Shown piece by piece: positions 1 through 45,171 of a stretch of DNA of 45,171 nt. A program made the position numbers and the translations under genes. Source of the DNA: a virus. The DNA lies in the IMG/VR virus record IMGVR_UViG_3300043496_000158, positions 1-45,171 of that record; one strand, written 5' to 3'. Each line of letters begins with the position of its first letter. Positions within the stretch are counted from its first letter, which is position 1. The notes below the pieces were generated by a model. The model was not told the DNA's origin. It saw nothing but the letters and a program-made list of their open reading frames with translations, and ran no database searches.

Positions 1-59
1 GCGGGGGGGGGCCCGCCCCCGCCCTGGAACTGGATCTTGGAGCGCTTGGACGAACCGAC
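1..59. repeat. Left copy of terminal direct repeat
   Basis: Bases 1-59 align without gaps to 45113-45171; I count 54 of 59 identical. The repeat begins exactly at the first base and ends exactly at the last base of the window, which is what a circular or terminally redundant molecule gives when the overlap is imperfect. It contains a G9/C-rich self-complementary run (GGGCCCGCCC) that would hinder sequencing. On the minus strand it encodes the start of a late virion gene (VGSS-RSKI-F-GGGGPPP). Confidence 0.85.
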
Positions 60-74
60 CACGCTGATGGTCAC
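1..74 (-). CDS. Partial late gene, N-terminus of Ig-like virion protein (runs off left edge)
   Basis: A GTG at 74-72 overlaps the TGA of the preceding IPT-domain gene (GTGA), the usual start style in this genome. The 24 readable residues begin VTISVVGSSKRSKI and end in a Gly4-Pro3 stretch before the window edge. The same residues with K/T and Q/L changes are found at the right edge (45113-45171), where the frame continues into a complete C-terminal domain. The simplest reading is that this is the true start of the gene listed at 44818-45171 and that the window was cut through it; a tandem paralogue is the alternative. Confidence 0.7.
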   Translation of the reverse strand, partial: MTISVVGSSKRSKIQFQGGGGPPP

Positions 75-682
75 GGCAGGACGATCGGGGTGGTCGACTC
101 GGGCGACGGGGCGCTGGAGCCCTGTGGGTTGACGTAGACGTAGGAGAACGTCCACGAGCCCGCAGGCAGTTCGGTCTGGAGCCAGGTGGCGGTGGTCCCG
201 GGCATGGTCGTGGTCTTGGCCAGATGGTCCTGGGGGACCCCGGCCAGCATGGGCGTGACCTTGGTGCCGGTGACCGTGCCATCGGCCGAGGCGGTGAAGG
301 TCACGACCACGTCCACCGTGGTGTTCTTCACGGCCGTGGGGGCGGTGATCGGACGGTTGGGCACGGTGGTGGCCTGCAAGGTGAACAGGCGGGCCCGGCT
401 CAGGGCCGTGCCCACCCGCACCCGCACCGGGTAGACGCCGGGGGTGCCCACGGCTGACAGGTCGAGCGGGGCGGTCAGCTGGTTGCGGCTGACGAAGGTG
501 GTGGTCACCTTCACGTTGTTGATGAGGATGTAGGCGCCGGGGCGGAACGTCGCCCCGAACACGCGCAGGGTGAAGGCCGGGGTGTTGCCCACCTTGGCCG
601 TGGGCGGGAACAGGGCCCGGATGTAGGGCTGGGCGGCACCGGCCCCACCCAGGCCGTCCTGCACCTCGCGGGTGTCGCTCAT
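71..682 (-). CDS. IPT/TIG plus Ig-like domain virion protein
   Basis: 203 residues. Residues about 20-103 have the hydrophobic beta-strand pattern of an IPT/TIG immunoglobulin-like domain (FPPTAKVGNTPAFTLRVFG..., ...PGVYPVRVRVG). Residues about 110-203 form a second beta-sandwich-like domain that is clearly duplicated in the gene at the right edge: both have ADxTVTxTxVTP, PAGSxWTxxYxYVNPxG and SPEST. No signal peptide or membrane segment is seen. The start ATG overlaps the previous stop (ATGA), in the late operon between small terminase and large terminase. By analogy with Ig-like decorations of other phages I infer a capsid decoration or head-fibre role that helps surface binding; that role is not shown by the sequence. 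Confidence 0.75.
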   Translation of the reverse strand: MSDTREVQDGLGGAGAAQPYIRALFPPTAKVGNTPAFTLRVFGATFRPGAYILINNVKVTTTFVSRNQLTAPLDLSAVGTPGVYPVRVRVGTALSRARLFTLQATTVPNRPITAPTAVKNTTVDVVVTFTASADGTVTGTKVTPMLAGVPQDHLAKTTTMPGTTATWLQTELPAGSWTFSYVYVNPQGSSAPSPESTTPIVLP

Positions 683-903
683 CGCTTCCCCTTCCGGGCT
701 TGGGGGCGGTCAGTCCAGCGGGGCTGACCGCTCAGGTGTCCAGCCCTGCCGGACTGGACACCGGCGTTGGCCACTCGGATGGCCTTGCCTTCGTCCCCCG
801 AGGACGCCAGGACGGCGTTAGCCGTCTTCGTCCACCGGGTCTTCTGGCTGCGGGTCTTGGCCCTCTTGGTCTTGGCCGACACGTCGGACTGGCTCCAGGG
901 CAT
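679..903 (-). CDS. Small basic late protein of unknown function
   Basis: 74 residues starting at the ATG at 903, inside the 3' end of the small terminase gene in another frame (86-base overlap) and ending four bases into the next start (ATGA at 682-679). The product starts MPWSQSDV, is rich in Lys and Arg, and has a helix-like core with GDEGKAIRVANAG; small proteins of this pattern (short acidic/basic helical, GDE-K-A-xxxAN) are common beside terminase genes in actinophages, and it faintly resembles ChaB-like proteins. The start is chosen because upstream codons in this frame are only a shadow of the terminase gene. Confidence 0.7.
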   Translation of the reverse strand: MPWSQSDVSAKTKRAKTRSQKTRWTKTANAVLASSGDEGKAIRVANAGVQSGRAGHLSGQPRWTDRPQARKGKR

Positions 904-1468
904 GGCCTTCCTCCACATCGATGACGCCCGGGATGGAAGCGGTTCCTCGGCCGGGCTGGTCGAGCAGGTACAGCGCCTTCTGCAACTGCTCACGCAGCTG
1001 GTCGTCGCTCATCGACTTCAACTCGCGGGCCTCGTGGACCACGATCCGCTTGGGGGCGAGCTTGTCCACGTACTGGAGGTAGAGCGTCGCCGCCTTCACG
1101 TCCCCGAGCAGGGCTCGCTCGTACACGGCCTGCACCACCTGCTGCACCCGGGTGGGCTCGGCGTTCAGGACCTCGAAGCGCTTCTCCAGGAGCCCCTTCA
1201 CCCGCTCGTCCCGCAACCAGCGGGACAGGGTGGTGGCCTTCACTCCGTTGCTCTTGGCCCATCCGGCCTGACTCATGTTCGGGTTGCGGTACGGATCGCA
1301 CAGCCAGTCGAGGAAGCGGTCCACCAACGGGGGTGGGTGGTGGTTCCCGTACTTGTCGGTCGTCCAGACCCCGGCGACCGAGTCCGTGACCCGAGGCGGG
1401 CGGGGCCTGCGCTTGTTCACGTGCCGGGTCAGTTCGGGCACCGCGTCGGTCATGGCCATCTGACTCAC
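818..1468 (-). CDS. terS: Terminase small subunit
   Basis: 216 residues. An N-terminal basic stretch is followed by a conserved DNA-binding region at about 45-95 (PLVDRFLDWLCDP, NMSQAGWAKSNG, TLSRWLRDERV), a helix-turn-helix of the kind found in phage small terminases, then a helical region (about 100-160) suited to oligomerisation and an acidic tail. It would recognise the packaging site and feed DNA to the ATPase at 43750-44703, which lies about 2 kb away if the window closes into a circle. First gene of the leftward late operon. ATGs at 1468, 1459 and 1453 are all possible; none has a strong Shine-Dalgarno, so the first is shown. Confidence 0.8.
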   Translation of the reverse strand: MSQMAMTDAVPELTRHVNKRRPRPPRVTDSVAGVWTTDKYGNHHPPPLVDRFLDWLCDPYRNPNMSQAGWAKSNGVKATTLSRWLRDERVKGLLEKRFEVLNAEPTRVQQVVQAVYERALLGDVKAATLYLQYVDKLAPKRIVVHEARELKSMSDDQLREQLQKALYLLDQPGRGTASIPGVIDVEEGHALEPVRRVGQDQEGQDPQPEDPVDEDG

Positions 1469-1522
1469 CAGGCAGCCTGTTCACCCGACGAATGAGGGCG
1501 ACACCCCGAGGGGTGGAGCCCA

Positions 1523-1544
1523 TACAGGCCATTCCTGGCCTGTA
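1523..1544. promoter_or_regulatory. Inverted repeat upstream of the late operon
   Basis: TACAGGCCA, four-base loop, TGGCCTGTA: a perfect 9-bp inverted repeat 55 bases upstream of the small terminase start. It may be an operator or a hairpin in the 5' leader of the late transcript. A related half (CAGGCCTGT) recurs at 1780-1788. Confidence 0.4.
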
Positions 1545-1571
1545 CCGATCGTGTGACAAGTTCCGACTGGT

Positions 1572-1597
1572 CCTTGACATGTCACTTGAAGTCAAGG
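1572..1597. promoter_or_regulatory. TTGACA box in an inverted repeat
   Basis: CCTTGAC (1572-1578) and GTCAAGG (1591-1597) form a 7-bp inverted repeat with a 12-base spacer; each arm carries a TTGAC-type -35 box, one per strand. No good -10 follows on the plus strand. It is preceded at 1565-1572 by GACTGGTC, the reverse complement of a word repeated in other gaps. Probably a divergent promoter or operator. Confidence 0.35.
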
Positions 1598-2139
1598 CTG
1601 GATGAATGGGGCTGAGCGAGCGACCACCAGGAGCGAGCGAAGCCCGCCGACCACCTGCCTGCGAGGGGGCTGCCCGAGGGGGCAGCCCACCTGACGGTCG
1701 GACAGGGCGTACGGCGCCCGCCCCGACCGGAAGGTGGGGGGACCCCCGAAGGGCAGGTCACGAGCAGGTCATGTCCCCGCAGGCCTGTCTACAACCTGTA
1801 TGGGCCGTGTTTCCTGTATATAGCCGTACGGCTGGGCAGTAATAATACTTATATAGACACGCGGCCGCGCCCCCCCTCCCCCGGGGGGGGTGGCAGGCCT
1901 ACGGCCTGGTCGACGGCACAGAACTGTGGTTCTGTCCCCCCAGAAACTGGAGAGTGGTGCGCGCATAATGCGTGCGCTCTCTCCATCCGCGTGATGGGGG
2001 AACCACCCCCTGCCTTCCCTGCCTGGTGACCAGCAGCAGCAGGCCAGGTCAGCCAGCCTCGCGTGACGCAGCGGGCGACGCAGGCGCCTGACGCAGGGGC
2101 TTTCCCGCCGGACTACGTCCTCACGCTGTAAAGCCAGGG

Positions 2140-2169
2140 TTGACAGTCTGCCGACGGTCTGGGCATGAT
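2140..2169 (+). promoter_or_regulatory. Promoter of the first early gene
   Basis: TTGACA at 2140-2145, an 18-base spacer and CATGAT at 2164-2169, about 60 bases before the ATG at 2228. Seven bases after the -35 box lies GACGGTCTGG, at the same place where two other promoters carry GACTGTCGGA, so it may be a diverged copy of the same operator. Confidence 0.6.
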
Positions 2170-2227
2170 GGTGGCGGCAGATCGGCAACCCCGCCGGTCA
2201 CCACGGTCCCGAAAGGCACCCAGGCAC

Positions 2228-3067
2228 ATGACATCCATCCTGCTCACGATCGATGACGCCGTCATCGACATCACTGCTCTCGTCACCCAGATCACCCAGT
2301 CCTCGTACGTGGCTCCGAAGGAGCAGACCGTGGTCACGGAGCCGAAGGCTCCGAAGGCCACGAAGGTTCGCAAGCCTCGTGACGGCAAGGCCGTCATGGC
2401 CGCCATCCGTGAGGCCTGCGCCGAGCGTCGCTACAGCGACGCCGTTGCCCTGGCCGAGACCAAGGGTTGGGCCCACGTGGTGGACTCTGTCCACCGCAAG
2501 CAGGACGCTGACAAGCGTCGGACCGCCACGAAGTCGGTCGAGACCATCGCTCGCCAGCCTCGTACGTCGGGCCGTAAGGCCCAGCGTGACGCCCTGGTCA
2601 CCCAGGCCGTCATCGACGCTGTCGAGGCCGAAGAGGCCCCGAAGGGGCCTGCGGTCAAGGGTCGGCCCCGCTGTGCGGAGCACCACGTGTTCCTGAAGGG
2701 CGATGGCACCTGCAAGCGTTGCCTGGCCAGCATCGCTCCCCCGGCACCGAAGGTGCCGTCGGTCAAGGCCGAGACCGTCACGGTCAAGACCGAAGCGCCG
2801 AAGGCGCTGACCGCTGCGGACATGTTCCCTGGTGGCCTGAGCGAATCCGACCTGGTGCTGGCCTGGCACGCCATGGCGGCCAAGGCTGCCGAAGGCAGCC
2901 GCACCCAGCGGAACCACATGCGAGCCACGTTCGAGAGCGTGGTCCAGGTGTGCAACACGAAGGCCGCTGAGGCCGCCACCAGCGGCTCCAAGCTGGCCGC
3001 GGCGATGTGGGCGAAGCGGGCGAAGAACGCTCGCAACGTGGTCTCCGCCCTGGTGGCCACGGCCTGA
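2228..3067 (+). CDS. Unknown early protein with a small zinc-knuckle-like motif
   Basis: 279 residues from the ATG at 2228, which is preceded by CCGAAAGGCACCCAGGCAC, the repeated leader of this phage; an upstream in-frame ATG at 2165 overlaps the -10 box and is rejected. A Lys/Arg-rich, Ala-rich protein; residues about 155-175 have C-x2-H...C-x2-C (RCAEHH, CKRC), a possible metal-binding knuckle, and the C-terminal 70 residues look helical. It has its own promoter and a strong terminator, so it is probably a single-gene unit. Codons use CGT, GCT and CCT far more than neighbours, the bias expected of a highly expressed gene. No family recognised; an abundant nucleic-acid-binding protein is a guess. 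Confidence 0.8.
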   Translation: MTSILLTIDDAVIDITALVTQITQSSYVAPKEQTVVTEPKAPKATKVRKPRDGKAVMAAIREACAERRYSDAVALAETKGWAHVVDSVHRKQDADKRRTATKSVETIARQPRTSGRKAQRDALVTQAVIDAVEAEEAPKGPAVKGRPRCAEHHVFLKGDGTCKRCLASIAPPAPKVPSVKAETVTVKTEAPKALTAADMFPGGLSESDLVLAWHAMAAKAAEGSRTQRNHMRATFESVVQVCNTKAAEAATSGSKLAAAMWAKRAKNARNVVSALVATA

Positions 3068-3083
3068 CCCACCCACAGGCAGG

Positions 3084-3113
3084 CAGCGCCCCCGGTTCAC
3101 GCCGGGGGCGCTG
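3084..3113 (+). terminator. Intrinsic terminator after the first early gene
   Basis: CAGCGCCCCCGG (3084-3095) and CCGGGGGCGCTG (3102-3113) form a perfect 12-bp stem with loop TTCACG, 16 bases after the stop. No T-run follows, as is usual for actinobacterial terminators. Confidence 0.85.
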
Positions 3114-3279
3114 TCGCGCCCCGACACATTCCCTGCCACGCGCCAGGCCAGACGGCCTGGCCTTCGGCGCGCCCAGGCACGGATGGCCAGGCCGTCCAGG
3201 CCTGTCGACCCACGTGCAAACGGCCACGGAGAGGCCCCTGTGTGCCCCTGTGCGGCGCGTGGACCACGGATAGGCAGAC

Positions 3280-3300
3280 GGACAGCCTGTCCGACCAGTC
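3280..3300. promoter_or_regulatory. Palindromic operator candidate
   Basis: GGACAG-C-CTGTCC (3280-3292) is a perfect odd palindrome directly followed by GACCAGTC (3293-3300), a word repeated in other gaps. It lies 64 bases upstream of the gene at 3364. The rest of the 3068-3363 gap holds the terminator and a CCAGGCC/GGCCTGG hairpin near 3147-3164; no gene is seen there. Confidence 0.45.
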
Positions 3301-3363
3301 AGGTACACGCGTGAACGAGCGCGGGTACAGGCGACCAGGCAGCCACGTACGAAAGGACCAGCC

Positions 3364-3558
3364 ATGGCACGAGGACACACGGACGAGCCCGAGGCACCAA
3401 CCGAGGGCGACACCACGAGCACCACGGATAGCCCGCTCACGGACGAGCAGGCCGCTGGTGGCCTGACCAACGTGGCGTTGGCCGACAAGGTGGCCGGTGG
3501 CTCCGCCAGCCAGGCTGAGTTGGTCGAGGCTGGTCGTCGCCTGTCGTCCATGTTGTAG
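3364..3558 (+). CDS. Small acidic Thr/Ser-rich protein
   Basis: 64 residues; start ATG preceded by CGTACGAAAGGACCAGCC, a good match to the phage's repeated ribosome-binding leader. N-terminal half is disordered (EPEAPTEGDTTSTTDSP), the C-terminal half (residues 28-64) looks helical with LADKVAGGSASQAELVEAG. No family recognised. Isolated between repeat-rich gaps. Confidence 0.65.
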   Translation: MARGHTDEPEAPTEGDTTSTTDSPLTDEQAAGGLTNVALADKVAGGSASQAELVEAGRRLSSML

Positions 3559-3568
3559 GGCACGGATA

Positions 3569-3653
3569 GGCACGTACGAGAGCCCGGGCCCGGGTAGCCA
3601 CCTAGGCAGTTAGTAGGGACCCGAGCCCGTGCTCGTGCGTGACGCTACGTGCC
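3569..3653 (+). ncRNA. Folded element flanked by CACGGATAG repeats, possible small RNA
   Basis: The 85 bases can fold on paper into a branched structure: outer stem GGCACGTA (3569-3576)/TACGTGCC (3646-3653), CGAG (3577-3580)/CTCG (3632-3635), long stem CGGGCCCGGGT (3585-3595)/ACCCGAGCCCG (3619-3629, one mismatch), CCTA/TAGG near the tip and a small GCG-TGA-CGC side hairpin at 3637-3645. CACGGATAG lies at both borders (3561-3569, 3656-3664). It follows the stop at 3558 and precedes a strong promoter, so it may act as a terminator or a small RNA; a tiny mobile element with a 9-base target duplication is another reading. Confidence 0.4.
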
Positions 3654-3701
3654 ATCACGGATAGCCCGCTAGTGCCTGTCCCTGCCATTGTAAGCCCCGG
3701 C

Positions 3702-3732
3702 TTGACAAGATCCTGGCAGGCCGTTCTACGAT
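3702..3732 (+). promoter_or_regulatory. Sigma-70-like promoter of the accessory operon
   Basis: TTGACA (3702-3707), 19-base spacer, TACGAT (3727-3732). A leader of about 70 bases containing CACACCCACACACGAGAGAGG leads to the ATG at 3810. Likely drives 3810-6730. Confidence 0.7.
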
Positions 3733-3809
3733 GGAAGTGTCCTCGGAGCGGATCGCTGCTGCTCCGGGGACAAGCATGTACACACCCACACACGAGAGAG
3801 GTCACAGGC

Positions 3810-4352
3810 ATGACCGAGGACAGGGCCATCACGGCCGACGACATGAAGTTCCTGCGCTGGGCACGGGAGAAGAGCAACGTCTCGCTCTACGTGGCCTGGC
3901 ACCTGGAGGACCGCACCGGCTTCGTGCGGGTCACGGTCACCCACACGGTGCACGTGCCCGGGATGCCCGAGGGCAACCGGGTCGAGACCAGCCACCAGCT
4001 GTCCCTGGGGACGGCCTACGTGGCCAACTACCACGGGCGTGAGGGCAACACCGTGGCCGCCTTGAACATGGGCACGACCATGCGAGGCGAGCACGCCGGT
4101 TGCCTGAACAACCTCATGAGCATGGGGCTGCGCACGGGCGACCAGTTGCGGGCTGTGTTCCTGATCGGCAACGACACCGAGCCCCTGCGCAACGCGGGCT
4201 TCACCCACGACCAGGCCTTCCTGGGCATCGACCGGGATGGCAAGTTCCGGGGCGAGGCCTTCGTGGACGATCGGGTGTACCGCCTGGCCACCACGGCCAG
4301 CAACGGGATGCTCTGGACCCGCACCCTGGCCAACACGCCGGACGTGGCCTGA
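3810..4352 (+). CDS. Unknown protein, early accessory operon
   Basis: 180 residues from the ATG at 3810 (leader ...GAGAGAGGTCACAGGC-ATG). Mixed alpha/beta pattern without membrane segments; strands around residues 35-60 (GFVRVTVTHTVHV) and 75-100 and a conserved-looking GREGNTVAALNMGT stretch. No family recognised. It is the first gene after the promoter at 3702 and its stop overlaps the next start (TGATG). Confidence 0.75.
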   Translation: MTEDRAITADDMKFLRWAREKSNVSLYVAWHLEDRTGFVRVTVTHTVHVPGMPEGNRVETSHQLSLGTAYVANYHGREGNTVAALNMGTTMRGEHAGCLNNLMSMGLRTGDQLRAVFLIGNDTEPLRNAGFTHDQAFLGIDRDGKFRGEAFVDDRVYRLATTASNGMLWTRTLANTPDVA

Positions 4353-4498
4353 TGAAGCCCCTGCTGGCCTTCCTGGCGGTGCTCATGATCCTGGTCGGCG
4401 GCGCTGCCGCCGTCTGGTACGTGATCCACCCCGAGCCCATGTACACCAGCAACTTCGGCCGCTGCACCCACGAGTACGAGAGGTACTGCACGCCCTGA
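4352..4498 (+). CDS. Small single-pass membrane or secreted protein
   Basis: 48 residues starting with ATG overlapping the preceding TGA. Residues 2-24 are a hydrophobic segment (LLAFLAVLMILVGGAAAVWYVI) after a single Lys, followed by a short tail with two Cys (GRCTHEYERYC) that could form a disulfide outside the membrane. Looks like an N-in/C-out anchor or uncleaved signal. Function unknown. Confidence 0.65.
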   Translation: MKPLLAFLAVLMILVGGAAAVWYVIHPEPMYTSNFGRCTHEYERYCTP

Positions 4499-4615
4499 CC
4501 ATCCCGCTGGATGGAATGGAAACCGTCAAGGTCGCCTAAACAACAGGCCGAACGGCCCATCGCATCCGTCCATCCCCTCGCGTTATCCCACACACACACC
4601 CGAAAGAGGCATCCC

Positions 4616-4726
4616 ATGCTCCCCCTGTTCCTCAACGGCGGCCTGTTCGCCTGGACCCAGCTGATCGGCCTGGTCATCGCGGCCGTCGCCCTGGTCGTCT
4701 GGCTCGTTCGCCACAAGGCCGCCTAG
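4616..4726 (+). CDS. Tiny membrane protein
   Basis: 36 residues with one predicted membrane helix (about 12-31, LIGLVIAAVALVVWLV) and a short basic tail. The ATG at 4616 is preceded by CCACACACACACCCGAAAGAGGCATCCC, a very clear copy of the phage leader motif, which decides the start over the upstream in-frame ATG at 4511. The TAG is followed at once by an in-frame GTG of the next gene. The 117-base gap before it shows no other gene. Confidence 0.65.
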   Translation: MLPLFLNGGLFAWTQLIGLVIAAVALVVWLVRHKAA

Positions 4727-5170
4727 GTGGTCCTGCTCATCCTCATCGTCACGGGCGTCGGCGCGCTGTGCGTCGTCGCCTGGCTGGCCATCGGAGAGAC
4801 CATCTCCGCTCGCCAGCACGACCCGAAGCCCACACGCACCGAAAGGACCCAGCCAGTGAGTTACCAGCCCGATCCCGAGCCCCGTCCCCCGTCGTACACG
4901 CCCAACCCCGCCTACAACCAGGCGCCACCCACCCGAGGCCACGCCATCGCCAGCCTCGTGTGCGGCATCACGTCCATCATCCCCGGTTGGTTCCTGTACC
5001 TGAGCCTGCCCCTGGCCATCTGCGCCATCGTGTTCGCTCGGGTCGACCGTCGGGCCAACGGCCCCTCGGGCATGGCCACCGCCGGACTCGTGACCGGGCT
5101 CGTGGGCGGCATCGTCTGGGTGCTCTTCTGGGCGCTCGTCATCATCGTCGCCATCTCATCCGCATCCTGA
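4727..5170 (+). CDS. DUF4190-like multi-pass membrane protein with two possible starts
   Basis: 147 residues from the GTG at 4727, or 105 from the GTG at 4856. The second is preceded by CACACGCACCGAAAGGACCCAGCCA, the phage leader, so a short form is likely. The long form adds an N-terminal membrane helix (residues 2-24). The common part has a Pro/Tyr-rich cytosolic segment (YQPDPEPRPP) then HAIASLVCGI... and two helices separated by ARVDRRANGPSGMATAGLVTG, the pattern of the DUF4190 family in Actinobacteria. The role is unknown; a membrane protein expressed from the prophage or early in infection, perhaps altering the envelope, is inference. Confidence 0.7.
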   Translation: MVLLILIVTGVGALCVVAWLAIGETISARQHDPKPTRTERTQPVSYQPDPEPRPPSYTPNPAYNQAPPTRGHAIASLVCGITSIIPGWFLYLSLPLAICAIVFARVDRRANGPSGMATAGLVTGLVGGIVWVLFWALVIIVAISSAS

Positions 5171-5202
5171 CCATTCACACACGTACGAAGGAGAACAGGC
5201 AC

Positions 5203-5949
5203 ATGAAGCGACTCATCCCCCTGGCCGCCCTGACGGCGGCCCTGATCCTGGCCGCCTGTGGCGGCTCCAAGGGCGAGGCCAGCGTGGCCACGTCCGAAGC
5301 CAGTACCACCACCCAGGCCAGCACCACGCTGGCCCCGACCACCACCACCGTCCCCGCGGTCTTCGCGGCCAAGGTCGTGGATGGCGACACCCTGACCATC
5401 AACACGGGCGAGAACATTCGCATCGTGGGCATCGACACACCCGAGGTCGGTCAGTGCGGCTACGTCGAGGCCAGCGATCGCCTGACCGCGCTGCTCACGG
5501 GCAAGACGCTCACCCTCACGCCGGGAGCCCAGACCGACAAGGACAAGTACGACCGGCTGCTGCGCTACGTGGACGTGGACGGCACCGACGTGGGGCTCAC
5601 CCTCATCCAGGAGGGCCTGGCCATCGCCCGCTACGACAGCCGGGACGGCTACGGAGCACATCCCCGTGAGGCGGCCTACGTTGCTGCCGATGCGGCCAGC
5701 CCCAGCACCTGCCTGCCCCCGGCTCCCGTCACCACTCCAGCCCCCGTCACAGCGGCTCCCCCGCCCGTGACCCCGGCCACCACCGAGGCCCCCGCGGCCA
5801 CCACGCCCGCCACCCAGCCCAAGCCCAGCGGCTCGTACAAGAACTGCACCGAGGCCAAGGCGGCAGGGGCGGCACCGCTGCACCGGGGCGATCCCGGCTA
5901 CTCGTCCAAGCTGGACGGCGATGGCGACGGTGTCGCCTGCGAGTCATGA
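5203..5949 (+). CDS. Lipid-anchored thermonuclease (SNase) with Excalibur domain
   Basis: 248 residues; ATG preceded by CACACACGTACGAAGGAG. Residues 1-19 form a lipoprotein signal with lipobox LAAC (Cys19). A Thr/Ser tether (22-52) leads to a staphylococcal-nuclease domain (about 54-168) with VVDGDT and the RIVGIDTPE motif; R73, D78, E81 and R118 match the family's catalytic and calcium-binding positions. A second Thr/Pro linker precedes a C-terminal Excalibur calcium-binding motif (DGDGDGVACE). The product should be a Ca-dependent DNase/RNase tethered outside the membrane. Membrane-anchored nuclease could cut incoming competitor DNA or extracellular DNA; that use is inference. Confidence 0.9.
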   Translation: MKRLIPLAALTAALILAACGGSKGEASVATSEASTTTQASTTLAPTTTTVPAVFAAKVVDGDTLTINTGENIRIVGIDTPEVGQCGYVEASDRLTALLTGKTLTLTPGAQTDKDKYDRLLRYVDVDGTDVGLTLIQEGLAIARYDSRDGYGAHPREAAYVAADAASPSTCLPPAPVTTPAPVTAAPPPVTPATTEAPAATTPATQPKPSGSYKNCTEAKAAGAAPLHRGDPGYSSKLDGDGDGVACES

Positions 5950-6422
5950 GCGTCGAGGGGCTGCTGCTCGCCGTCTGGCCCGACGGGCAGCACATGTACA
6001 TCGCCAACGAGTACGAGTCGATCCGACGCGTGTTCGAGGAGGGCTCCGCTCTCTTCGATGTCGCCTACTGCTCCCCGTCGCTCGCCTTCCTGGTGGACGA
6101 CGAGGGGCTGCTGAACGGCAGCGTGCTCAACACCACGGCCAGCTGGTTCGGCGCACGGGCCATCTACGGGCCTGTCGTGGTCATCAGCCCCGAGACCGGC
6201 CCCGAAGGTGAGACCTTGCCTGCCGAGGCGGGCTTGTACGAGGCCATGACGCGCTTCGCCAGCCAGTGGCGCCAGGTGTGGGTCGAGGCCGAGAGCGGCG
6301 GGCAGGACCTGAGCGTGTCGGCCGACCCCGACAACATCCCTCCCCCGCAGGTCATCGCGTTCGAGGAGGTCAACACGTTCGAGGACTTCCTACGAGCGAC
6401 GAGCAAGGAGAAGGGCCAGTGA
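5946..6422 (+). CDS. DUF3846-like protein
   Basis: 158 residues; start ATG overlaps the nuclease gene stop (ATGA). The middle (about 40-80) reads FLVDDEGLLNGSVLN...FGARAIYGPVVVI, resembling the pattern of DUF3846, a small family common in phages and plasmids (residue-E/D-EGxLNGLPxN ... I-G-vvi). C-terminal part is acidic. The family is from memory and the match is by eye. Cytoplasmic, role unknown. Confidence 0.6.
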   Translation: MSVEGLLLAVWPDGQHMYIANEYESIRRVFEEGSALFDVAYCSPSLAFLVDDEGLLNGSVLNTTASWFGARAIYGPVVVISPETGPEGETLPAEAGLYEAMTRFASQWRQVWVEAESGGQDLSVSADPDNIPPPQVIAFEEVNTFEDFLRATSKEKGQ

Positions 6423-6730
6423 AGATGAAGAAGGGGACGGCGGTGCTCGGCGCCGACCGTCCCCTGCATGACTGGGCGCACGCCCTGCTACTCGATCGTC
6501 AGATCGACGGGTGGCAGATCGACCGACGCTCAGCCAACCCGGGCTGGTACGTGACCGTGGGTGGCGACACCCAAGGGCCGATGGATCGCTCCGCGGCCCA
6601 GGCCCTGTTGGCCACGTACGAGCCCAGCCAGAAGGCAGTCATCCAGGCGTGCACCACGCTCCTGAGCGGGCTCGACTACGAGCGCCTGGTGGGCATGGCC
6701 AGTGTGCGCCAAGAGTCAAGGGCGGCTTGA
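6419..6730 (+). CDS. Unknown small protein
   Basis: 103 residues from the GTG at 6419, which overlaps the previous TGA and has AGGAG about 10 bases upstream; an ATG at 6425 is the alternative. Sequence has alpha/beta character (HDWAHALLLDRQIDGWQIDRR, GWYVTVGGDTQGPMDRSAAQALLATY) and no membrane segment. Last gene before the promoter at 6727. Function unknown. Confidence 0.65.
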   Translation: MKMKKGTAVLGADRPLHDWAHALLLDRQIDGWQIDRRSANPGWYVTVGGDTQGPMDRSAAQALLATYEPSQKAVIQACTTLLSGLDYERLVGMASVRQESRAA

Positions 6731-6756
6731 CAGATCTCGGACTGTCGGAGTAGCGT
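6727..6756 (+). promoter_or_regulatory. Promoter with embedded operator-like word
   Basis: TTGACA (6727-6732), 18-base spacer, TAGCGT (6751-6756). The spacer holds CGGACTGTCGGA (6738-6749) with GACTGTCGGA starting seven bases after the -35, exactly as in the promoter at 12137. The start of the downstream gene at 6822 has a clear CACACACACGAAAGG leader. Confidence 0.7.
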
Positions 6757-6821
6757 TGCTGTTGCTCCGGCAGTTCGCCGCCAGCACATCCCCTGCACAC
6801 ACACGAAAGGCGCTCACAGGC

Positions 6822-7466
6822 ATGAGCATCCAGTTGACCATCCCCGATGGCTCGCCCATCGAGTTCATCACCGAGACCCACAGCACGAGCACGAGCGACC
6901 CCTACGTGGTCCTCCAAGGCACGAAGGGCACGCTGATCCGCTGGACATCGATCCAGCCGCCCATCTTCCAGGCCTACTTCGTGGACAGCGGGCGCTACCA
7001 CGAGTTCCTGATCCCCGACGACAAGACGGCGACCGACTTCATCCGCCTGGACAGCGAGGCGGCTCGGGCGGCGTACGACCTGGAGCGGCGGCTGGAGACC
7101 AGGGACGCCGAGGTCCGCTTCTTCCAGCAGGAGCGCGACAGGGCCCGCGAGGCCCACGCCGACGACATCGAGAAGATCGGTGACGCCCTGAACACGGAGG
7201 CCGCCGACCGGGGTTGGTGCAACGAGTACCAGCGGTTCGTGGAGAACCTGAACCGCTCGCTCTCCGTCGAGTTGGCCCTGCCCACCCGGGAGATCCAGGT
7301 CCGCACCACCTACACGGTGACCATCTCCGAGACGGTGCAGGCCCAGGACTACGACGACGCCGTGGAGAACGGCAGCGACTGGGAGTCCCAGATCAGCAAC
7401 CAGCTGCGGTCCCTCTCGGGGCACGTCGTGGTCGAGTACGACCGCTGCGAGGCCGACGACGGCTGA
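6822..7466 (+). CDS. Unknown protein with central coiled coil
   Basis: 214 residues. N-terminal beta-rich part (1-70), a helical coiled-coil stretch (about 75-130, ARAAYDLERRLETRDAEVRFFQQERDRAREAH), and a C-terminal strand-rich part with YTVTISETVQAQDYDDA, a layout common in actinophage proteins of unknown role. Start fixed by CACACACACGAAAGGCGCTCACAGGC-ATG. It has its own promoter and strong terminator, so is likely a single-gene transcript under the 6738-6749 operator. Confidence 0.75.
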   Translation: MSIQLTIPDGSPIEFITETHSTSTSDPYVVLQGTKGTLIRWTSIQPPIFQAYFVDSGRYHEFLIPDDKTATDFIRLDSEAARAAYDLERRLETRDAEVRFFQQERDRAREAHADDIEKIGDALNTEAADRGWCNEYQRFVENLNRSLSVELALPTREIQVRTTYTVTISETVQAQDYDDAVENGSDWESQISNQLRSLSGHVVVEYDRCEADDG

Positions 7467-7500
7467 GCCACCAGATCACCTGTGAGCAGGGTGAATAACA

Positions 7501-7534
7501 GGATTGGCCCGGGGCTTGCGCCCCGGGCCAATCC
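7501..7534 (+). terminator. Strong hairpin terminator
   Basis: A perfect 15-bp stem, GGATTGGCCCGGGGC (7501-7515) and its complement (7520-7534), with a TTGC loop. It lies 35 bases after the stop of the gene at 6822. Confidence 0.9.
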
Positions 7535-7564
7535 CGCACACACACACGAGGCACCCAGGCATAG

Positions 7565-7621
7565 ATGCAACGTGGAGTGAGTCGAGCGTACACACATCCC
7601 GGCCTGGGGAGGCAAGCATGA
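7565..7621 (+). CDS. Possible 18-residue leader peptide
   Basis: ATG at 7565 follows CACACACACACGAGGCACCCAGGCATAG, a full copy of the phage's start-associated leader, yet the frame is only 18 codons (MQRGVSRAYTHPGLGRQA) and ends with TGA overlapping the ATG of the next gene (ATGA). This fits a translationally coupled leader peptide; alternatively the leader motif simply decayed after a new start with GGGGAGG arose at 7618. Confidence 0.4.
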   Translation: MQRGVSRAYTHPGLGRQA

Positions 7622-7959
7622 AGACGATCGTCCGCCGCAGCGACAACGTGGCGGCCCATGACGGCGCCCACAAGGCGCTCACGGCCCGCTCGCACCACAA
7701 GCGAGTGGCCCTGGCTGTCCTGTACTCCACCGTCCAGGCCCTGTCGGCCCAGGACGTGCGCGAGCGCGCCCTGAGCATGAAGCTCGTCGCCACCATCTCG
7801 GCGGCCGAGAGCGTGCGCCGCCGGGTGCTCGAACTGATGGGCGACGGGTACCTCATGGTCCAGGACGAGCGCGGCCCCTCGGGCGCCACCTTCGTCTTCA
7901 CGCCCAAGGGGTTGAAGGCCGCCCGTGTGGCGGCAGATGAACTGTCCCGTCAAGGCTGA
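7618..7959 (+). CDS. Small winged-helix-like DNA-binding protein
   Basis: 113 residues; ATG with GGGGAGG seven bases upstream. N-terminus is basic (MKTIVRRS...RSHHKRVALAVLY). Residues about 60-105 (SVRRRVLELMGDGYLMVQDERGPSGATFVFTPKGLKAARVA) have the helix - wing - helix order of MarR/PadR-type winged helices. A transcription regulator is plausible; no close family recognised. Possibly coupled to the leader peptide at 7565. Confidence 0.65.
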   Translation: MKTIVRRSDNVAAHDGAHKALTARSHHKRVALAVLYSTVQALSAQDVRERALSMKLVATISAAESVRRRVLELMGDGYLMVQDERGPSGATFVFTPKGLKAARVAADELSRQG

Positions 7960-7960
7960 C

Positions 7961-7989
7961 TTGACAGTGAAGTGACCATCCAGTAACCT
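7961..7989 (+). promoter_or_regulatory. Strong sigma-70-like promoter of the DUF932 gene
   Basis: TTGACA (7961-7966), ideal 17-base spacer, TAACCT (7984-7989), directly after the winged-helix gene. The leader then has CACCACACACGAAAGAAGG before the ATG at 8040. This promoter lacks the GACTGTCGGA word found in others, so it may be differently controlled. Confidence 0.75.
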
Positions 7990-8039
7990 GGTGGATGCCG
8001 ACAGCGGCAGCACCACACACGAAAGAAGGCACAGGCACA

Positions 8040-9029
8040 ATGGGAATCGACCAGTACGGCACCGTCGGTGGCGTGGACAGCATGATGAGCGTGCGGTTCA
8101 CCCCCTGGCACGGCGTGTCGGACATGAAGAAGCGAGTGGAGTTCAACATCGAGTCCGGGCGTCAGGCCCTGACCATCGCCGGGATCGACTGGGAGGTCGC
8201 CAAGACCAGCCTGGGCGAGTTCATGCCCGGTGCCGACCTGGCCGACGAGCACTGCGTGGTCACCCGCAAGGACAACGGCGCCGTCCTCGGCGTCCACCGG
8301 GCCAGCTACCAGGAGATCCAGAACACGGCGCTGGCCGACGTGGCCGACGGCGTGATCCTCGCCCGTCCCGGCGCCTTCGTGGAGTCGGCCGGTGGCCTGT
8401 TCAAGGGCAAGGTCACCTGGGCGCTCGTTCGCCTGCCCGACTCGACGGTGTACTTCGGTTCCGACGGGGCCGAGCGCCACGAGCGCTACATCCTCGTGAG
8501 CACCAGCCACGACGGCAGCTACGGCTTCACCATCCGGCCCACCGACGTGCGGGTCGAGTGCATGAACACCATCTCGATGGCGTGGCGGGGCAACAGCGCC
8601 ATGTACAAGGTGCGCCACACCACCAACGCGCTGGACTACGTGAGCGAGGCCCAGCAGGGCCTGGCCGTGAGCCTGGCCAACTGGGAGGGCTTCGACCAGG
8701 AGATCAAGCGCCTGCTCGACACCCCGCTGGACACGGGCGAGTTCCTGACCAGCTTCGTGCCCCACATCATCGGGGAGCGCCCCGCCGACGAGGGCCGCAG
8801 CCTCACCGCCTGGGACGAGAAGTTCACCGGGATCGTGGAGGCGTACCACGAGGACCACAACGAGGCCATCGTGGACACGGCCTGGGGTGCGGTCAACGCC
8901 TTCAACGAGTTCGAGGTCTGGGCCACCAAGGTCCGGTCCAAGAGCCTGGCCGAGGCGCAGATGGTCCGGGTCCTGACCGAGGACTTCCCGCTCACCCGCC
9001 AGGCACTGGCGCTGGTGGGCAAGGGTTGA
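8040..9029 (+). CDS. DUF932 / TIGR03299 phage-plasmid protein
   Basis: 329 residues. The order MGIDQYG...WHGVSDMKK, ALTIAGIDWEVAKT, VVTRKDNGAVLGVHRASYQEIQN, VRVECMNTISMAW matches the DUF932 (phage/plasmid-like TIGR03299) family in layout and usual length. Members are widespread on phages, plasmids and integrated elements; a role in DNA metabolism or interference with host processes has been supposed but not shown. Own promoter at 7961 and own terminator at 9038: an independently expressed single-gene unit. Confidence 0.85.
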   Translation: MGIDQYGTVGGVDSMMSVRFTPWHGVSDMKKRVEFNIESGRQALTIAGIDWEVAKTSLGEFMPGADLADEHCVVTRKDNGAVLGVHRASYQEIQNTALADVADGVILARPGAFVESAGGLFKGKVTWALVRLPDSTVYFGSDGAERHERYILVSTSHDGSYGFTIRPTDVRVECMNTISMAWRGNSAMYKVRHTTNALDYVSEAQQGLAVSLANWEGFDQEIKRLLDTPLDTGEFLTSFVPHIIGERPADEGRSLTAWDEKFTGIVEAYHEDHNEAIVDTAWGAVNAFNEFEVWATKVRSKSLAEAQMVRVLTEDFPLTRQALALVGKG

Positions 9030-9037
9030 CACTGGGA

Positions 9038-9070
9038 GTCACGAGGGGGGCCGCCCAGCCCCCCCGTGAC
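9038..9070 (+). terminator. Terminator after the DUF932 gene
   Basis: GTCACG-A-GGGGGG and CCCCCC-CGTGAC form a long stem around a short loop (9038-9070), beginning nine bases after the stop. Confidence 0.75.
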
Positions 9071-9090
9071 CACCACACAGGCAGGTCTAC

Positions 9091-9297
9091 ATGCCCATCA
9101 TCGTTTCCGTCAAGCTGGCCTGTACAGCGTGCCAACGGTCCGTAGTCTTGGACAGGCACACCACCAACGAGGACCAGTACCCCACCCATCGATGCCCGGC
9201 CAGCCCCCGGCCCGCCGTCTTCGACGTGATCGAGGTCGGCGTGCCCCGGCTGTCCCGGCCAAGGAGCCCCGTCCATGAAGCCCGCCGAGTTGCCTGA
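9091..9297 (+). CDS. Small metal-binding-like protein
   Basis: 68 residues; ATG after ACCACACAGGCAGG. Residues 10-13 are C-x2-C (ACTAC) and an HRC follows at about 33-35, a possible treble-clef or zinc-ribbon remnant. The C-terminal third is basic (RLSRPRSPVHEARR). It overlaps the next gene by 23 bases in another frame. First gene of a tightly overlapping operon reaching 12129. Confidence 0.6.
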   Translation: MPIIVSVKLACTACQRSVVLDRHTTNEDQYPTHRCPASPRPAVFDVIEVGVPRLSRPRSPVHEARRVA

Positions 9298-9520
9298 CTA
9301 CGCCATCAACCTGGCCGAGCAGGAAGGCATCCCCCAGGAGCGAGCCCGCGTTGCTCACGAGTGGCACGAGGCCGCCCAGAAGGCCATCCGGGACCTGTCC
9401 CGCATCCGTCGTCAGGCGGTGCGGGACATGTACAACCAGGGCTTCACCTTCGCGGAGATCGCGGAAGTGCTCGGCGTGTCCCGAGCCCGAGCCCACCAGC
9501 TGACGAAGGGAGGTCGGTGA
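9275..9520 (+). CDS. Helix-turn-helix protein (sigma region 4-like)
   Basis: 81 residues. Residues 50-78 (MYNQGFTFAEIAEVLGVSRARAHQLTK) are a classic HTH of the sigma-factor region 4/LuxR kind; the N-terminal half is helical. A small transcription regulator. Start ATG preceded by AAGGAGCCCCGTCC. Its stop overlaps the next start (TGATG). Confidence 0.75.
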   Translation: MKPAELPDYAINLAEQEGIPQERARVAHEWHEAAQKAIRDLSRIRRQAVRDMYNQGFTFAEIAEVLGVSRARAHQLTKGGR

Positions 9521-9606
9521 TGGTGCTCGCAGGCCCCCTGTTGATCGTCCTGTTCTGGGCGATCGCCTACGTGTTGTCCAAGAAGTCTGATCGGCCCAAG
9601 TGGTGA
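9520..9606 (+). CDS. 28-residue membrane peptide
   Basis: Very short gene: one hydrophobic helix (LAGPLLIVLFWAIAYVLS) and a KKSDRPKW basic tail. ATG overlaps the preceding TGA and GGAGG lies eight bases upstream (AAGGGAGGTCGGTG), supporting real translation. Function unknown. Confidence 0.55.
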   Translation: MVLAGPLLIVLFWAIAYVLSKKSDRPKW

Positions 9607-9791
9607 CCGGCCACCGGGTCGAGGATCAGCGGCTCAACCGCAAGCTGGCCGAGATGCGCCAGGCCGGTCAGTCCGTGTACGTCGTTCGGTTGGTCGAGCG
9701 CATCGTGCACGGGCGAACCGTCCAGCAACGTCAGGAAGACATGGTCGACCTACTCGGCCACCTAGCCCCACACACAAAGGATCAGGCATGA
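9603..9791 (+). CDS. Unknown small protein
   Basis: 62 residues starting at the GTG that overlaps the previous TGA (GTGA); a GTG three bases earlier is equally possible. Charged helical protein (VEDQRLNRKLAEMRQAG, RLVERIVHGRTVQQRQEDMVDLLGHL). Its last bases hold CACACACAAAGG, the leader of the next gene, which overlaps by four bases (ATGA). Function unknown. Confidence 0.6.
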   Translation: MTGHRVEDQRLNRKLAEMRQAGQSVYVVRLVERIVHGRTVQQRQEDMVDLLGHLAPHTKDQA

Positions 9792-10135
9792 CCTTCGAGA
9801 TGAAGTACAGCATCTGCCACAACCTGGACGCCCGCTTCATGCGGGGCTACGAGCACGGCGACCGACTGGTCCAGGGCTACCAGGGCACGATCGAGGCCGA
9901 GGGCAGGAACGCCAAGGAACTGGCCGAGGCCATCTTCGCCAAGCACAACCGGGACGATCGCCCCGACGGCAACAGCGCCCCCAGCCTCAGCGTGGGCGAC
10001 ATCGTGACCATCGGGGGCAACCACTCGTACACGGTGCTCAACTTCGGCTTCCTGCGGGTGTACGGCCACGTCGAGGACATCGTGCCCGGCCCCTGGGCCG
10101 AGGCCTTCGACCGGGTGTGGGGGGCCAGGCCGTGA
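9788..10135 (+). CDS. Unknown protein, possible YodL-like domain
   Basis: 115 residues; start CACACACAAAGGATCAGGC-ATG. Residues about 66-90 (LSVGDIVTIGGNHSYTVLNFGFLRV) resemble the LSVGDxI...xYxVxxxGFxxV pattern of small phage/plasmid domains such as YodL; weak, by memory. N-terminal half has helical KELAEAIFAKHN. Stop overlaps the next GTG. Confidence 0.6.
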   Translation: MTFEMKYSICHNLDARFMRGYEHGDRLVQGYQGTIEAEGRNAKELAEAIFAKHNRDDRPDGNSAPSLSVGDIVTIGGNHSYTVLNFGFLRVYGHVEDIVPGPWAEAFDRVWGARP

Positions 10136-10281
10136 CCGGCAATGGGTGGTGCACGGCCACCCAGGACAACGGCCACGCCCGCAACGTGCACGTGTGCATC
10201 CACCAGCGTGAGCACAAGGACGAGCACCGCTGCGCCTGCGGCGAGCGCTGGCGCAACGACCGGGGGGCGGTAAGCGCATGA
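10132..10281 (+). CDS. 49-residue Cys/His-rich protein
   Basis: GTG overlapping the previous TGA; ends overlapping the next ATG (ATGA). Cys and His are concentrated: one Cys near residue 7, then VCIHQREHKDEHRCACGERW, giving a plausible single zinc site of the kind seen in small phage zinc fingers. Function unknown. Confidence 0.6.
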   Translation: MTGNGWCTATQDNGHARNVHVCIHQREHKDEHRCACGERWRNDRGAVSA

Positions 10282-10646
10282 GGGTACTGGTGACCGGGTC
10301 TCGCACGTTGAAGGACCCCACCCCCGTCTGGACGGTGCTGGCCGGGCTGCGCGAGATCCATGGCAAGACCCCCTTCGTGGTCATCCACGGGCACAACCCC
10401 CGAGGGGCTGACCACTGGGCCGACACCTTCCCGGGCGAGGCCCGGATCGACAGGTACCCAGCTGACTGGGAGCAGTTCGGTCCCGCCGCCGGGCCGCTGC
10501 GCAACCGGGACATGCTCGTACGTGGCGGACCCGATCTGGTGGTGGCCTTCGTGGACAAGCCCCTGTACGAGTCCAAGGGCACGGCCGACATGGTGCACGT
10601 GGCCAAGGAGGCCGAGGTCCCCACGTGGGTGGTCACGGTCGAGTGA
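10278..10646 (+). CDS. DUF2493 (SLOG-like, YspA/cpYpsA-related) protein
   Basis: 122 residues, a complete domain. N-terminus MRVLVTGSRTLKD is the family's nucleotide-binding loop, followed by VVIHGHNPRGADHWAD (the HGxxxGAD motif), ADWEQFGPAAGPLRNRDML (the RN motif), VVAFVD and GTADMVHVAKEAEVP. These match DUF2493 in order and length. The family belongs to the SLOG/Rossmann group and is thought to bind nucleotides or derivatives; the phage role is unknown. Start ATG overlaps the previous stop. Confidence 0.9.
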   Translation: MRVLVTGSRTLKDPTPVWTVLAGLREIHGKTPFVVIHGHNPRGADHWADTFPGEARIDRYPADWEQFGPAAGPLRNRDMLVRGGPDLVVAFVDKPLYESKGTADMVHVAKEAEVPTWVVTVE

Positions 10647-10921
10647 GCGATGACTGGGACGAGGCCTGGGGTGTCGCCCGCCGCCTGGCCGAGGAAGTCA
10701 CGTGGCTGCACCAGCACCACATCGAAATGACCAAGCTGTCGGGCAAGGCCATCGAGATGGCCAGCAAGGCCAGCGAGTTCGAGGGCCACGCGGTCAAGGT
10801 CTACCGGGACCTGATGCAGGCCCTGGCAGGCAACGCAGGACGAGACCGCCCTGTCAAACTGGAGGACGCCGTGGCTGCGGCCATGGCGCTCCTCTCCACA
10901 CACAAGGAGAAACAGGCATGA
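10643..10921 (+). CDS. Unknown helical protein
   Basis: 92 residues from the GTG overlapping the previous TGA. Almost wholly helical (EEVTWLHQHHIEMTKLSGKAIEMASKASEFEGHAVKV is the central helix in pieces), no membrane segment. Its end contains CACACACAAGGAGAAACAGGC, the leader of the next gene. Function unknown. Confidence 0.65.
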   Translation: MSDDWDEAWGVARRLAEEVTWLHQHHIEMTKLSGKAIEMASKASEFEGHAVKVYRDLMQALAGNAGRDRPVKLEDAVAAAMALLSTHKEKQA

Positions 10922-11193
10922 GCGAAGACGACGAGATGGCCAAGCAGGTGGCGAACGTGGTGGTGGGCCTGACCCAGCTGCGCCTGTTGATCCAGGACTT
11001 CCGGGTGTCGATGTCCCAAGGCATGGACGACCTGGAGAACCAGCTGGCTGGGGTTGCCCGTGAGGTTCGGGCCTACAACCAGGCGACGACCATCACCATC
11101 AGCAACGAACTGGCCGCGCTCGACAGCCGATGGGAACGACGGTTCCGCCAGGTGGAGGATCGCCTGGCCGACGTGGAACGGAGGCGGGCGTGA
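10918..11193 (+). CDS. Coiled-coil protein
   Basis: 91 residues; ATG with a very clear CACACACAAGGAG leader. Heptad-like helices at about 10-60 (VVVGLTQLRLLIQDF, DDLENQLAGVAREVRAY) and 68-90 (SRWERRFRQVEDRLADVERR). Together with the next gene, a membrane protein with similar helices, it could form a two-part complex; inference only. Confidence 0.65.
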   Translation: MSEDDEMAKQVANVVVGLTQLRLLIQDFRVSMSQGMDDLENQLAGVAREVRAYNQATTITISNELAALDSRWERRFRQVEDRLADVERRRA

Positions 11194-11390
11194 CCGGCAC
11201 TGACCTGGCGGTCATCGCCACCATCGTGGCCGGTTACGTCACCGGCATCTTCGCCACGCTGCACTACCTGGCCGGGCGCATCGATCGCGTGGCCGAGCGC
11301 ATCGACAAGCTGGCCGACGACGTGCGCGAGATGAAGGTGACCCTTGGCCGCATGGACGAGCGCATCAAGCACCTGGAGCCCCAGGCATGA
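11190..11390 (+). CDS. Single-pass membrane coiled-coil protein
   Basis: 66 residues from the GTG overlapping the previous stop. Residues 4-26 are a membrane helix (LAVIATIVAGYVTGIFATLHYLAG), then a charged amphipathic helix (RIDRVAERIDKLADDVREMKVTLGRMDERIKHLE). This layout is shared by small phage membrane proteins, including hemolysin XhlA-like proteins that pair with holins. A holin-associated or anchoring role is possible; its place in the early operon argues for caution. Confidence 0.6.
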   Translation: MTGTDLAVIATIVAGYVTGIFATLHYLAGRIDRVAERIDKLADDVREMKVTLGRMDERIKHLEPQA

Positions 11391-11836
11391 ACCGCAACCT
11401 GGAGAGCATCGCCATCGGCGCGGCGCGCGAGTGCATCCGTCAGGGGGTGGACGAGCACGCGCTGGTCAACCTCCTGAGCGCCCACGACCACACCTACGCC
11501 TTGTGGCAGGGGCACCTGAGGCCGTCGTTCGAATCGATCCTGACGCTCGGGCGCATGGTCGAGCCCGAGGTCAACCGGAACGGCTTCCGCCGCACGCCGG
11601 TCACGTTCGCGAACCAGACCAGCGAGCCCACCAACTGGATGGAGATTCCCTTCGCCCTGGCTCGCCTGGTGACCGAGGGCGTGCGGGCCACGCCGTCCGA
11701 GTACGCCAAGGCGTTCCTGGACATCCACCCGTTCCTGGACGGCAACGGGCGAGTGGCCTGGCTGCTGTTCAACTGGCAGGGCGGGGTCTTGGACGACCCA
11801 CTGCCCCTGCCCGAGTTCTACCCGGTGGCGTCATGA
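11387..11836 (+). CDS. Fic/Doc family protein
   Basis: 149 residues. Residues 114-122 read HPFLDGNGR, the Fic active-site motif that binds the nucleotide and carries the catalytic His. The usual last Arg of HPFx(D/E)GNGRxxR is Trp at 125. A helical region precedes it (86-112) and PLPLPEFYP follows. Fic proteins transfer AMP or other phosphate groups to target proteins. I see no (S/T)xxxE(G/N) inhibitory helix in it or in the neighbour, so control is unclear. Overlaps both neighbours by four bases in the 9091-12129 operon, next to the integration module. The target is unknown; a host-takeover or lysogenic-conversion role is inference. Confidence 0.8.
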   Translation: MNRNLESIAIGAARECIRQGVDEHALVNLLSAHDHTYALWQGHLRPSFESILTLGRMVEPEVNRNGFRRTPVTFANQTSEPTNWMEIPFALARLVTEGVRATPSEYAKAFLDIHPFLDGNGRVAWLLFNWQGGVLDDPLPLPEFYPVAS

Positions 11837-12129
11837 CGGGTGAAGGTGCGGTGACGGCCAAGTTCAAGCACCTGACCCTGGACGCTGCCGAGGATCTGGT
11901 GGCCTGCCTGGGCTGGGGCAAGAAGCTGGTCATCTACTGCCGGGCGCCGTGGGAGGACGAGGCCGAGCCCAGCTACTCGGCCGAGTTGGAGACCGATGAG
12001 GTCGAAGCCCTCCCCTGCCCCATGTGCGACCAGCACTTCATCCAGCGGGTCGATGCCAACCGCCAGCAGCAGTACTGCTCACCCACGTGCCGCCAGGCGG
12101 CGTACCGAGCAAGGCAGCGTGGCGCCTGA
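11833..12129 (+). CDS. Zinc-ribbon protein
   Basis: 98 residues; ATG overlaps the Fic stop. The C-terminal 40 residues carry CPMCDQHF...QQQYCSPTCRQAAYRARQR, a C-x2-C...C-x3-C zinc finger followed by a basic helix, similar to small DNA-binding fingers in actinobacterial and phage proteins. N-terminal part has AEDLVACLGWGKKLVIYCRAP. Last gene of its operon; promoter of the next unit begins eight bases after its stop. Confidence 0.7.
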   Translation: MTGEGAVTAKFKHLTLDAAEDLVACLGWGKKLVIYCRAPWEDEAEPSYSAELETDEVEALPCPMCDQHFIQRVDANRQQQYCSPTCRQAAYRARQRGA

Positions 12130-12136
12130 CTCTCCC

Positions 12137-12167
12137 TTGACACCCTTCCGACTGTCGGACGTAGGGT
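12137..12167 (+). promoter_or_regulatory. Promoter with perfect 13-base operator, probably giving a leaderless mRNA
   Basis: TTGACA (12137-12142), 19-base spacer, TAGGGT (12162-12167). The spacer contains TCCGAC-T-GTCGGA (12147-12159), a perfect odd palindrome, at the same offset as in the promoter at 6727. A start site seven bases after the -10 falls on the GTG at 12174, so the message would have no leader. Confidence 0.7.
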
Positions 12168-12173
12168 CGGAAG

Positions 12174-12338
12174 GTGGCGCAGGTGAAGACCCAGTGGACG
12201 ACTTTCCACGAGAAGGTCGTGGCCGACCGGCTGGCCCAGGGGCTGCCTGCCCAGGTGGAGGACCAGGAAGCTCTGGACGATCTGGTGGCACTCGTGCGCG
12301 CCGGGCTGCCACCCCGGAAGATCACACCCGGAACCTGA
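12174..12338 (+). CDS. 54-residue leaderless gene, possible excisionase/directionality factor or regulator
   Basis: GTG start lies seven bases after the -10 box with no Shine-Dalgarno. The product (VAQVKTQWTTFHEKVV ... EDQEALDDLVALVRAG ... PPRKITPGT) is helical, with a basic Pro-rich tail. It ends inside the 3' end of the serine integrase on the other strand (17-base overlap), so transcription from its promoter runs antisense into the integrase gene. Position and size suit a recombination directionality factor or an integrase regulator; no family is recognised and codon pattern supports coding. Confidence 0.6.
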   Translation: MAQVKTQWTTFHEKVVADRLAQGLPAQVEDQEALDDLVALVRAGLPPRKITPGT

Positions 12339-13701
12339 TCTCCAGGCGGTCGATCGCCACCTGCTCGCTCCAGCGGGCCTTCGTCCCAGGCTTGACCCTG
12401 ATCCACTCGATGTAGCGGTGGAGGATCGCTCGCTTCACGTGCTCGTCCAGGTCCTCCCAGACCTGGGACAGCGGACCCTGCTCGCCATCGATCAGGCGAT
12501 CCATGCTGGACCGTGGCGCCTTGGCTGCCTCGGCTTCCGCTTTCTCCTGGCGTAGCGCAGCCAGGCGCATGTCGTAGTCGGCCTTGGCGATGTCCTGGCG
12601 GATGTCGAAGAGCAGCGCGATGTCGGCCTCGATCTCCACGGTCGCGCGCGTCCCTGCGGTCTCGACCATGACGCCCGTGATCGGCACCGGCTGGCACTCG
12701 ACCGCCTTGAACAACTCGTTCAGGATGCTGGCCTCGGCCTTGCCATCCAGGGTCAAGCGCCCGCAAGCGTCGTTGCTCGCGCTCCGGTGGCAGTGCCACC
12801 CAGGCCGACCGTTGCTGGAAGAACGGACGAGCAGCGAGTCGCATCGGTCGCAGAGCAGCAGGCCGTGGAGGATGTGCGTACGTCGTCGTCCGGCGCGCGG
12901 GTGCTTGCGCCAGCGAGCCAGCGCCACGAGAACAGCGGCCTGCTCGGCCGGTTGCACAATCGGGTCCCAGTAGCCCTGGCCGATGACTTCGCCGTTGTAC
13001 GTGTGCCTGCCACTGATCTTCGGGTTGGTCACCCAAAGCTTCACGCCCGACGAGTCCCAGCGCTTCCCGCCGGTCGTGGTGATCCCCTCGCCGTTCAGCC
13101 AGCGGGCGATGCTGTTGCAAGACGCCCCCTCAGCAACGCGGCGCACGATCTCACGACCGATCTCGGCCTCACTCTCGATCCCGTTCAGGTCGCGGTCGTA
13201 ACCGAACAGGCGGCGCCCACCCAGCTGCGTGTGACCGGCCGCGCGCTCATCCTCCATCGTCTCTCGGACCCGCCGACTGATGACCATGGCCTCGCGCTTC
13301 GCTGCGCCCAACTCGTCAACGTAGGCCTCGCGCCCCCGGGCGGTGGTCAGGTCGATGTCGCCCATCACGAAGACCTTCCCGTGGTTCTCTGCTAGATCGA
13401 TGAGATGCTCACCCTCGTGGAGCTTGCGCGTCATGCGGTCGGTCGCGCTGGTCACGATCCCATCGATGATGCCCGCCTCTACCTCGCGGAGGTTGGCATC
13501 GAAGACCGGCCGCTCGTTGCGCGAGTAGTGGCTGGCGCCGGTGTCGTTCTCCACATCGATGCGGAGCAACGTCACGTCGTTGTCCGCCTGCCAGCGTTCG
13601 AGGAAGCCCCCCTGCCGCCCGACGCCCTTACCCTCGCCCGCCTTGTCGTCGCTGATCCGAACTTGGCCGACGAGCCGCTTGCCCTTGAACTTGTTCGCCA
13701 T
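12322..13701 (-). CDS. int: Large serine recombinase (serine integrase)
   Basis: 459 residues. Resolvase-type catalytic domain at about 9-150: VGQVRISDD with nucleophile Ser17, SRNERPVF, and the ATDRMTRK arginine motif. Recombinase domain about 170-280 (GGRRLFGYDRD, SIARWLNGEGITT, SGVKLWVTNPKISG), then a zinc ribbon with CDRC...WHC...C (about 308-340), a coiled-coil arm and a C-terminal tail (VDRLEIRFRV). Complete, so probably active; it would join attP to attB without host factors. ATG at 13701 lacks a Shine-Dalgarno but lies seven bases after TAGCAT (13714-13709), so the mRNA may be leaderless. Faces away from the tyrosine recombinase across 112 bases. Confidence 0.95.
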   Translation of the reverse strand: MANKFKGKRLVGQVRISDDKAGEGKGVGRQGGFLERWQADNDVTLLRIDVENDTGASHYSRNERPVFDANLREVEAGIIDGIVTSATDRMTRKLHEGEHLIDLAENHGKVFVMGDIDLTTARGREAYVDELGAAKREAMVISRRVRETMEDERAAGHTQLGGRRLFGYDRDLNGIESEAEIGREIVRRVAEGASCNSIARWLNGEGITTTGGKRWDSSGVKLWVTNPKISGRHTYNGEVIGQGYWDPIVQPAEQAAVLVALARWRKHPRAGRRRTHILHGLLLCDRCDSLLVRSSSNGRPGWHCHRSASNDACGRLTLDGKAEASILNELFKAVECQPVPITGVMVETAGTRATVEIEADIALLFDIRQDIAKADYDMRLAALRQEKAEAEAAKAPRSSMDRLIDGEQGPLSQVWEDLDEHVKRAILHRYIEWIRVKPGTKARWSEQVAIDRLEIRFRV

Positions 13702-13708
13702 GCCAACG

Positions 13709-13766
13709 ATGCTACGCTCTCAACCTGGTCTATGAGAAATCGGCTGGCTGTTCTCAGATAGACCAG
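13709..13766. promoter_or_regulatory. Candidate attP / operator between the two integrases
   Basis: CTGGTCTAT-GAGAA (13725-13738) and TTCTC-AG-ATAGACCAG (13751-13766) form a long inverted repeat around a 12-base centre, the symmetry and size of a serine-integrase attP, directly upstream of that gene. The left arm overlaps the putative integrase -35 (TTCTCA on the minus strand, 13738-13733) and is followed by its -10, TAGCAT (13714-13709), so binding of integrase or a repressor would also control the gene. GACCAGTC at 13761-13768 is repeated in part at 13774-13780. Confidence 0.55.
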
Positions 13767-13813
13767 TCTCACTGACCAGCACTTTCATCCACCACACACA
13801 CCGAGAGGCATCC

Positions 13814-14722
13814 ATGACCACCATCCACGACTACTTGGAGTGGCAGCGCACGAAGCGCGGCCGGTCCCCGCTCACGATCGCCAAGTACCGCGAGATCCTG
13901 ACCGCCTTCGAGACCGCGCTCGATGGTGACCCGCTGGAGACCGCCACGACCGAGGACGTGGAGACGTTCGCCAACCGGGAGCGCCGGGGCGGCAAAGACG
14001 GAGCGCCCGCCACCATCGCCACCGACGTGAAGATCCTGTCGGGCTTCTACACCTGGGCGGGGCATCGCCATGGGTGGGCCAACCCGGCCGCCCTGGCGGG
14101 CCGTCCGAGCGTCCACAATGCCAACCCGCATCCCGTGCCCGCCGATGTGTGGGCGACACTCTGGAAGCACCCCCTGCCCACCGATGCTCGCGTGGCCCTG
14201 GGTGTCGCCTACTTCTGTGGACTGCGTCGCGAAGAGGTCGTTCGCTTGACCATCGGCAACGTTGATCTTGCCAACCGCCGACTGGTCAACTTCACCCGCA
14301 AGGGTGGGGGACGCGACGTGTTCGACTACGGCGAAGTCCTGGACTTCCTGCGTAATCGCTTGCCTGAACGTTCAGTCAACACCGATAAGTTCGAGCGCTC
14401 CCTAGAACTGCTAGCAGCACATGAGCCAGCATCGGAGGGCGATCGCCTACTACCGTGGCCGTCGGTGCGACCGCAGGCCTTCAACCGTCGCTTGCCCCGC
14501 TGGCTCGTCCGAGCGGGACTGACCGAGGGTGCCTGCACGCCACACATGCTGCGCCACGCCTTCGTGACCAACATGCTGGAAGCCGGGGCTCCACTCCACG
14601 TGGTGTCAAGCCTGGCTAACCACGCCAGCCCGACGGTCACGATGCGCTACGCCAAGGTGGCAGGTGGTGCTCTGGCGACCCTGCGCCGCGAGGCCGAAAC
14701 TGTGGGTTACCTGAGTGCCTGA
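13814..14722 (+). CDS. Tyrosine recombinase (XerC/integrase type)
   Basis: 302 residues. N-terminal SAM-like DNA-binding domain (1-95) and catalytic domain with the full set R138 (GLRREE), K163 (TRKGG), H244 and R247 (HMLRH), H270 (LANH) and nucleophile Y279 (TMRYAKV). Size and sequence are close to XerC/XerD-type recombinases. The ATG follows CCACACACACCGAGAGGCATCC, the phage leader. With an intact serine integrase next door it may be a second integrase, or resolve genome multimers, or invert or excise DNA elsewhere. No truncation is seen. Confidence 0.95.
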   Translation: MTTIHDYLEWQRTKRGRSPLTIAKYREILTAFETALDGDPLETATTEDVETFANRERRGGKDGAPATIATDVKILSGFYTWAGHRHGWANPAALAGRPSVHNANPHPVPADVWATLWKHPLPTDARVALGVAYFCGLRREEVVRLTIGNVDLANRRLVNFTRKGGGRDVFDYGEVLDFLRNRLPERSVNTDKFERSLELLAAHEPASEGDRLLPWPSVRPQAFNRRLPRWLVRAGLTEGACTPHMLRHAFVTNMLEAGAPLHVVSSLANHASPTVTMRYAKVAGGALATLRREAETVGYLSA

Positions 14723-14747
14723 GAGGGAAGGAACACGGGCGGTGACC

Positions 14748-14764
14748 GTCAGGGCCAGCCTGAC
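14748..14764 (+). terminator. Possible terminator after the tyrosine recombinase
   Basis: GTCAGG-gccag-CCTGAC, extended imperfectly by GGCGGTG.../...CACCGTC on both sides, starting 25 bases after the stop. Confidence 0.5.
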
Positions 14765-14806
14765 CACCGTCCATGCTCATCGCGGGGAGTTTGTGAGAAA
14801 GTTGCT

Positions 14807-14871
14807 TTGACGACGTGTCACGACAGTCACGACCGTGGTAGAGATCGTTCTGACAGGTCGCGTGACCTGTC
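14807..14871 (+). promoter_or_regulatory. Promoter/operator or attP-arm region before the HTH gene
   Basis: A TTGACG box (14807-14812) is followed by two direct GTCACGAC repeats (14817-14824, 14826-14833) and a perfect inverted repeat GACAGGTC-gcgt-GACCTGTC (14852-14871). The HTH gene starts 58 bases later with CACACACACGAGGAAGG. The palindrome suits a dimeric repressor; the direct repeats beside a tyrosine integrase gene could also be arm sites of an attP. Confidence 0.5.
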
Positions 14872-14928
14872 GGCAGGGTCTGGAAGCCACCCCGACCCCC
14901 ACACACACGAGGAAGGAAGACTGTTCTG

Positions 14929-15294
14929 ATGGCAACGACCACCACGTCTGTGCCCCTGGATGCGAAGACCAGTGAGCAGATCATCGCCATGTACAAGGCG
15001 GGCGAGAAGCTAATCGCGATCACCAAGGCCACGGGCGTGCCCCGCGCCAGTATCTACTGGGTGCTGCGCAAGGAGGGGATCACGCCAGATCGCATCGCCA
15101 AACCTTCGTCGGAGTCCATGACTGTGATCGAGGTCCTAGACCGCCTGCGTACGACGGAGCGGGAGAACGGCGAACTGCGGTATCGCGAGGGTCAGCTGGT
15201 CGAGCAGATCCAGGCGCTGCACGAAGAGATCACCGAGTTGAAACGTCAGCTGCGCGATGCCCGCAAGGGGCGCCCCCGAGCAGCTGCCAGCTAG
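14929..15294 (+). CDS. HTH DNA-binding protein with coiled coil
   Basis: 121 residues. Residues 15-50 (SEQIIAMYKAGEKLIAITKATG...SIYWVLRKEG) are a resolvase/Hin-type helix-turn-helix; residues 65-110 are a coiled coil for dimerisation (TTERENGELRYREGQL...ITELKRQL). The tail is basic. It sits behind a symmetric operator (14852-14871), so it is a good candidate for an autoregulated repressor or early regulator. The 181-base gap after it holds only GC-rich hairpins around 15345-15410 and a leader before the next gene. Confidence 0.8.
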   Translation: MATTTTSVPLDAKTSEQIIAMYKAGEKLIAITKATGVPRASIYWVLRKEGITPDRIAKPSSESMTVIEVLDRLRTTERENGELRYREGQLVEQIQALHEEITELKRQLRDARKGRPRAAAS

Positions 15295-15475
15295 CACCAA
15301 CGGTGCCCCACACGGGCGTCCGGCTCCCTTGCCAACGGGGGGTCGGGCGCCCGCTTCGCGTCCGGGTGTCTGCTGCCTGTCTACCCCTGTTCAGGTGGGG
15401 TTGCTTTCTGCACCTACCGCTGGACACTCCCCAACGTCAGGCCTACGGTCAGACCCCACACGCACGACGAGGGGG

Positions 15476-16273
15476 ATGCCGGTGCCGGGAGTCCAGGTTG
15501 ACCGGGGCAACAAGAAGTTGCTGGTCACCCAGTCTTTCCTCCAGGACTTCCAGCGCTGCCCCGAGCGGGCACGACGCCAGATCGTGGACCCGAAGCTCAG
15601 CTTCAACGACGCCACCTGTCTGGGCTCAGCCGTACACCTGTTCGTGGAGTACCGGATGCAGGGCAAGCCCTACATCGAGGCCCACCGGGTGGGCCTGGAG
15701 TTCCTGCACGAGATGACCGAACGGGAGGACTTCGTCTGGGCCGTGGTCCAGACCCTGCCCACCCTGCTGGCCCACTACGACACCTGCTGCATGTCGTTCG
15801 ACATGCACGTGGTCCCGCAAGTGTCACCGGGGGGCGACATCGAACGCACCCTGCGGGCCGACCTGTGCACGTACAAGGGCTGGCTCATCCAGCTGGAGGG
15901 CACGCCCGACTACGTGGACCCGTTCGGCCGGGTGTGGGACTGGAAGACCAGCCGCGACGACTTCTCCGTGTTCGAGGCCAACAACTGGATGATCCAGCCG
16001 ACGGCCTACACCTTCCTGGCCAGTCAGGACCGAGACAGCCCGGTTACGGAGTTCACCTACGCCGTCGCCATCAAGCCGAGCGGGGTCATCCAGCTGCTCG
16101 ACGTGTCGCGGTCGGACGAGGACTGGGCCTGGCTGGCCAGGATCGCCACCGATGTGGTCGAGCTACTGGCGCTGCCGGGCCGCTGGCCCGTGCGCCACGG
16201 CCACTACCTCTGCTCCGCCAAGTGGTGCCCGTGGTGGGACACCTGTCGCGGAGCCTCTGTCAAGCCTGAGTAG
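15476..16273 (+). CDS. Cas4/RecB-like Fe-S PD-(D/E)XK exonuclease
   Basis: 265 residues; ATG preceded by CACACGCACGACGAGGGGG. N-terminus has TQSFLQDFQRCPERARR with Cys28, then GSAVH (H54), the nuclease core EGTPDYVD (D145) and VWDWKTS (D155, K157), and the C-terminus has three Cys at 246, 251 and 257 (CSAKWCPWWDTC). One N-terminal plus three C-terminal Cys is the Fe-S pattern of Cas4 and AddB. It would resect DNA ends in phage recombination or replication. No cas genes or CRISPR array are nearby, so a spacer-acquisition role is not suggested. First of the replication block. Confidence 0.88.
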   Translation: MPVPGVQVDRGNKKLLVTQSFLQDFQRCPERARRQIVDPKLSFNDATCLGSAVHLFVEYRMQGKPYIEAHRVGLEFLHEMTEREDFVWAVVQTLPTLLAHYDTCCMSFDMHVVPQVSPGGDIERTLRADLCTYKGWLIQLEGTPDYVDPFGRVWDWKTSRDDFSVFEANNWMIQPTAYTFLASQDRDSPVTEFTYAVAIKPSGVIQLLDVSRSDEDWAWLARIATDVVELLALPGRWPVRHGHYLCSAKWCPWWDTCRGASVKPE

Positions 16274-16279
16274 ACAGCC

Positions 16280-16295
16280 ATCCGATCCGTCGGAT
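16280..16295 (+). promoter_or_regulatory. Small inverted repeat between genes
   Basis: ATCCGA-tccg-TCGGAT, seven bases after the Cas4-like gene stop and 54 before the next GTG. Possible operator or weak terminator; no clear -35/-10 around it. Confidence 0.35.
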
Positions 16296-16348
16296 ATCTG
16301 AACACCCGGCCGGGCGGTCGGCCCCGAAGCCCCTTACGTGGAGGACCC

Positions 16349-16969
16349 GTGCCTGACGATGAAGAGTACGAAGGCGAAGAGGAAACGGTTCAGGAGCCGA
16401 CACCGCTGCGGCCCCGCCAGCCAGCTGCCCGCGAGCGTGAGGAAGCGCCCCATCCGATCGCTCAGATCGACACGCCCGACCAGTTGAAGGGCCGGGTGCG
16501 GTTCACCCGCTCGCTCCAGCTGGGCTCAGGGCGCAACGACCAGGCTCACTTCTCGCTGGAGATGGAGTTCAGCTACCCGCCCGAGGCTGACCTGGCGGCG
16601 GTGGCGGCCATGGCCGCCGACGTGTTCTTCCAGACCAAGGCCACCGTGTACGAGCAGGCCGGGTTGGAGATGACCCTGGACGAGGCGGGCGTGCTGCACG
16701 AGGTCGTGCGCAAGGCCATCGCCGCCGACTCCACCCCGGCCGCCAGCGGTGGCGGGGGCGGAAGCGCGTTCCCCAACCCGTCCGACATGAACCGGCCCAG
16801 CCACATCAAGGCCGACGTGTGGCGGGACCTGGTCGAGAACTTCGGGGACTACTACGACAACCGGCCCCAGAAGGCCAACGGCGAGTACAAGTCCAACGCC
16901 CCCGACTTCAAGCACCGTGACTCGGGCGAGGCCATCTGGCTGACCGCACCCCGGCGAGGCTCCCGGTGA
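16349..16969 (+). CDS. Replication-associated protein, possibly ssDNA-binding
   Basis: 206 residues from a GTG with GTGGAGG upstream. Acidic N-terminus (about 1-50), a beta-rich domain (about 50-135: GRVRFTRSLQLG, AHFSLEMEFSYPPE), a Gly5 linker near 140 and a C-terminal segment PDFKHRDSGEAIWL. The last pattern recalls the KAPDFKCKD...GxIW tail of phage single-strand annealing and binding proteins, here with its Cys lost. It lies between a recombination nuclease and a helicase, which supports a DNA-binding role; the assignment is tentative. Confidence 0.65.
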   Translation: MPDDEEYEGEEETVQEPTPLRPRQPAAREREEAPHPIAQIDTPDQLKGRVRFTRSLQLGSGRNDQAHFSLEMEFSYPPEADLAAVAAMAADVFFQTKATVYEQAGLEMTLDEAGVLHEVVRKAIAADSTPAASGGGGGSAFPNPSDMNRPSHIKADVWRDLVENFGDYYDNRPQKANGEYKSNAPDFKHRDSGEAIWLTAPRRGSR

Positions 16970-17109
16970 GGCGGGCCAAGCCGGTGCGCACAGCCCGGTA
17001 CGTGTGCCTCGTGCGAGGGTTCGAGTTGCTGGTCACCGACGACCCTGCCGAGGTCGTGGCCCTGCACAACCTCGTCGCGGAGTGCCTGACGGTTCGCTGC
17101 GCGTCATGA
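16966..17109 (+). CDS. 47-residue protein
   Basis: GTG overlaps the previous TGA and its own TGA overlaps the next ATG. Basic N-terminus (VRRAKPVRTARYVCLVRG) then FELLVTDDPAEVVALHNLV. A tight coupled gene in the replication operon; function unknown. Confidence 0.6.
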   Translation: MRRAKPVRTARYVCLVRGFELLVTDDPAEVVALHNLVAECLTVRCAS

Positions 17110-18098
17110 CCCTCAGCCCGCCCGAGGCTCGGGCGATGCTGGAGGCCAAGCGGACCATGGCCATCCGGGCGACCTACAAGCAGGTCACCGATCGGTACGA
17201 GTTCATCCGCCCCTTCGGGATGGCGGCCGAGGACCTGTTGGACTGGATGGTCGACTCGGGCGAGCGCCTGGAGTTCGGGCTGCCCGCCCTGGACTCCCGC
17301 CTGCGGGGCGTGGGTCGAGGCGAGTTGTGCTTCATCACCGGCAAGGCCCACTCGGGCAAGACCCAGCTGCTGCTGCACCTGCTGTGCAACGTGGCCGAGC
17401 GCCGCATCCTGTACTTCACGCCCGACGAGACCGACACGACCGTGCTGTGCAAGCTGCTGGCCATCCAGCGGGGCATGGACGTGGGGCGCCTGGAGCGCAA
17501 GCTGCGCGAGCAGGACGTGCTCACCCACAACCTGGTGCGGCGGGTGGCGGCCGAGTTCCCCAACCTCATCCTCATCGACCAGCCGCTCACGTTCCCCGAG
17601 ATGGAGCGGGCGCTGCACGAGGCCGAAGAGCACTGGGGCGATCGCTGCCAGGGCGTGTTCGTGGACTACCTGGATCTGTTGCCCGGGGACGGCGACTACA
17701 CCGGCACGAAGAGCAAGGCGATCGCCTTGAAGCGCTGGACCAAGACGTTCGACGTGCCCGTGGTGGCCGTGCACCAACCCCGTCGAGGCGGTGCCCGTCG
17801 TGGCCAGGAGATCGGCATGGACGACATGCACATGGGGGGCGAGACGGAGGGGACCTTCGTGCTCGGCGTCTACCGCAAGCGCGACGACGAGTACCTGGAG
17901 GCCGAGGACCGGGCCGCCCACATGAACACGATCAGCGTGAACATCAGCAAGAACAAGCGCCCGCCCTGCCACAAGGGCGTGTTCGACTTCCACCTGGACG
18001 AGGACACGGGCTCCATCCGCGAGCTACAGCGGGGCGACCTGCAAGGCCCGGTGCGCCTGCGCTCGGTGAGCGAGGCCCAGCAGTGGCGCCGTGGCTAG
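17106..18098 (+). CDS. DnaB-like replicative helicase / RecA-fold ATPase
   Basis: 330 residues. Walker A GKAHSGKT at 79-86, sensor-like YFTPDE at 103-108, Walker B GVFVDYLDLL at 183-192 with D187, and VAVHQPRR for the H4/Q motif. After about 60 N-terminal residues it has only the C-terminal RecA core of DnaB, without the primase-binding N-terminal domain, like short phage DnaB-type or RepA helicases. It should unwind the fork together with the AEP primase at 18300. Start ATG overlaps the previous stop; the stop (TAG) overlaps the stop of the minus-strand gene at 18095. Confidence 0.88.
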   Translation: MTLSPPEARAMLEAKRTMAIRATYKQVTDRYEFIRPFGMAAEDLLDWMVDSGERLEFGLPALDSRLRGVGRGELCFITGKAHSGKTQLLLHLLCNVAERRILYFTPDETDTTVLCKLLAIQRGMDVGRLERKLREQDVLTHNLVRRVAAEFPNLILIDQPLTFPEMERALHEAEEHWGDRCQGVFVDYLDLLPGDGDYTGTKSKAIALKRWTKTFDVPVVAVHQPRRGGARRGQEIGMDDMHMGGETEGTFVLGVYRKRDDEYLEAEDRAAHMNTISVNISKNKRPPCHKGVFDFHLDEDTGSIRELQRGDLQGPVRLRSVSEAQQWRRG

Positions 18099-18268
18099 AG
18101 CACGAGCAAGCCGAGGGCCACGAAGGCCAGCCCGGCAGCGACCACCGCGGCGTAGAAGGTCTTGACCATGACCGCCACGATCGCGCCAGCCACGAATAGC
18201 ACCACCGCGATCAGGAAGAAGACATCCGCCCAGTCGACTTCACCGTGGGCGATGTCAGCGAGAATCAT
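18095..18268 (-). CDS. Hidden 57-residue two-helix membrane protein on the opposite strand
   Basis: A clean ATG frame (MILADIAHGEVDWADVFF...) of 57 codons ending in TAG. Two hydrophobic helices, residues about 16-34 and 39-57, separated by MVKTFY. Third positions are G/C-rich as in the real genes, while the plus strand here has no good frame. It is the only minus-strand gene in the early half besides the serine integrase, and it is divergent from the primase gene 31 bases away, so it likely has its own promoter. Similar small two-helix proteins are common in actinophages; role unknown, perhaps membrane/superinfection related. Confidence 0.75.
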   Translation of the reverse strand: MILADIAHGEVDWADVFFLIAVVLFVAGAIVAVMVKTFYAAVVAAGLAFVALGLLVL

Positions 18269-18270
18269 CT

Positions 18271-18289
18271 GACCAGTCTACGACCAGTC
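18271..18289. promoter_or_regulatory. Tandem GACCAGTC repeat in a divergent gap
   Basis: GACCAGTC at 18271-18278 and again at 18282-18289, one helical turn apart, fill most of the 31-base gap between the minus-strand membrane gene and the primase. The same word occurs at 3293, 13761 and reversed at 1565. Likely a binding site for one regulator. Confidence 0.5.
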
Positions 18290-18299
18290 GGGACTCACC

Positions 18300-19208
18300 T
18301 TGGACTTGGACCGTTTCCTCTGGCTCTTCGAGGGCAACCCGGACGTGATCGGTTCGGACCACGGGCGGGGCCACGAGAAGCCCGGTCCCCTGCCCATCAG
18401 CGGGCAGGAGGACTGGCTGGATGCGTTGCGCCACCATCTGGCTGGGGACCACGGCATCGGCGTGTACCCGTACTGGCGCGACCACGTGCGCTGGGGCTGC
18501 ATCGACTTCGACATCGGGGACGAAGCCTCGTGGGGTCACGCCGTCGATGTCGCCACCCTCCTGCACGAAGTCGGCATCACCGCCTGGCCCGAGCGGTCGC
18601 GCTCGAAGGGCTACCACGTGTGGATCTTCTCCCCCGAGTGGCAGCCCGCCGCGCTCATGCGCCGTGCCCTGCTAGCCAGCTGCCAGATCGTCAACGCTCC
18701 CTCGGACGAGATCAACCCGAAGAGCGAACGCCTGGAGCCGGGCCAGATCGGCAACTACGTGCGCCTGCCCTACAAGGGCGGCTCGACCCAGCGCTACCTG
18801 GAGGCTCAGGTGGTGGTCGACTTCGAGAACCGGCCCCTCACCCTGGACAACTTCCTGGAGCGGTGCGAGCCCGACGCCACCTGGGACCGACTCGACTACC
18901 TGGCCGAGGCGTGGGAGGACCCGATCCCAGTCCACGTGGCTCGGTTCGTGGACAACCGCCCCACCATGAACGTGGGACCGGAGTCCCGCAGCGACCGTAT
19001 CCGTCGGGCTGGCCCGCAGGCCGGGCGTGATCGCTCGTCGTGGCTGCACCTGCTGGCCATGGTGATGGGCGAGGAAGGCCACACCTACGACGAGATCCTG
19101 GAGGCCGTGCGCCTGGCCGACCAGGAACACACCCACAAGTACACGGACCGGCACGACGCCGAGCGCCGCTACGCCGACCTGGCCCGCCGGGCCGTGAAGG
19201 GACCGTGA
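18300..19208 (+). CDS. AEP (archaeo-eukaryotic type) primase
   Basis: 302 residues, TTG start. The catalytic region reads WGCIDFDIGD (D69 and D71, the DxD metal site) and SRSKGYHVWIFS (H106, the sxH motif), followed by QIGNYVRLPYKGG; this order is that of AEP/TOTE-type primases. C-terminal part (about 235-300) is helical with HLLAMVMGEEGHTYDEIL. It would lay primers for phage replication, paired with the DnaB-like helicase just upstream. No phage polymerase is present, so host polymerase must extend. TTG is chosen because it begins at the gap containing the GACCAGTC repeats and no ATG/GTG lies nearby. Confidence 0.88.
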   Translation: MDLDRFLWLFEGNPDVIGSDHGRGHEKPGPLPISGQEDWLDALRHHLAGDHGIGVYPYWRDHVRWGCIDFDIGDEASWGHAVDVATLLHEVGITAWPERSRSKGYHVWIFSPEWQPAALMRRALLASCQIVNAPSDEINPKSERLEPGQIGNYVRLPYKGGSTQRYLEAQVVVDFENRPLTLDNFLERCEPDATWDRLDYLAEAWEDPIPVHVARFVDNRPTMNVGPESRSDRIRRAGPQAGRDRSSWLHLLAMVMGEEGHTYDEILEAVRLADQEHTHKYTDRHDAERRYADLARRAVKGP

Positions 19209-19585
19209 TGTCCACCATCGCCAGTGCCAAGGCCGCGGGTCGCCACTGGGAGACGGCCTGTTCGAGTCTGCTCAACCTGTTCTTCCCCGGCACCGAGCGT
19301 CGGCGCCAGCGAGGCGTGAAGGACGCGGGCGACCTGATCCCGGGCAAAGGCCTGGAGGACTGGACGGTCGAGTGCAAGGCCGAGAAGCGGATCGACCTGG
19401 CTGGCTACATGACCGAGGTCGAGGCCGAGCAGAAGTGGTCGGGCACCAAGTGGGGCGTGGCTCTGGTCAAGCGCCGACAGAAGCCGGTGATCGAGGGCTA
19501 CGCGGTCATGCCCATCCACACGTGGGTGGACGTGTGCAAGGAGTTGGCCTACCTGCGGCTCACGTCAACCCCAGATGAACAGTAA
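19208..19585 (+). CDS. Holliday-junction-resolvase-like nuclease (Hjc/PD-(D/E)XK)
   Basis: 125 residues. A typical Hjc-like order: AGRHWETACSSLL (E15), RQRGVKDAGDLI (D39/D42) and WTVECKAEK (E55, K57). Size fits archaeal-type or phage resolvases. It likely resolves recombination or replication branches before packaging. It overlaps neither primase nor next gene strongly (1 base, 11 bases) and belongs to the same operon. Confidence 0.8.
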   Translation: MSTIASAKAAGRHWETACSSLLNLFFPGTERRRQRGVKDAGDLIPGKGLEDWTVECKAEKRIDLAGYMTEVEAEQKWSGTKWGVALVKRRQKPVIEGYAVMPIHTWVDVCKELAYLRLTSTPDEQ

Positions 19586-19973
19586 CGTGACCGTCGTGAC
19601 GGTCGAGGCCCCGAAGCGCCGTCGAGTCCGGCGCAAGCAGATCCACCTGGACACCGACTACATCTGCTCCTACCGGACCCCTGAGACTCCGTGGGAAGCG
19701 CTCATGACGTGCGAGGCGGGGAGCGAGCCCCCGCTGTCACGGCTGGAGCTACTGGCTGTGCGCGACCTGCTGACCGATGCAGTCGAACAACTGGACCCTC
19801 GGCGCCGCTGGGTGTTCGAGGCCGTGTTCATCGAGCGCCGCCCGATGCGCACGATCGCAGACCAGATGAGCTTGTCCCTGGGGATGGTCCACAAGCTGAG
19901 CGTTCAAGCCCGGACCTTGCTCTACGAGTACCTGCGGGACGACCCGATCGTGAAGGAGTACTTGGGCCGATGA
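19575..19973 (+). CDS. Sigma-70 region 4-like DNA-binding protein
   Basis: 132 residues. N-terminus is very basic (KRRRVRRKQ). Residues about 68-120 match a sigma region 4 layout: LDPRRRWVFEAVFIERRPMRTIADQMSLSLGMVHKLSVQ in order with a helix-turn-helix at 90-112. No region 2 is present, so it is not a full sigma factor. It may redirect host RNA polymerase to late promoters, a role suited to its place at the end of the early half. Confidence 0.75.
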   Translation: MNSNVTVVTVEAPKRRRVRRKQIHLDTDYICSYRTPETPWEALMTCEAGSEPPLSRLELLAVRDLLTDAVEQLDPRRRWVFEAVFIERRPMRTIADQMSLSLGMVHKLSVQARTLLYEYLRDDPIVKEYLGR

Positions 19974-20218
19974 AGCGCGTCGAGATCACCACCAACGGTC
20001 AAGTGTGGCTGGAGAACCAGGGCACCAACTGGACCCTCTCCACCCCCTGGGAGATCATCGGGATCACGTCCCTGGAGGACCTGCCCCGCATCGCCAGTGC
20101 CATCCGCTACGCCATGCTCCGCTTCGAAGGCGAGACGGCGGTGCAGGCCCGGGAGGCGATCGCCTGGGTGGAGCCGGACATCGCGGACGACGACATGATC
20201 GAGGACGACGCATCGTGA
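19970..20218 (+). CDS. Unknown small protein
   Basis: 82 residues, ATG overlapping the previous TGA. Strands (KRVEITTNGQVWLENQGTNW) then helices and an acidic end (PDIADDDMIEDDAS). No family recognised. Stop overlaps the next GTG. Confidence 0.6.
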   Translation: MKRVEITTNGQVWLENQGTNWTLSTPWEIIGITSLEDLPRIASAIRYAMLRFEGETAVQAREAIAWVEPDIADDDMIEDDAS

Positions 20219-20616
20219 GGCGCGTGTTCCTGGCCCTGGCCATCGTGGTCAGTGGCGCAGTCGTGGCCGCTGACCCTGCCAACGCTCGGTCACTGCGGAT
20301 ACCAAGCTACGCCTACACCGTGGTCCGCCAGCACCGCTGCGACTGGCTGCGGCCCTTGATCGCCCGGGCTGGTCTGCCGTCCACGTTCGTGCTCATCGCC
20401 GCCCGAGAGTCAGGCTGCGCTCGCAATGGCGTGACCGTGGCCAACCACACCGACCTGTCCACGTCGCGGTTCGGGCTGAACTTCCGGGGCTCGATGCCCC
20501 GCTACTGGCGCCAGGTGTGCGGAGCCACCCACTGGACGCAAATGCGCTCGGTGAGCATGGACCTGCGCTGCACGAAGGCAGCGTTCCGCCACGCCGGTTA
20601 CCGGCCGTGGCTGTAG
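20215..20616 (+). CDS. Secreted lysozyme/transglycosylase-like protein
   Basis: 133 residues from a GTG fused to the previous stop. Signal peptide about 1-24 (VRRVFLALAIVVSGAVVAADPANA). The core has FVLIAARESGC with a candidate catalytic Glu65, then STSRFGLNFRGSMPRYW and FRHAGYRPW, the layout of small SLT/resuscitation-factor-like transglycosylases. Four Cys could form disulfides. It should cut or remodel host peptidoglycan from outside. Its early-operon place, apart from the endolysin/holin, is odd. Confidence 0.7.
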   Translation: MRRVFLALAIVVSGAVVAADPANARSLRIPSYAYTVVRQHRCDWLRPLIARAGLPSTFVLIAARESGCARNGVTVANHTDLSTSRFGLNFRGSMPRYWRQVCGATHWTQMRSVSMDLRCTKAAFRHAGYRPWL

Positions 20617-20948
20617 ACGGAGAGCCCAAGCACAAGAAGCTTCCCAAGGTCAAGGTCACTGTCGTCGGTGGCCCCTGGGGCAGGCCGGTCAAGTACCCAG
20701 CCAAGAACAAGCGGGGCTGGTCGATCAGCAAGCCCTACTGGCAGATGCACGGGTACACGAAGACGACGCTGCCGCCGATCGAATGGGTGGGAGCCACGCG
20801 CTACAACCTGGTGATGGTGGGCGACACCCCGTACTACGTGTACGACCCACAGGTGGAGCTATGCCAGCGCATCCTCAGCTATCGCTGGGATGCTCCGCAT
20901 CGGGCGGGCCAAGGACGGGCCATATCCGTCCGTCCTCAGGCGTCGTGA
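20607..20948 (+). CDS. Unknown basic protein at the end of the early operon
   Basis: 113 residues from the GTG at 20607, overlapping the previous gene by 10 bases. Lys-rich start (VAVDGEPKHKKLPKVKVTVVGG), then YPAKNKRGWSISKPYWQMHGY and ATRYNLVMVGDTPYYVYDPQ. The last 74 bases overlap, in opposite direction, the end of the regulator gene at 20875-21591. No family recognised; start uncertain. Confidence 0.55.
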   Translation: MAVDGEPKHKKLPKVKVTVVGGPWGRPVKYPAKNKRGWSISKPYWQMHGYTKTTLPPIEWVGATRYNLVMVGDTPYYVYDPQVELCQRILSYRWDAPHRAGQGRAISVRPQAS

Positions 20949-21591
20949 CCAGACCCTTGTTGCGCAGCACCAGCAGGCGGTTGTTCACGTCCTGGCGCTT
21001 CTCGAAGCCCAGCTGTTCCATCATGTCCTCGCGGGTGCAGCCCGGGTGGGCACGCAGCCAGGCGTAGGTCTCTTCCCAGCCCGGCCCCGTCACCGAACGG
21101 CCAGGCCCGCCCCTCCTGGCTCCAGGCGTGGCCGCCCGCGTGCTCTTGGCTACGTACCACTTGTGGTGCCGGGGTCGGAGGCGGCTGTGCTCGACGGCCC
21201 GCTTCAACCCGTTGGTCGTCTCGCTGACGGTCCACCCCAGATCGTCCACGATCCTGGCCTTGGTAGCCCCCGGGTGTTCCGTCACGTACTCGACCAGGAT
21301 GTCGGTCCGCTGGCGAGCCCGCTCGTGCATGTTGAGGGGGCGGGTCTCCCCCTCCTGCTCGATCGTGGCTGCTGGTAGCGCCAGAGTTTCATCACTGACG
21401 GAACGACGGCCGCCATGGACCTGCGGGAGTGCGTGCTCCAAGAACTCGCTCACTCGCAGCTGGAGGGCCGCTGCGTCCTCCGTGCGAAGCTCCCCCCGCA
21501 CCGTGACCAACTCGACCAGGCCTGCGCCGTTCATCTCGAACATGCGCGTGAAGCCGTCACGCACGACCGTCACCCGAGCTTTCTCGCTCAT
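20875..21591 (-). CDS. Double winged-helix DNA-binding protein
   Basis: 238 residues; ATG overlaps the stop of the preceding gene (ATGA at 21591-21588). Two similar HTH/winged-helix stretches: about 90-145 (DILVEYVTEHPGATKARIVDDLG...) and about 173-228 (AWLRAHPGCTREDMMEQLGF...RLLVLRNKGLV). N-terminal part is strand-rich and Glu-rich. A regulator, and with the next gene under the CA-rich leader it could be the lysogeny or late-gene regulator. C-terminus overlaps the plus-strand gene at 20607-20948. Confidence 0.75.
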   Translation of the reverse strand: MSEKARVTVVRDGFTRMFEMNGAGLVELVTVRGELRTEDAAALQLRVSEFLEHALPQVHGGRRSVSDETLALPAATIEQEGETRPLNMHERARQRTDILVEYVTEHPGATKARIVDDLGWTVSETTNGLKRAVEHSRLRPRHHKWYVAKSTRAATPGARRGGPGRSVTGPGWEETYAWLRAHPGCTREDMMEQLGFEKRQDVNNRLLVLRNKGLVTTPEDGRIWPVLGPPDAEHPSDS

Positions 21592-21968
21592 GACGCCTTC
21601 CGACCCTTGGTCGGTGCGGCAGCGAGGATGCGGATGGCAGGCTCGTCGTCTTCGGCGTCGTCTAGCTCTTCGTCTCCGATGGGTCCGATCACCCGCAGAG
21701 CATCGCTCAACGTGTCCACCCACATCACTCGCCAGTCGGATCTGGTGAGACCTTCGTCGTGGGTCCTGTATTCCTCTTCGTAGATGTAGCGGCGGCTCAT
21801 CACCTGACCCGAGTAGCGCGAGACGATGTCTCGTCGGATCGTGTAGCAGAACTCGCAGCGCAGGTCGATGGCGACTCCGTAGGCCGGTGGCTCGGTGACT
21901 GGGATCGGGTCCCATGAGTGGCCGAGTGTCCGACACCTGACGCCTGCCAGAGAGGGCAGTTCGGGCAT
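21588..21968 (-). CDS. Small zinc-ribbon-like phage protein
   Basis: 126 residues. It is the only minus-strand gene with the CA-rich start leader (CACACACACAGGCAAGGAGCAGCACCT-ATG), placing it with early-type genes. N-terminal VRCRTLGHSWDPIP and LRCEFCYTIRRDIVSRYSG...RRYIYEEEY carry Cys/His pairs; this order (CRxLGHxWD ... C-x2-C ... R-Y-Y) is common in small actinophage proteins of unknown role. C-terminal part is acidic. Forms an operon with the winged-helix gene. The gap before it has a CCTGAC/GTCAGG inverted repeat (22018-22041) that overlaps the end of the large virion gene. Confidence 0.7.
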   Translation of the reverse strand: MPELPSLAGVRCRTLGHSWDPIPVTEPPAYGVAIDLRCEFCYTIRRDIVSRYSGQVMSRRYIYEEEYRTHDEGLTRSDWRVMWVDTLSDALRVIGPIGDEELDDAEDDEPAIRILAAAPTKGRKAS

Positions 21969-22036
21969 AGGTGCTGCTCCTTGCCTGTGTGTGTGGGCTG
22001 CCTGGCTGTCTAGGCCCCCTGACGTTCTAGCAGGTG

Positions 22037-25000
22037 TCAGGTGGCAATCGCTTCATCCTCCACCAGGGTGTTGCCCTTGGTGGGCTGCGTAGCCAGGTCA
22101 GGCTTGCGCTTCGACTTGCTCGGGATGACCCCCAGGTTACGCAGGTCGTTGACCGTGCTCGACAGCGCGTCGGCTCGACGGAAGACCTCGTTCTCCTGGT
22201 CCTGAGGCGTGTTGGTGCGGAACTGCACCCCACCCAGATAGCTGGCGTAGGTGCTCATCGCTCGGTTCTGGTACTTGGCCTCGGAAGGGACCAGTCGTCG
22301 GATCTGGCTGAGGGCAGGCAGGTACTGGCCCACGGCGTAGGCGGCGTTCTCGCGCATGTACCACTTGCCGTCCGGCCCCTTCTGGGCCTGCCCGGTGGCC
22401 GACAGCACCTGGGCGAAGCCGGGGATGATCTCCCACGTCTTGGGCATGGGCACCAGCTTGGGCGTGAGGGGCAGGTCCGAGAAGAACTGCTTGCCCGCCC
22501 ACATCTCGATCGGCGTCTTGATGAGGGGGTTGACGTTGGCCAGCATCTGGCCGGGGTCGGTGATGCGGAACAGGTCCTTGAAGGGCAGGTCGATCGTCCC
22601 GTACATCTGCTGGCCGCCACTGGTCCAGGGCAGCCGGGTCATCTGCTGCTCCCCGAAGTAGCTGGGAACGATGTTCTCTTCGTCCGTGCCCAGCTGGAGG
22701 TTGCGGGCCACGGTCTGGTACCGGAGGATCGCCTTGCCCGGGTCGGTGAAGATGGCCTCCAGCTGGAGGGGCACGTTCTTGCGGGTCCACGTGTAGAACG
22801 GGATGATCCGCTTGGCCACGTTGCGCTCGAAGCCGGACAGGTCCGTGTAGTCGAAGTGGTACTTGGACACGTCGGCCAGGATCTGGTCGGCCAGGCTGGA
22901 GTCCATGACCGCCTGCGTCACCCGATCGGCGTTGGCCGCCGTGACCTGATCCCACCCGGCGATGCGGGTCCCGTCCTCCAGCACGATGCGCCCGGACGTG
23001 ACCGCCTTGTTCAGCCGGTCCCAGGCCAGGCTCCCCCGCAGCATGGGCTCGGTCACGTTCTCGCCCAGCTTGCGCGTCGTGTACGGGAGCAGGAAGGCCT
23101 TGTCCGGGTTGCGGATGCCCGCCAGCGGGTTGAGGCTGGCGTGCTCCAGACCGGTGGCGAACTCTTCGTGGAACACGCCCGAGCGCATGATGCCCAGGCG
23201 GTTGATGACATCCCACTGCACCCGCTCGGCGGCGGTGAGGCTGGCCTTCGACTCGGTGGTGTAGCTCTTGCGCAGCAGGTTCCCCATGCCCCGCATGGAC
23301 TTGATGACCTCGGCGTCGGCCAGCCAGTTGTTGAACATGCCACCCATCACGTTGCGGATCTGGAAACCGGACGAGGACGTGAGCCAGCCCTTCATCCAGT
23401 TGTTGACGTGATCGAACATGCTCAGGAACGAGCGCATCCCCTCACTGGTGTTCGCCCCCTTGGCCGTCATGTTGGCGATCACGTCGACCACGTCAGCCGG
23501 GGCCTGGTAGCCGAAGCCGAAGCCCTTCCAGCCGTCCTGGAGGGTCTGGGCCAAGAAGGGGGCCATCTTGTCCAAGCCCGCCTGGTTGAAGTCCCGGAAC
23601 TCCTTGGCCGTAGCGATCGACGCCTTCAACTCGTTGGCCTTGCCTTCCAGGTGGGCGATCTGGGCTTCCTGATCGAGCCCCTGGGCACGCAGCTGGTCGC
23701 GCATGGCGTAGGCCTCGGCCGCCTGGTCCCAGTGCTCGGCCTGCTGGGCGGCCAGGCGCTCGCGCACCACGTCGCGCTCGTAGGCGGCCACGGCCCGGTG
23801 GCCGACCGCCTTGTTGGCGGCGGCCTTGGCCTTGGCCAGATCGTCGTCAGCCATGGCGAACTGGGTCTGCACCGACGTGAGCGCGTCGTTGGCCATGGGC
23901 AGCTTGCCCTGGGCGTCCCGCAGAGCGTCCTCAGTGGCCCGGTACGCCGGGTTGGGCACCGTCTTGCCTGCCTCGTAGGCGGTGCGCTGAGCGGCGATCT
24001 CAGCGGCGTTCCCGCCCGTGCGGTAGGTGACCTGGTTAGTGGGCAGCGCGTGCAGGAACGGGTCGACGCTGTCGGCCATGTTCCAGAACATGATGACATC
24101 GCCGTCGCGGGCCAGGGAGGCTCGGGCGGTGTCGAGCATGTCCTTGTACACGGCGCCCATCTCGGCGCTGCTGCGCCGCAGACGAGCCGACCAGATGGAC
24201 CCACCCACCTGCCCGGCGAACTCCTTGAAGCCGTCGGTGGGGATCTGGTTGAGCCGCTGGGTGATCTCGTCGTAGGGGAAGCGGGCGGCGATCCCTCCCT
24301 CGTTGACCAGATGCTGCCCGGCCAACTCCAGGGCGTCGTCGTAGCCCATGGTGATGCCCTGGCCCAGGCCGGTCTCCTGGATGGAGCGGGCCAGGTCCAT
24401 GATGTCGGCCGACTGGCCGTACTGGTCGCTGTTCCGCAGGCCGTTGGCCACGGCCTCGATCAGGTCAGGACGAGCCTCGTGGATGCGACGGGCGACATCG
24501 GCTGTGAACATGTCGTAGCCCGGCCCGGCCGGGTGAGTCCCGGCCTCGACGGCCCCAGCGGCCAGGCTCTCCATGTCATGGGCGCCGGGACCGAAGGCCA
24601 GCACCCGATCAGGCGTGGTGGCCATGGTCCCCTCGATGATGCCGCCCTCCCGCCCGGCGAAGGTGGCGCCCACGGTCGCGTCGGAGGCGGTGGACGGCCC
24701 CCAGCCGAAGTCCACCCACATCGAGTCCATCTTGGCCAGCTGGTCCTTGACCGGGAACGGAGCGGCCGGGTTGGGCTTGCCCCCCTCGTAGCCGTGGTAC
24801 CAGCTGTTGCCGCCCTCGGTCGGGTTGGGCAGGGCGGCCTGCTTGTGGGTGGGCGCCCACACCCGACTGTCCGGGTCGAGCAGGGCGTGCAGCCCGCTCT
24901 CGGGTCCGTCGGCCAGGACCTGGTCGATGTAGTCGAGCGTGTCCGCCCCGAACTCGTCGTCCATGTAGCGGACCATGGTGGCGAAGCGCTGGTTCATCAT

Positions 25001-28000
25001 CTCGCCCACCCGCTTGGCCTCTGGCCCCGGCCCCATGGTCTTGGCTGCCATGACCCGCCAATCGATGAAGCCCGACACCGGGTCGAGCGACTGGATGGCG
25101 CCCATGCCCACAAGCTCCCGCCACTGGTTGCCCAGTCGGCTGGACATCTCCGACGGCGTGATGTTGCTGTTCTTCAACAGGTTGTCCCAGGCGAACACGC
25201 CCGTCCCCTGCTTGCCGTAGCCGGTGGATGAGCCCCCGTAGAACAGGCGATCAACCATCCCGGCGATGTCGCTGCCGTCGGGCGGTGCGTTGGCGGCATC
25301 AGCCGGGTTGAGTCGGTACAGGGTGCCGTCCTTGGCCACGGCCAGATCGTCGGGTCCCCAGTTGGCCGTGCCCAGGAACACGTCGGTCAGGGCCTGGTTC
25401 GAGTAGGCGTCGGCCACGGCGTCGATCGTGGCCTGATCCCCCGCCGTCAACACTTCCCCGACAGTCCCGACTCCCTCGGCCATCTCCTGGGCGTGCATCC
25501 ACCCGCCCGGCCCCTGAAAGGCCACGCTCTTGGGCTGGCCGAACCCGAGCACCTGGTACAGGTTGTCGGCCGTAGCGGCGTAGTGGGCATCGCTGGCCGG
25601 GACCACATGGCGGTACACGCCATCGGCCCCCTGATAGAAGCCAGGGGCAACCTCGGTGGCCAGGAACTGGCCAGGATCAGCAGGGGCGACATCGGCCCCC
25701 AGGGTGAAGCCGACCTTGTTCAGGGTGGACTCCATGCGCTTGGTCTCGGCCTCGATCAGGGCCGCTCCCTGCTGGGCCGGGTCCACCCCAGTCAGGGCGT
25801 CTGCTGTCGCCCCCACCGTCTGCATGGCCTCGGTGGCGGTGTCCATCACGCTCTGGACAGTCGGGACCTGACCCTTGGCCTTCAAGATGGTCAGGACACT
25901 GCGCCGGTTGGCCATGCCCTGCTGGGCCGTCTCGTAGGCCGTGCGGGCGACATCGAACTCTTCGGCCGTGGTGGCGTTGCTCATGGCCACGTCAGCGTCG
26001 AGCGCCTGCTGCTGGAACCCCTTCATCTCCGAGCGCAGGACCTTGGGGTCGAGCGTGGCCGGGAACTCCTGGCCCAAGTCAGACAGTTCCTTCATGGCCG
26101 CCATGCCCGAGCCCTCGATGCGATCAGCCAACTGGGCCAGCTGCTCAGGGGCCAGGTCCTCGACCGGCTGGCGGAACATCGAGACGCTGACCTCGTTGGC
26201 CGGGCCGTAGAACGGGGTGTCCGGGTGGAAGGACTCGCCCATCTCGGCCACCTGACGGATCTCGTCGGCCACCACCCGGCCGTTGGCCGCCTGCTCCATG
26301 ACCATGGGCACCCGCTCGTGCGCGGTCATCGCCTGGCGCACCTTGGCCAGGGCCTCGTCACGCTTGGCCGCCAAGGCCCCCATGTCCTCGAAGGACAAGG
26401 CGCCCTTCTCGGTCACGCCTCGGGGCGTGGTACTCAGCTTCTGGGTGGCGTCAGCGATCTCCTGGTCGACGGCAGCCAGGTCGGCCTTGGCCGAAGTCAC
26501 GGCGTCGTCCAGGAGGGAGCGGCGCTCGGCCGCCGCATCGGCGGCCCGGCCCATCCGCTTGCCGTGCTCGGTGGCTCGGCGCAACGTGTCCTCGGCCACC
26601 CGCATGTCCTCGGCCGCCCGCTCGGACATCTGGTCGAGCCGGGCCAGCTTGGTCTCGTACTCGGCCTGCTGCATCTGGCCGGTGAGGCGGGCCTGGTGGA
26701 GCAGGTCCTTCTGGTCCTCGATGTCGCGCAGGGCCGTGGTCTTGGCCCCGATGTCCTTGTCCAGGTTGTCGATCGAGTCGGCCAGGTCCTTGGTGACCTT
26801 GCGCACCGACACCCCGGCCTCGCCGCCGGTCATGGTGGTGGGCAGCCACTCGGCGTACTTGTCGGCCTGGCCGAAGGCCCGCAGGTAGTTGATCTGGTGG
26901 ATCTGGCCGGTGCGCTGGGACACGTCGCGCATGTAGTTGGGCAGGGCCTTGTAGGCGTTGCGCTCGTACCACTGCACGGCTTCGGGCCCGTAGACCTGAT
27001 CGACGTGCGACTGGATCTGGCGCTCCAGGCTGGGAGCCACTGTGCCGTCAGCCAGCTGCTCGCCGGGCTGGATCAGCTTGGTGGCCTCGTTGCCCTTGAC
27101 CACTTCGTCGCCCACATCGAGCGCGGCCTTCTCGAATCCGGCTCGGGCGTTGCCGGTCATGGCTCGCGGTGCTCCGAAGGTCGTGCCTCGGCGGCCCTCG
27201 CGCATGGCTCGGAACTCGTCGCTCATGATGCGAGGGACGTAGGGGCGGCCTTCCTCGGTGGCGTTGGCGATGAACTGCTCCCCGATGCCCCGGTGCTTGG
27301 CCATCTCGGCCGTGTCCCCAGGGATGGCATCCAGCCAGCCGCCGATGTTGTTGACCACCTTCTGCTGCTGGGGGTCGAGCTTGGTGAAAGCCTCGCCCGG
27401 CAGGTTGTTGATCGTGCCCCGCTCCCCCAGGGCATCGAACAGGGCCTCGCCCTCGATGCCTGCCTTCTTGGCGTCGCGCAGGTGCCCCTGGAGGGTCACG
27501 GCCAACTCCCGCTCGGCGGCGCTGGCCGTGGCCTTGCGGCGGGCCGTGGAGTCCAGGATGCGGGCGCCCCGCTTGATCGTCTCGGCGTCACCCGAGCGCA
27601 GCATCTGCTTGGCCTCGAACAGGCTGCCGCCCAGCGCCCGTCCGACCGGCGTCTTGGACAGGCCGGTGCCGATCGTCTCACCGGCGCGGGCGACACCCCG
27701 CCCGATGGTCTCGGTGCCGGGGATCAGGTAGCTGGGTCCGCCCTTCACCGGGATGCGGGCGCTGATGCCGTGACCGAAGTTCTTGATCTGCTTGGCGCTC
27801 AGTTCCTCACCGGCGATCTCCCCCGAGGCCCGGGCGACCTGGCGAAGCTCGTCGTTGCTCAGACGGCTGGCGCCCTTGCTCACCCGTTGCAGTACCTCGC
27901 CCCACTCGGCCGCGCTCTTGCCGCCGACCGCCGCTCCCTTGGCGGCGGCCTCGTCGGCCAGGTTGGTGACCATGCGGGTCACCCCGGCCGTCTTGCCCGC

Positions 28001-28480
28001 CCCTTCCAGGGCCGAGCCCGAACCGAAGGACAGGTACGTGAACGGGTCGAAGACGATGTCGCCGGTGAGCCCCAGGCCTCGCTTCACCCACTCGTTCTGG
28101 TTCTTGCCGCCCGAGGCCTCCACGATCTTGCCGAAGCCGTAGCTCGGGTCGCGCACGTTCTCCGACCACGACTTGTTGATCGGCGTGCCGGTGATGCCCT
28201 CGATGCCCGACTCGACGGTGGCCTCGATCACCTTGCGGGGCATGTTCAGGCCTTCGAGCAGACCGCCCAGGCCCTTGCTCAGGATGTTGCCGCCACCGCC
28301 GCCCTTGGCTGTCTGGCGGGCCGCTGACGCCTGGCCGGGCGACCCGTACTTCTCGATCTGCTGGAGGCGCTGACGGAGGATGCTGCCCGCCTGCGTGGGA
28401 CCCCCGATCCGACTGCCCCCGCCCGCGGCGTTGATGGCCCGCACCCGGGCCATGAGGTCAGGCGACAGCTGGGTCGCCAC
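22037..28480 (-). CDS. Giant internal virion protein (2147 residues)
   Basis: GTG start four bases after the preceding gene's stop. Over 6.4 kb of one frame. N-terminal Gly-rich part then FDPFTYLSFG (about 143), a helical Ala/Glu-rich middle, coiled coils near 560-680 and 1530-1650, and a C-terminal region with KRIIPFYTWTRKNVPLQ (about 1890) typical of large phage polyvalent or head-ejected proteins. Residues about 1225-1300 (SWYHGYEGG, STASDATVGATFAGREGG) faintly resemble an ADP-ribosyltransferase fold. In a podovirus such a protein is packaged and ejected to build a channel through the envelope. No phage tape measure exists here, and this is the best counterpart of T7 gp15/gp16. Enzyme domains unproved. 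Confidence 0.8.
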   Translation of the reverse strand: MATQLSPDLMARVRAINAAGGGSRIGGPTQAGSILRQRLQQIEKYGSPGQASAARQTAKGGGGGNILSKGLGGLLEGLNMPRKVIEATVESGIEGITGTPINKSWSENVRDPSYGFGKIVEASGGKNQNEWVKRGLGLTGDIVFDPFTYLSFGSGSALEGAGKTAGVTRMVTNLADEAAAKGAAVGGKSAAEWGEVLQRVSKGASRLSNDELRQVARASGEIAGEELSAKQIKNFGHGISARIPVKGGPSYLIPGTETIGRGVARAGETIGTGLSKTPVGRALGGSLFEAKQMLRSGDAETIKRGARILDSTARRKATASAAERELAVTLQGHLRDAKKAGIEGEALFDALGERGTINNLPGEAFTKLDPQQQKVVNNIGGWLDAIPGDTAEMAKHRGIGEQFIANATEEGRPYVPRIMSDEFRAMREGRRGTTFGAPRAMTGNARAGFEKAALDVGDEVVKGNEATKLIQPGEQLADGTVAPSLERQIQSHVDQVYGPEAVQWYERNAYKALPNYMRDVSQRTGQIHQINYLRAFGQADKYAEWLPTTMTGGEAGVSVRKVTKDLADSIDNLDKDIGAKTTALRDIEDQKDLLHQARLTGQMQQAEYETKLARLDQMSERAAEDMRVAEDTLRRATEHGKRMGRAADAAAERRSLLDDAVTSAKADLAAVDQEIADATQKLSTTPRGVTEKGALSFEDMGALAAKRDEALAKVRQAMTAHERVPMVMEQAANGRVVADEIRQVAEMGESFHPDTPFYGPANEVSVSMFRQPVEDLAPEQLAQLADRIEGSGMAAMKELSDLGQEFPATLDPKVLRSEMKGFQQQALDADVAMSNATTAEEFDVARTAYETAQQGMANRRSVLTILKAKGQVPTVQSVMDTATEAMQTVGATADALTGVDPAQQGAALIEAETKRMESTLNKVGFTLGADVAPADPGQFLATEVAPGFYQGADGVYRHVVPASDAHYAATADNLYQVLGFGQPKSVAFQGPGGWMHAQEMAEGVGTVGEVLTAGDQATIDAVADAYSNQALTDVFLGTANWGPDDLAVAKDGTLYRLNPADAANAPPDGSDIAGMVDRLFYGGSSTGYGKQGTGVFAWDNLLKNSNITPSEMSSRLGNQWRELVGMGAIQSLDPVSGFIDWRVMAAKTMGPGPEAKRVGEMMNQRFATMVRYMDDEFGADTLDYIDQVLADGPESGLHALLDPDSRVWAPTHKQAALPNPTEGGNSWYHGYEGGKPNPAAPFPVKDQLAKMDSMWVDFGWGPSTASDATVGATFAGREGGIIEGTMATTPDRVLAFGPGAHDMESLAAGAVEAGTHPAGPGYDMFTADVARRIHEARPDLIEAVANGLRNSDQYGQSADIMDLARSIQETGLGQGITMGYDDALELAGQHLVNEGGIAARFPYDEITQRLNQIPTDGFKEFAGQVGGSIWSARLRRSSAEMGAVYKDMLDTARASLARDGDVIMFWNMADSVDPFLHALPTNQVTYRTGGNAAEIAAQRTAYEAGKTVPNPAYRATEDALRDAQGKLPMANDALTSVQTQFAMADDDLAKAKAAANKAVGHRAVAAYERDVVRERLAAQQAEHWDQAAEAYAMRDQLRAQGLDQEAQIAHLEGKANELKASIATAKEFRDFNQAGLDKMAPFLAQTLQDGWKGFGFGYQAPADVVDVIANMTAKGANTSEGMRSFLSMFDHVNNWMKGWLTSSSGFQIRNVMGGMFNNWLADAEVIKSMRGMGNLLRKSYTTESKASLTAAERVQWDVINRLGIMRSGVFHEEFATGLEHASLNPLAGIRNPDKAFLLPYTTRKLGENVTEPMLRGSLAWDRLNKAVTSGRIVLEDGTRIAGWDQVTAANADRVTQAVMDSSLADQILADVSKYHFDYTDLSGFERNVAKRIIPFYTWTRKNVPLQLEAIFTDPGKAILRYQTVARNLQLGTDEENIVPSYFGEQQMTRLPWTSGGQQMYGTIDLPFKDLFRITDPGQMLANVNPLIKTPIEMWAGKQFFSDLPLTPKLVPMPKTWEIIPGFAQVLSATGQAQKGPDGKWYMRENAAYAVGQYLPALSQIRRLVPSEAKYQNRAMSTYASYLGGVQFRTNTPQDQENEVFRRADALSSTVNDLRNLGVIPSKSKRKPDLATQPTKGNTLVEDEAIAT

Positions 28481-28483
28481 GAC

Positions 28484-29617
28484 CTACCGCGATCCGAACA
28501 GCCACTTGGCTGCGGAGTACAGCGCTCGGGGAGCGGCCAGCCCGACCCCAGCGTTGGTCATCGCCGCATGGCCGATGGGGGCGACGGCAGGCAGGTACTC
28601 CTGGAAGCGCGACTGGTGGGCCTTGATGCCCGCCTGGTTCTGCTCCTTCTGCACCTTCGGGTCGATCTTGGCGTCGGACTTGGCCGCCGAGTCCTCCCAA
28701 GTGCCCATGTTCTTGTACTTCATGGCCGACGTGTTGGCCCGGTTGCCGATGTAGTCGGGCGTCAGGCTGGACGGGTCGGTCGAGTAGGTCGCGGTGCCGT
28801 TCTGGTCGATCATGCCGCCGGTGCCGTTCATCATCTCGTACAGCTGCCGCAGGCCCAGGTTCTTGCCGCCCCCCTGGAGGGCAGCCACGTGCTCGGGCAT
28901 GGTGCGACCCTTGGTGTAGCCCGCCTGGTTCATCTGTGAGCCCGTTGTGGGGTCGGTCGTGTAGCCCTGGGCGTTCATGCCGCCGGGCACGTTGTCCTGG
29001 CCGGGGACGGCCCCGCCAGTTTCCTTCTCCCGAGCGGCCCCGTAGACCTGGTGCATGAAGGTGAGCCCGGCCGGGGTGATGGCGCCGGTGTCGGGGTCGG
29101 TGACACCCATGGCCGTTTGCAGTGCCTTGGTCGCCTCGTCGTTGCCCGCCTCGAACAGGTTGGCCAGCTTGTCGTAGCCCCCGAACTGGAGGGCCAGCTG
29201 ATCGGCCACGTCGTCGGGGTCCCCGTACTTCAAGCTCTGCTCGGTCTTGTCCTGCTGCTGCTGGTAGGAGAACTTGTCCTGGTCGAGCCCGAACTTGGAC
29301 TGGTTCAGCCCGAAGTTGCGCTCGTCGTTCTGGGCGTCGAAGTAGCCCTTGGCCGCATCGCCGGTCTGGTCCTGCTGGAACTTCAACCAGGCCAGGATGT
29401 CGTCGGCCCGGTAGCCGGGCTTGACGTTGGAGGCACCGCCAGTCACCTGGTTGTACGTGCTGAGCGGATCGAAGTTCTGGGCGCCCTGCATCTGCTGCAT
29501 GTAGAAGTCCTGCGCCGACGGCGCTTGCTGCTGCTGTTGCTGGGGGGCGACACCCAGGCTCTGGAGGATCGAGATGAGATCGTCGTCGGTGACGTTGGTG
29601 GGGTTGGCCATGTTCAT
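28484..29617 (-). CDS. Gln-rich virion protein, probably internal
   Basis: 377 residues; ATG overlaps the previous stop (ATGA). Low-complexity Gln stretches (PQQQQQQAPS, YQQQQDKTEQ), NFGLNQSKFGLDQDKF repeat, then a more ordered C-terminal part ending AAKWLFGSR. Position between the Gly/Gln-rich protein and the giant internal protein suggests an internal core or ejected protein. No family recognised. Confidence 0.7.
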   Translation of the reverse strand: MNMANPTNVTDDDLISILQSLGVAPQQQQQQAPSAQDFYMQQMQGAQNFDPLSTYNQVTGGASNVKPGYRADDILAWLKFQQDQTGDAAKGYFDAQNDERNFGLNQSKFGLDQDKFSYQQQQDKTEQSLKYGDPDDVADQLALQFGGYDKLANLFEAGNDEATKALQTAMGVTDPDTGAITPAGLTFMHQVYGAAREKETGGAVPGQDNVPGGMNAQGYTTDPTTGSQMNQAGYTKGRTMPEHVAALQGGGKNLGLRQLYEMMNGTGGMIDQNGTATYSTDPSSLTPDYIGNRANTSAMKYKNMGTWEDSAAKSDAKIDPKVQKEQNQAGIKAHQSRFQEYLPAVAPIGHAAMTNAGVGLAAPRALYSAAKWLFGSR

Positions 29618-30465
29618 GTGGTGATCCCGTACTTCAACAGGAACTCGGTCTTGGCCTGGTTCAGCTGCTGCTTCTGCTGGGCTTCCTGCTGGGCGATCTG
29701 GTTGAGCAACAGCTGGCGGTTCCCGGCCAGGTTGCCCTGCGCCCCCTGGCCCACCAGCTCAGCCCCGCCCAGCTGATCCTGGAGGTTCTGGTTGCCGAGC
29801 ATGTTCAGCTGGCCCATGAAGCCGGTCTGGTTGGCCAGGCTCTGTGTCGCCAGGTTCTGCCCCTGCGTGGCGGACTGGAGGTAGGGGTCCACGTTGATCC
29901 CCCGCCCGGCCAGATCGCGCAGAGCCGTCTGCATGGCGGCGCTGTTGTTCTGCACGACCTGGCCGCTCAGGCCTGCCATCTGCTGCATGATGGCGGCCGC
30001 CTGCTGGGCTCGTTGGTCGTTGAAGCCCCGCATGGCCTGCTGGGCCTGGGTGGTCATCCCGGCGATGTCGGGGTTGTAGGCGTTGGCCTGGTCCCGCACT
30101 CCACCGAGGATCGAGGGGTCGTACTTGAACAGGCTCTCGGCCTGGGCCTTGACCGCCGCCTTGTTGATCCCACCACCACCACCGCCGCCGTAGCCCCGGC
30201 CACCGCCGCCGCTGTTGCCGCCGCCGTAGCCCGACATCGAGCGCGTCGGCTGGGGCTGCTGCTGACCGCCCAGCCCTTGCAGCCCAGCCTGGAGGTCGCG
30301 GCCGTACTGGTCCCAGCCCGAGCCGTCGGTGGGCGTCGAGTACACGTACTCGGCCTTGATGGTGGGCAGCTGCTTCCCAGCGGCGATCTTCTCTTGGTTG
30401 ATCCGGTCGGCGTCGCGCTTGGCTGCCTCGTTGACCGCTCGGACATCGATCCCGTAGTAGGACAC
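29614..30465 (-). CDS. Gly/Gln-rich virion protein
   Basis: 283 residues, GTG start directly after the preceding TAG. Residues about 75-100 are a glycine linker (YGGGNSGGGGRGYGGGGGGG); the rest is helical and rich in Gln/Ala/Asn (QQAMRGFNDQRAQQAAAIMQ, NQIAQQEAQQKQQLNQAK). Its helical pattern resembles the next protein up the operon. Likely an internal or ejection protein; unproved. Confidence 0.7.
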   Translation of the reverse strand: MSYYGIDVRAVNEAAKRDADRINQEKIAAGKQLPTIKAEYVYSTPTDGSGWDQYGRDLQAGLQGLGGQQQPQPTRSMSGYGGGNSGGGGRGYGGGGGGGINKAAVKAQAESLFKYDPSILGGVRDQANAYNPDIAGMTTQAQQAMRGFNDQRAQQAAAIMQQMAGLSGQVVQNNSAAMQTALRDLAGRGINVDPYLQSATQGQNLATQSLANQTGFMGQLNMLGNQNLQDQLGGAELVGQGAQGNLAGNRQLLLNQIAQQEAQQKQQLNQAKTEFLLKYGITT

Positions 30466-30927
30466 CTACATCACCCCTCGGATCTGTGCGGCCAGGTCGG
30501 CCCGGCGGGCCTGCTCTTCGCCCTGAATCTGGGCCAAGGTGCTCTGCATCTGGTTGGCGGCGTTCAACTCGCCCAGGTTGGCCTGGCCCACGGCCCCGGC
30601 GTAGGTGTTCTGGATGCCCTGCTGGTCAGCCAGGCGCTGGGTGTAGAAGTCCCGCAGGCCCCGCTGGAAGATGCCGCTGTTGTAGATGCCTCGACCCAGG
30701 TAGCTGGTGGGCAGCCCGGCCCGCTGCTGGCCGGTCTGGGCCGTCCACTGGTTCATGTTGGCCTGGCGGGCCAGGTCGGCCTGCTGGCGGCCGTAGCCCG
30801 CTCCCGCCACCTGGGTGGCGTAGGCCTGCCGAGCGGCCGAGCGGCGGGTGTTCCAAGCGTCTAGTTCCCCGGCGGTCGGGGCTTGGGGCGGAAGGGCCGT
30901 CACCGAGTTAGGGGCGACGACGCTCAC
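30466..30927 (-). CDS. Helical Gln/Ala-rich virion protein
   Basis: 153 residues from a GTG overlapping the holin stop (GTGA). After a Pro-rich start, mostly helices rich in Ala and Gln (RQAYATQVAGAGYGRQQADLA, FYTQRLADQQGIQNTY, LNAANQMQSTLAQIQGEEQ). Shares style with 29614-30465, perhaps by duplication. No membrane segment. Internal virion or ejection protein by context. Confidence 0.7.
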   Translation of the reverse strand: MSVVAPNSVTALPPQAPTAGELDAWNTRRSAARQAYATQVAGAGYGRQQADLARQANMNQWTAQTGQQRAGLPTSYLGRGIYNSGIFQRGLRDFYTQRLADQQGIQNTYAGAVGQANLGELNAANQMQSTLAQIQGEEQARRADLAAQIRGVM

Positions 30928-31211
30928 TTCGTACCGTCCTCCCCGAACGTCGGCTTCACCGACCGCGGCGAGGCAGGCTGGACCTGGTTGGCCGGATCGA
31001 AGCCCGCGTGAACGCCGTAGCCCGCCAGGTAGCTCAGCGCCCACCAGATGGCGGCAACGATGAAGCCGAGCACGAAGGCAGCCACGGTGCGCCACAGCAA
31101 CGACATGGTGGCCTCGTCGTGGGCCAGCAGGGTCAGGCCCGCGCCGAGGATGCCGAACGACAATCCGGCCATGAGCCAGTGCTTGAAGTCGGACGGCGGG
31201 GTGATGGTCAC
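30924..31211 (-). CDS. Holin
   Basis: 95 residues from a GTG overlapping the endolysin stop. Two membrane helices, about 12-30 (LMAGLSFGILGAGLTLLA) and 41-65 (TVAAFVLGFIVAAIWWALSYLAG), with a charged tail (SPRSVKPTFGEDGTK). The pair of helices right after an amidase endolysin is the usual holin arrangement: it would open the membrane to release or activate the lysin. Confidence 0.75.
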   Translation of the reverse strand: MTITPPSDFKHWLMAGLSFGILGAGLTLLAHDEATMSLLWRTVAAFVLGFIVAAIWWALSYLAGYGVHAGFDPANQVQPASPRSVKPTFGEDGTK

Positions 31212-32107
31212 TCGCGGCTGACCCCAGTGCCCCCCACTGCCGGACCGACGAGGATGCCTTGGTCGGCCAGCTGCGCGGGCTGGATGGCGTGGAGCGTGGC
31301 GTCGTACCCCTTGGCCTTCATGTCGGCCTGGATGCGAGCGAGCGAGTCACCGTCGGTGATCCAGCGGTAGGTCACGTAGTCGCCAGAGCAGATGTAGACC
31401 GTGCCGTCGGGGACGACCTGGACGAGGTAGGGCTTGGGCATGTCGTCGTCCTCCGGGGAAGGCGGGATGGGCGCAGGAAGCTGGCCTACGGTGTTGCGGA
31501 AGCCGTTCATGTCCCAGGGGCTGTTGGCGTTGGCGGGCTGCCAGGGGCTTGGCCCACGAGGATCGATCTTGCGGGGTGGGGTCCATTCGTTGTGCGAGCG
31601 GATGTCGCTGGCCACCACGAAGCCGTAGGCCTGACACAGCGCCTGGCACATCTTCACGTAGGCATCGGTCTGGGCCTTGGGCCAGGGCTCGCCCACGCCG
31701 TTGTTGGCGGCCTCGATGCCGAACACGTAGCTGTTGGCCGAGTCCATCGGGATCGTGCCCCGGCTCGTGACCCACGGCGTGCCCCCACCCGACGACCCTT
31801 GGCCGCCGCCCTTCCCGGCGTGGTTGGTTGCGCCCGCTCCGATGATCGTGAACAGGCCAGTGCGATCAAGCAGCCCGTTGCTGACAGGGCCGTCGCTGGC
31901 GCTGACCATGTAGTTCAGGTCGTTAGCCGGGGTCGTCTGCGAGGCAGTGTGGTGGCAGATGACGCCCCAGTAGCCGTTGAAGCCACCCGACGACCGTGAG
32001 CGGGTCTCCCACCCGCTGTAGGTGGCGACCTGACACCCGGCGTTGCGGAGCACGTCGTACACCGACGGGTAGCCCGCCGTGCGGCCGTTGAGCCAGATGC
32101 TTCCCAC
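31208..32107 (-). CDS. Endolysin, N-acetylmuramoyl-L-alanine amidase
   Basis: 299 residues, GTG start. Amidase_2/PGRP domain at about 40-200: VICHHTAS (H52/H53), LFTIIGAGATNHAG, GIEAANNG (E132), RSHNEWTPPRKIDP (H172, K180, D182), so the zinc ligands and catalytic residues are present. A Pro/acidic linker (PAPIPPSPEDDD, about 210-222) leads to a C-terminal 75-residue region (YLVQVVPDGTVYICSGDYVTYRWI) that probably binds the wall. It cuts the peptide from muramic acid at lysis. No signal peptide, so it depends on the holin next to it. The gap upstream has TCCGACTGTCGAT (32118-32130), an operator-like word. Confidence 0.9.
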   Translation of the reverse strand: MGSIWLNGRTAGYPSVYDVLRNAGCQVATYSGWETRSRSSGGFNGYWGVICHHTASQTTPANDLNYMVSASDGPVSNGLLDRTGLFTIIGAGATNHAGKGGGQGSSGGGTPWVTSRGTIPMDSANSYVFGIEAANNGVGEPWPKAQTDAYVKMCQALCQAYGFVVASDIRSHNEWTPPRKIDPRGPSPWQPANANSPWDMNGFRNTVGQLPAPIPPSPEDDDMPKPYLVQVVPDGTVYICSGDYVTYRWITDGDSLARIQADMKAKGYDATLHAIQPAQLADQGILVGPAVGGTGVSRE

Positions 32108-32129
32108 TACTCAGCCCTCCGACTGTCGA

Positions 32130-32513
32130 TCATGTGTGTAGGGCGCCTTGACGCTGGACCCAGAGGACGAAGTCGACCACGACAGCCTCGATCCACTGGC
32201 GCAGGTCCCGATCGGGGATGTCATCGAACTGGTGGGCCACCGGCACCGGGTCGGGGTCGTAGCCCGCGTACACGAGCCAGAAAGCGATGACCAGGGCGTG
32301 GTCACCGACTGTCGGGTTGGCGATCTTCAAGGTCAAGGTGGCCACCACCCCGGCGACAACGCCCTGGCGCTGCCAGGGCAGAAGGTCATCGAAGTGCAGC
32401 GGGGCCTTGTCGAAGCCGTGCAGCTTGTCCACGTAGTGGCGGCCCACGGCCTCGGCGTCGTAGGCCGCGGTGTCGTAGGCGTCGTCCAGGTCGAAGTCTC
32501 CGAACGTGCTCAT
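32130..32513 (-). CDS. Unknown late protein
   Basis: 127 residues; ATG overlaps the previous stop (ATGA). Acidic start (FGDFDLDDAYDTAAYDAEAVGRHYVD), a hydrophobic middle (QGVVAGVVATLTLKIANPTVGDHALVIAFWLVYAG) that could be one or two membrane segments, and DRDLRQWIEAVVVDFVLWVQRQG at the end. Between fibre and lysis genes. Function unknown; paired with the following similar-size gene. Confidence 0.65.
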   Translation of the reverse strand: MSTFGDFDLDDAYDTAAYDAEAVGRHYVDKLHGFDKAPLHFDDLLPWQRQGVVAGVVATLTLKIANPTVGDHALVIAFWLVYAGYDPDPVPVAHQFDDIPDRDLRQWIEAVVVDFVLWVQRQGALHT

Positions 32514-32911
32514 GGCGCCTCGGGTGCTCGGGGGATCTTCACGTGCTCGGCGTGCCCGTCGAACCAGCTGACGAACATGCCGGTAACACGGATGTGGTTG
32601 GCCTGGGCCTCGGCCGTCAACTCGTCCCAGGGCAGGTCCTCGGCCAGGTCGGAGTAGCACCCCCAGAACCACATGGCGTCGGCCCGAGCGTCGTCGCGCC
32701 CGTGGACGTAGAGGTACACGAGGAAGCGGTGGATGGTGATGACCAGGGCGGCCTGGGTCAGGGAACAGAAGCTCTCGAAGGGCAGCACAGCCACGTCCTC
32801 ACGGGCGGCCATGTAGGCGTGCCACCGCTCCGCGATGTCCTTGGGGTCGTAGTTCTCGTCGGAGAACATGTAGTCGTTCCGTTGCGCGGCAGGCTGCGTC
32901 TGATCGTTCAT
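32510..32911 (-). CDS. Unknown late protein
   Basis: 133 residues, ATG overlapping the S74 fibre stop (ATGA). Helical, Trp/Tyr-rich (AERWHAYMAAREDVAVLPFESF, AALVITIHRFLVYLYVHG, AMWFWGCYSDL). A weak hydrophobic segment near 54-70. It follows the fibre and may be a fibre-associated or lysis-module protein; no family recognised. Confidence 0.65.
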   Translation of the reverse strand: MNDQTQPAAQRNDYMFSDENYDPKDIAERWHAYMAAREDVAVLPFESFCSLTQAALVITIHRFLVYLYVHGRDDARADAMWFWGCYSDLAEDLPWDELTAEAQANHIRVTGMFVSWFDGHAEHVKIPRAPEAP

Positions 32912-33969
32912 GGGCGGGCGGCCTCCAGCTGTGTGATGCGTGTAACAAGATTCTGCACCACACCAACGAGGGTTGCGACTAGTCCCGACAGATCGATGGC
33001 ATCGCCGTCGCTGACCAACGGTGCAACGTTCGCGACATCTTCCGCGATCAGGCCCACCCGCTCCCGCTGTTCGTCCAGGTAGTGGTACCTGACGACTTCC
33101 AGGTCACCGATGTCCACGGGATCGGCCGGGCGGATGTTGCGCTTGTAGCGCCGACTCGACGCCCCGTTGATCGGCCCGCAGCGCAGCCCGAGCAGGCCGC
33201 TGTTGTTGGCGTTGGTCAGGTAGAACTCGGTGGCCCCGGCCGGGGGCGTGAACAGCTGGATGCCGCCGCCGGTGGCGCTCATGTGGTTGAAGAACCCGAT
33301 GCCAACCTCGCCCGCCCCCGCGAACTTCTGGACGACCAGCGTGCGCTGGTCCCAGCTGTTGCCCGGGGGCTGACTGGTCAGACGAATGCGGTTCTGCTCC
33401 ACGTCGAGGGTGGCGACACCGGCCCCGCCCGAGGCCATGCGGATGGTCGAGGCGTCCAAGGGCGTGATGCGGTGGCCACCGGCCAGGAGGATGTCCCCGG
33501 CGTTCAACTGGAGTCCCGCCCCGCCGGTGATGAGCCCGTTGGCCTGGAGGGCACCGACCACGAGCAGGTTGGTCCCGATCTGGGCCGCCCCGATCGTGTT
33601 CAGGTCCTGGAGCACGAGCCCCCGCCAGGCGCCCGCCCGGTACTCCCAGGTGACCCCGTTGTCGAGGGTGATGGCCAGCGCCCCCTGGGGCGGGGTGGGC
33701 CAGCGGGCGTCCCGATCGGCGGCGTTGGTGAAGGTGACGACGATCGAGCCCAGCGGGAGCCAGCTGCCGTCGGCGTACTGGGTCAGCTGGTTGGTGTCGC
33801 GCAGGTAGGCCAAGGCGCCGTCGGGCGGAGTGACCCAGGCGTCCCGCCCGGCCTGGTTGGCGAACATGGCCACGAAGTTGCCGTTGCCCACGGCATCCTT
33901 GAAGGCGTCGGGGGCGTAGGCCAGGTCTCCACCCGCCGGGATGACGACGCCGTTGTAGGTCTCGGGCAC
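32908..33969 (-). CDS. Tail fibre/spike with S74 self-cleaving chaperone
   Basis: 353 residues. Two repeats of a GALAYLRDTNQLTQY.../GALAITLDNGVTWEY... type (about 45-115), then a beta-rich shaft region, and a C-terminal intramolecular chaperone (about 271-353): SSRRYKRNI with candidate nucleophile Ser271/272, YHYLDEQRERVGLIAEDV and a final helix. In this family the domain trimerises the fibre and then cuts itself off. It probably forms a receptor-binding fibre or spike at the tail. Start ATG preceded by GGAGG (ggaggctcccgtgcccgag on the strand). Confidence 0.85.
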   Translation of the reverse strand: MPETYNGVVIPAGGDLAYAPDAFKDAVGNGNFVAMFANQAGRDAWVTPPDGALAYLRDTNQLTQYADGSWLPLGSIVVTFTNAADRDARWPTPPQGALAITLDNGVTWEYRAGAWRGLVLQDLNTIGAAQIGTNLLVVGALQANGLITGGAGLQLNAGDILLAGGHRITPLDASTIRMASGGAGVATLDVEQNRIRLTSQPPGNSWDQRTLVVQKFAGAGEVGIGFFNHMSATGGGIQLFTPPAGATEFYLTNANNSGLLGLRCGPINGASSRRYKRNIRPADPVDIGDLEVVRYHYLDEQRERVGLIAEDVANVAPLVSDGDAIDLSGLVATLVGVVQNLVTRITQLEAARP

Positions 33970-33998
33970 GGGAGCCTCCTACCTGGCCCAGCCGATGT

Positions 33999-34316
33999 TC
34001 ACTGGATCGGCGTCCCGTCGTCGTTGTAGAAGACGCTGGCCACGGTGGGCCAGTGAGCCTGGGTGGCGGCCAGCAGATCGCCGTCGGTGATGAGCGACGT
34101 GTCGTTGGCGTGGTCGGCAAAGCCGGGCGTGGCCGCCATGTACGGCATCCAGATGGTCAGCACTTCGGCCGCGTCAGCCAGGTGGCGGCGGGCCAGGGCC
34201 GCCATGTCGAGACGCCCGTCGTCCTTGAAGATGAGGGCCTGCTCGAACACGACCGCCGACGTGCGGCCCTGAAAGGCACCGTCAGCCCGCAGCTTGATCT
34301 GCTGCTCGTAGGACAT
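33999..34316 (-). CDS. Small late protein between fibre genes
   Basis: 105 residues; ATG at 34316 with a clear AGGAGG six bases upstream. Strand-rich start (YEQQIKLRADGAFQGRTSAVVFEQALIF) then a helical part (MAALARRHLADAAEVLTIW) and an acidic C-terminus. Perhaps a fibre chaperone or a base-plate-type protein; no family recognised. Confidence 0.7.
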   Translation of the reverse strand: MSYEQQIKLRADGAFQGRTSAVVFEQALIFKDDGRLDMAALARRHLADAAEVLTIWMPYMAATPGFADHANDTSLITDGDLLAATQAHWPTVASVFYNDDGTPIQ

Positions 34317-34324
34317 AGAGCCTC

Positions 34325-35917
34325 CTAGACCTTGTAGCGGATGCTGAGGGTGATGTCGCCGCCGTTCTGGACGGTGTATTGGGCGGTCACGACCGGGACG
34401 CCGGTGGCGGGCTGGGCGGTGCCGTTGGCCGAGCGCCAGTTGAAGGCGTAGGTGTCGGTCTGGTTCACGACGAACATCGGATAGAGCGACGAGCCGAAGG
34501 TGCGGCACACGCCCATGTAGGTGACGGCGGCCCCCGGTATCCACGTCTTGGCCGTGCCCACCTGCTCGTAGGCCGGGGTGAAGGGCAGGTTGAAACTCAG
34601 GTCGCCGGTGCCGCCGTTCACCCCGGTGGTGCCGAACATGAGGTAGATGCTCAGGTCCACCCAGTTGCCGATGCGCTGGTAGAAGGCCTTGGTGATGTAG
34701 CCAGAGCCGACAGCCCCGCCCTGCCACACCAGCGACGACGACCAGTCCACTTCGGTGTACTGGGCCGGGATGCCCACGTTCTTCCACTGGCCGCTGGCCG
34801 ACTCGTACTGGAGGATCTGACCGTTGGCTGGGGTGGCCACGGTCACGTCGGTCAGAGCATCCAGGTTGGTCGCCCCTCCCCCGGCAACCGCCTTGTTCTG
34901 CCACGAACCGGTGGGCACGTCGTAGGTGAGCACGTTGCCCGCTACCGGGCTGACGATCGACACGTCGGTGAGCGAGTCCAGGTTGGTCACCACCGGAGCC
35001 CGCGCCACCCACAACCCGGACTGGTAGGTGAGGATCTGCCCGTTGGTCACCCCGGCCACCGACACGTCGGTCAGGTCATCGATGGGCACGACCGGGCCGG
35101 GCACACCCTGGATGCCTTGGGAGCCGGTAGGGCCGGGCGGACCGGTGGAGCCGGTGGTGCCCGGGGGTCCCTGACTGCCGGTGGTGCCGGTGTCGCCCTT
35201 GGGTCCCTGGGCGCCAGCCGGGCCAGGAGGACCGATGGGACCGGGTGGGCCTTCGGTGCCCGCCCCCTGGACGTAGAGGCTGATGGCCAGGTTGTTGGCC
35301 AGGGTTGTGCCACCGTCAACCCACACCACCGGCAGGGTGACGTAGGTGCCGCTGTCCACCGGCGTGGCCGTGGTTCGGTAGTGCTGGTAGATGGTCGAGT
35401 CGGTGGAATCGGAGATGAACAGGTCACTGCCCACCGCCAGGCGGATGAGCGCCGGTCCCACGTCGTCGCCCGCCAAGGTCGTCTTGCTGGACCAGGCGGT
35501 GGTGGCCAACGTCTGGTTGGCGTTGTTGACCTGGAAGTGCCCGGAGGCGGGTGGTGGGGTGACGGCGGTGGAGAACCGGAAGTGCATGAGCACACCGGAC
35601 GCGCCCGCCGGTCCTTGTGGCCCGGTGGGACCGGGGACACCCTGGGGACCTTGGGCGCCCTGGGAGCCGGTCGCCCCGGGCGGCCCTTGGGGGCCGGGCG
35701 TGCCCGGGGAAGACACCCACTCGTTCAGCGTCGAGGACCAAGTGAGCACCTGGCCGTTGGCGGGAGAGGGGACGCTGACATCCGAAAGGGAGTCCAGTGT
35801 GCCCCCGCCCCCTCCCCCTCCACCGGTGGCGTCGTTCACGCCCTTCTCCAGGGCCAGGAACGCTTCCCGGGTGATGTTGTCGAAGCTGGTGATGTGGGGG
35901 ACGACCACCCGGCTCAA
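34325..35917 (-). CDS. Collagen-like tail fibre
   Basis: 530 residues from a TTG overlapping the previous TGA (TTGA); a GTG at 35908 is possible. Short N-terminal tail-binding part, a Gly8 linker, two collagen Gly-X-Y runs (about 75-110 and 230-285), and four copies of a 25-30-residue repeat (DSLSDVSV.../DDLTDVSV.../DSLTDVSI.../DALTDVTV... with NGQxLTY and a later W). Between the collagen runs and at the C-terminus are beta-rich domains. A long trimeric fibre for host attachment. Repeats make it prone to length change. Confidence 0.85.
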
Positions 35918-37716
35918 CGCAGCACCTTCGGGTAGAGCGGGATGACCACCGAATGCACCGACCACTGACGGGCGACATCGGGGTGGGAGTACAGGCGCAG
36001 GCTCACCGCCTTGGCCCGTCCGACCGTGCCCGGCTTCTCGACCTCGTAGGTGTAGGCGCCCCGGTCGGGTGGGGCGACACTGGCGGTGAGGGTGCGGCGC
36101 AGGGTCCACGGGTCGAAGTCGTGGAACACGTCGACCAGTACGTCCCCGTCGTCGTGGGCCCCTTGGATGACTCGGGGGCTCTTCCAGCGCTTGATCTGGG
36201 CGGGCAGCCCGCCATGCAGCCAGGCGGTCAAGTACTCGGCTTGGATGACGCTGGTCAGGCTCCCACCCCAACGGTCCAGCCCGTCCTCGAAGCGGTCCAG
36301 GTACAGGAGCCGGTCGGCGGTGGGGGTGCCGCCGTTCATGCCCACCACCACGTTGCTGGTGCCGGGGGTGTCGCCGGTGAGGGGCACGAAGCTGCGGTGC
36401 TTGCCGATGCAGCCGATGCCGGGCGAGTGGGGGTGCTGGAGCCAGTACTGCGTCCAACCCCCCACGGGGGGCAGGACCCAGATCACGTCATAGGTCTCGT
36501 AGGCGAACGTGTTCCAGGTGAGGCGCTGGGTGGCCAGCGCGTCCCATGTGACCCCGCCGGTGCGCAGGTCGTCCCACGTCCGGTTCTGGTGCTCCCCGAA
36601 GGGGATGGCCGACTGGCCCAGGTAGTCGGTGGCCACGTAGGTGAACGAACCGGCCTGGACCACGCCCTTGCAGCGGCGGATGAGCCCACCGTCGACGTAG
36701 GCCCGCAGGGGGGCGAAGATGGGCGACAGGGTCTTGCCGTCGAAGTGGACCAGGCCCTGCTCGTTGTCCCAGAAGACCACCCCGCCGTCGGGGGCGTAGT
36801 CGAACTGGCCGGTGCAGCCGATCGTCTCGGAGATGACGACCAGGCGGAAGTTCTCGGGGCCGTTGCCGATGAGCGCCCAGGTCGAGTCCCGCTTGAAGAT
36901 CAGGAGCATGTCGCGCATGGCGATCAGGCCGCTGATCTCGTCGCCCGCCCCGCCCACGTCGATCCAGTCCTCGGTGCGCCAGTCCTCGGCCGAGCCCGGG
37001 TGGGAGAAGTGCAGCCGGTTGGGGTGACTGGGAGCACCGCCGATGTAGGCGACGTACAGGCGGTCGTTCAAGTAGGTGACGTAGCGGCCTCGGGGCATGT
37101 TGCCGCCCACCGGGTTGGCGATGTCGTCGTTGAAGGCGTTGCCCAGCGATGTCATGGCCGTGCCGTTCCAGCGCAGCATGGGCTGGGTGGCCACGTTGGT
37201 GTGGTTGCCCATCGAGATGTACAGCACCTGGTCCCAGTCGGCGTAGCTGGGCACGCCCGAGCGGGTGACGCCGGTGATCTCGTCCCAGTGGCCGTCGACC
37301 TCACCGATGCGCAGCCCCGGGCCGGGATCGTCGGTGAGGGGTAGGGCCCCCTGGTAGTCGCCCGTGACCCAGACCTTGCCGTCCTCGTCCACCATCAGGT
37401 GCTGGCTGAGGAAGGAGTCCATGGTCTCCGAGCCCCGCCGGTAGTTGTAGTAGCTGACCGGCGGGCCGCCAGGGACAGCGTCGACCTCCAGGGCCGAGCG
37501 GTTGTAGGTGAGCGGGCCCACCCCCCGGCGCTCGTAGAAGCCGTTGCTGTTGTTCCAGATGACGTTGCGGGCCCGCTGGGCGTAGCCCTGCTCGATGGCC
37601 GTCTTGTCCTGGCGGGCGTCGATGCCCTTGGAGAAGTCGTTCAGGGTGACGTAGCTCAGGACCCGTCGGGCGTAGCGCCGCTTGGGGTTGAGCCCGGCCG
37701 ACGTGGAGCGGACCAC
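35914..37716 (-). CDS. Tail tubular protein B-like / tail nozzle
   Basis: 600 residues, GTG one base after the preceding [32 protein letters not shown] at the N-terminus, then long beta-rich repeats ([65 protein letters not shown]), the propeller-like pattern of T7 gp12-type tail nozzle and similar phage proteins. C-terminal beta part. Lies after the connector, in the T7 gp11-gp12 order. It should form the distal part of the short tail. Confidence 0.8.
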
Positions 37717-38457
37717 TTAGAACGACGGTCCGAGTCGAGGGCGGGCCATCCGATCTTCGGGGTGCGTGGGTCGCGTGGGTGAGCGGTTGAGCACGAGGGG
37801 GTCGCTGTTGGACACCTTCCAGGCGGCCCGGATGGAGCCCATGGCGTTCAGGTAGACCTGGCGCTGGGAGTCGTACAACTCGGGGTCTTCCTCCCGCAGG
37901 TAGGTCTCGGCCAGCAGCCCCGTCTTCAAGGCCTGGTCGAACTCGGGAGGCAGGTCCACGAACGTGTCGGTGAAGGCCGCCGGGTACTGGGGCAAGGCGT
38001 AGAAGGCCACGACCAGCTGGCAGTCCATGCCCACGATCGGCCACAGCTTCAAGATCCGCTCGTAGCCCGACGAGTAATCCGACCACGCCACCGGGTTGGC
38101 CACCGGGGTGGTGCCGTAGTGGGCCAGTCCCTCGTGGATGGGGACCTGCGGCAGCAGGGTGCCCTGTACCGGATCACGCAGGTAGTTGATGCGCACCGCG
38201 GGCGTGGGCGGGGGCGGGGGCACGGGCGGCGGGTCGATGGCCGGGGTGAAGGCCATGGGCAGATCCTGGGCACCGTTGGCCACGTCGATGGTCATGGTGA
38301 TGTTCAGGAAGCGCCACTCGGCTTCCATGTTGATGGCCTCGAACCAGACCCGCTGGAGCATGGTGTCCAGCAAGGTGTCGGGCATGTTCAGGGCGTCGGT
38401 GTCCAGGTAGTCGCGGACCTGATCGAAGATGTCAGCGACGCTGAGGCGGGCGACCAC
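37717..38457 (-). CDS. Head-tail connector, tail tubular protein A-like
   Basis: 246 residues from the GTG at 38457, which overlaps the small gene before it by 26 bases. VADIFDQVRDYLDTDALNMPDTLLDTMLQRVWFEAIN opens like head-tail adaptors with four helices; a Pro-rich loop (PPPVPPPPPTP, about 92) is unusual; the end is helical (FDQALKTGLLAETYLREEDPELY). It probably joins portal to tail tube. The frame remains open upstream but those residues are shadows of the small gene at 38432. Confidence 0.75.
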   Translation of the reverse strand: MVARLSVADIFDQVRDYLDTDALNMPDTLLDTMLQRVWFEAINMEAEWRFLNITMTIDVANGAQDLPMAFTPAIDPPPVPPPPPTPAVRINYLRDPVQGTLLPQVPIHEGLAHYGTTPVANPVAWSDYSSGYERILKLWPIVGMDCQLVVAFYALPQYPAAFTDTFVDLPPEFDQALKTGLLAETYLREEDPELYDSQRQVYLNAMGSIRAAWKVSNSDPLVLNRSPTRPTHPEDRMARPRLGPSF

Positions 38458-38665
38458 GGGCAGCCTTCTTCGCGGGGGTCGGCGGCACCGGCTGGACGGG
38501 ATCGGCCGTCGCAGCCGGTGCCTGCGCCGAGAGCTTCCCCATGGAGGGATGCCACATCGGCGGGACTTCGCTGACTCCCGCCCGGGCGATCGGACGGGTG
38601 CCAGCAACATGTTCCCCAGCGGGCACCGAGCCCTTGGGGTGGTCGACACTGCGCTCGGTGCCCAT
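38432..38665 (-). CDS. Small basic protein after the capsid
   Basis: 77 residues, ATG four bases after the capsid stop. Disordered, Pro/Ala-rich with a Lys/Arg tail (PTPAKKAARGRPPQRR). Such tails are common in small head proteins behind capsid genes in actinophages; perhaps a capsid-associated or DNA-contacting protein. Overlaps the connector start. Function unknown. Confidence 0.55.
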   Translation of the reverse strand: MGTERSVDHPKGSVPAGEHVAGTRPIARAGVSEVPPMWHPSMGKLSAQAPAATADPVQPVPPTPAKKAARGRPPQRR

Positions 38666-38669
38666 GGGC

Positions 38670-39800
38670 TCAGGTGGCCGACATGTCCACGATCCCGTTA
38701 CGAGCCCGGTTGGAACAAACCAACTGGCCGTAGCTCAGGATCTGGGCGGTGCGGGCGTCCCGGTTGTTGGGGCGCACGAAGGGCGTGCTCTTCATCCACA
38801 CGTCCGAGTGGGCGACCAGTTCCAGGTACCGCATGTTCAGGAAGAACACCCGGTGGGCGGGCTTCACGTCGGCGTCGTAGGTGACCGGCGCCCCCTTGAA
38901 CAGCAGGTTCTGGAAGCCCGAGTCGGCCAGGTCGGTGTTGGTGTAGCGGATGTTCTGGACCAGCGAGTCCTCGTAGGACTCGAACCCGGCCTGGTCGGTG
39001 AGGATCAGGTTGGGCTGGTCGTTGCCCACGCTCACGCTGTTGTAGGCGTGACGCCAGGCCGACACCCCGGCAGGGTTGTCGGGGCTGGGGCGGGGCTGAG
39101 CCGTGGCCGAATAGGGCAGCCAGAAGCCACCAGGGACGACGCCTCGACCGGGGTTGAGGGTCCCGGGCTGCACCGCCGTCTCGGCCGGATAGATGGCACC
39201 CACGTTGGCCGACGCCGTGGCTGTGCCGGGGGCGTCGTAACCGGTGATGGGCTCGTCGGGGCCGACAGCCACCGGGGTGATCCCACCGATCCAAGGACCG
39301 ACGGCGGCGGCCGGGTTGAGCAGGTCACCGAAGCCGTTCCAGGCCACCGTGGAGTCCATGGCCGACACGTTGGGGGCAGTGGCGTGATCCCCGAAGAACA
39401 CCTTGTTGAAGAAGTCGGTCAGGCTCTCTTCGGCCTGGCTGATCTTGCCCTGGAGCAGATCGATGATGGCGCTCTCACCGTTGTTCTTGGCTTCCTCGAT
39501 CCCGGTGATGGTGATGGACACGGCGGCCTGCGCCCACTTGTACTCGGCCGCGGTCATGCCCTTCTGACGGAGGATGCGCAGTTCCTCGTCGTCGGTGTAG
39601 GTCATCACCGTGCCGTTCTTGCCGTCGAGCACGGGGATGACGATGGACGCCCCACCGCTGATCTTGCGGATGTTCCCGCTCTTCATCAGGGTGTAGGCGA
39701 GGACACGTGCCTTGAACACGTTGTCCACGAACTTGGTCTCCAGCCACTTGCGCAGCGTGGTGGACAGGATCTCGTTGAAGGACGGGTTTCCGGCAACCAT
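38670..39800 (-). CDS. Major capsid protein
   Basis: 376 residues; ATG preceded by AGGAGG (CTAGGAGGGCCGCCAG). N-terminal FNEILSTTLRKWLETKFVDNVFKARVLAYTLM, GGASIVIPVLDG, a long helix (LRQKGMTAAEYKWAQAAVSITITGIEEAKNNG) and a C-terminal DVKPAHRVFFLNMRYLELVAHSDVWMKSTPFVRP are the order of HK97-like capsids of podo/siphoviruses (DUF/phage capsid with long spine helix). Central part 165-250 is a Gly/Pro-rich insertion that may be surface exposed. Position after scaffold and portal agrees. Confidence 0.85.
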   Translation of the reverse strand: MVAGNPSFNEILSTTLRKWLETKFVDNVFKARVLAYTLMKSGNIRKISGGASIVIPVLDGKNGTVMTYTDDEELRILRQKGMTAAEYKWAQAAVSITITGIEEAKNNGESAIIDLLQGKISQAEESLTDFFNKVFFGDHATAPNVSAMDSTVAWNGFGDLLNPAAAVGPWIGGITPVAVGPDEPITGYDAPGTATASANVGAIYPAETAVQPGTLNPGRGVVPGGFWLPYSATAQPRPSPDNPAGVSAWRHAYNSVSVGNDQPNLILTDQAGFESYEDSLVQNIRYTNTDLADSGFQNLLFKGAPVTYDADVKPAHRVFFLNMRYLELVAHSDVWMKSTPFVRPNNRDARTAQILSYGQLVCSNRARNGIVDMSAT

Positions 39801-39812
39801 CTGGCGGCCCTC

Positions 39813-40586
39813 CTAGGTCGCGTTGAGCATCCGCTTGGCAGCTGCCCAGGCGTCCCGGACCGACTCGATCTCCTCGTCGTCCTGTCGCGGCGTGGCCCCG
39901 TTCCGGGAACCCCCGTTGGCCACAGCCCCGGCCGCCCGCTTCTCGGAGCGTCGGGGTGGGTTGGGGGTCCCTGCGTCGTACCGCATGGCACGAAGCGCGG
40001 TCTCCAGGTCCATGACGTTCTTGGCTACGGCGAAGGAGAACAGGTCGTCATCGCTGAACTCCCCGTACTGCTGGTGCAGCTGGGTCAGCGTCCGGTCGAT
40101 CTGGGCTTCGCGCTGGCGTTGGACCTCGGTGGCCTGCCACGACTCCAACTGAGCGACGCGGCGTTCCTCGTCGCTCTGGTACTCCGTCTCGCCGTTCTGC
40201 TGTTCTCCCCCGCCCACCGGGATGCCATAGGCCTGGGCCAGCACCGCTAGGGTCTGGTGCGGGTTGCGTTGCAGAGCGTTCAGGAGCGCTTGGGCGTCTT
40301 GCAGGTCCTTGCGTTGGTCCGCCAGCTGCTGGGTCTTGCGGGTGTAGTCGGCTTGGCGCTGGTAGCCAGCCACCAGTTCCGACTGGGCGACCTCGACTTC
40401 CTGGCCGTCCACCTTGACGGTGAACGACGGCTCGCTGATCGCCTCACCCTCGGACCCTTCACCACCATCGTCGGCTTGCTCGTCGTACCCGTCGTACTCG
40501 ACGTACTCGGAGGCTTCGGAAGGCGCATCCTCGACCGGCGGTGCATCACCCTCGGGTGTGTCGACGGCCTCGGTGAAATCCGACAT
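39813..40586 (-). CDS. Scaffolding protein
   Basis: 257 residues. Very acidic N-terminus (PEGDAPPVEDAPSEASEYVEYDGYDEQ), a short beta part (SFTVKVDGQEVEVAQSELVAGYQRQADYTRKTQQL), then helices with many charged residues and a basic C-terminal tail before AWAAAKRMLNAT, the helix likely to bind capsid. The layout and the place between portal and capsid support scaffolding. Confidence 0.8.
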   Translation of the reverse strand: MSDFTEAVDTPEGDAPPVEDAPSEASEYVEYDGYDEQADDGGEGSEGEAISEPSFTVKVDGQEVEVAQSELVAGYQRQADYTRKTQQLADQRKDLQDAQALLNALQRNPHQTLAVLAQAYGIPVGGGEQQNGETEYQSDEERRVAQLESWQATEVQRQREAQIDRTLTQLHQQYGEFSDDDLFSFAVAKNVMDLETALRAMRYDAGTPNPPRRSEKRAAGAVANGGSRNGATPRQDDEEIESVRDAWAAAKRMLNAT

Positions 40587-40643
40587 GGGGTCTCCCTGTC
40601 CAGAGTCCCGTCATGGGGTGCTCTACACGGCCAGGGAGGACGT

Positions 40644-42530
40644 TCACCCGGCGATGGGCACCACGTTGCCCATGCCCCCACCGGGAGCCTGGGGCGGGGC
40701 CTCGGGCGCGCCCGCGGGCATCCCCGGCCCTCCCCCTGGCCCGCCCGGTGCGGGTGGACCAGTACCACCGGGCAGGCCAGGCTGTCCGGGCATCCCTGGT
40801 TGAGGGGGAGCCTGTTGGATGAAGAAGCGCTCCGTGTTGGGCAGGTCGAAGCCCTGCTGGAGCAAGTAGCGGATGGCCTCGGTGGGGTCGATGACCGTGC
40901 CCATGAAGGGGGCCAGGGTGTTGAACAGGGCCATGGCGTCCTGGCGCCGCAGCTGGTCGTTCTGGGGCTGGGTGCTGCCTGCCTCCACAGCCAGGTCGTA
41001 CTCGCCCTCGATGTCCTCGGCCGTGAACTCGAACAGCATCTCGCCGCCGGGCCCGGCGATGCGGGCCACCTTGGTGGCCTCCAGGTACTGCTGGCACACC
41101 ATGAGCAGATGCCTGCCCACCACCGACAGGACCTTCTCGATCTGGGCCAGCTTGAAGCTGGACCGGGCGTTGGTGGCGCCCTCCACGATCGACGCCTCGG
41201 TGGCCAGGCGCCGGGTGTCGGGCATCTGGCCGAACTGGTAGTCCGACAGTCCGGTGACCGTTTGCAGGTCCTGCTGCACCTGGTTGGAGTGCAGGTTGTA
41301 GATGTTCGGGTCGAAGCTCAGGCTGGGGGCGGGGGCCAGGACCTCCTGGAGGGGAGCGTTGTCGTCGTCCACCAGGATGATCTCGCCATCCCGGTCGGAC
41401 TGGATGGCTTGGCGGTTGCGGTCGTTGAGGAAGCTGGTGCGAGCGATGAACTTGCGGATGAAGTTCTTGCGAGCGTCAACAGCCTGGGTGCGGGTCTTGT
41501 TGATCTCTTCCTGCAACGGGACGATCTGCTCGATCTCGCCCATCGGGTAGAACTCGTCGGGGATCTCGTAGTTGCGGAACATCACGAACGGGTGCCCGTA
41601 CGAGTAGGGCATGGGCTCGGGCTTGCGCAGGAAGCCTTCGCCGGACTCGGTGAAGATGCACCAGGAGTCCTGGGCGATGTCGTAGAACTCCCAGACCGTG
41701 ACCCGCTCGGTGTCGTCGCCGTCGTACTGGTAGTCGTCCCGGCGGGTGTCGTCGCGGTCCACGGTCATGGACAGGTCGGCCGACACCTTGTTGCGGGCCC
41801 GGCTGTCGTACATGGGGTCGTTGTGGACCTCGTCCAGGGTGCGCACGATGCGCTGGGCGATCCAGCGCACGTTGGTGGGCAGGGTGGCCTCGGGGTCCAC
41901 GTACACGTCGAAGGGCGACACCCGCTCCACGAAGGGGTCGTCGTCGGTGACCTCGATGTCCTGGATGGGCCCGGTGTGCTGGACCTCTTCCAGGTCGGTG
42001 GGGGTGGGCATCTCCCCCGCCTCGGGCAGGCCCACGGGCGACGCCGCCACCTGGGTCAACTCGGCGTTGGCCTGGTCCAGCTGGCCCTGCATCTCGTCCG
42101 TCGACGGCTGGCGGGTGTAGGTCTTCTCGTGGTACCGCCAGCCCACCTTCAACCAGCCGTGGCCCATGATGACGAAGTCCTTGACGGCCAGGCGGAACTG
42201 GTCCTGGAAGTCGTAGTGGCGCCACAGGTAGTTCAGGACCGCCTCCGCGATCACGGCCTGGGCGTCGTGGCCCATGGTGGTGGGCGAGACGATGAACTTG
42301 GGGTACTGGGTGGTGACCGACGACTGGACCACGTTGCAGATGGCGTAGGCCATGTTGACGACCACGGCGTCCTGGTCGTCGCGGTCGGTGCTCCCCCACT
42401 GGAGCCCCCGGTACATGTCGACCATCCGGTTCCAGGTGCCCGACAGGTCCTTGTTCTGTCGGTAGCGCCGACAGAAGGCGATCTTGTCCCGGCACTCCGA
42501 CAGCCGGTACTCCTGCGTCTTGCGGGCCAT
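40644..42530 (-). CDS. Portal protein
   Basis: 628 residues; ATG overlaps the previous stop. RDKIAFCRRYRQNKDLSGTWNRMVDMYRGLQW, FIVSPTTMGHDAQAVIAEAVLNYLWRH, FRLAVKDFVIMGHGWLKVGW, DDPFVERVSPFDVYVDPEAT, and VVGRHLLMVCQQYLEA are typical of P22/podovirus-type portals of this length. The C-terminal 70 residues are Gly/Pro-rich and flexible. It forms the DNA gate at the vertex and contacts terminase and connector. Confidence 0.9.
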   Translation of the reverse strand: MARKTQEYRLSECRDKIAFCRRYRQNKDLSGTWNRMVDMYRGLQWGSTDRDDQDAVVVNMAYAICNVVQSSVTTQYPKFIVSPTTMGHDAQAVIAEAVLNYLWRHYDFQDQFRLAVKDFVIMGHGWLKVGWRYHEKTYTRQPSTDEMQGQLDQANAELTQVAASPVGLPEAGEMPTPTDLEEVQHTGPIQDIEVTDDDPFVERVSPFDVYVDPEATLPTNVRWIAQRIVRTLDEVHNDPMYDSRARNKVSADLSMTVDRDDTRRDDYQYDGDDTERVTVWEFYDIAQDSWCIFTESGEGFLRKPEPMPYSYGHPFVMFRNYEIPDEFYPMGEIEQIVPLQEEINKTRTQAVDARKNFIRKFIARTSFLNDRNRQAIQSDRDGEIILVDDDNAPLQEVLAPAPSLSFDPNIYNLHSNQVQQDLQTVTGLSDYQFGQMPDTRRLATEASIVEGATNARSSFKLAQIEKVLSVVGRHLLMVCQQYLEATKVARIAGPGGEMLFEFTAEDIEGEYDLAVEAGSTQPQNDQLRRQDAMALFNTLAPFMGTVIDPTEAIRYLLQQGFDLPNTERFFIQQAPPQPGMPGQPGLPGGTGPPAPGGPGGGPGMPAGAPEAPPQAPGGGMGNVVPIAG

Positions 42531-42763
42531 CAGCCGGGGTGCTCAGCCCGGTCGTACTCGATCCCGTTGGCCTTGGCTCCCTCGTGCAACTCGCGCTCGA
42601 AGGCGACGCGGCTGTGGGCGGCGAAGCTCTTGCGGCCCCACATGTGGATGCCGCGGTAGGTCACGCCGCCGAAGCTGTTCAGCTTGCAGCGGAAGCACAG
42701 GCCCGACGGGTTGACCGTGAAGGCGTCGGCGGGCTTGTCCTCGCTGCACTCGATGCAGCGCAC
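42530..42763 (-). CDS. Small zinc-finger protein before the portal
   Basis: 77 residues, GTG start directly after the preceding TAG. CIECSEDKPADAF...GLCFRCKLNSF gives C-x2-C...C-x2-C, the four ligands of a zinc ribbon; the rest is basic (RGIHMWGRKSFAAHSR). Such small ribbon proteins are frequent in the head module of phages and resemble HNH partner or packaging helpers; role unknown. Confidence 0.7.
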   Translation of the reverse strand: MRCIECSEDKPADAFTVNPSGLCFRCKLNSFGGVTYRGIHMWGRKSFAAHSRVAFERELHEGAKANGIEYDRAEHPG

Positions 42764-43012
42764 CTAGACCTTGGACGAGTCCGGCCCTGAGGGCTGCTGG
42801 CCGCCCGGGCGAGGGGCCTGGGGCCCGCCCACCGAGGGAGCGGTCTTCTGGCCGCCCGGGCCACCCGGGCGAGCCTGAGGCTTGGGGTCGCCGCTGGCGC
42901 CGGGGGTCTTCTTGTTGCCCCCTGGGCCGCCGGGCTTGCCCGTGCCCTTGAACCCACTCCCACCCAGGGCGGGAGCGGTGCTCATGCCCTGGGCGTCATG
43001 CGACTTGGCCAT
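42764..43012 (-). CDS. Gly/Pro/Lys-rich disordered protein
   Basis: 82 residues; ATG preceded by AGGAGACGGCC. Repeating GKPGGPGGNKKTPG and PGGPGGQKTAPSVGGP motifs, basic and without any fold. Repeats near both nucleotide and protein level. Might bind DNA or decorate the head. An operator-like word, TCCGACTGTC on the minus strand, lies just upstream at 43024-43033. Confidence 0.6.
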   Translation of the reverse strand: MAKSHDAQGMSTAPALGGSGFKGTGKPGGPGGNKKTPGASGDPKPQARPGGPGGQKTAPSVGGPQAPRPGGQQPSGPDSSKV

Positions 43013-43054
43013 GGCCGTCTCCTGACAGTCGGATCTGCCAGAAGTCGGCGCCGT

Positions 43055-43750
43055 TCACTCGTAGAGCGAGTAGACCCGGGCCCGGTGGTTGCGCTTGCCG
43101 ATCAGGGCGGGCTCGTCGCTGGCCCCGTTGATGAACTTGGCCCACCAGCCGCCGGTGCCGGTGTCGTCCACGGGAAGCTCTTCGGGCACCCGCTGGTGCA
43201 CGAACTGGCGGCCGTGGTGGGCCAGGGCCAGGGCCATGACCCGGTCATCGAAGGGCGAGCCCGACATGCGCCCCTTCTCGTCGCGCACGTAGCCCTTCAA
43301 CTCGGTGATGGTCTCAGCCTCGTGCAGCACGACCTCGCCGTTGCGCAGGGCCTCGTCCAGCTGGCTGATGATGAGGGGCTTGGACGTGCGGCTGGTCTTG
43401 AAGCCGAACTCTTCGGTGGTGCGGTTCCAGGCGTGGTTCAGCTGCTTGCGCCGGAAGATCGAGCGGTAGCCCAGCTGGCGCAGCACGGTGAGGGTGGCGA
43501 TGCCGGTGTTGTTGGACTCGACCACGGCCAGGGCGCCCAGGTAGGCCATGCCCAGGCGGAAGGTCATGAGGGCCAGCAGGTCGGGGGTGAGGATGTCGCA
43601 GAAGACGCACACCTGCTCGCCCGTCTCGTGGTCGAGGACCTGGATGGCGCTGTTGTCGCCGTGGCCCAGCCCCTCGGACGTGTCCACGCCCAGGATGTAC
43701 ACCCGGCCGTGCTCGGGCTCGGCGTAGACCTTGACCGGGGGCAGGTCCAC
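43055..43750 (-). CDS. Terminase large subunit, nuclease half
   Basis: 231 residues from a GTG sharing one base with the stop of the ATPase gene (TAGTG). VYILGVDTSEGLGHGDNSAIQV carries the first catalytic Asp of the RNase-H-like nuclease, ALAVVESNNTGIATLTVL the Glu, and SPFDDRVMALALAHHG the last Asp. These are the three metal-binding sites of TerL nucleases. It cuts concatemers to make packaging ends. In most phages this domain is fused to the ATPase; here it is a separate gene. Confidence 0.85.
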   Translation of the reverse strand: MDLPPVKVYAEPEHGRVYILGVDTSEGLGHGDNSAIQVLDHETGEQVCVFCDILTPDLLALMTFRLGMAYLGALAVVESNNTGIATLTVLRQLGYRSIFRRKQLNHAWNRTTEEFGFKTSRTSKPLIISQLDEALRNGEVVLHEAETITELKGYVRDEKGRMSGSPFDDRVMALALAHHGRQFVHQRVPEELPVDDTGTGGWWAKFINGASDEPALIGKRNHRARVYSLYE

Positions 43751-44703
43751 TACACCAGCACCGTCTTGTGGGCGGCCCGAGCCCGGGGCTTCACCACCTG
43801 GTCGGTCTCGGCCAGCAGGTAGTCCTCGGTGACCTCGTGCCAGCGCGTCTGGGCGACACCCCGCTCCATGGCCCGCAGGGTCTCCAGGTCGAAGACCATG
43901 GCGCCGGACTGGATGAACGCCTCTTCGGGGTTGGACGGGTACTCCTGGGCCCTGATCCAGGGCAGCAGGCTGTTGACCTTCTCGTCGTACCACTGGTCGT
44001 CGCGCATGGGCACGGCCGACCACGGGATGAACACGGGGTGGAAGCCGTTGCGCCCCGTCGTCGCCCCCTGCCACATGGCGCTGAACAGGTCACCCATGCC
44101 CTTGGCCGTGGACAGCAGGAAGATGCGCCCGCCCAGGTCGGCCACCGGCTCCATCGACGCCCAGGCCTCTTCCTGGTCCTGGAGGCTGGCGAACTCGTCA
44201 GCGATGATGAGGGTGGCCGTCTGGCCTCGGGCCGGGTCGGACTGGCTGGGCTCGGAGCGGATGACCGAGTCGTTGTCGAAGGTCATGCGCTGGCCCGTCG
44301 AGTCGGTGCGGTTGGGCCCCCGCTCCTTCATCCAGTCGGGCAGCCAGCGGTAGCCGTAGTCGGCCTTGCGCAGGATGAACTTGGCGTCTTCCTCCCGGCG
44401 GCTGATGAACAGCACGTACTGGTCCGGGTGGAAGAACGCCTCCCAGAACGAGTGGACGGCGCACAGGGTGGTCCATCCGACCTGTCGGGACTTCAAGGTG
44501 ATGATCTTGCGGTGCTCGGGGTTGCGGAACAGGGCCAAGCCCTGGCGCTGGTACGGGCGATCGCTCATGTCCATGAGGATGCGGCCCCGGTCGGGGGTGC
44601 TCACCGACCAGTAGCGCTCCACGAAGTAGTCCTCGTCGGCCTCGCACCGGCGCCACTCGGCTTCCTGGAGCAGGGCGGCCTTGGAGAAGCCAACGTCACT
44701 CAT
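43750..44703 (-). CDS. terL: Terminase large subunit, ATPase half
   Basis: 317 residues; ATG overlaps the previous small gene by 8 bases. Walker A variant KSRQVGWTT at 71-79, Walker B LIIADE at 165-170 (D169, E170), and FLLSTAKG as motif III, a complete packaging ATPase domain. After it comes a linker (...EEAFIQSGAMVFDLETLRAMERGV) normally found before the nuclease domain, then a stop (TAG). It drives DNA into the portal. Length 317 against 450-600 for fused TerL. Confidence 0.9.
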   Translation of the reverse strand: MSDVGFSKAALLQEAEWRRCEADEDYFVERYWSVSTPDRGRILMDMSDRPYQRQGLALFRNPEHRKIITLKSRQVGWTTLCAVHSFWEAFFHPDQYVLFISRREEDAKFILRKADYGYRWLPDWMKERGPNRTDSTGQRMTFDNDSVIRSEPSQSDPARGQTATLIIADEFASLQDQEEAWASMEPVADLGGRIFLLSTAKGMGDLFSAMWQGATTGRNGFHPVFIPWSAVPMRDDQWYDEKVNSLLPWIRAQEYPSNPEEAFIQSGAMVFDLETLRAMERGVAQTRWHEVTEDYLLAETDQVVKPRARAAHKTVLV

Positions 44704-44821
44704 CGTCGCCCTCGCCGTTGGCGTAGGCCTCGGCGTAGAGCAGGTCGGGGTCCTCGCCCGCGTGGGCCCGCCGCAGCAGATCGAGCAGTTCGTCGCCGGG
44801 GATCGCCCACCACTCGGTCAC
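44696..44821 (-). CDS. 41-residue acidic late protein
   Basis: GTG overlaps the stop of the Ig-like protein gene (GTGA) and the end overlaps the TerL start. Sequence VTEWWAIPGDELLDLLRRAHAG...YANGEGDDE is an acidic helical peptide. Coupled tightly between decoration gene and terminase; possibly a terminase helper. Unknown. Confidence 0.55.
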   Translation of the reverse strand: MTEWWAIPGDELLDLLRRAHAGEDPDLLYAEAYANGEGDDE

Positions 44822-45171
44822 GGCGTGTAGATGAGGGCTGGGGTGGACTCGGGCGACACCCCACTCGTCCCCTTGGGGTTGACGTAGGCGTAGTGCACCG
44901 TCCACGACGAGCCCGCAGGCTGGCCAGTCAGGCTGAAGAAGGTGGTGGCGGTGGGGTCGGGGAGCGACTTGGCCATGCCCGTCTGGGCTGCCCCGTCGCG
45001 CACGGGCGTGACCAACGTGGCCGTGACCGTGGGGTCAGCCGACGGTGTGATGGTCACGTTCAGCTGGGCGGGGGTGATGGTGGTGGTGGGGGCGGCCGTG
45101 GGGGCAGGGGTGGCGGGCGGGGGCCCGCCCCCCCCCAGGAACAGGATCTTGGAGCGCGTGGACGAACCGAC
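44818..45171 (-). CDS. Ig-like virion protein, partial at right edge
   Basis: The frame is open from the right edge: VGSSTRSKILFLGGGG, a Pro/Thr linker, then a beta domain (about 80 residues) ending PALIYTP. The beta domain is a paralogue of the C-terminal domain at 71-682 (shared TVTxTxVTP, PAGSxWTxxYxYVNPxG, SPEST). A GTG at 45057 would only give the last 79 residues and is not the likely start; the true start is probably the GTG at position 74 when the ends are joined, giving about 118 residues. Likely a head decoration or fibre protein. Upstream of the large terminase in the late operon. Confidence 0.7.
   Translation of the reverse strand, partial: VGSSTRSKILFLGGGGPPPATPAPTAAPTTTITPAQLNVTITPSADPTVTATLVTPVRDGAAQTGMAKSLPDPTATTFFSLTGQPAGSSWTVHYAYVNPKGTSGVSPESTPALIYTP
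45113..45171. repeat. Right copy of terminal direct repeat
   Basis: Matches 1-59 without gaps at 54 of 59 bases. The five differences, read on the coding (minus) strand, change Lys/Thr once, Gln/Leu twice and are silent twice, so both copies keep the same frame. See left copy. Confidence 0.85.

Follow-up and report, generated by a model that had tools for sequence, protein, structure and literature searches.

A serine integrase beside an intact, probably superseded tRNA-site tyrosine integrase in a T7-like podovirus

Phages often swap their integrases, but the intermediate is rarely seen. The stretch of DNA analysed here (the window) is a 45,171-bp IMG/VR virus record, a T7-like podovirus contig that carries the T7-like portal, scaffold and major head genes together with the terminase genes on the minus strand and a replication module on the plus strand. 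It raises the question why one phage encodes two integrases of different chemistry and which of them integrates the genome. The initial annotation had described an intact serine integrase and an intact tyrosine recombinase diverging from a 112-nt gap, and its coordinates and strands proved exact: each gene is one uninterrupted, full-length frame. The locus comprises the following features:

12322-13701, minus strand: large serine recombinase (serine integrase), 459 aa, with the catalytic residues and four zinc-ribbon cysteines present
13702-13813, unstranded: divergent intergenic gap, 112 nt; position of the tRNA attP core in 8/11 related lineages, here without a tRNA fragment
13720-13771, unstranded: interrupted dyad D1, centre TG at 13745-13746; candidate serine attP or operator of the divergent promoters (putative role)
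13814-14722, plus strand: arm-less ('simple') tyrosine recombinase, 302 aa, with R138, K163, H244, R247, H270 and Y279; predicted ancestral integrase of the family
14811-14860, unstranded: interrupted dyad D2, centre GT at 14835-14836, located after the tyrosine gene and before the HTH gene; second candidate for an attP, or else a regulatory site (putative role)
14929-15294, plus strand: small HTH (resolvase-type, HTH_7-like) and coiled-coil protein; conserved partner that immediately follows the tyrosine gene in five lineages
15257-16273, plus strand: PD-(D/E)XK nuclease, following gene in the conserved cassette
17004-18098, plus strand: DnaB-like helicase, neutral anchor of the synteny survey

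The serine enzyme consists of a Pfam Resolvase domain (residues 11-157, E 8.8e-11), a Recombinase domain (177-257, E 2.1e-14) and a zinc ribbon (278-318), which at E 0.0013 stays below the Pfam cut-off and has its four cysteines at 284, 287, 304 and 313. Alignment with three actinophage serine integrases showed Arg15, Ser17 and Asp88/Arg89/Arg92 to be invariant, in agreement with the nucleophile and zinc ribbon proposed initially, and the protein matches the integrase family PHROG 95 (E 2e-61). With a catalytic domain containing the serine nucleophile and the Arg residues, a recombinase domain and a four-cysteine zinc ribbon, it is predicted to be a large serine recombinase of the integrase type. 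The nearest relatives found were serine integrases, mostly of actinophages, at ~30-35% identity; relatives on viral contigs reach only 28-35%, and single-sequence scans of viral contigs revealed no close relative of either the serine or the tyrosine integrase.

The tyrosine enzyme (Phage_integrase, E 1.2e-20) is XerC/D-like by sequence and keeps the R-K-H-R-H-Y set, with all six residues named in the initial annotation. The full set is found in 8 of the 12 tyrosine lineages; three have Arg at the position of K163, and residues of the set are changed in L168. The SAM-like domain begins at residue 5, and in an AlphaFold2 model (pLDDT 88) residues 1-293 align with residues 77-356 of lambda Int. 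Because this whole-length alignment covers the core-binding and catalytic domains of lambda Int, the enzyme lacks an arm-binding domain and is, judged from the model, a 'simple' arm-less tyrosine recombinase in the sense of PMC8138268. The model also aligns with XerA, XerH, Cre and the integrase of mycobacteriophage Brujita (Z about 16-19). The latter (PDB 5vfz) is an arm-less simple tyrosine integrase that matches in sequence and fold, with the difference that relatives of the window have tRNA 3' ends as attP. A housekeeping XerC or XerD was rejected, as TIGR02224 reached 86 bits against a cut-off of 335 and TIGR02225 73 against 330.

A protein of this fold might also serve as a regulator instead of a recombinase, like MrpR in Bacillus phage SPbeta. 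There, labour is divided between the serine recombinase SprA, which excises, and MrpR, a protein of the tyrosine recombinase fold (PMC10516654), and SroF, a repressor of phage phi3T with the same fold, was among our fold matches. However, MrpR has lost the catalytic Arg and His, a loss that would be expected for such a repressor, whereas all six residues are present in the window's enzyme. As most lineages likewise keep the full set, we rejected an MrpR-type repressor and consider a regulatory role very improbable.

The premise that phages normally carry one integrase holds as a rule, but mixed pairs have been published. Gordonia phage Utz encodes an intact Int-Y (gene 31) and an intact Int-S (gene 33), and the attP of the related Howe Int-Y is absent from its genome (Pope et al. 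2017, PMC5559632). It thus resembles the window in having intact integrases of both chemistries close together with the attP of a related Int-Y missing, but it is a Gordonia phage, compared here by its published description. The staphylococcal phage TEM126 of S. aureus also has one predicted integrase of each catalytic type, whose roles were unclear to its authors (PMC6507118). The Gordonia phages Fireball and Wizard belong to Wizardvirus; in Fireball, a tyrosine integrase that is a distant match of the window's enzyme lies one gene away from a serine integrase gene. In contrast to the window, this serine gene lacks the catalytic N-terminal domain, as has been published for Wizard. Both integrase types are also present on G035, a contig outside the family, and a tyrosine recombinase accompanies the serine integrase in 2 of 26 other viral records carrying a related serine enzyme. 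Such pairs in one phage are thus uncommon but known, and the window is not unique.

To learn which of the two genes is the newcomer, we gathered relatives with the portal, with the tyrosine enzyme and, against bias, with the DnaB-like helicase. The tyrosine recombinase, the HTH partner, the nuclease, DnaB and the primase are syntenic in many contigs. Of 32 contigs that were anchored on DnaB and extend at least 4.4 kb upstream of it, a set that includes near-duplicates, 17 have the tyrosine gene; where present, it lies 1.6-3.3 kb upstream of DnaB on the same strand. It occupies an equal place and strand in 11 other lineages. A small HTH protein follows it in many lineages, and homologues of the window's own HTH/coiled-coil protein do so in five including the window, once with a 4-nt gap. 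Over the 12 lineages the distances of the tyrosine recombinase and DnaB are strongly correlated (Mantel r 0.907, p 1e-4), and the two have supported subclades in common. No serine recombinase was detected in ~68 distinct family records, many of which are partial, so that this absence is not proof.

Taken together, synteny, co-divergence with DnaB and the missing serine recombinase indicate that the tyrosine gene belongs to the ancestral core of this group, to which the serine gene was added; from the comparative evidence, the tyrosine recombinase would be the ancestral integrase of this podovirus family and the serine gene its newcomer. The reverse order, with the tyrosine gene as recent cargo, had been considered in the initial annotation and is ruled out by synteny and co-divergence; of the two, the tyrosine gene is the conserved one.

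The ancestral attachment site was approached with a strict T-arm motif search for tRNA 3' ends (T-arm plus acceptor) beside the tyrosine gene. In 8 of the 11 other lineages (L104/L105/L106/L162 as one lineage, L108, L207, L114, L115, L155, L165 and L168) a tRNA 3' end lies at most ~150 nt upstream of the gene; those of L108 and L207 are on the opposite strand. The first start codon listed for the gene lies before the tRNA fragment in L155 and L165, but both have a later in-frame ATG (6174 and 5952, respectively) between the fragment and the conserved domain. Over 32-33 nt, the fragments of L162 and L114 are identical to the 3' ends of tRNA-Pro in Acidimicrobiia genomes, whereas the reversed control pattern gave no match among the genomes listed. 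Against a reference of 39 Acidimicrobiia tRNAs, taken mostly from a single genome, the best matches beside the gene extend into the acceptor end, for Pro (L162, L114), His (L168), Val (L115) and Gly (L155, L165). L165 also contains two tandem near-copies of a tRNA-Gly-like T-arm plus acceptor upstream of the gene (5854-5915), perhaps a relic of repeated integration or of a site change.

The layout in the relatives corresponds, as read from their sequences, to the classical attP-int arrangement of tRNA-site integrases, and the adjoining tRNA 3' ends mark the tyrosine recombinase as a tRNA-site integrase of the arm-less type. Thus, tRNA-site integrases appear to occur in a little-known podovirus family, whose sites in two cases match tRNA-Pro genes of the Acidimicrobiia, a group with poorly known temperate phages. 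The tRNA matches of the relatives, together with one Acidimicrobiaceae MAG contig, point tentatively to a host on the Acidimicrobiia side. A search of bacterial genomes for prophages with the portal profile returned only phage-like or short MAG contigs, and no attL/attR was found in them.

In the window, an attP core matching a tRNA 3' end is missing: no T-arm with all stem pairs was found anywhere in the 45 kb, nor any tRNA gene, and Rfam gave only sub-threshold chance matches in the region. The single match to a tRNA is a 14-nt chance match to the anticodon region inside the serine gene. The position of the relatives' attP is taken by the 112-nt gap, followed by the serine gene. L107, L161 and L193 likewise lack a recognisable tRNA fragment beside the tyrosine gene. 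A second recombinase occurs only in lineages without the fragment (the window and L107, 2/4 vs 0/8; Fisher p 0.09), an association that is suggestive only. In L107 (G010) a second, distantly related tyrosine recombinase adjoins the conserved one (5458-6453 and 7298-8287).

The tRNA sites bear on the proposal that the tyrosine enzyme became a Cre/Xer-like resolver or circularisation enzyme for multimers of the phage genome, leaving integration to the serine enzyme. Its arm-less XerC/D- and Cre-like fold would suit this role, and Xer and Cre are examples of dimer resolvers among the simple tyrosine recombinases (PMC8138268). However, the tRNA attP beside the gene in relatives marks integration and the NCBIfam XerC score is far below its cut-off. 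The option of a resolver, raised initially, is therefore disfavoured for the family and less clear for this copy, and we judge it decidedly unlikely.

More weight is due to two working systems, in which the serine enzyme would use an attP of its own and the tyrosine enzyme a non-tRNA attP near 13814 or in 14723-14928, so that two alternative sites in the host would be open to the phage. Both proteins are intact with their catalytic residues, strong dyads lie on both sides of the tyrosine gene (see below), and the three other tRNA-less lineages make a non-tRNA attP possible in the window too. On the other hand, the tRNA attP of the relatives is absent and positive evidence for a second tyrosine site is lacking, so that two working systems are not supported and replacement is more likely. 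Of this suggestion in the initial annotation, the origin holds best, since a tRNA-site tyrosine enzyme in the relatives and an integrase-type serine enzyme fit two integration systems; that both work today we regard as rather unlikely.

The attP of a serine integrase is a pseudo-palindrome of ~50 bp around an asymmetric dinucleotide. D1 in the gap is an interrupted dyad of 50 bp with an asymmetric TG at its centre; it has 9-bp outer arms (CTGGTCTAT/ATAGACCAG) and 16/24 symmetric positions, a value reached over its full span by 0 or 1 of 2000 dinucleotide shuffles of the gap. D2, within the 206-nt gap from the tyrosine gene to its HTH partner, has 17/24, with 0/2000 shuffles as good. In the attP of serine integrases, half-sites of ~25 bp carry a distal zinc-domain motif, at positions 16-24 in A118 (PMC3783163). 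The outer arms of D1 (positions 13-21) lie a few bases inward of this position; D1 adjoins the serine gene, and D2 fits the A118 spacing better. D1 is not unique, as a similarly strong dyad (16/24) lies upstream of the tyrosine gene in L162, a relative without the serine gene. The dyads at the place of D2 in L108 and L207 are compact hairpins, probably terminators, and thus say nothing for or against recombination at D2. A promoter/terminator consensus scan found nothing. D1 would be the best candidate for the serine attP, with D2 as the alternative.

The strong dyad in the one gap common to both divergent genes would also suit a regulated switch, in which either recombinase could flip or remove a promoter or the site of its counterpart within the 112-nt gap. 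The flanks of the gap showed no clear inverted pair of recombination sites, however, and the recombinase pair occurs in no family relative. The switch proposed initially thus has no positive evidence on its side, and we consider it highly improbable.

The reading we favour as probable is that the phage gained a serine module on the attP side of its tyrosine gene and is now integrated by it, while the intact tyrosine enzyme persists without its ancestral attP. Judging from the anatomy, the tyrosine recombinase of the relatives would recombine the tRNA 3'-end attP that shortly precedes its start codon with the corresponding tRNA gene of the host. In the lineage of the window, a serine gene would have arrived on this side, probably with its own attP (best candidate D1), and the tRNA attP would have been lost. 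The serine integrase would then integrate the phage by recombining attP and attB across the asymmetric central dinucleotide, using D1 or D2. The tyrosine enzyme probably no longer performs the ancestral tRNA-site integration without its attP, and may be a module not yet lost or one retained for another recombination. With a branch length like that of its orthologues and with its catalytic residues in place, it shows no visible decay, which would mean that the replacement happened recently or that the protein has found a different use. Such a use could be that both enzymes are active, with the tyrosine recombinase acting on a new phage-borne site, e.g. the flanking dyads, to control or complement the serine integrase. 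Integration would then be regulated by two recombination chemistries, a variant that we hold to be unlikely.

With the replacement reading, the window would show the old tRNA-site integrase still intact, its attP gone and a different integrase at that position. What it adds to the published pairs is evidence from relatives that the ancestral tRNA integrase is the tyrosine enzyme, with a second enzyme lying where its attP should be.

Several further observations were made in the window. A Fic/Doc family protein is encoded near the serine integrase (11387-11836, plus strand), and the preceding ORF (11130-11390) has no family match that marks an antitoxin. A 2147-aa open frame (22037-28480, minus strand) is nearly without family match except for a weak tail-fibre match. 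The contig ends (1-59 and 45113-45171) have a 59-nt direct repeat in common (92% identity) that sits within more widely repeated sequence, and it may be a circular overlap or a repeat where the assembly broke. The two halves of the large terminase subunit are separated: one ORF (43750-44703, minus strand) encodes the ATPase, and a distinct stretch downstream of it (43142-43699, minus strand) matches the nuclease half. L137 likewise has a short ATPase ORF (299 aa), whereas MW202803 has a single ORF of 560 aa.
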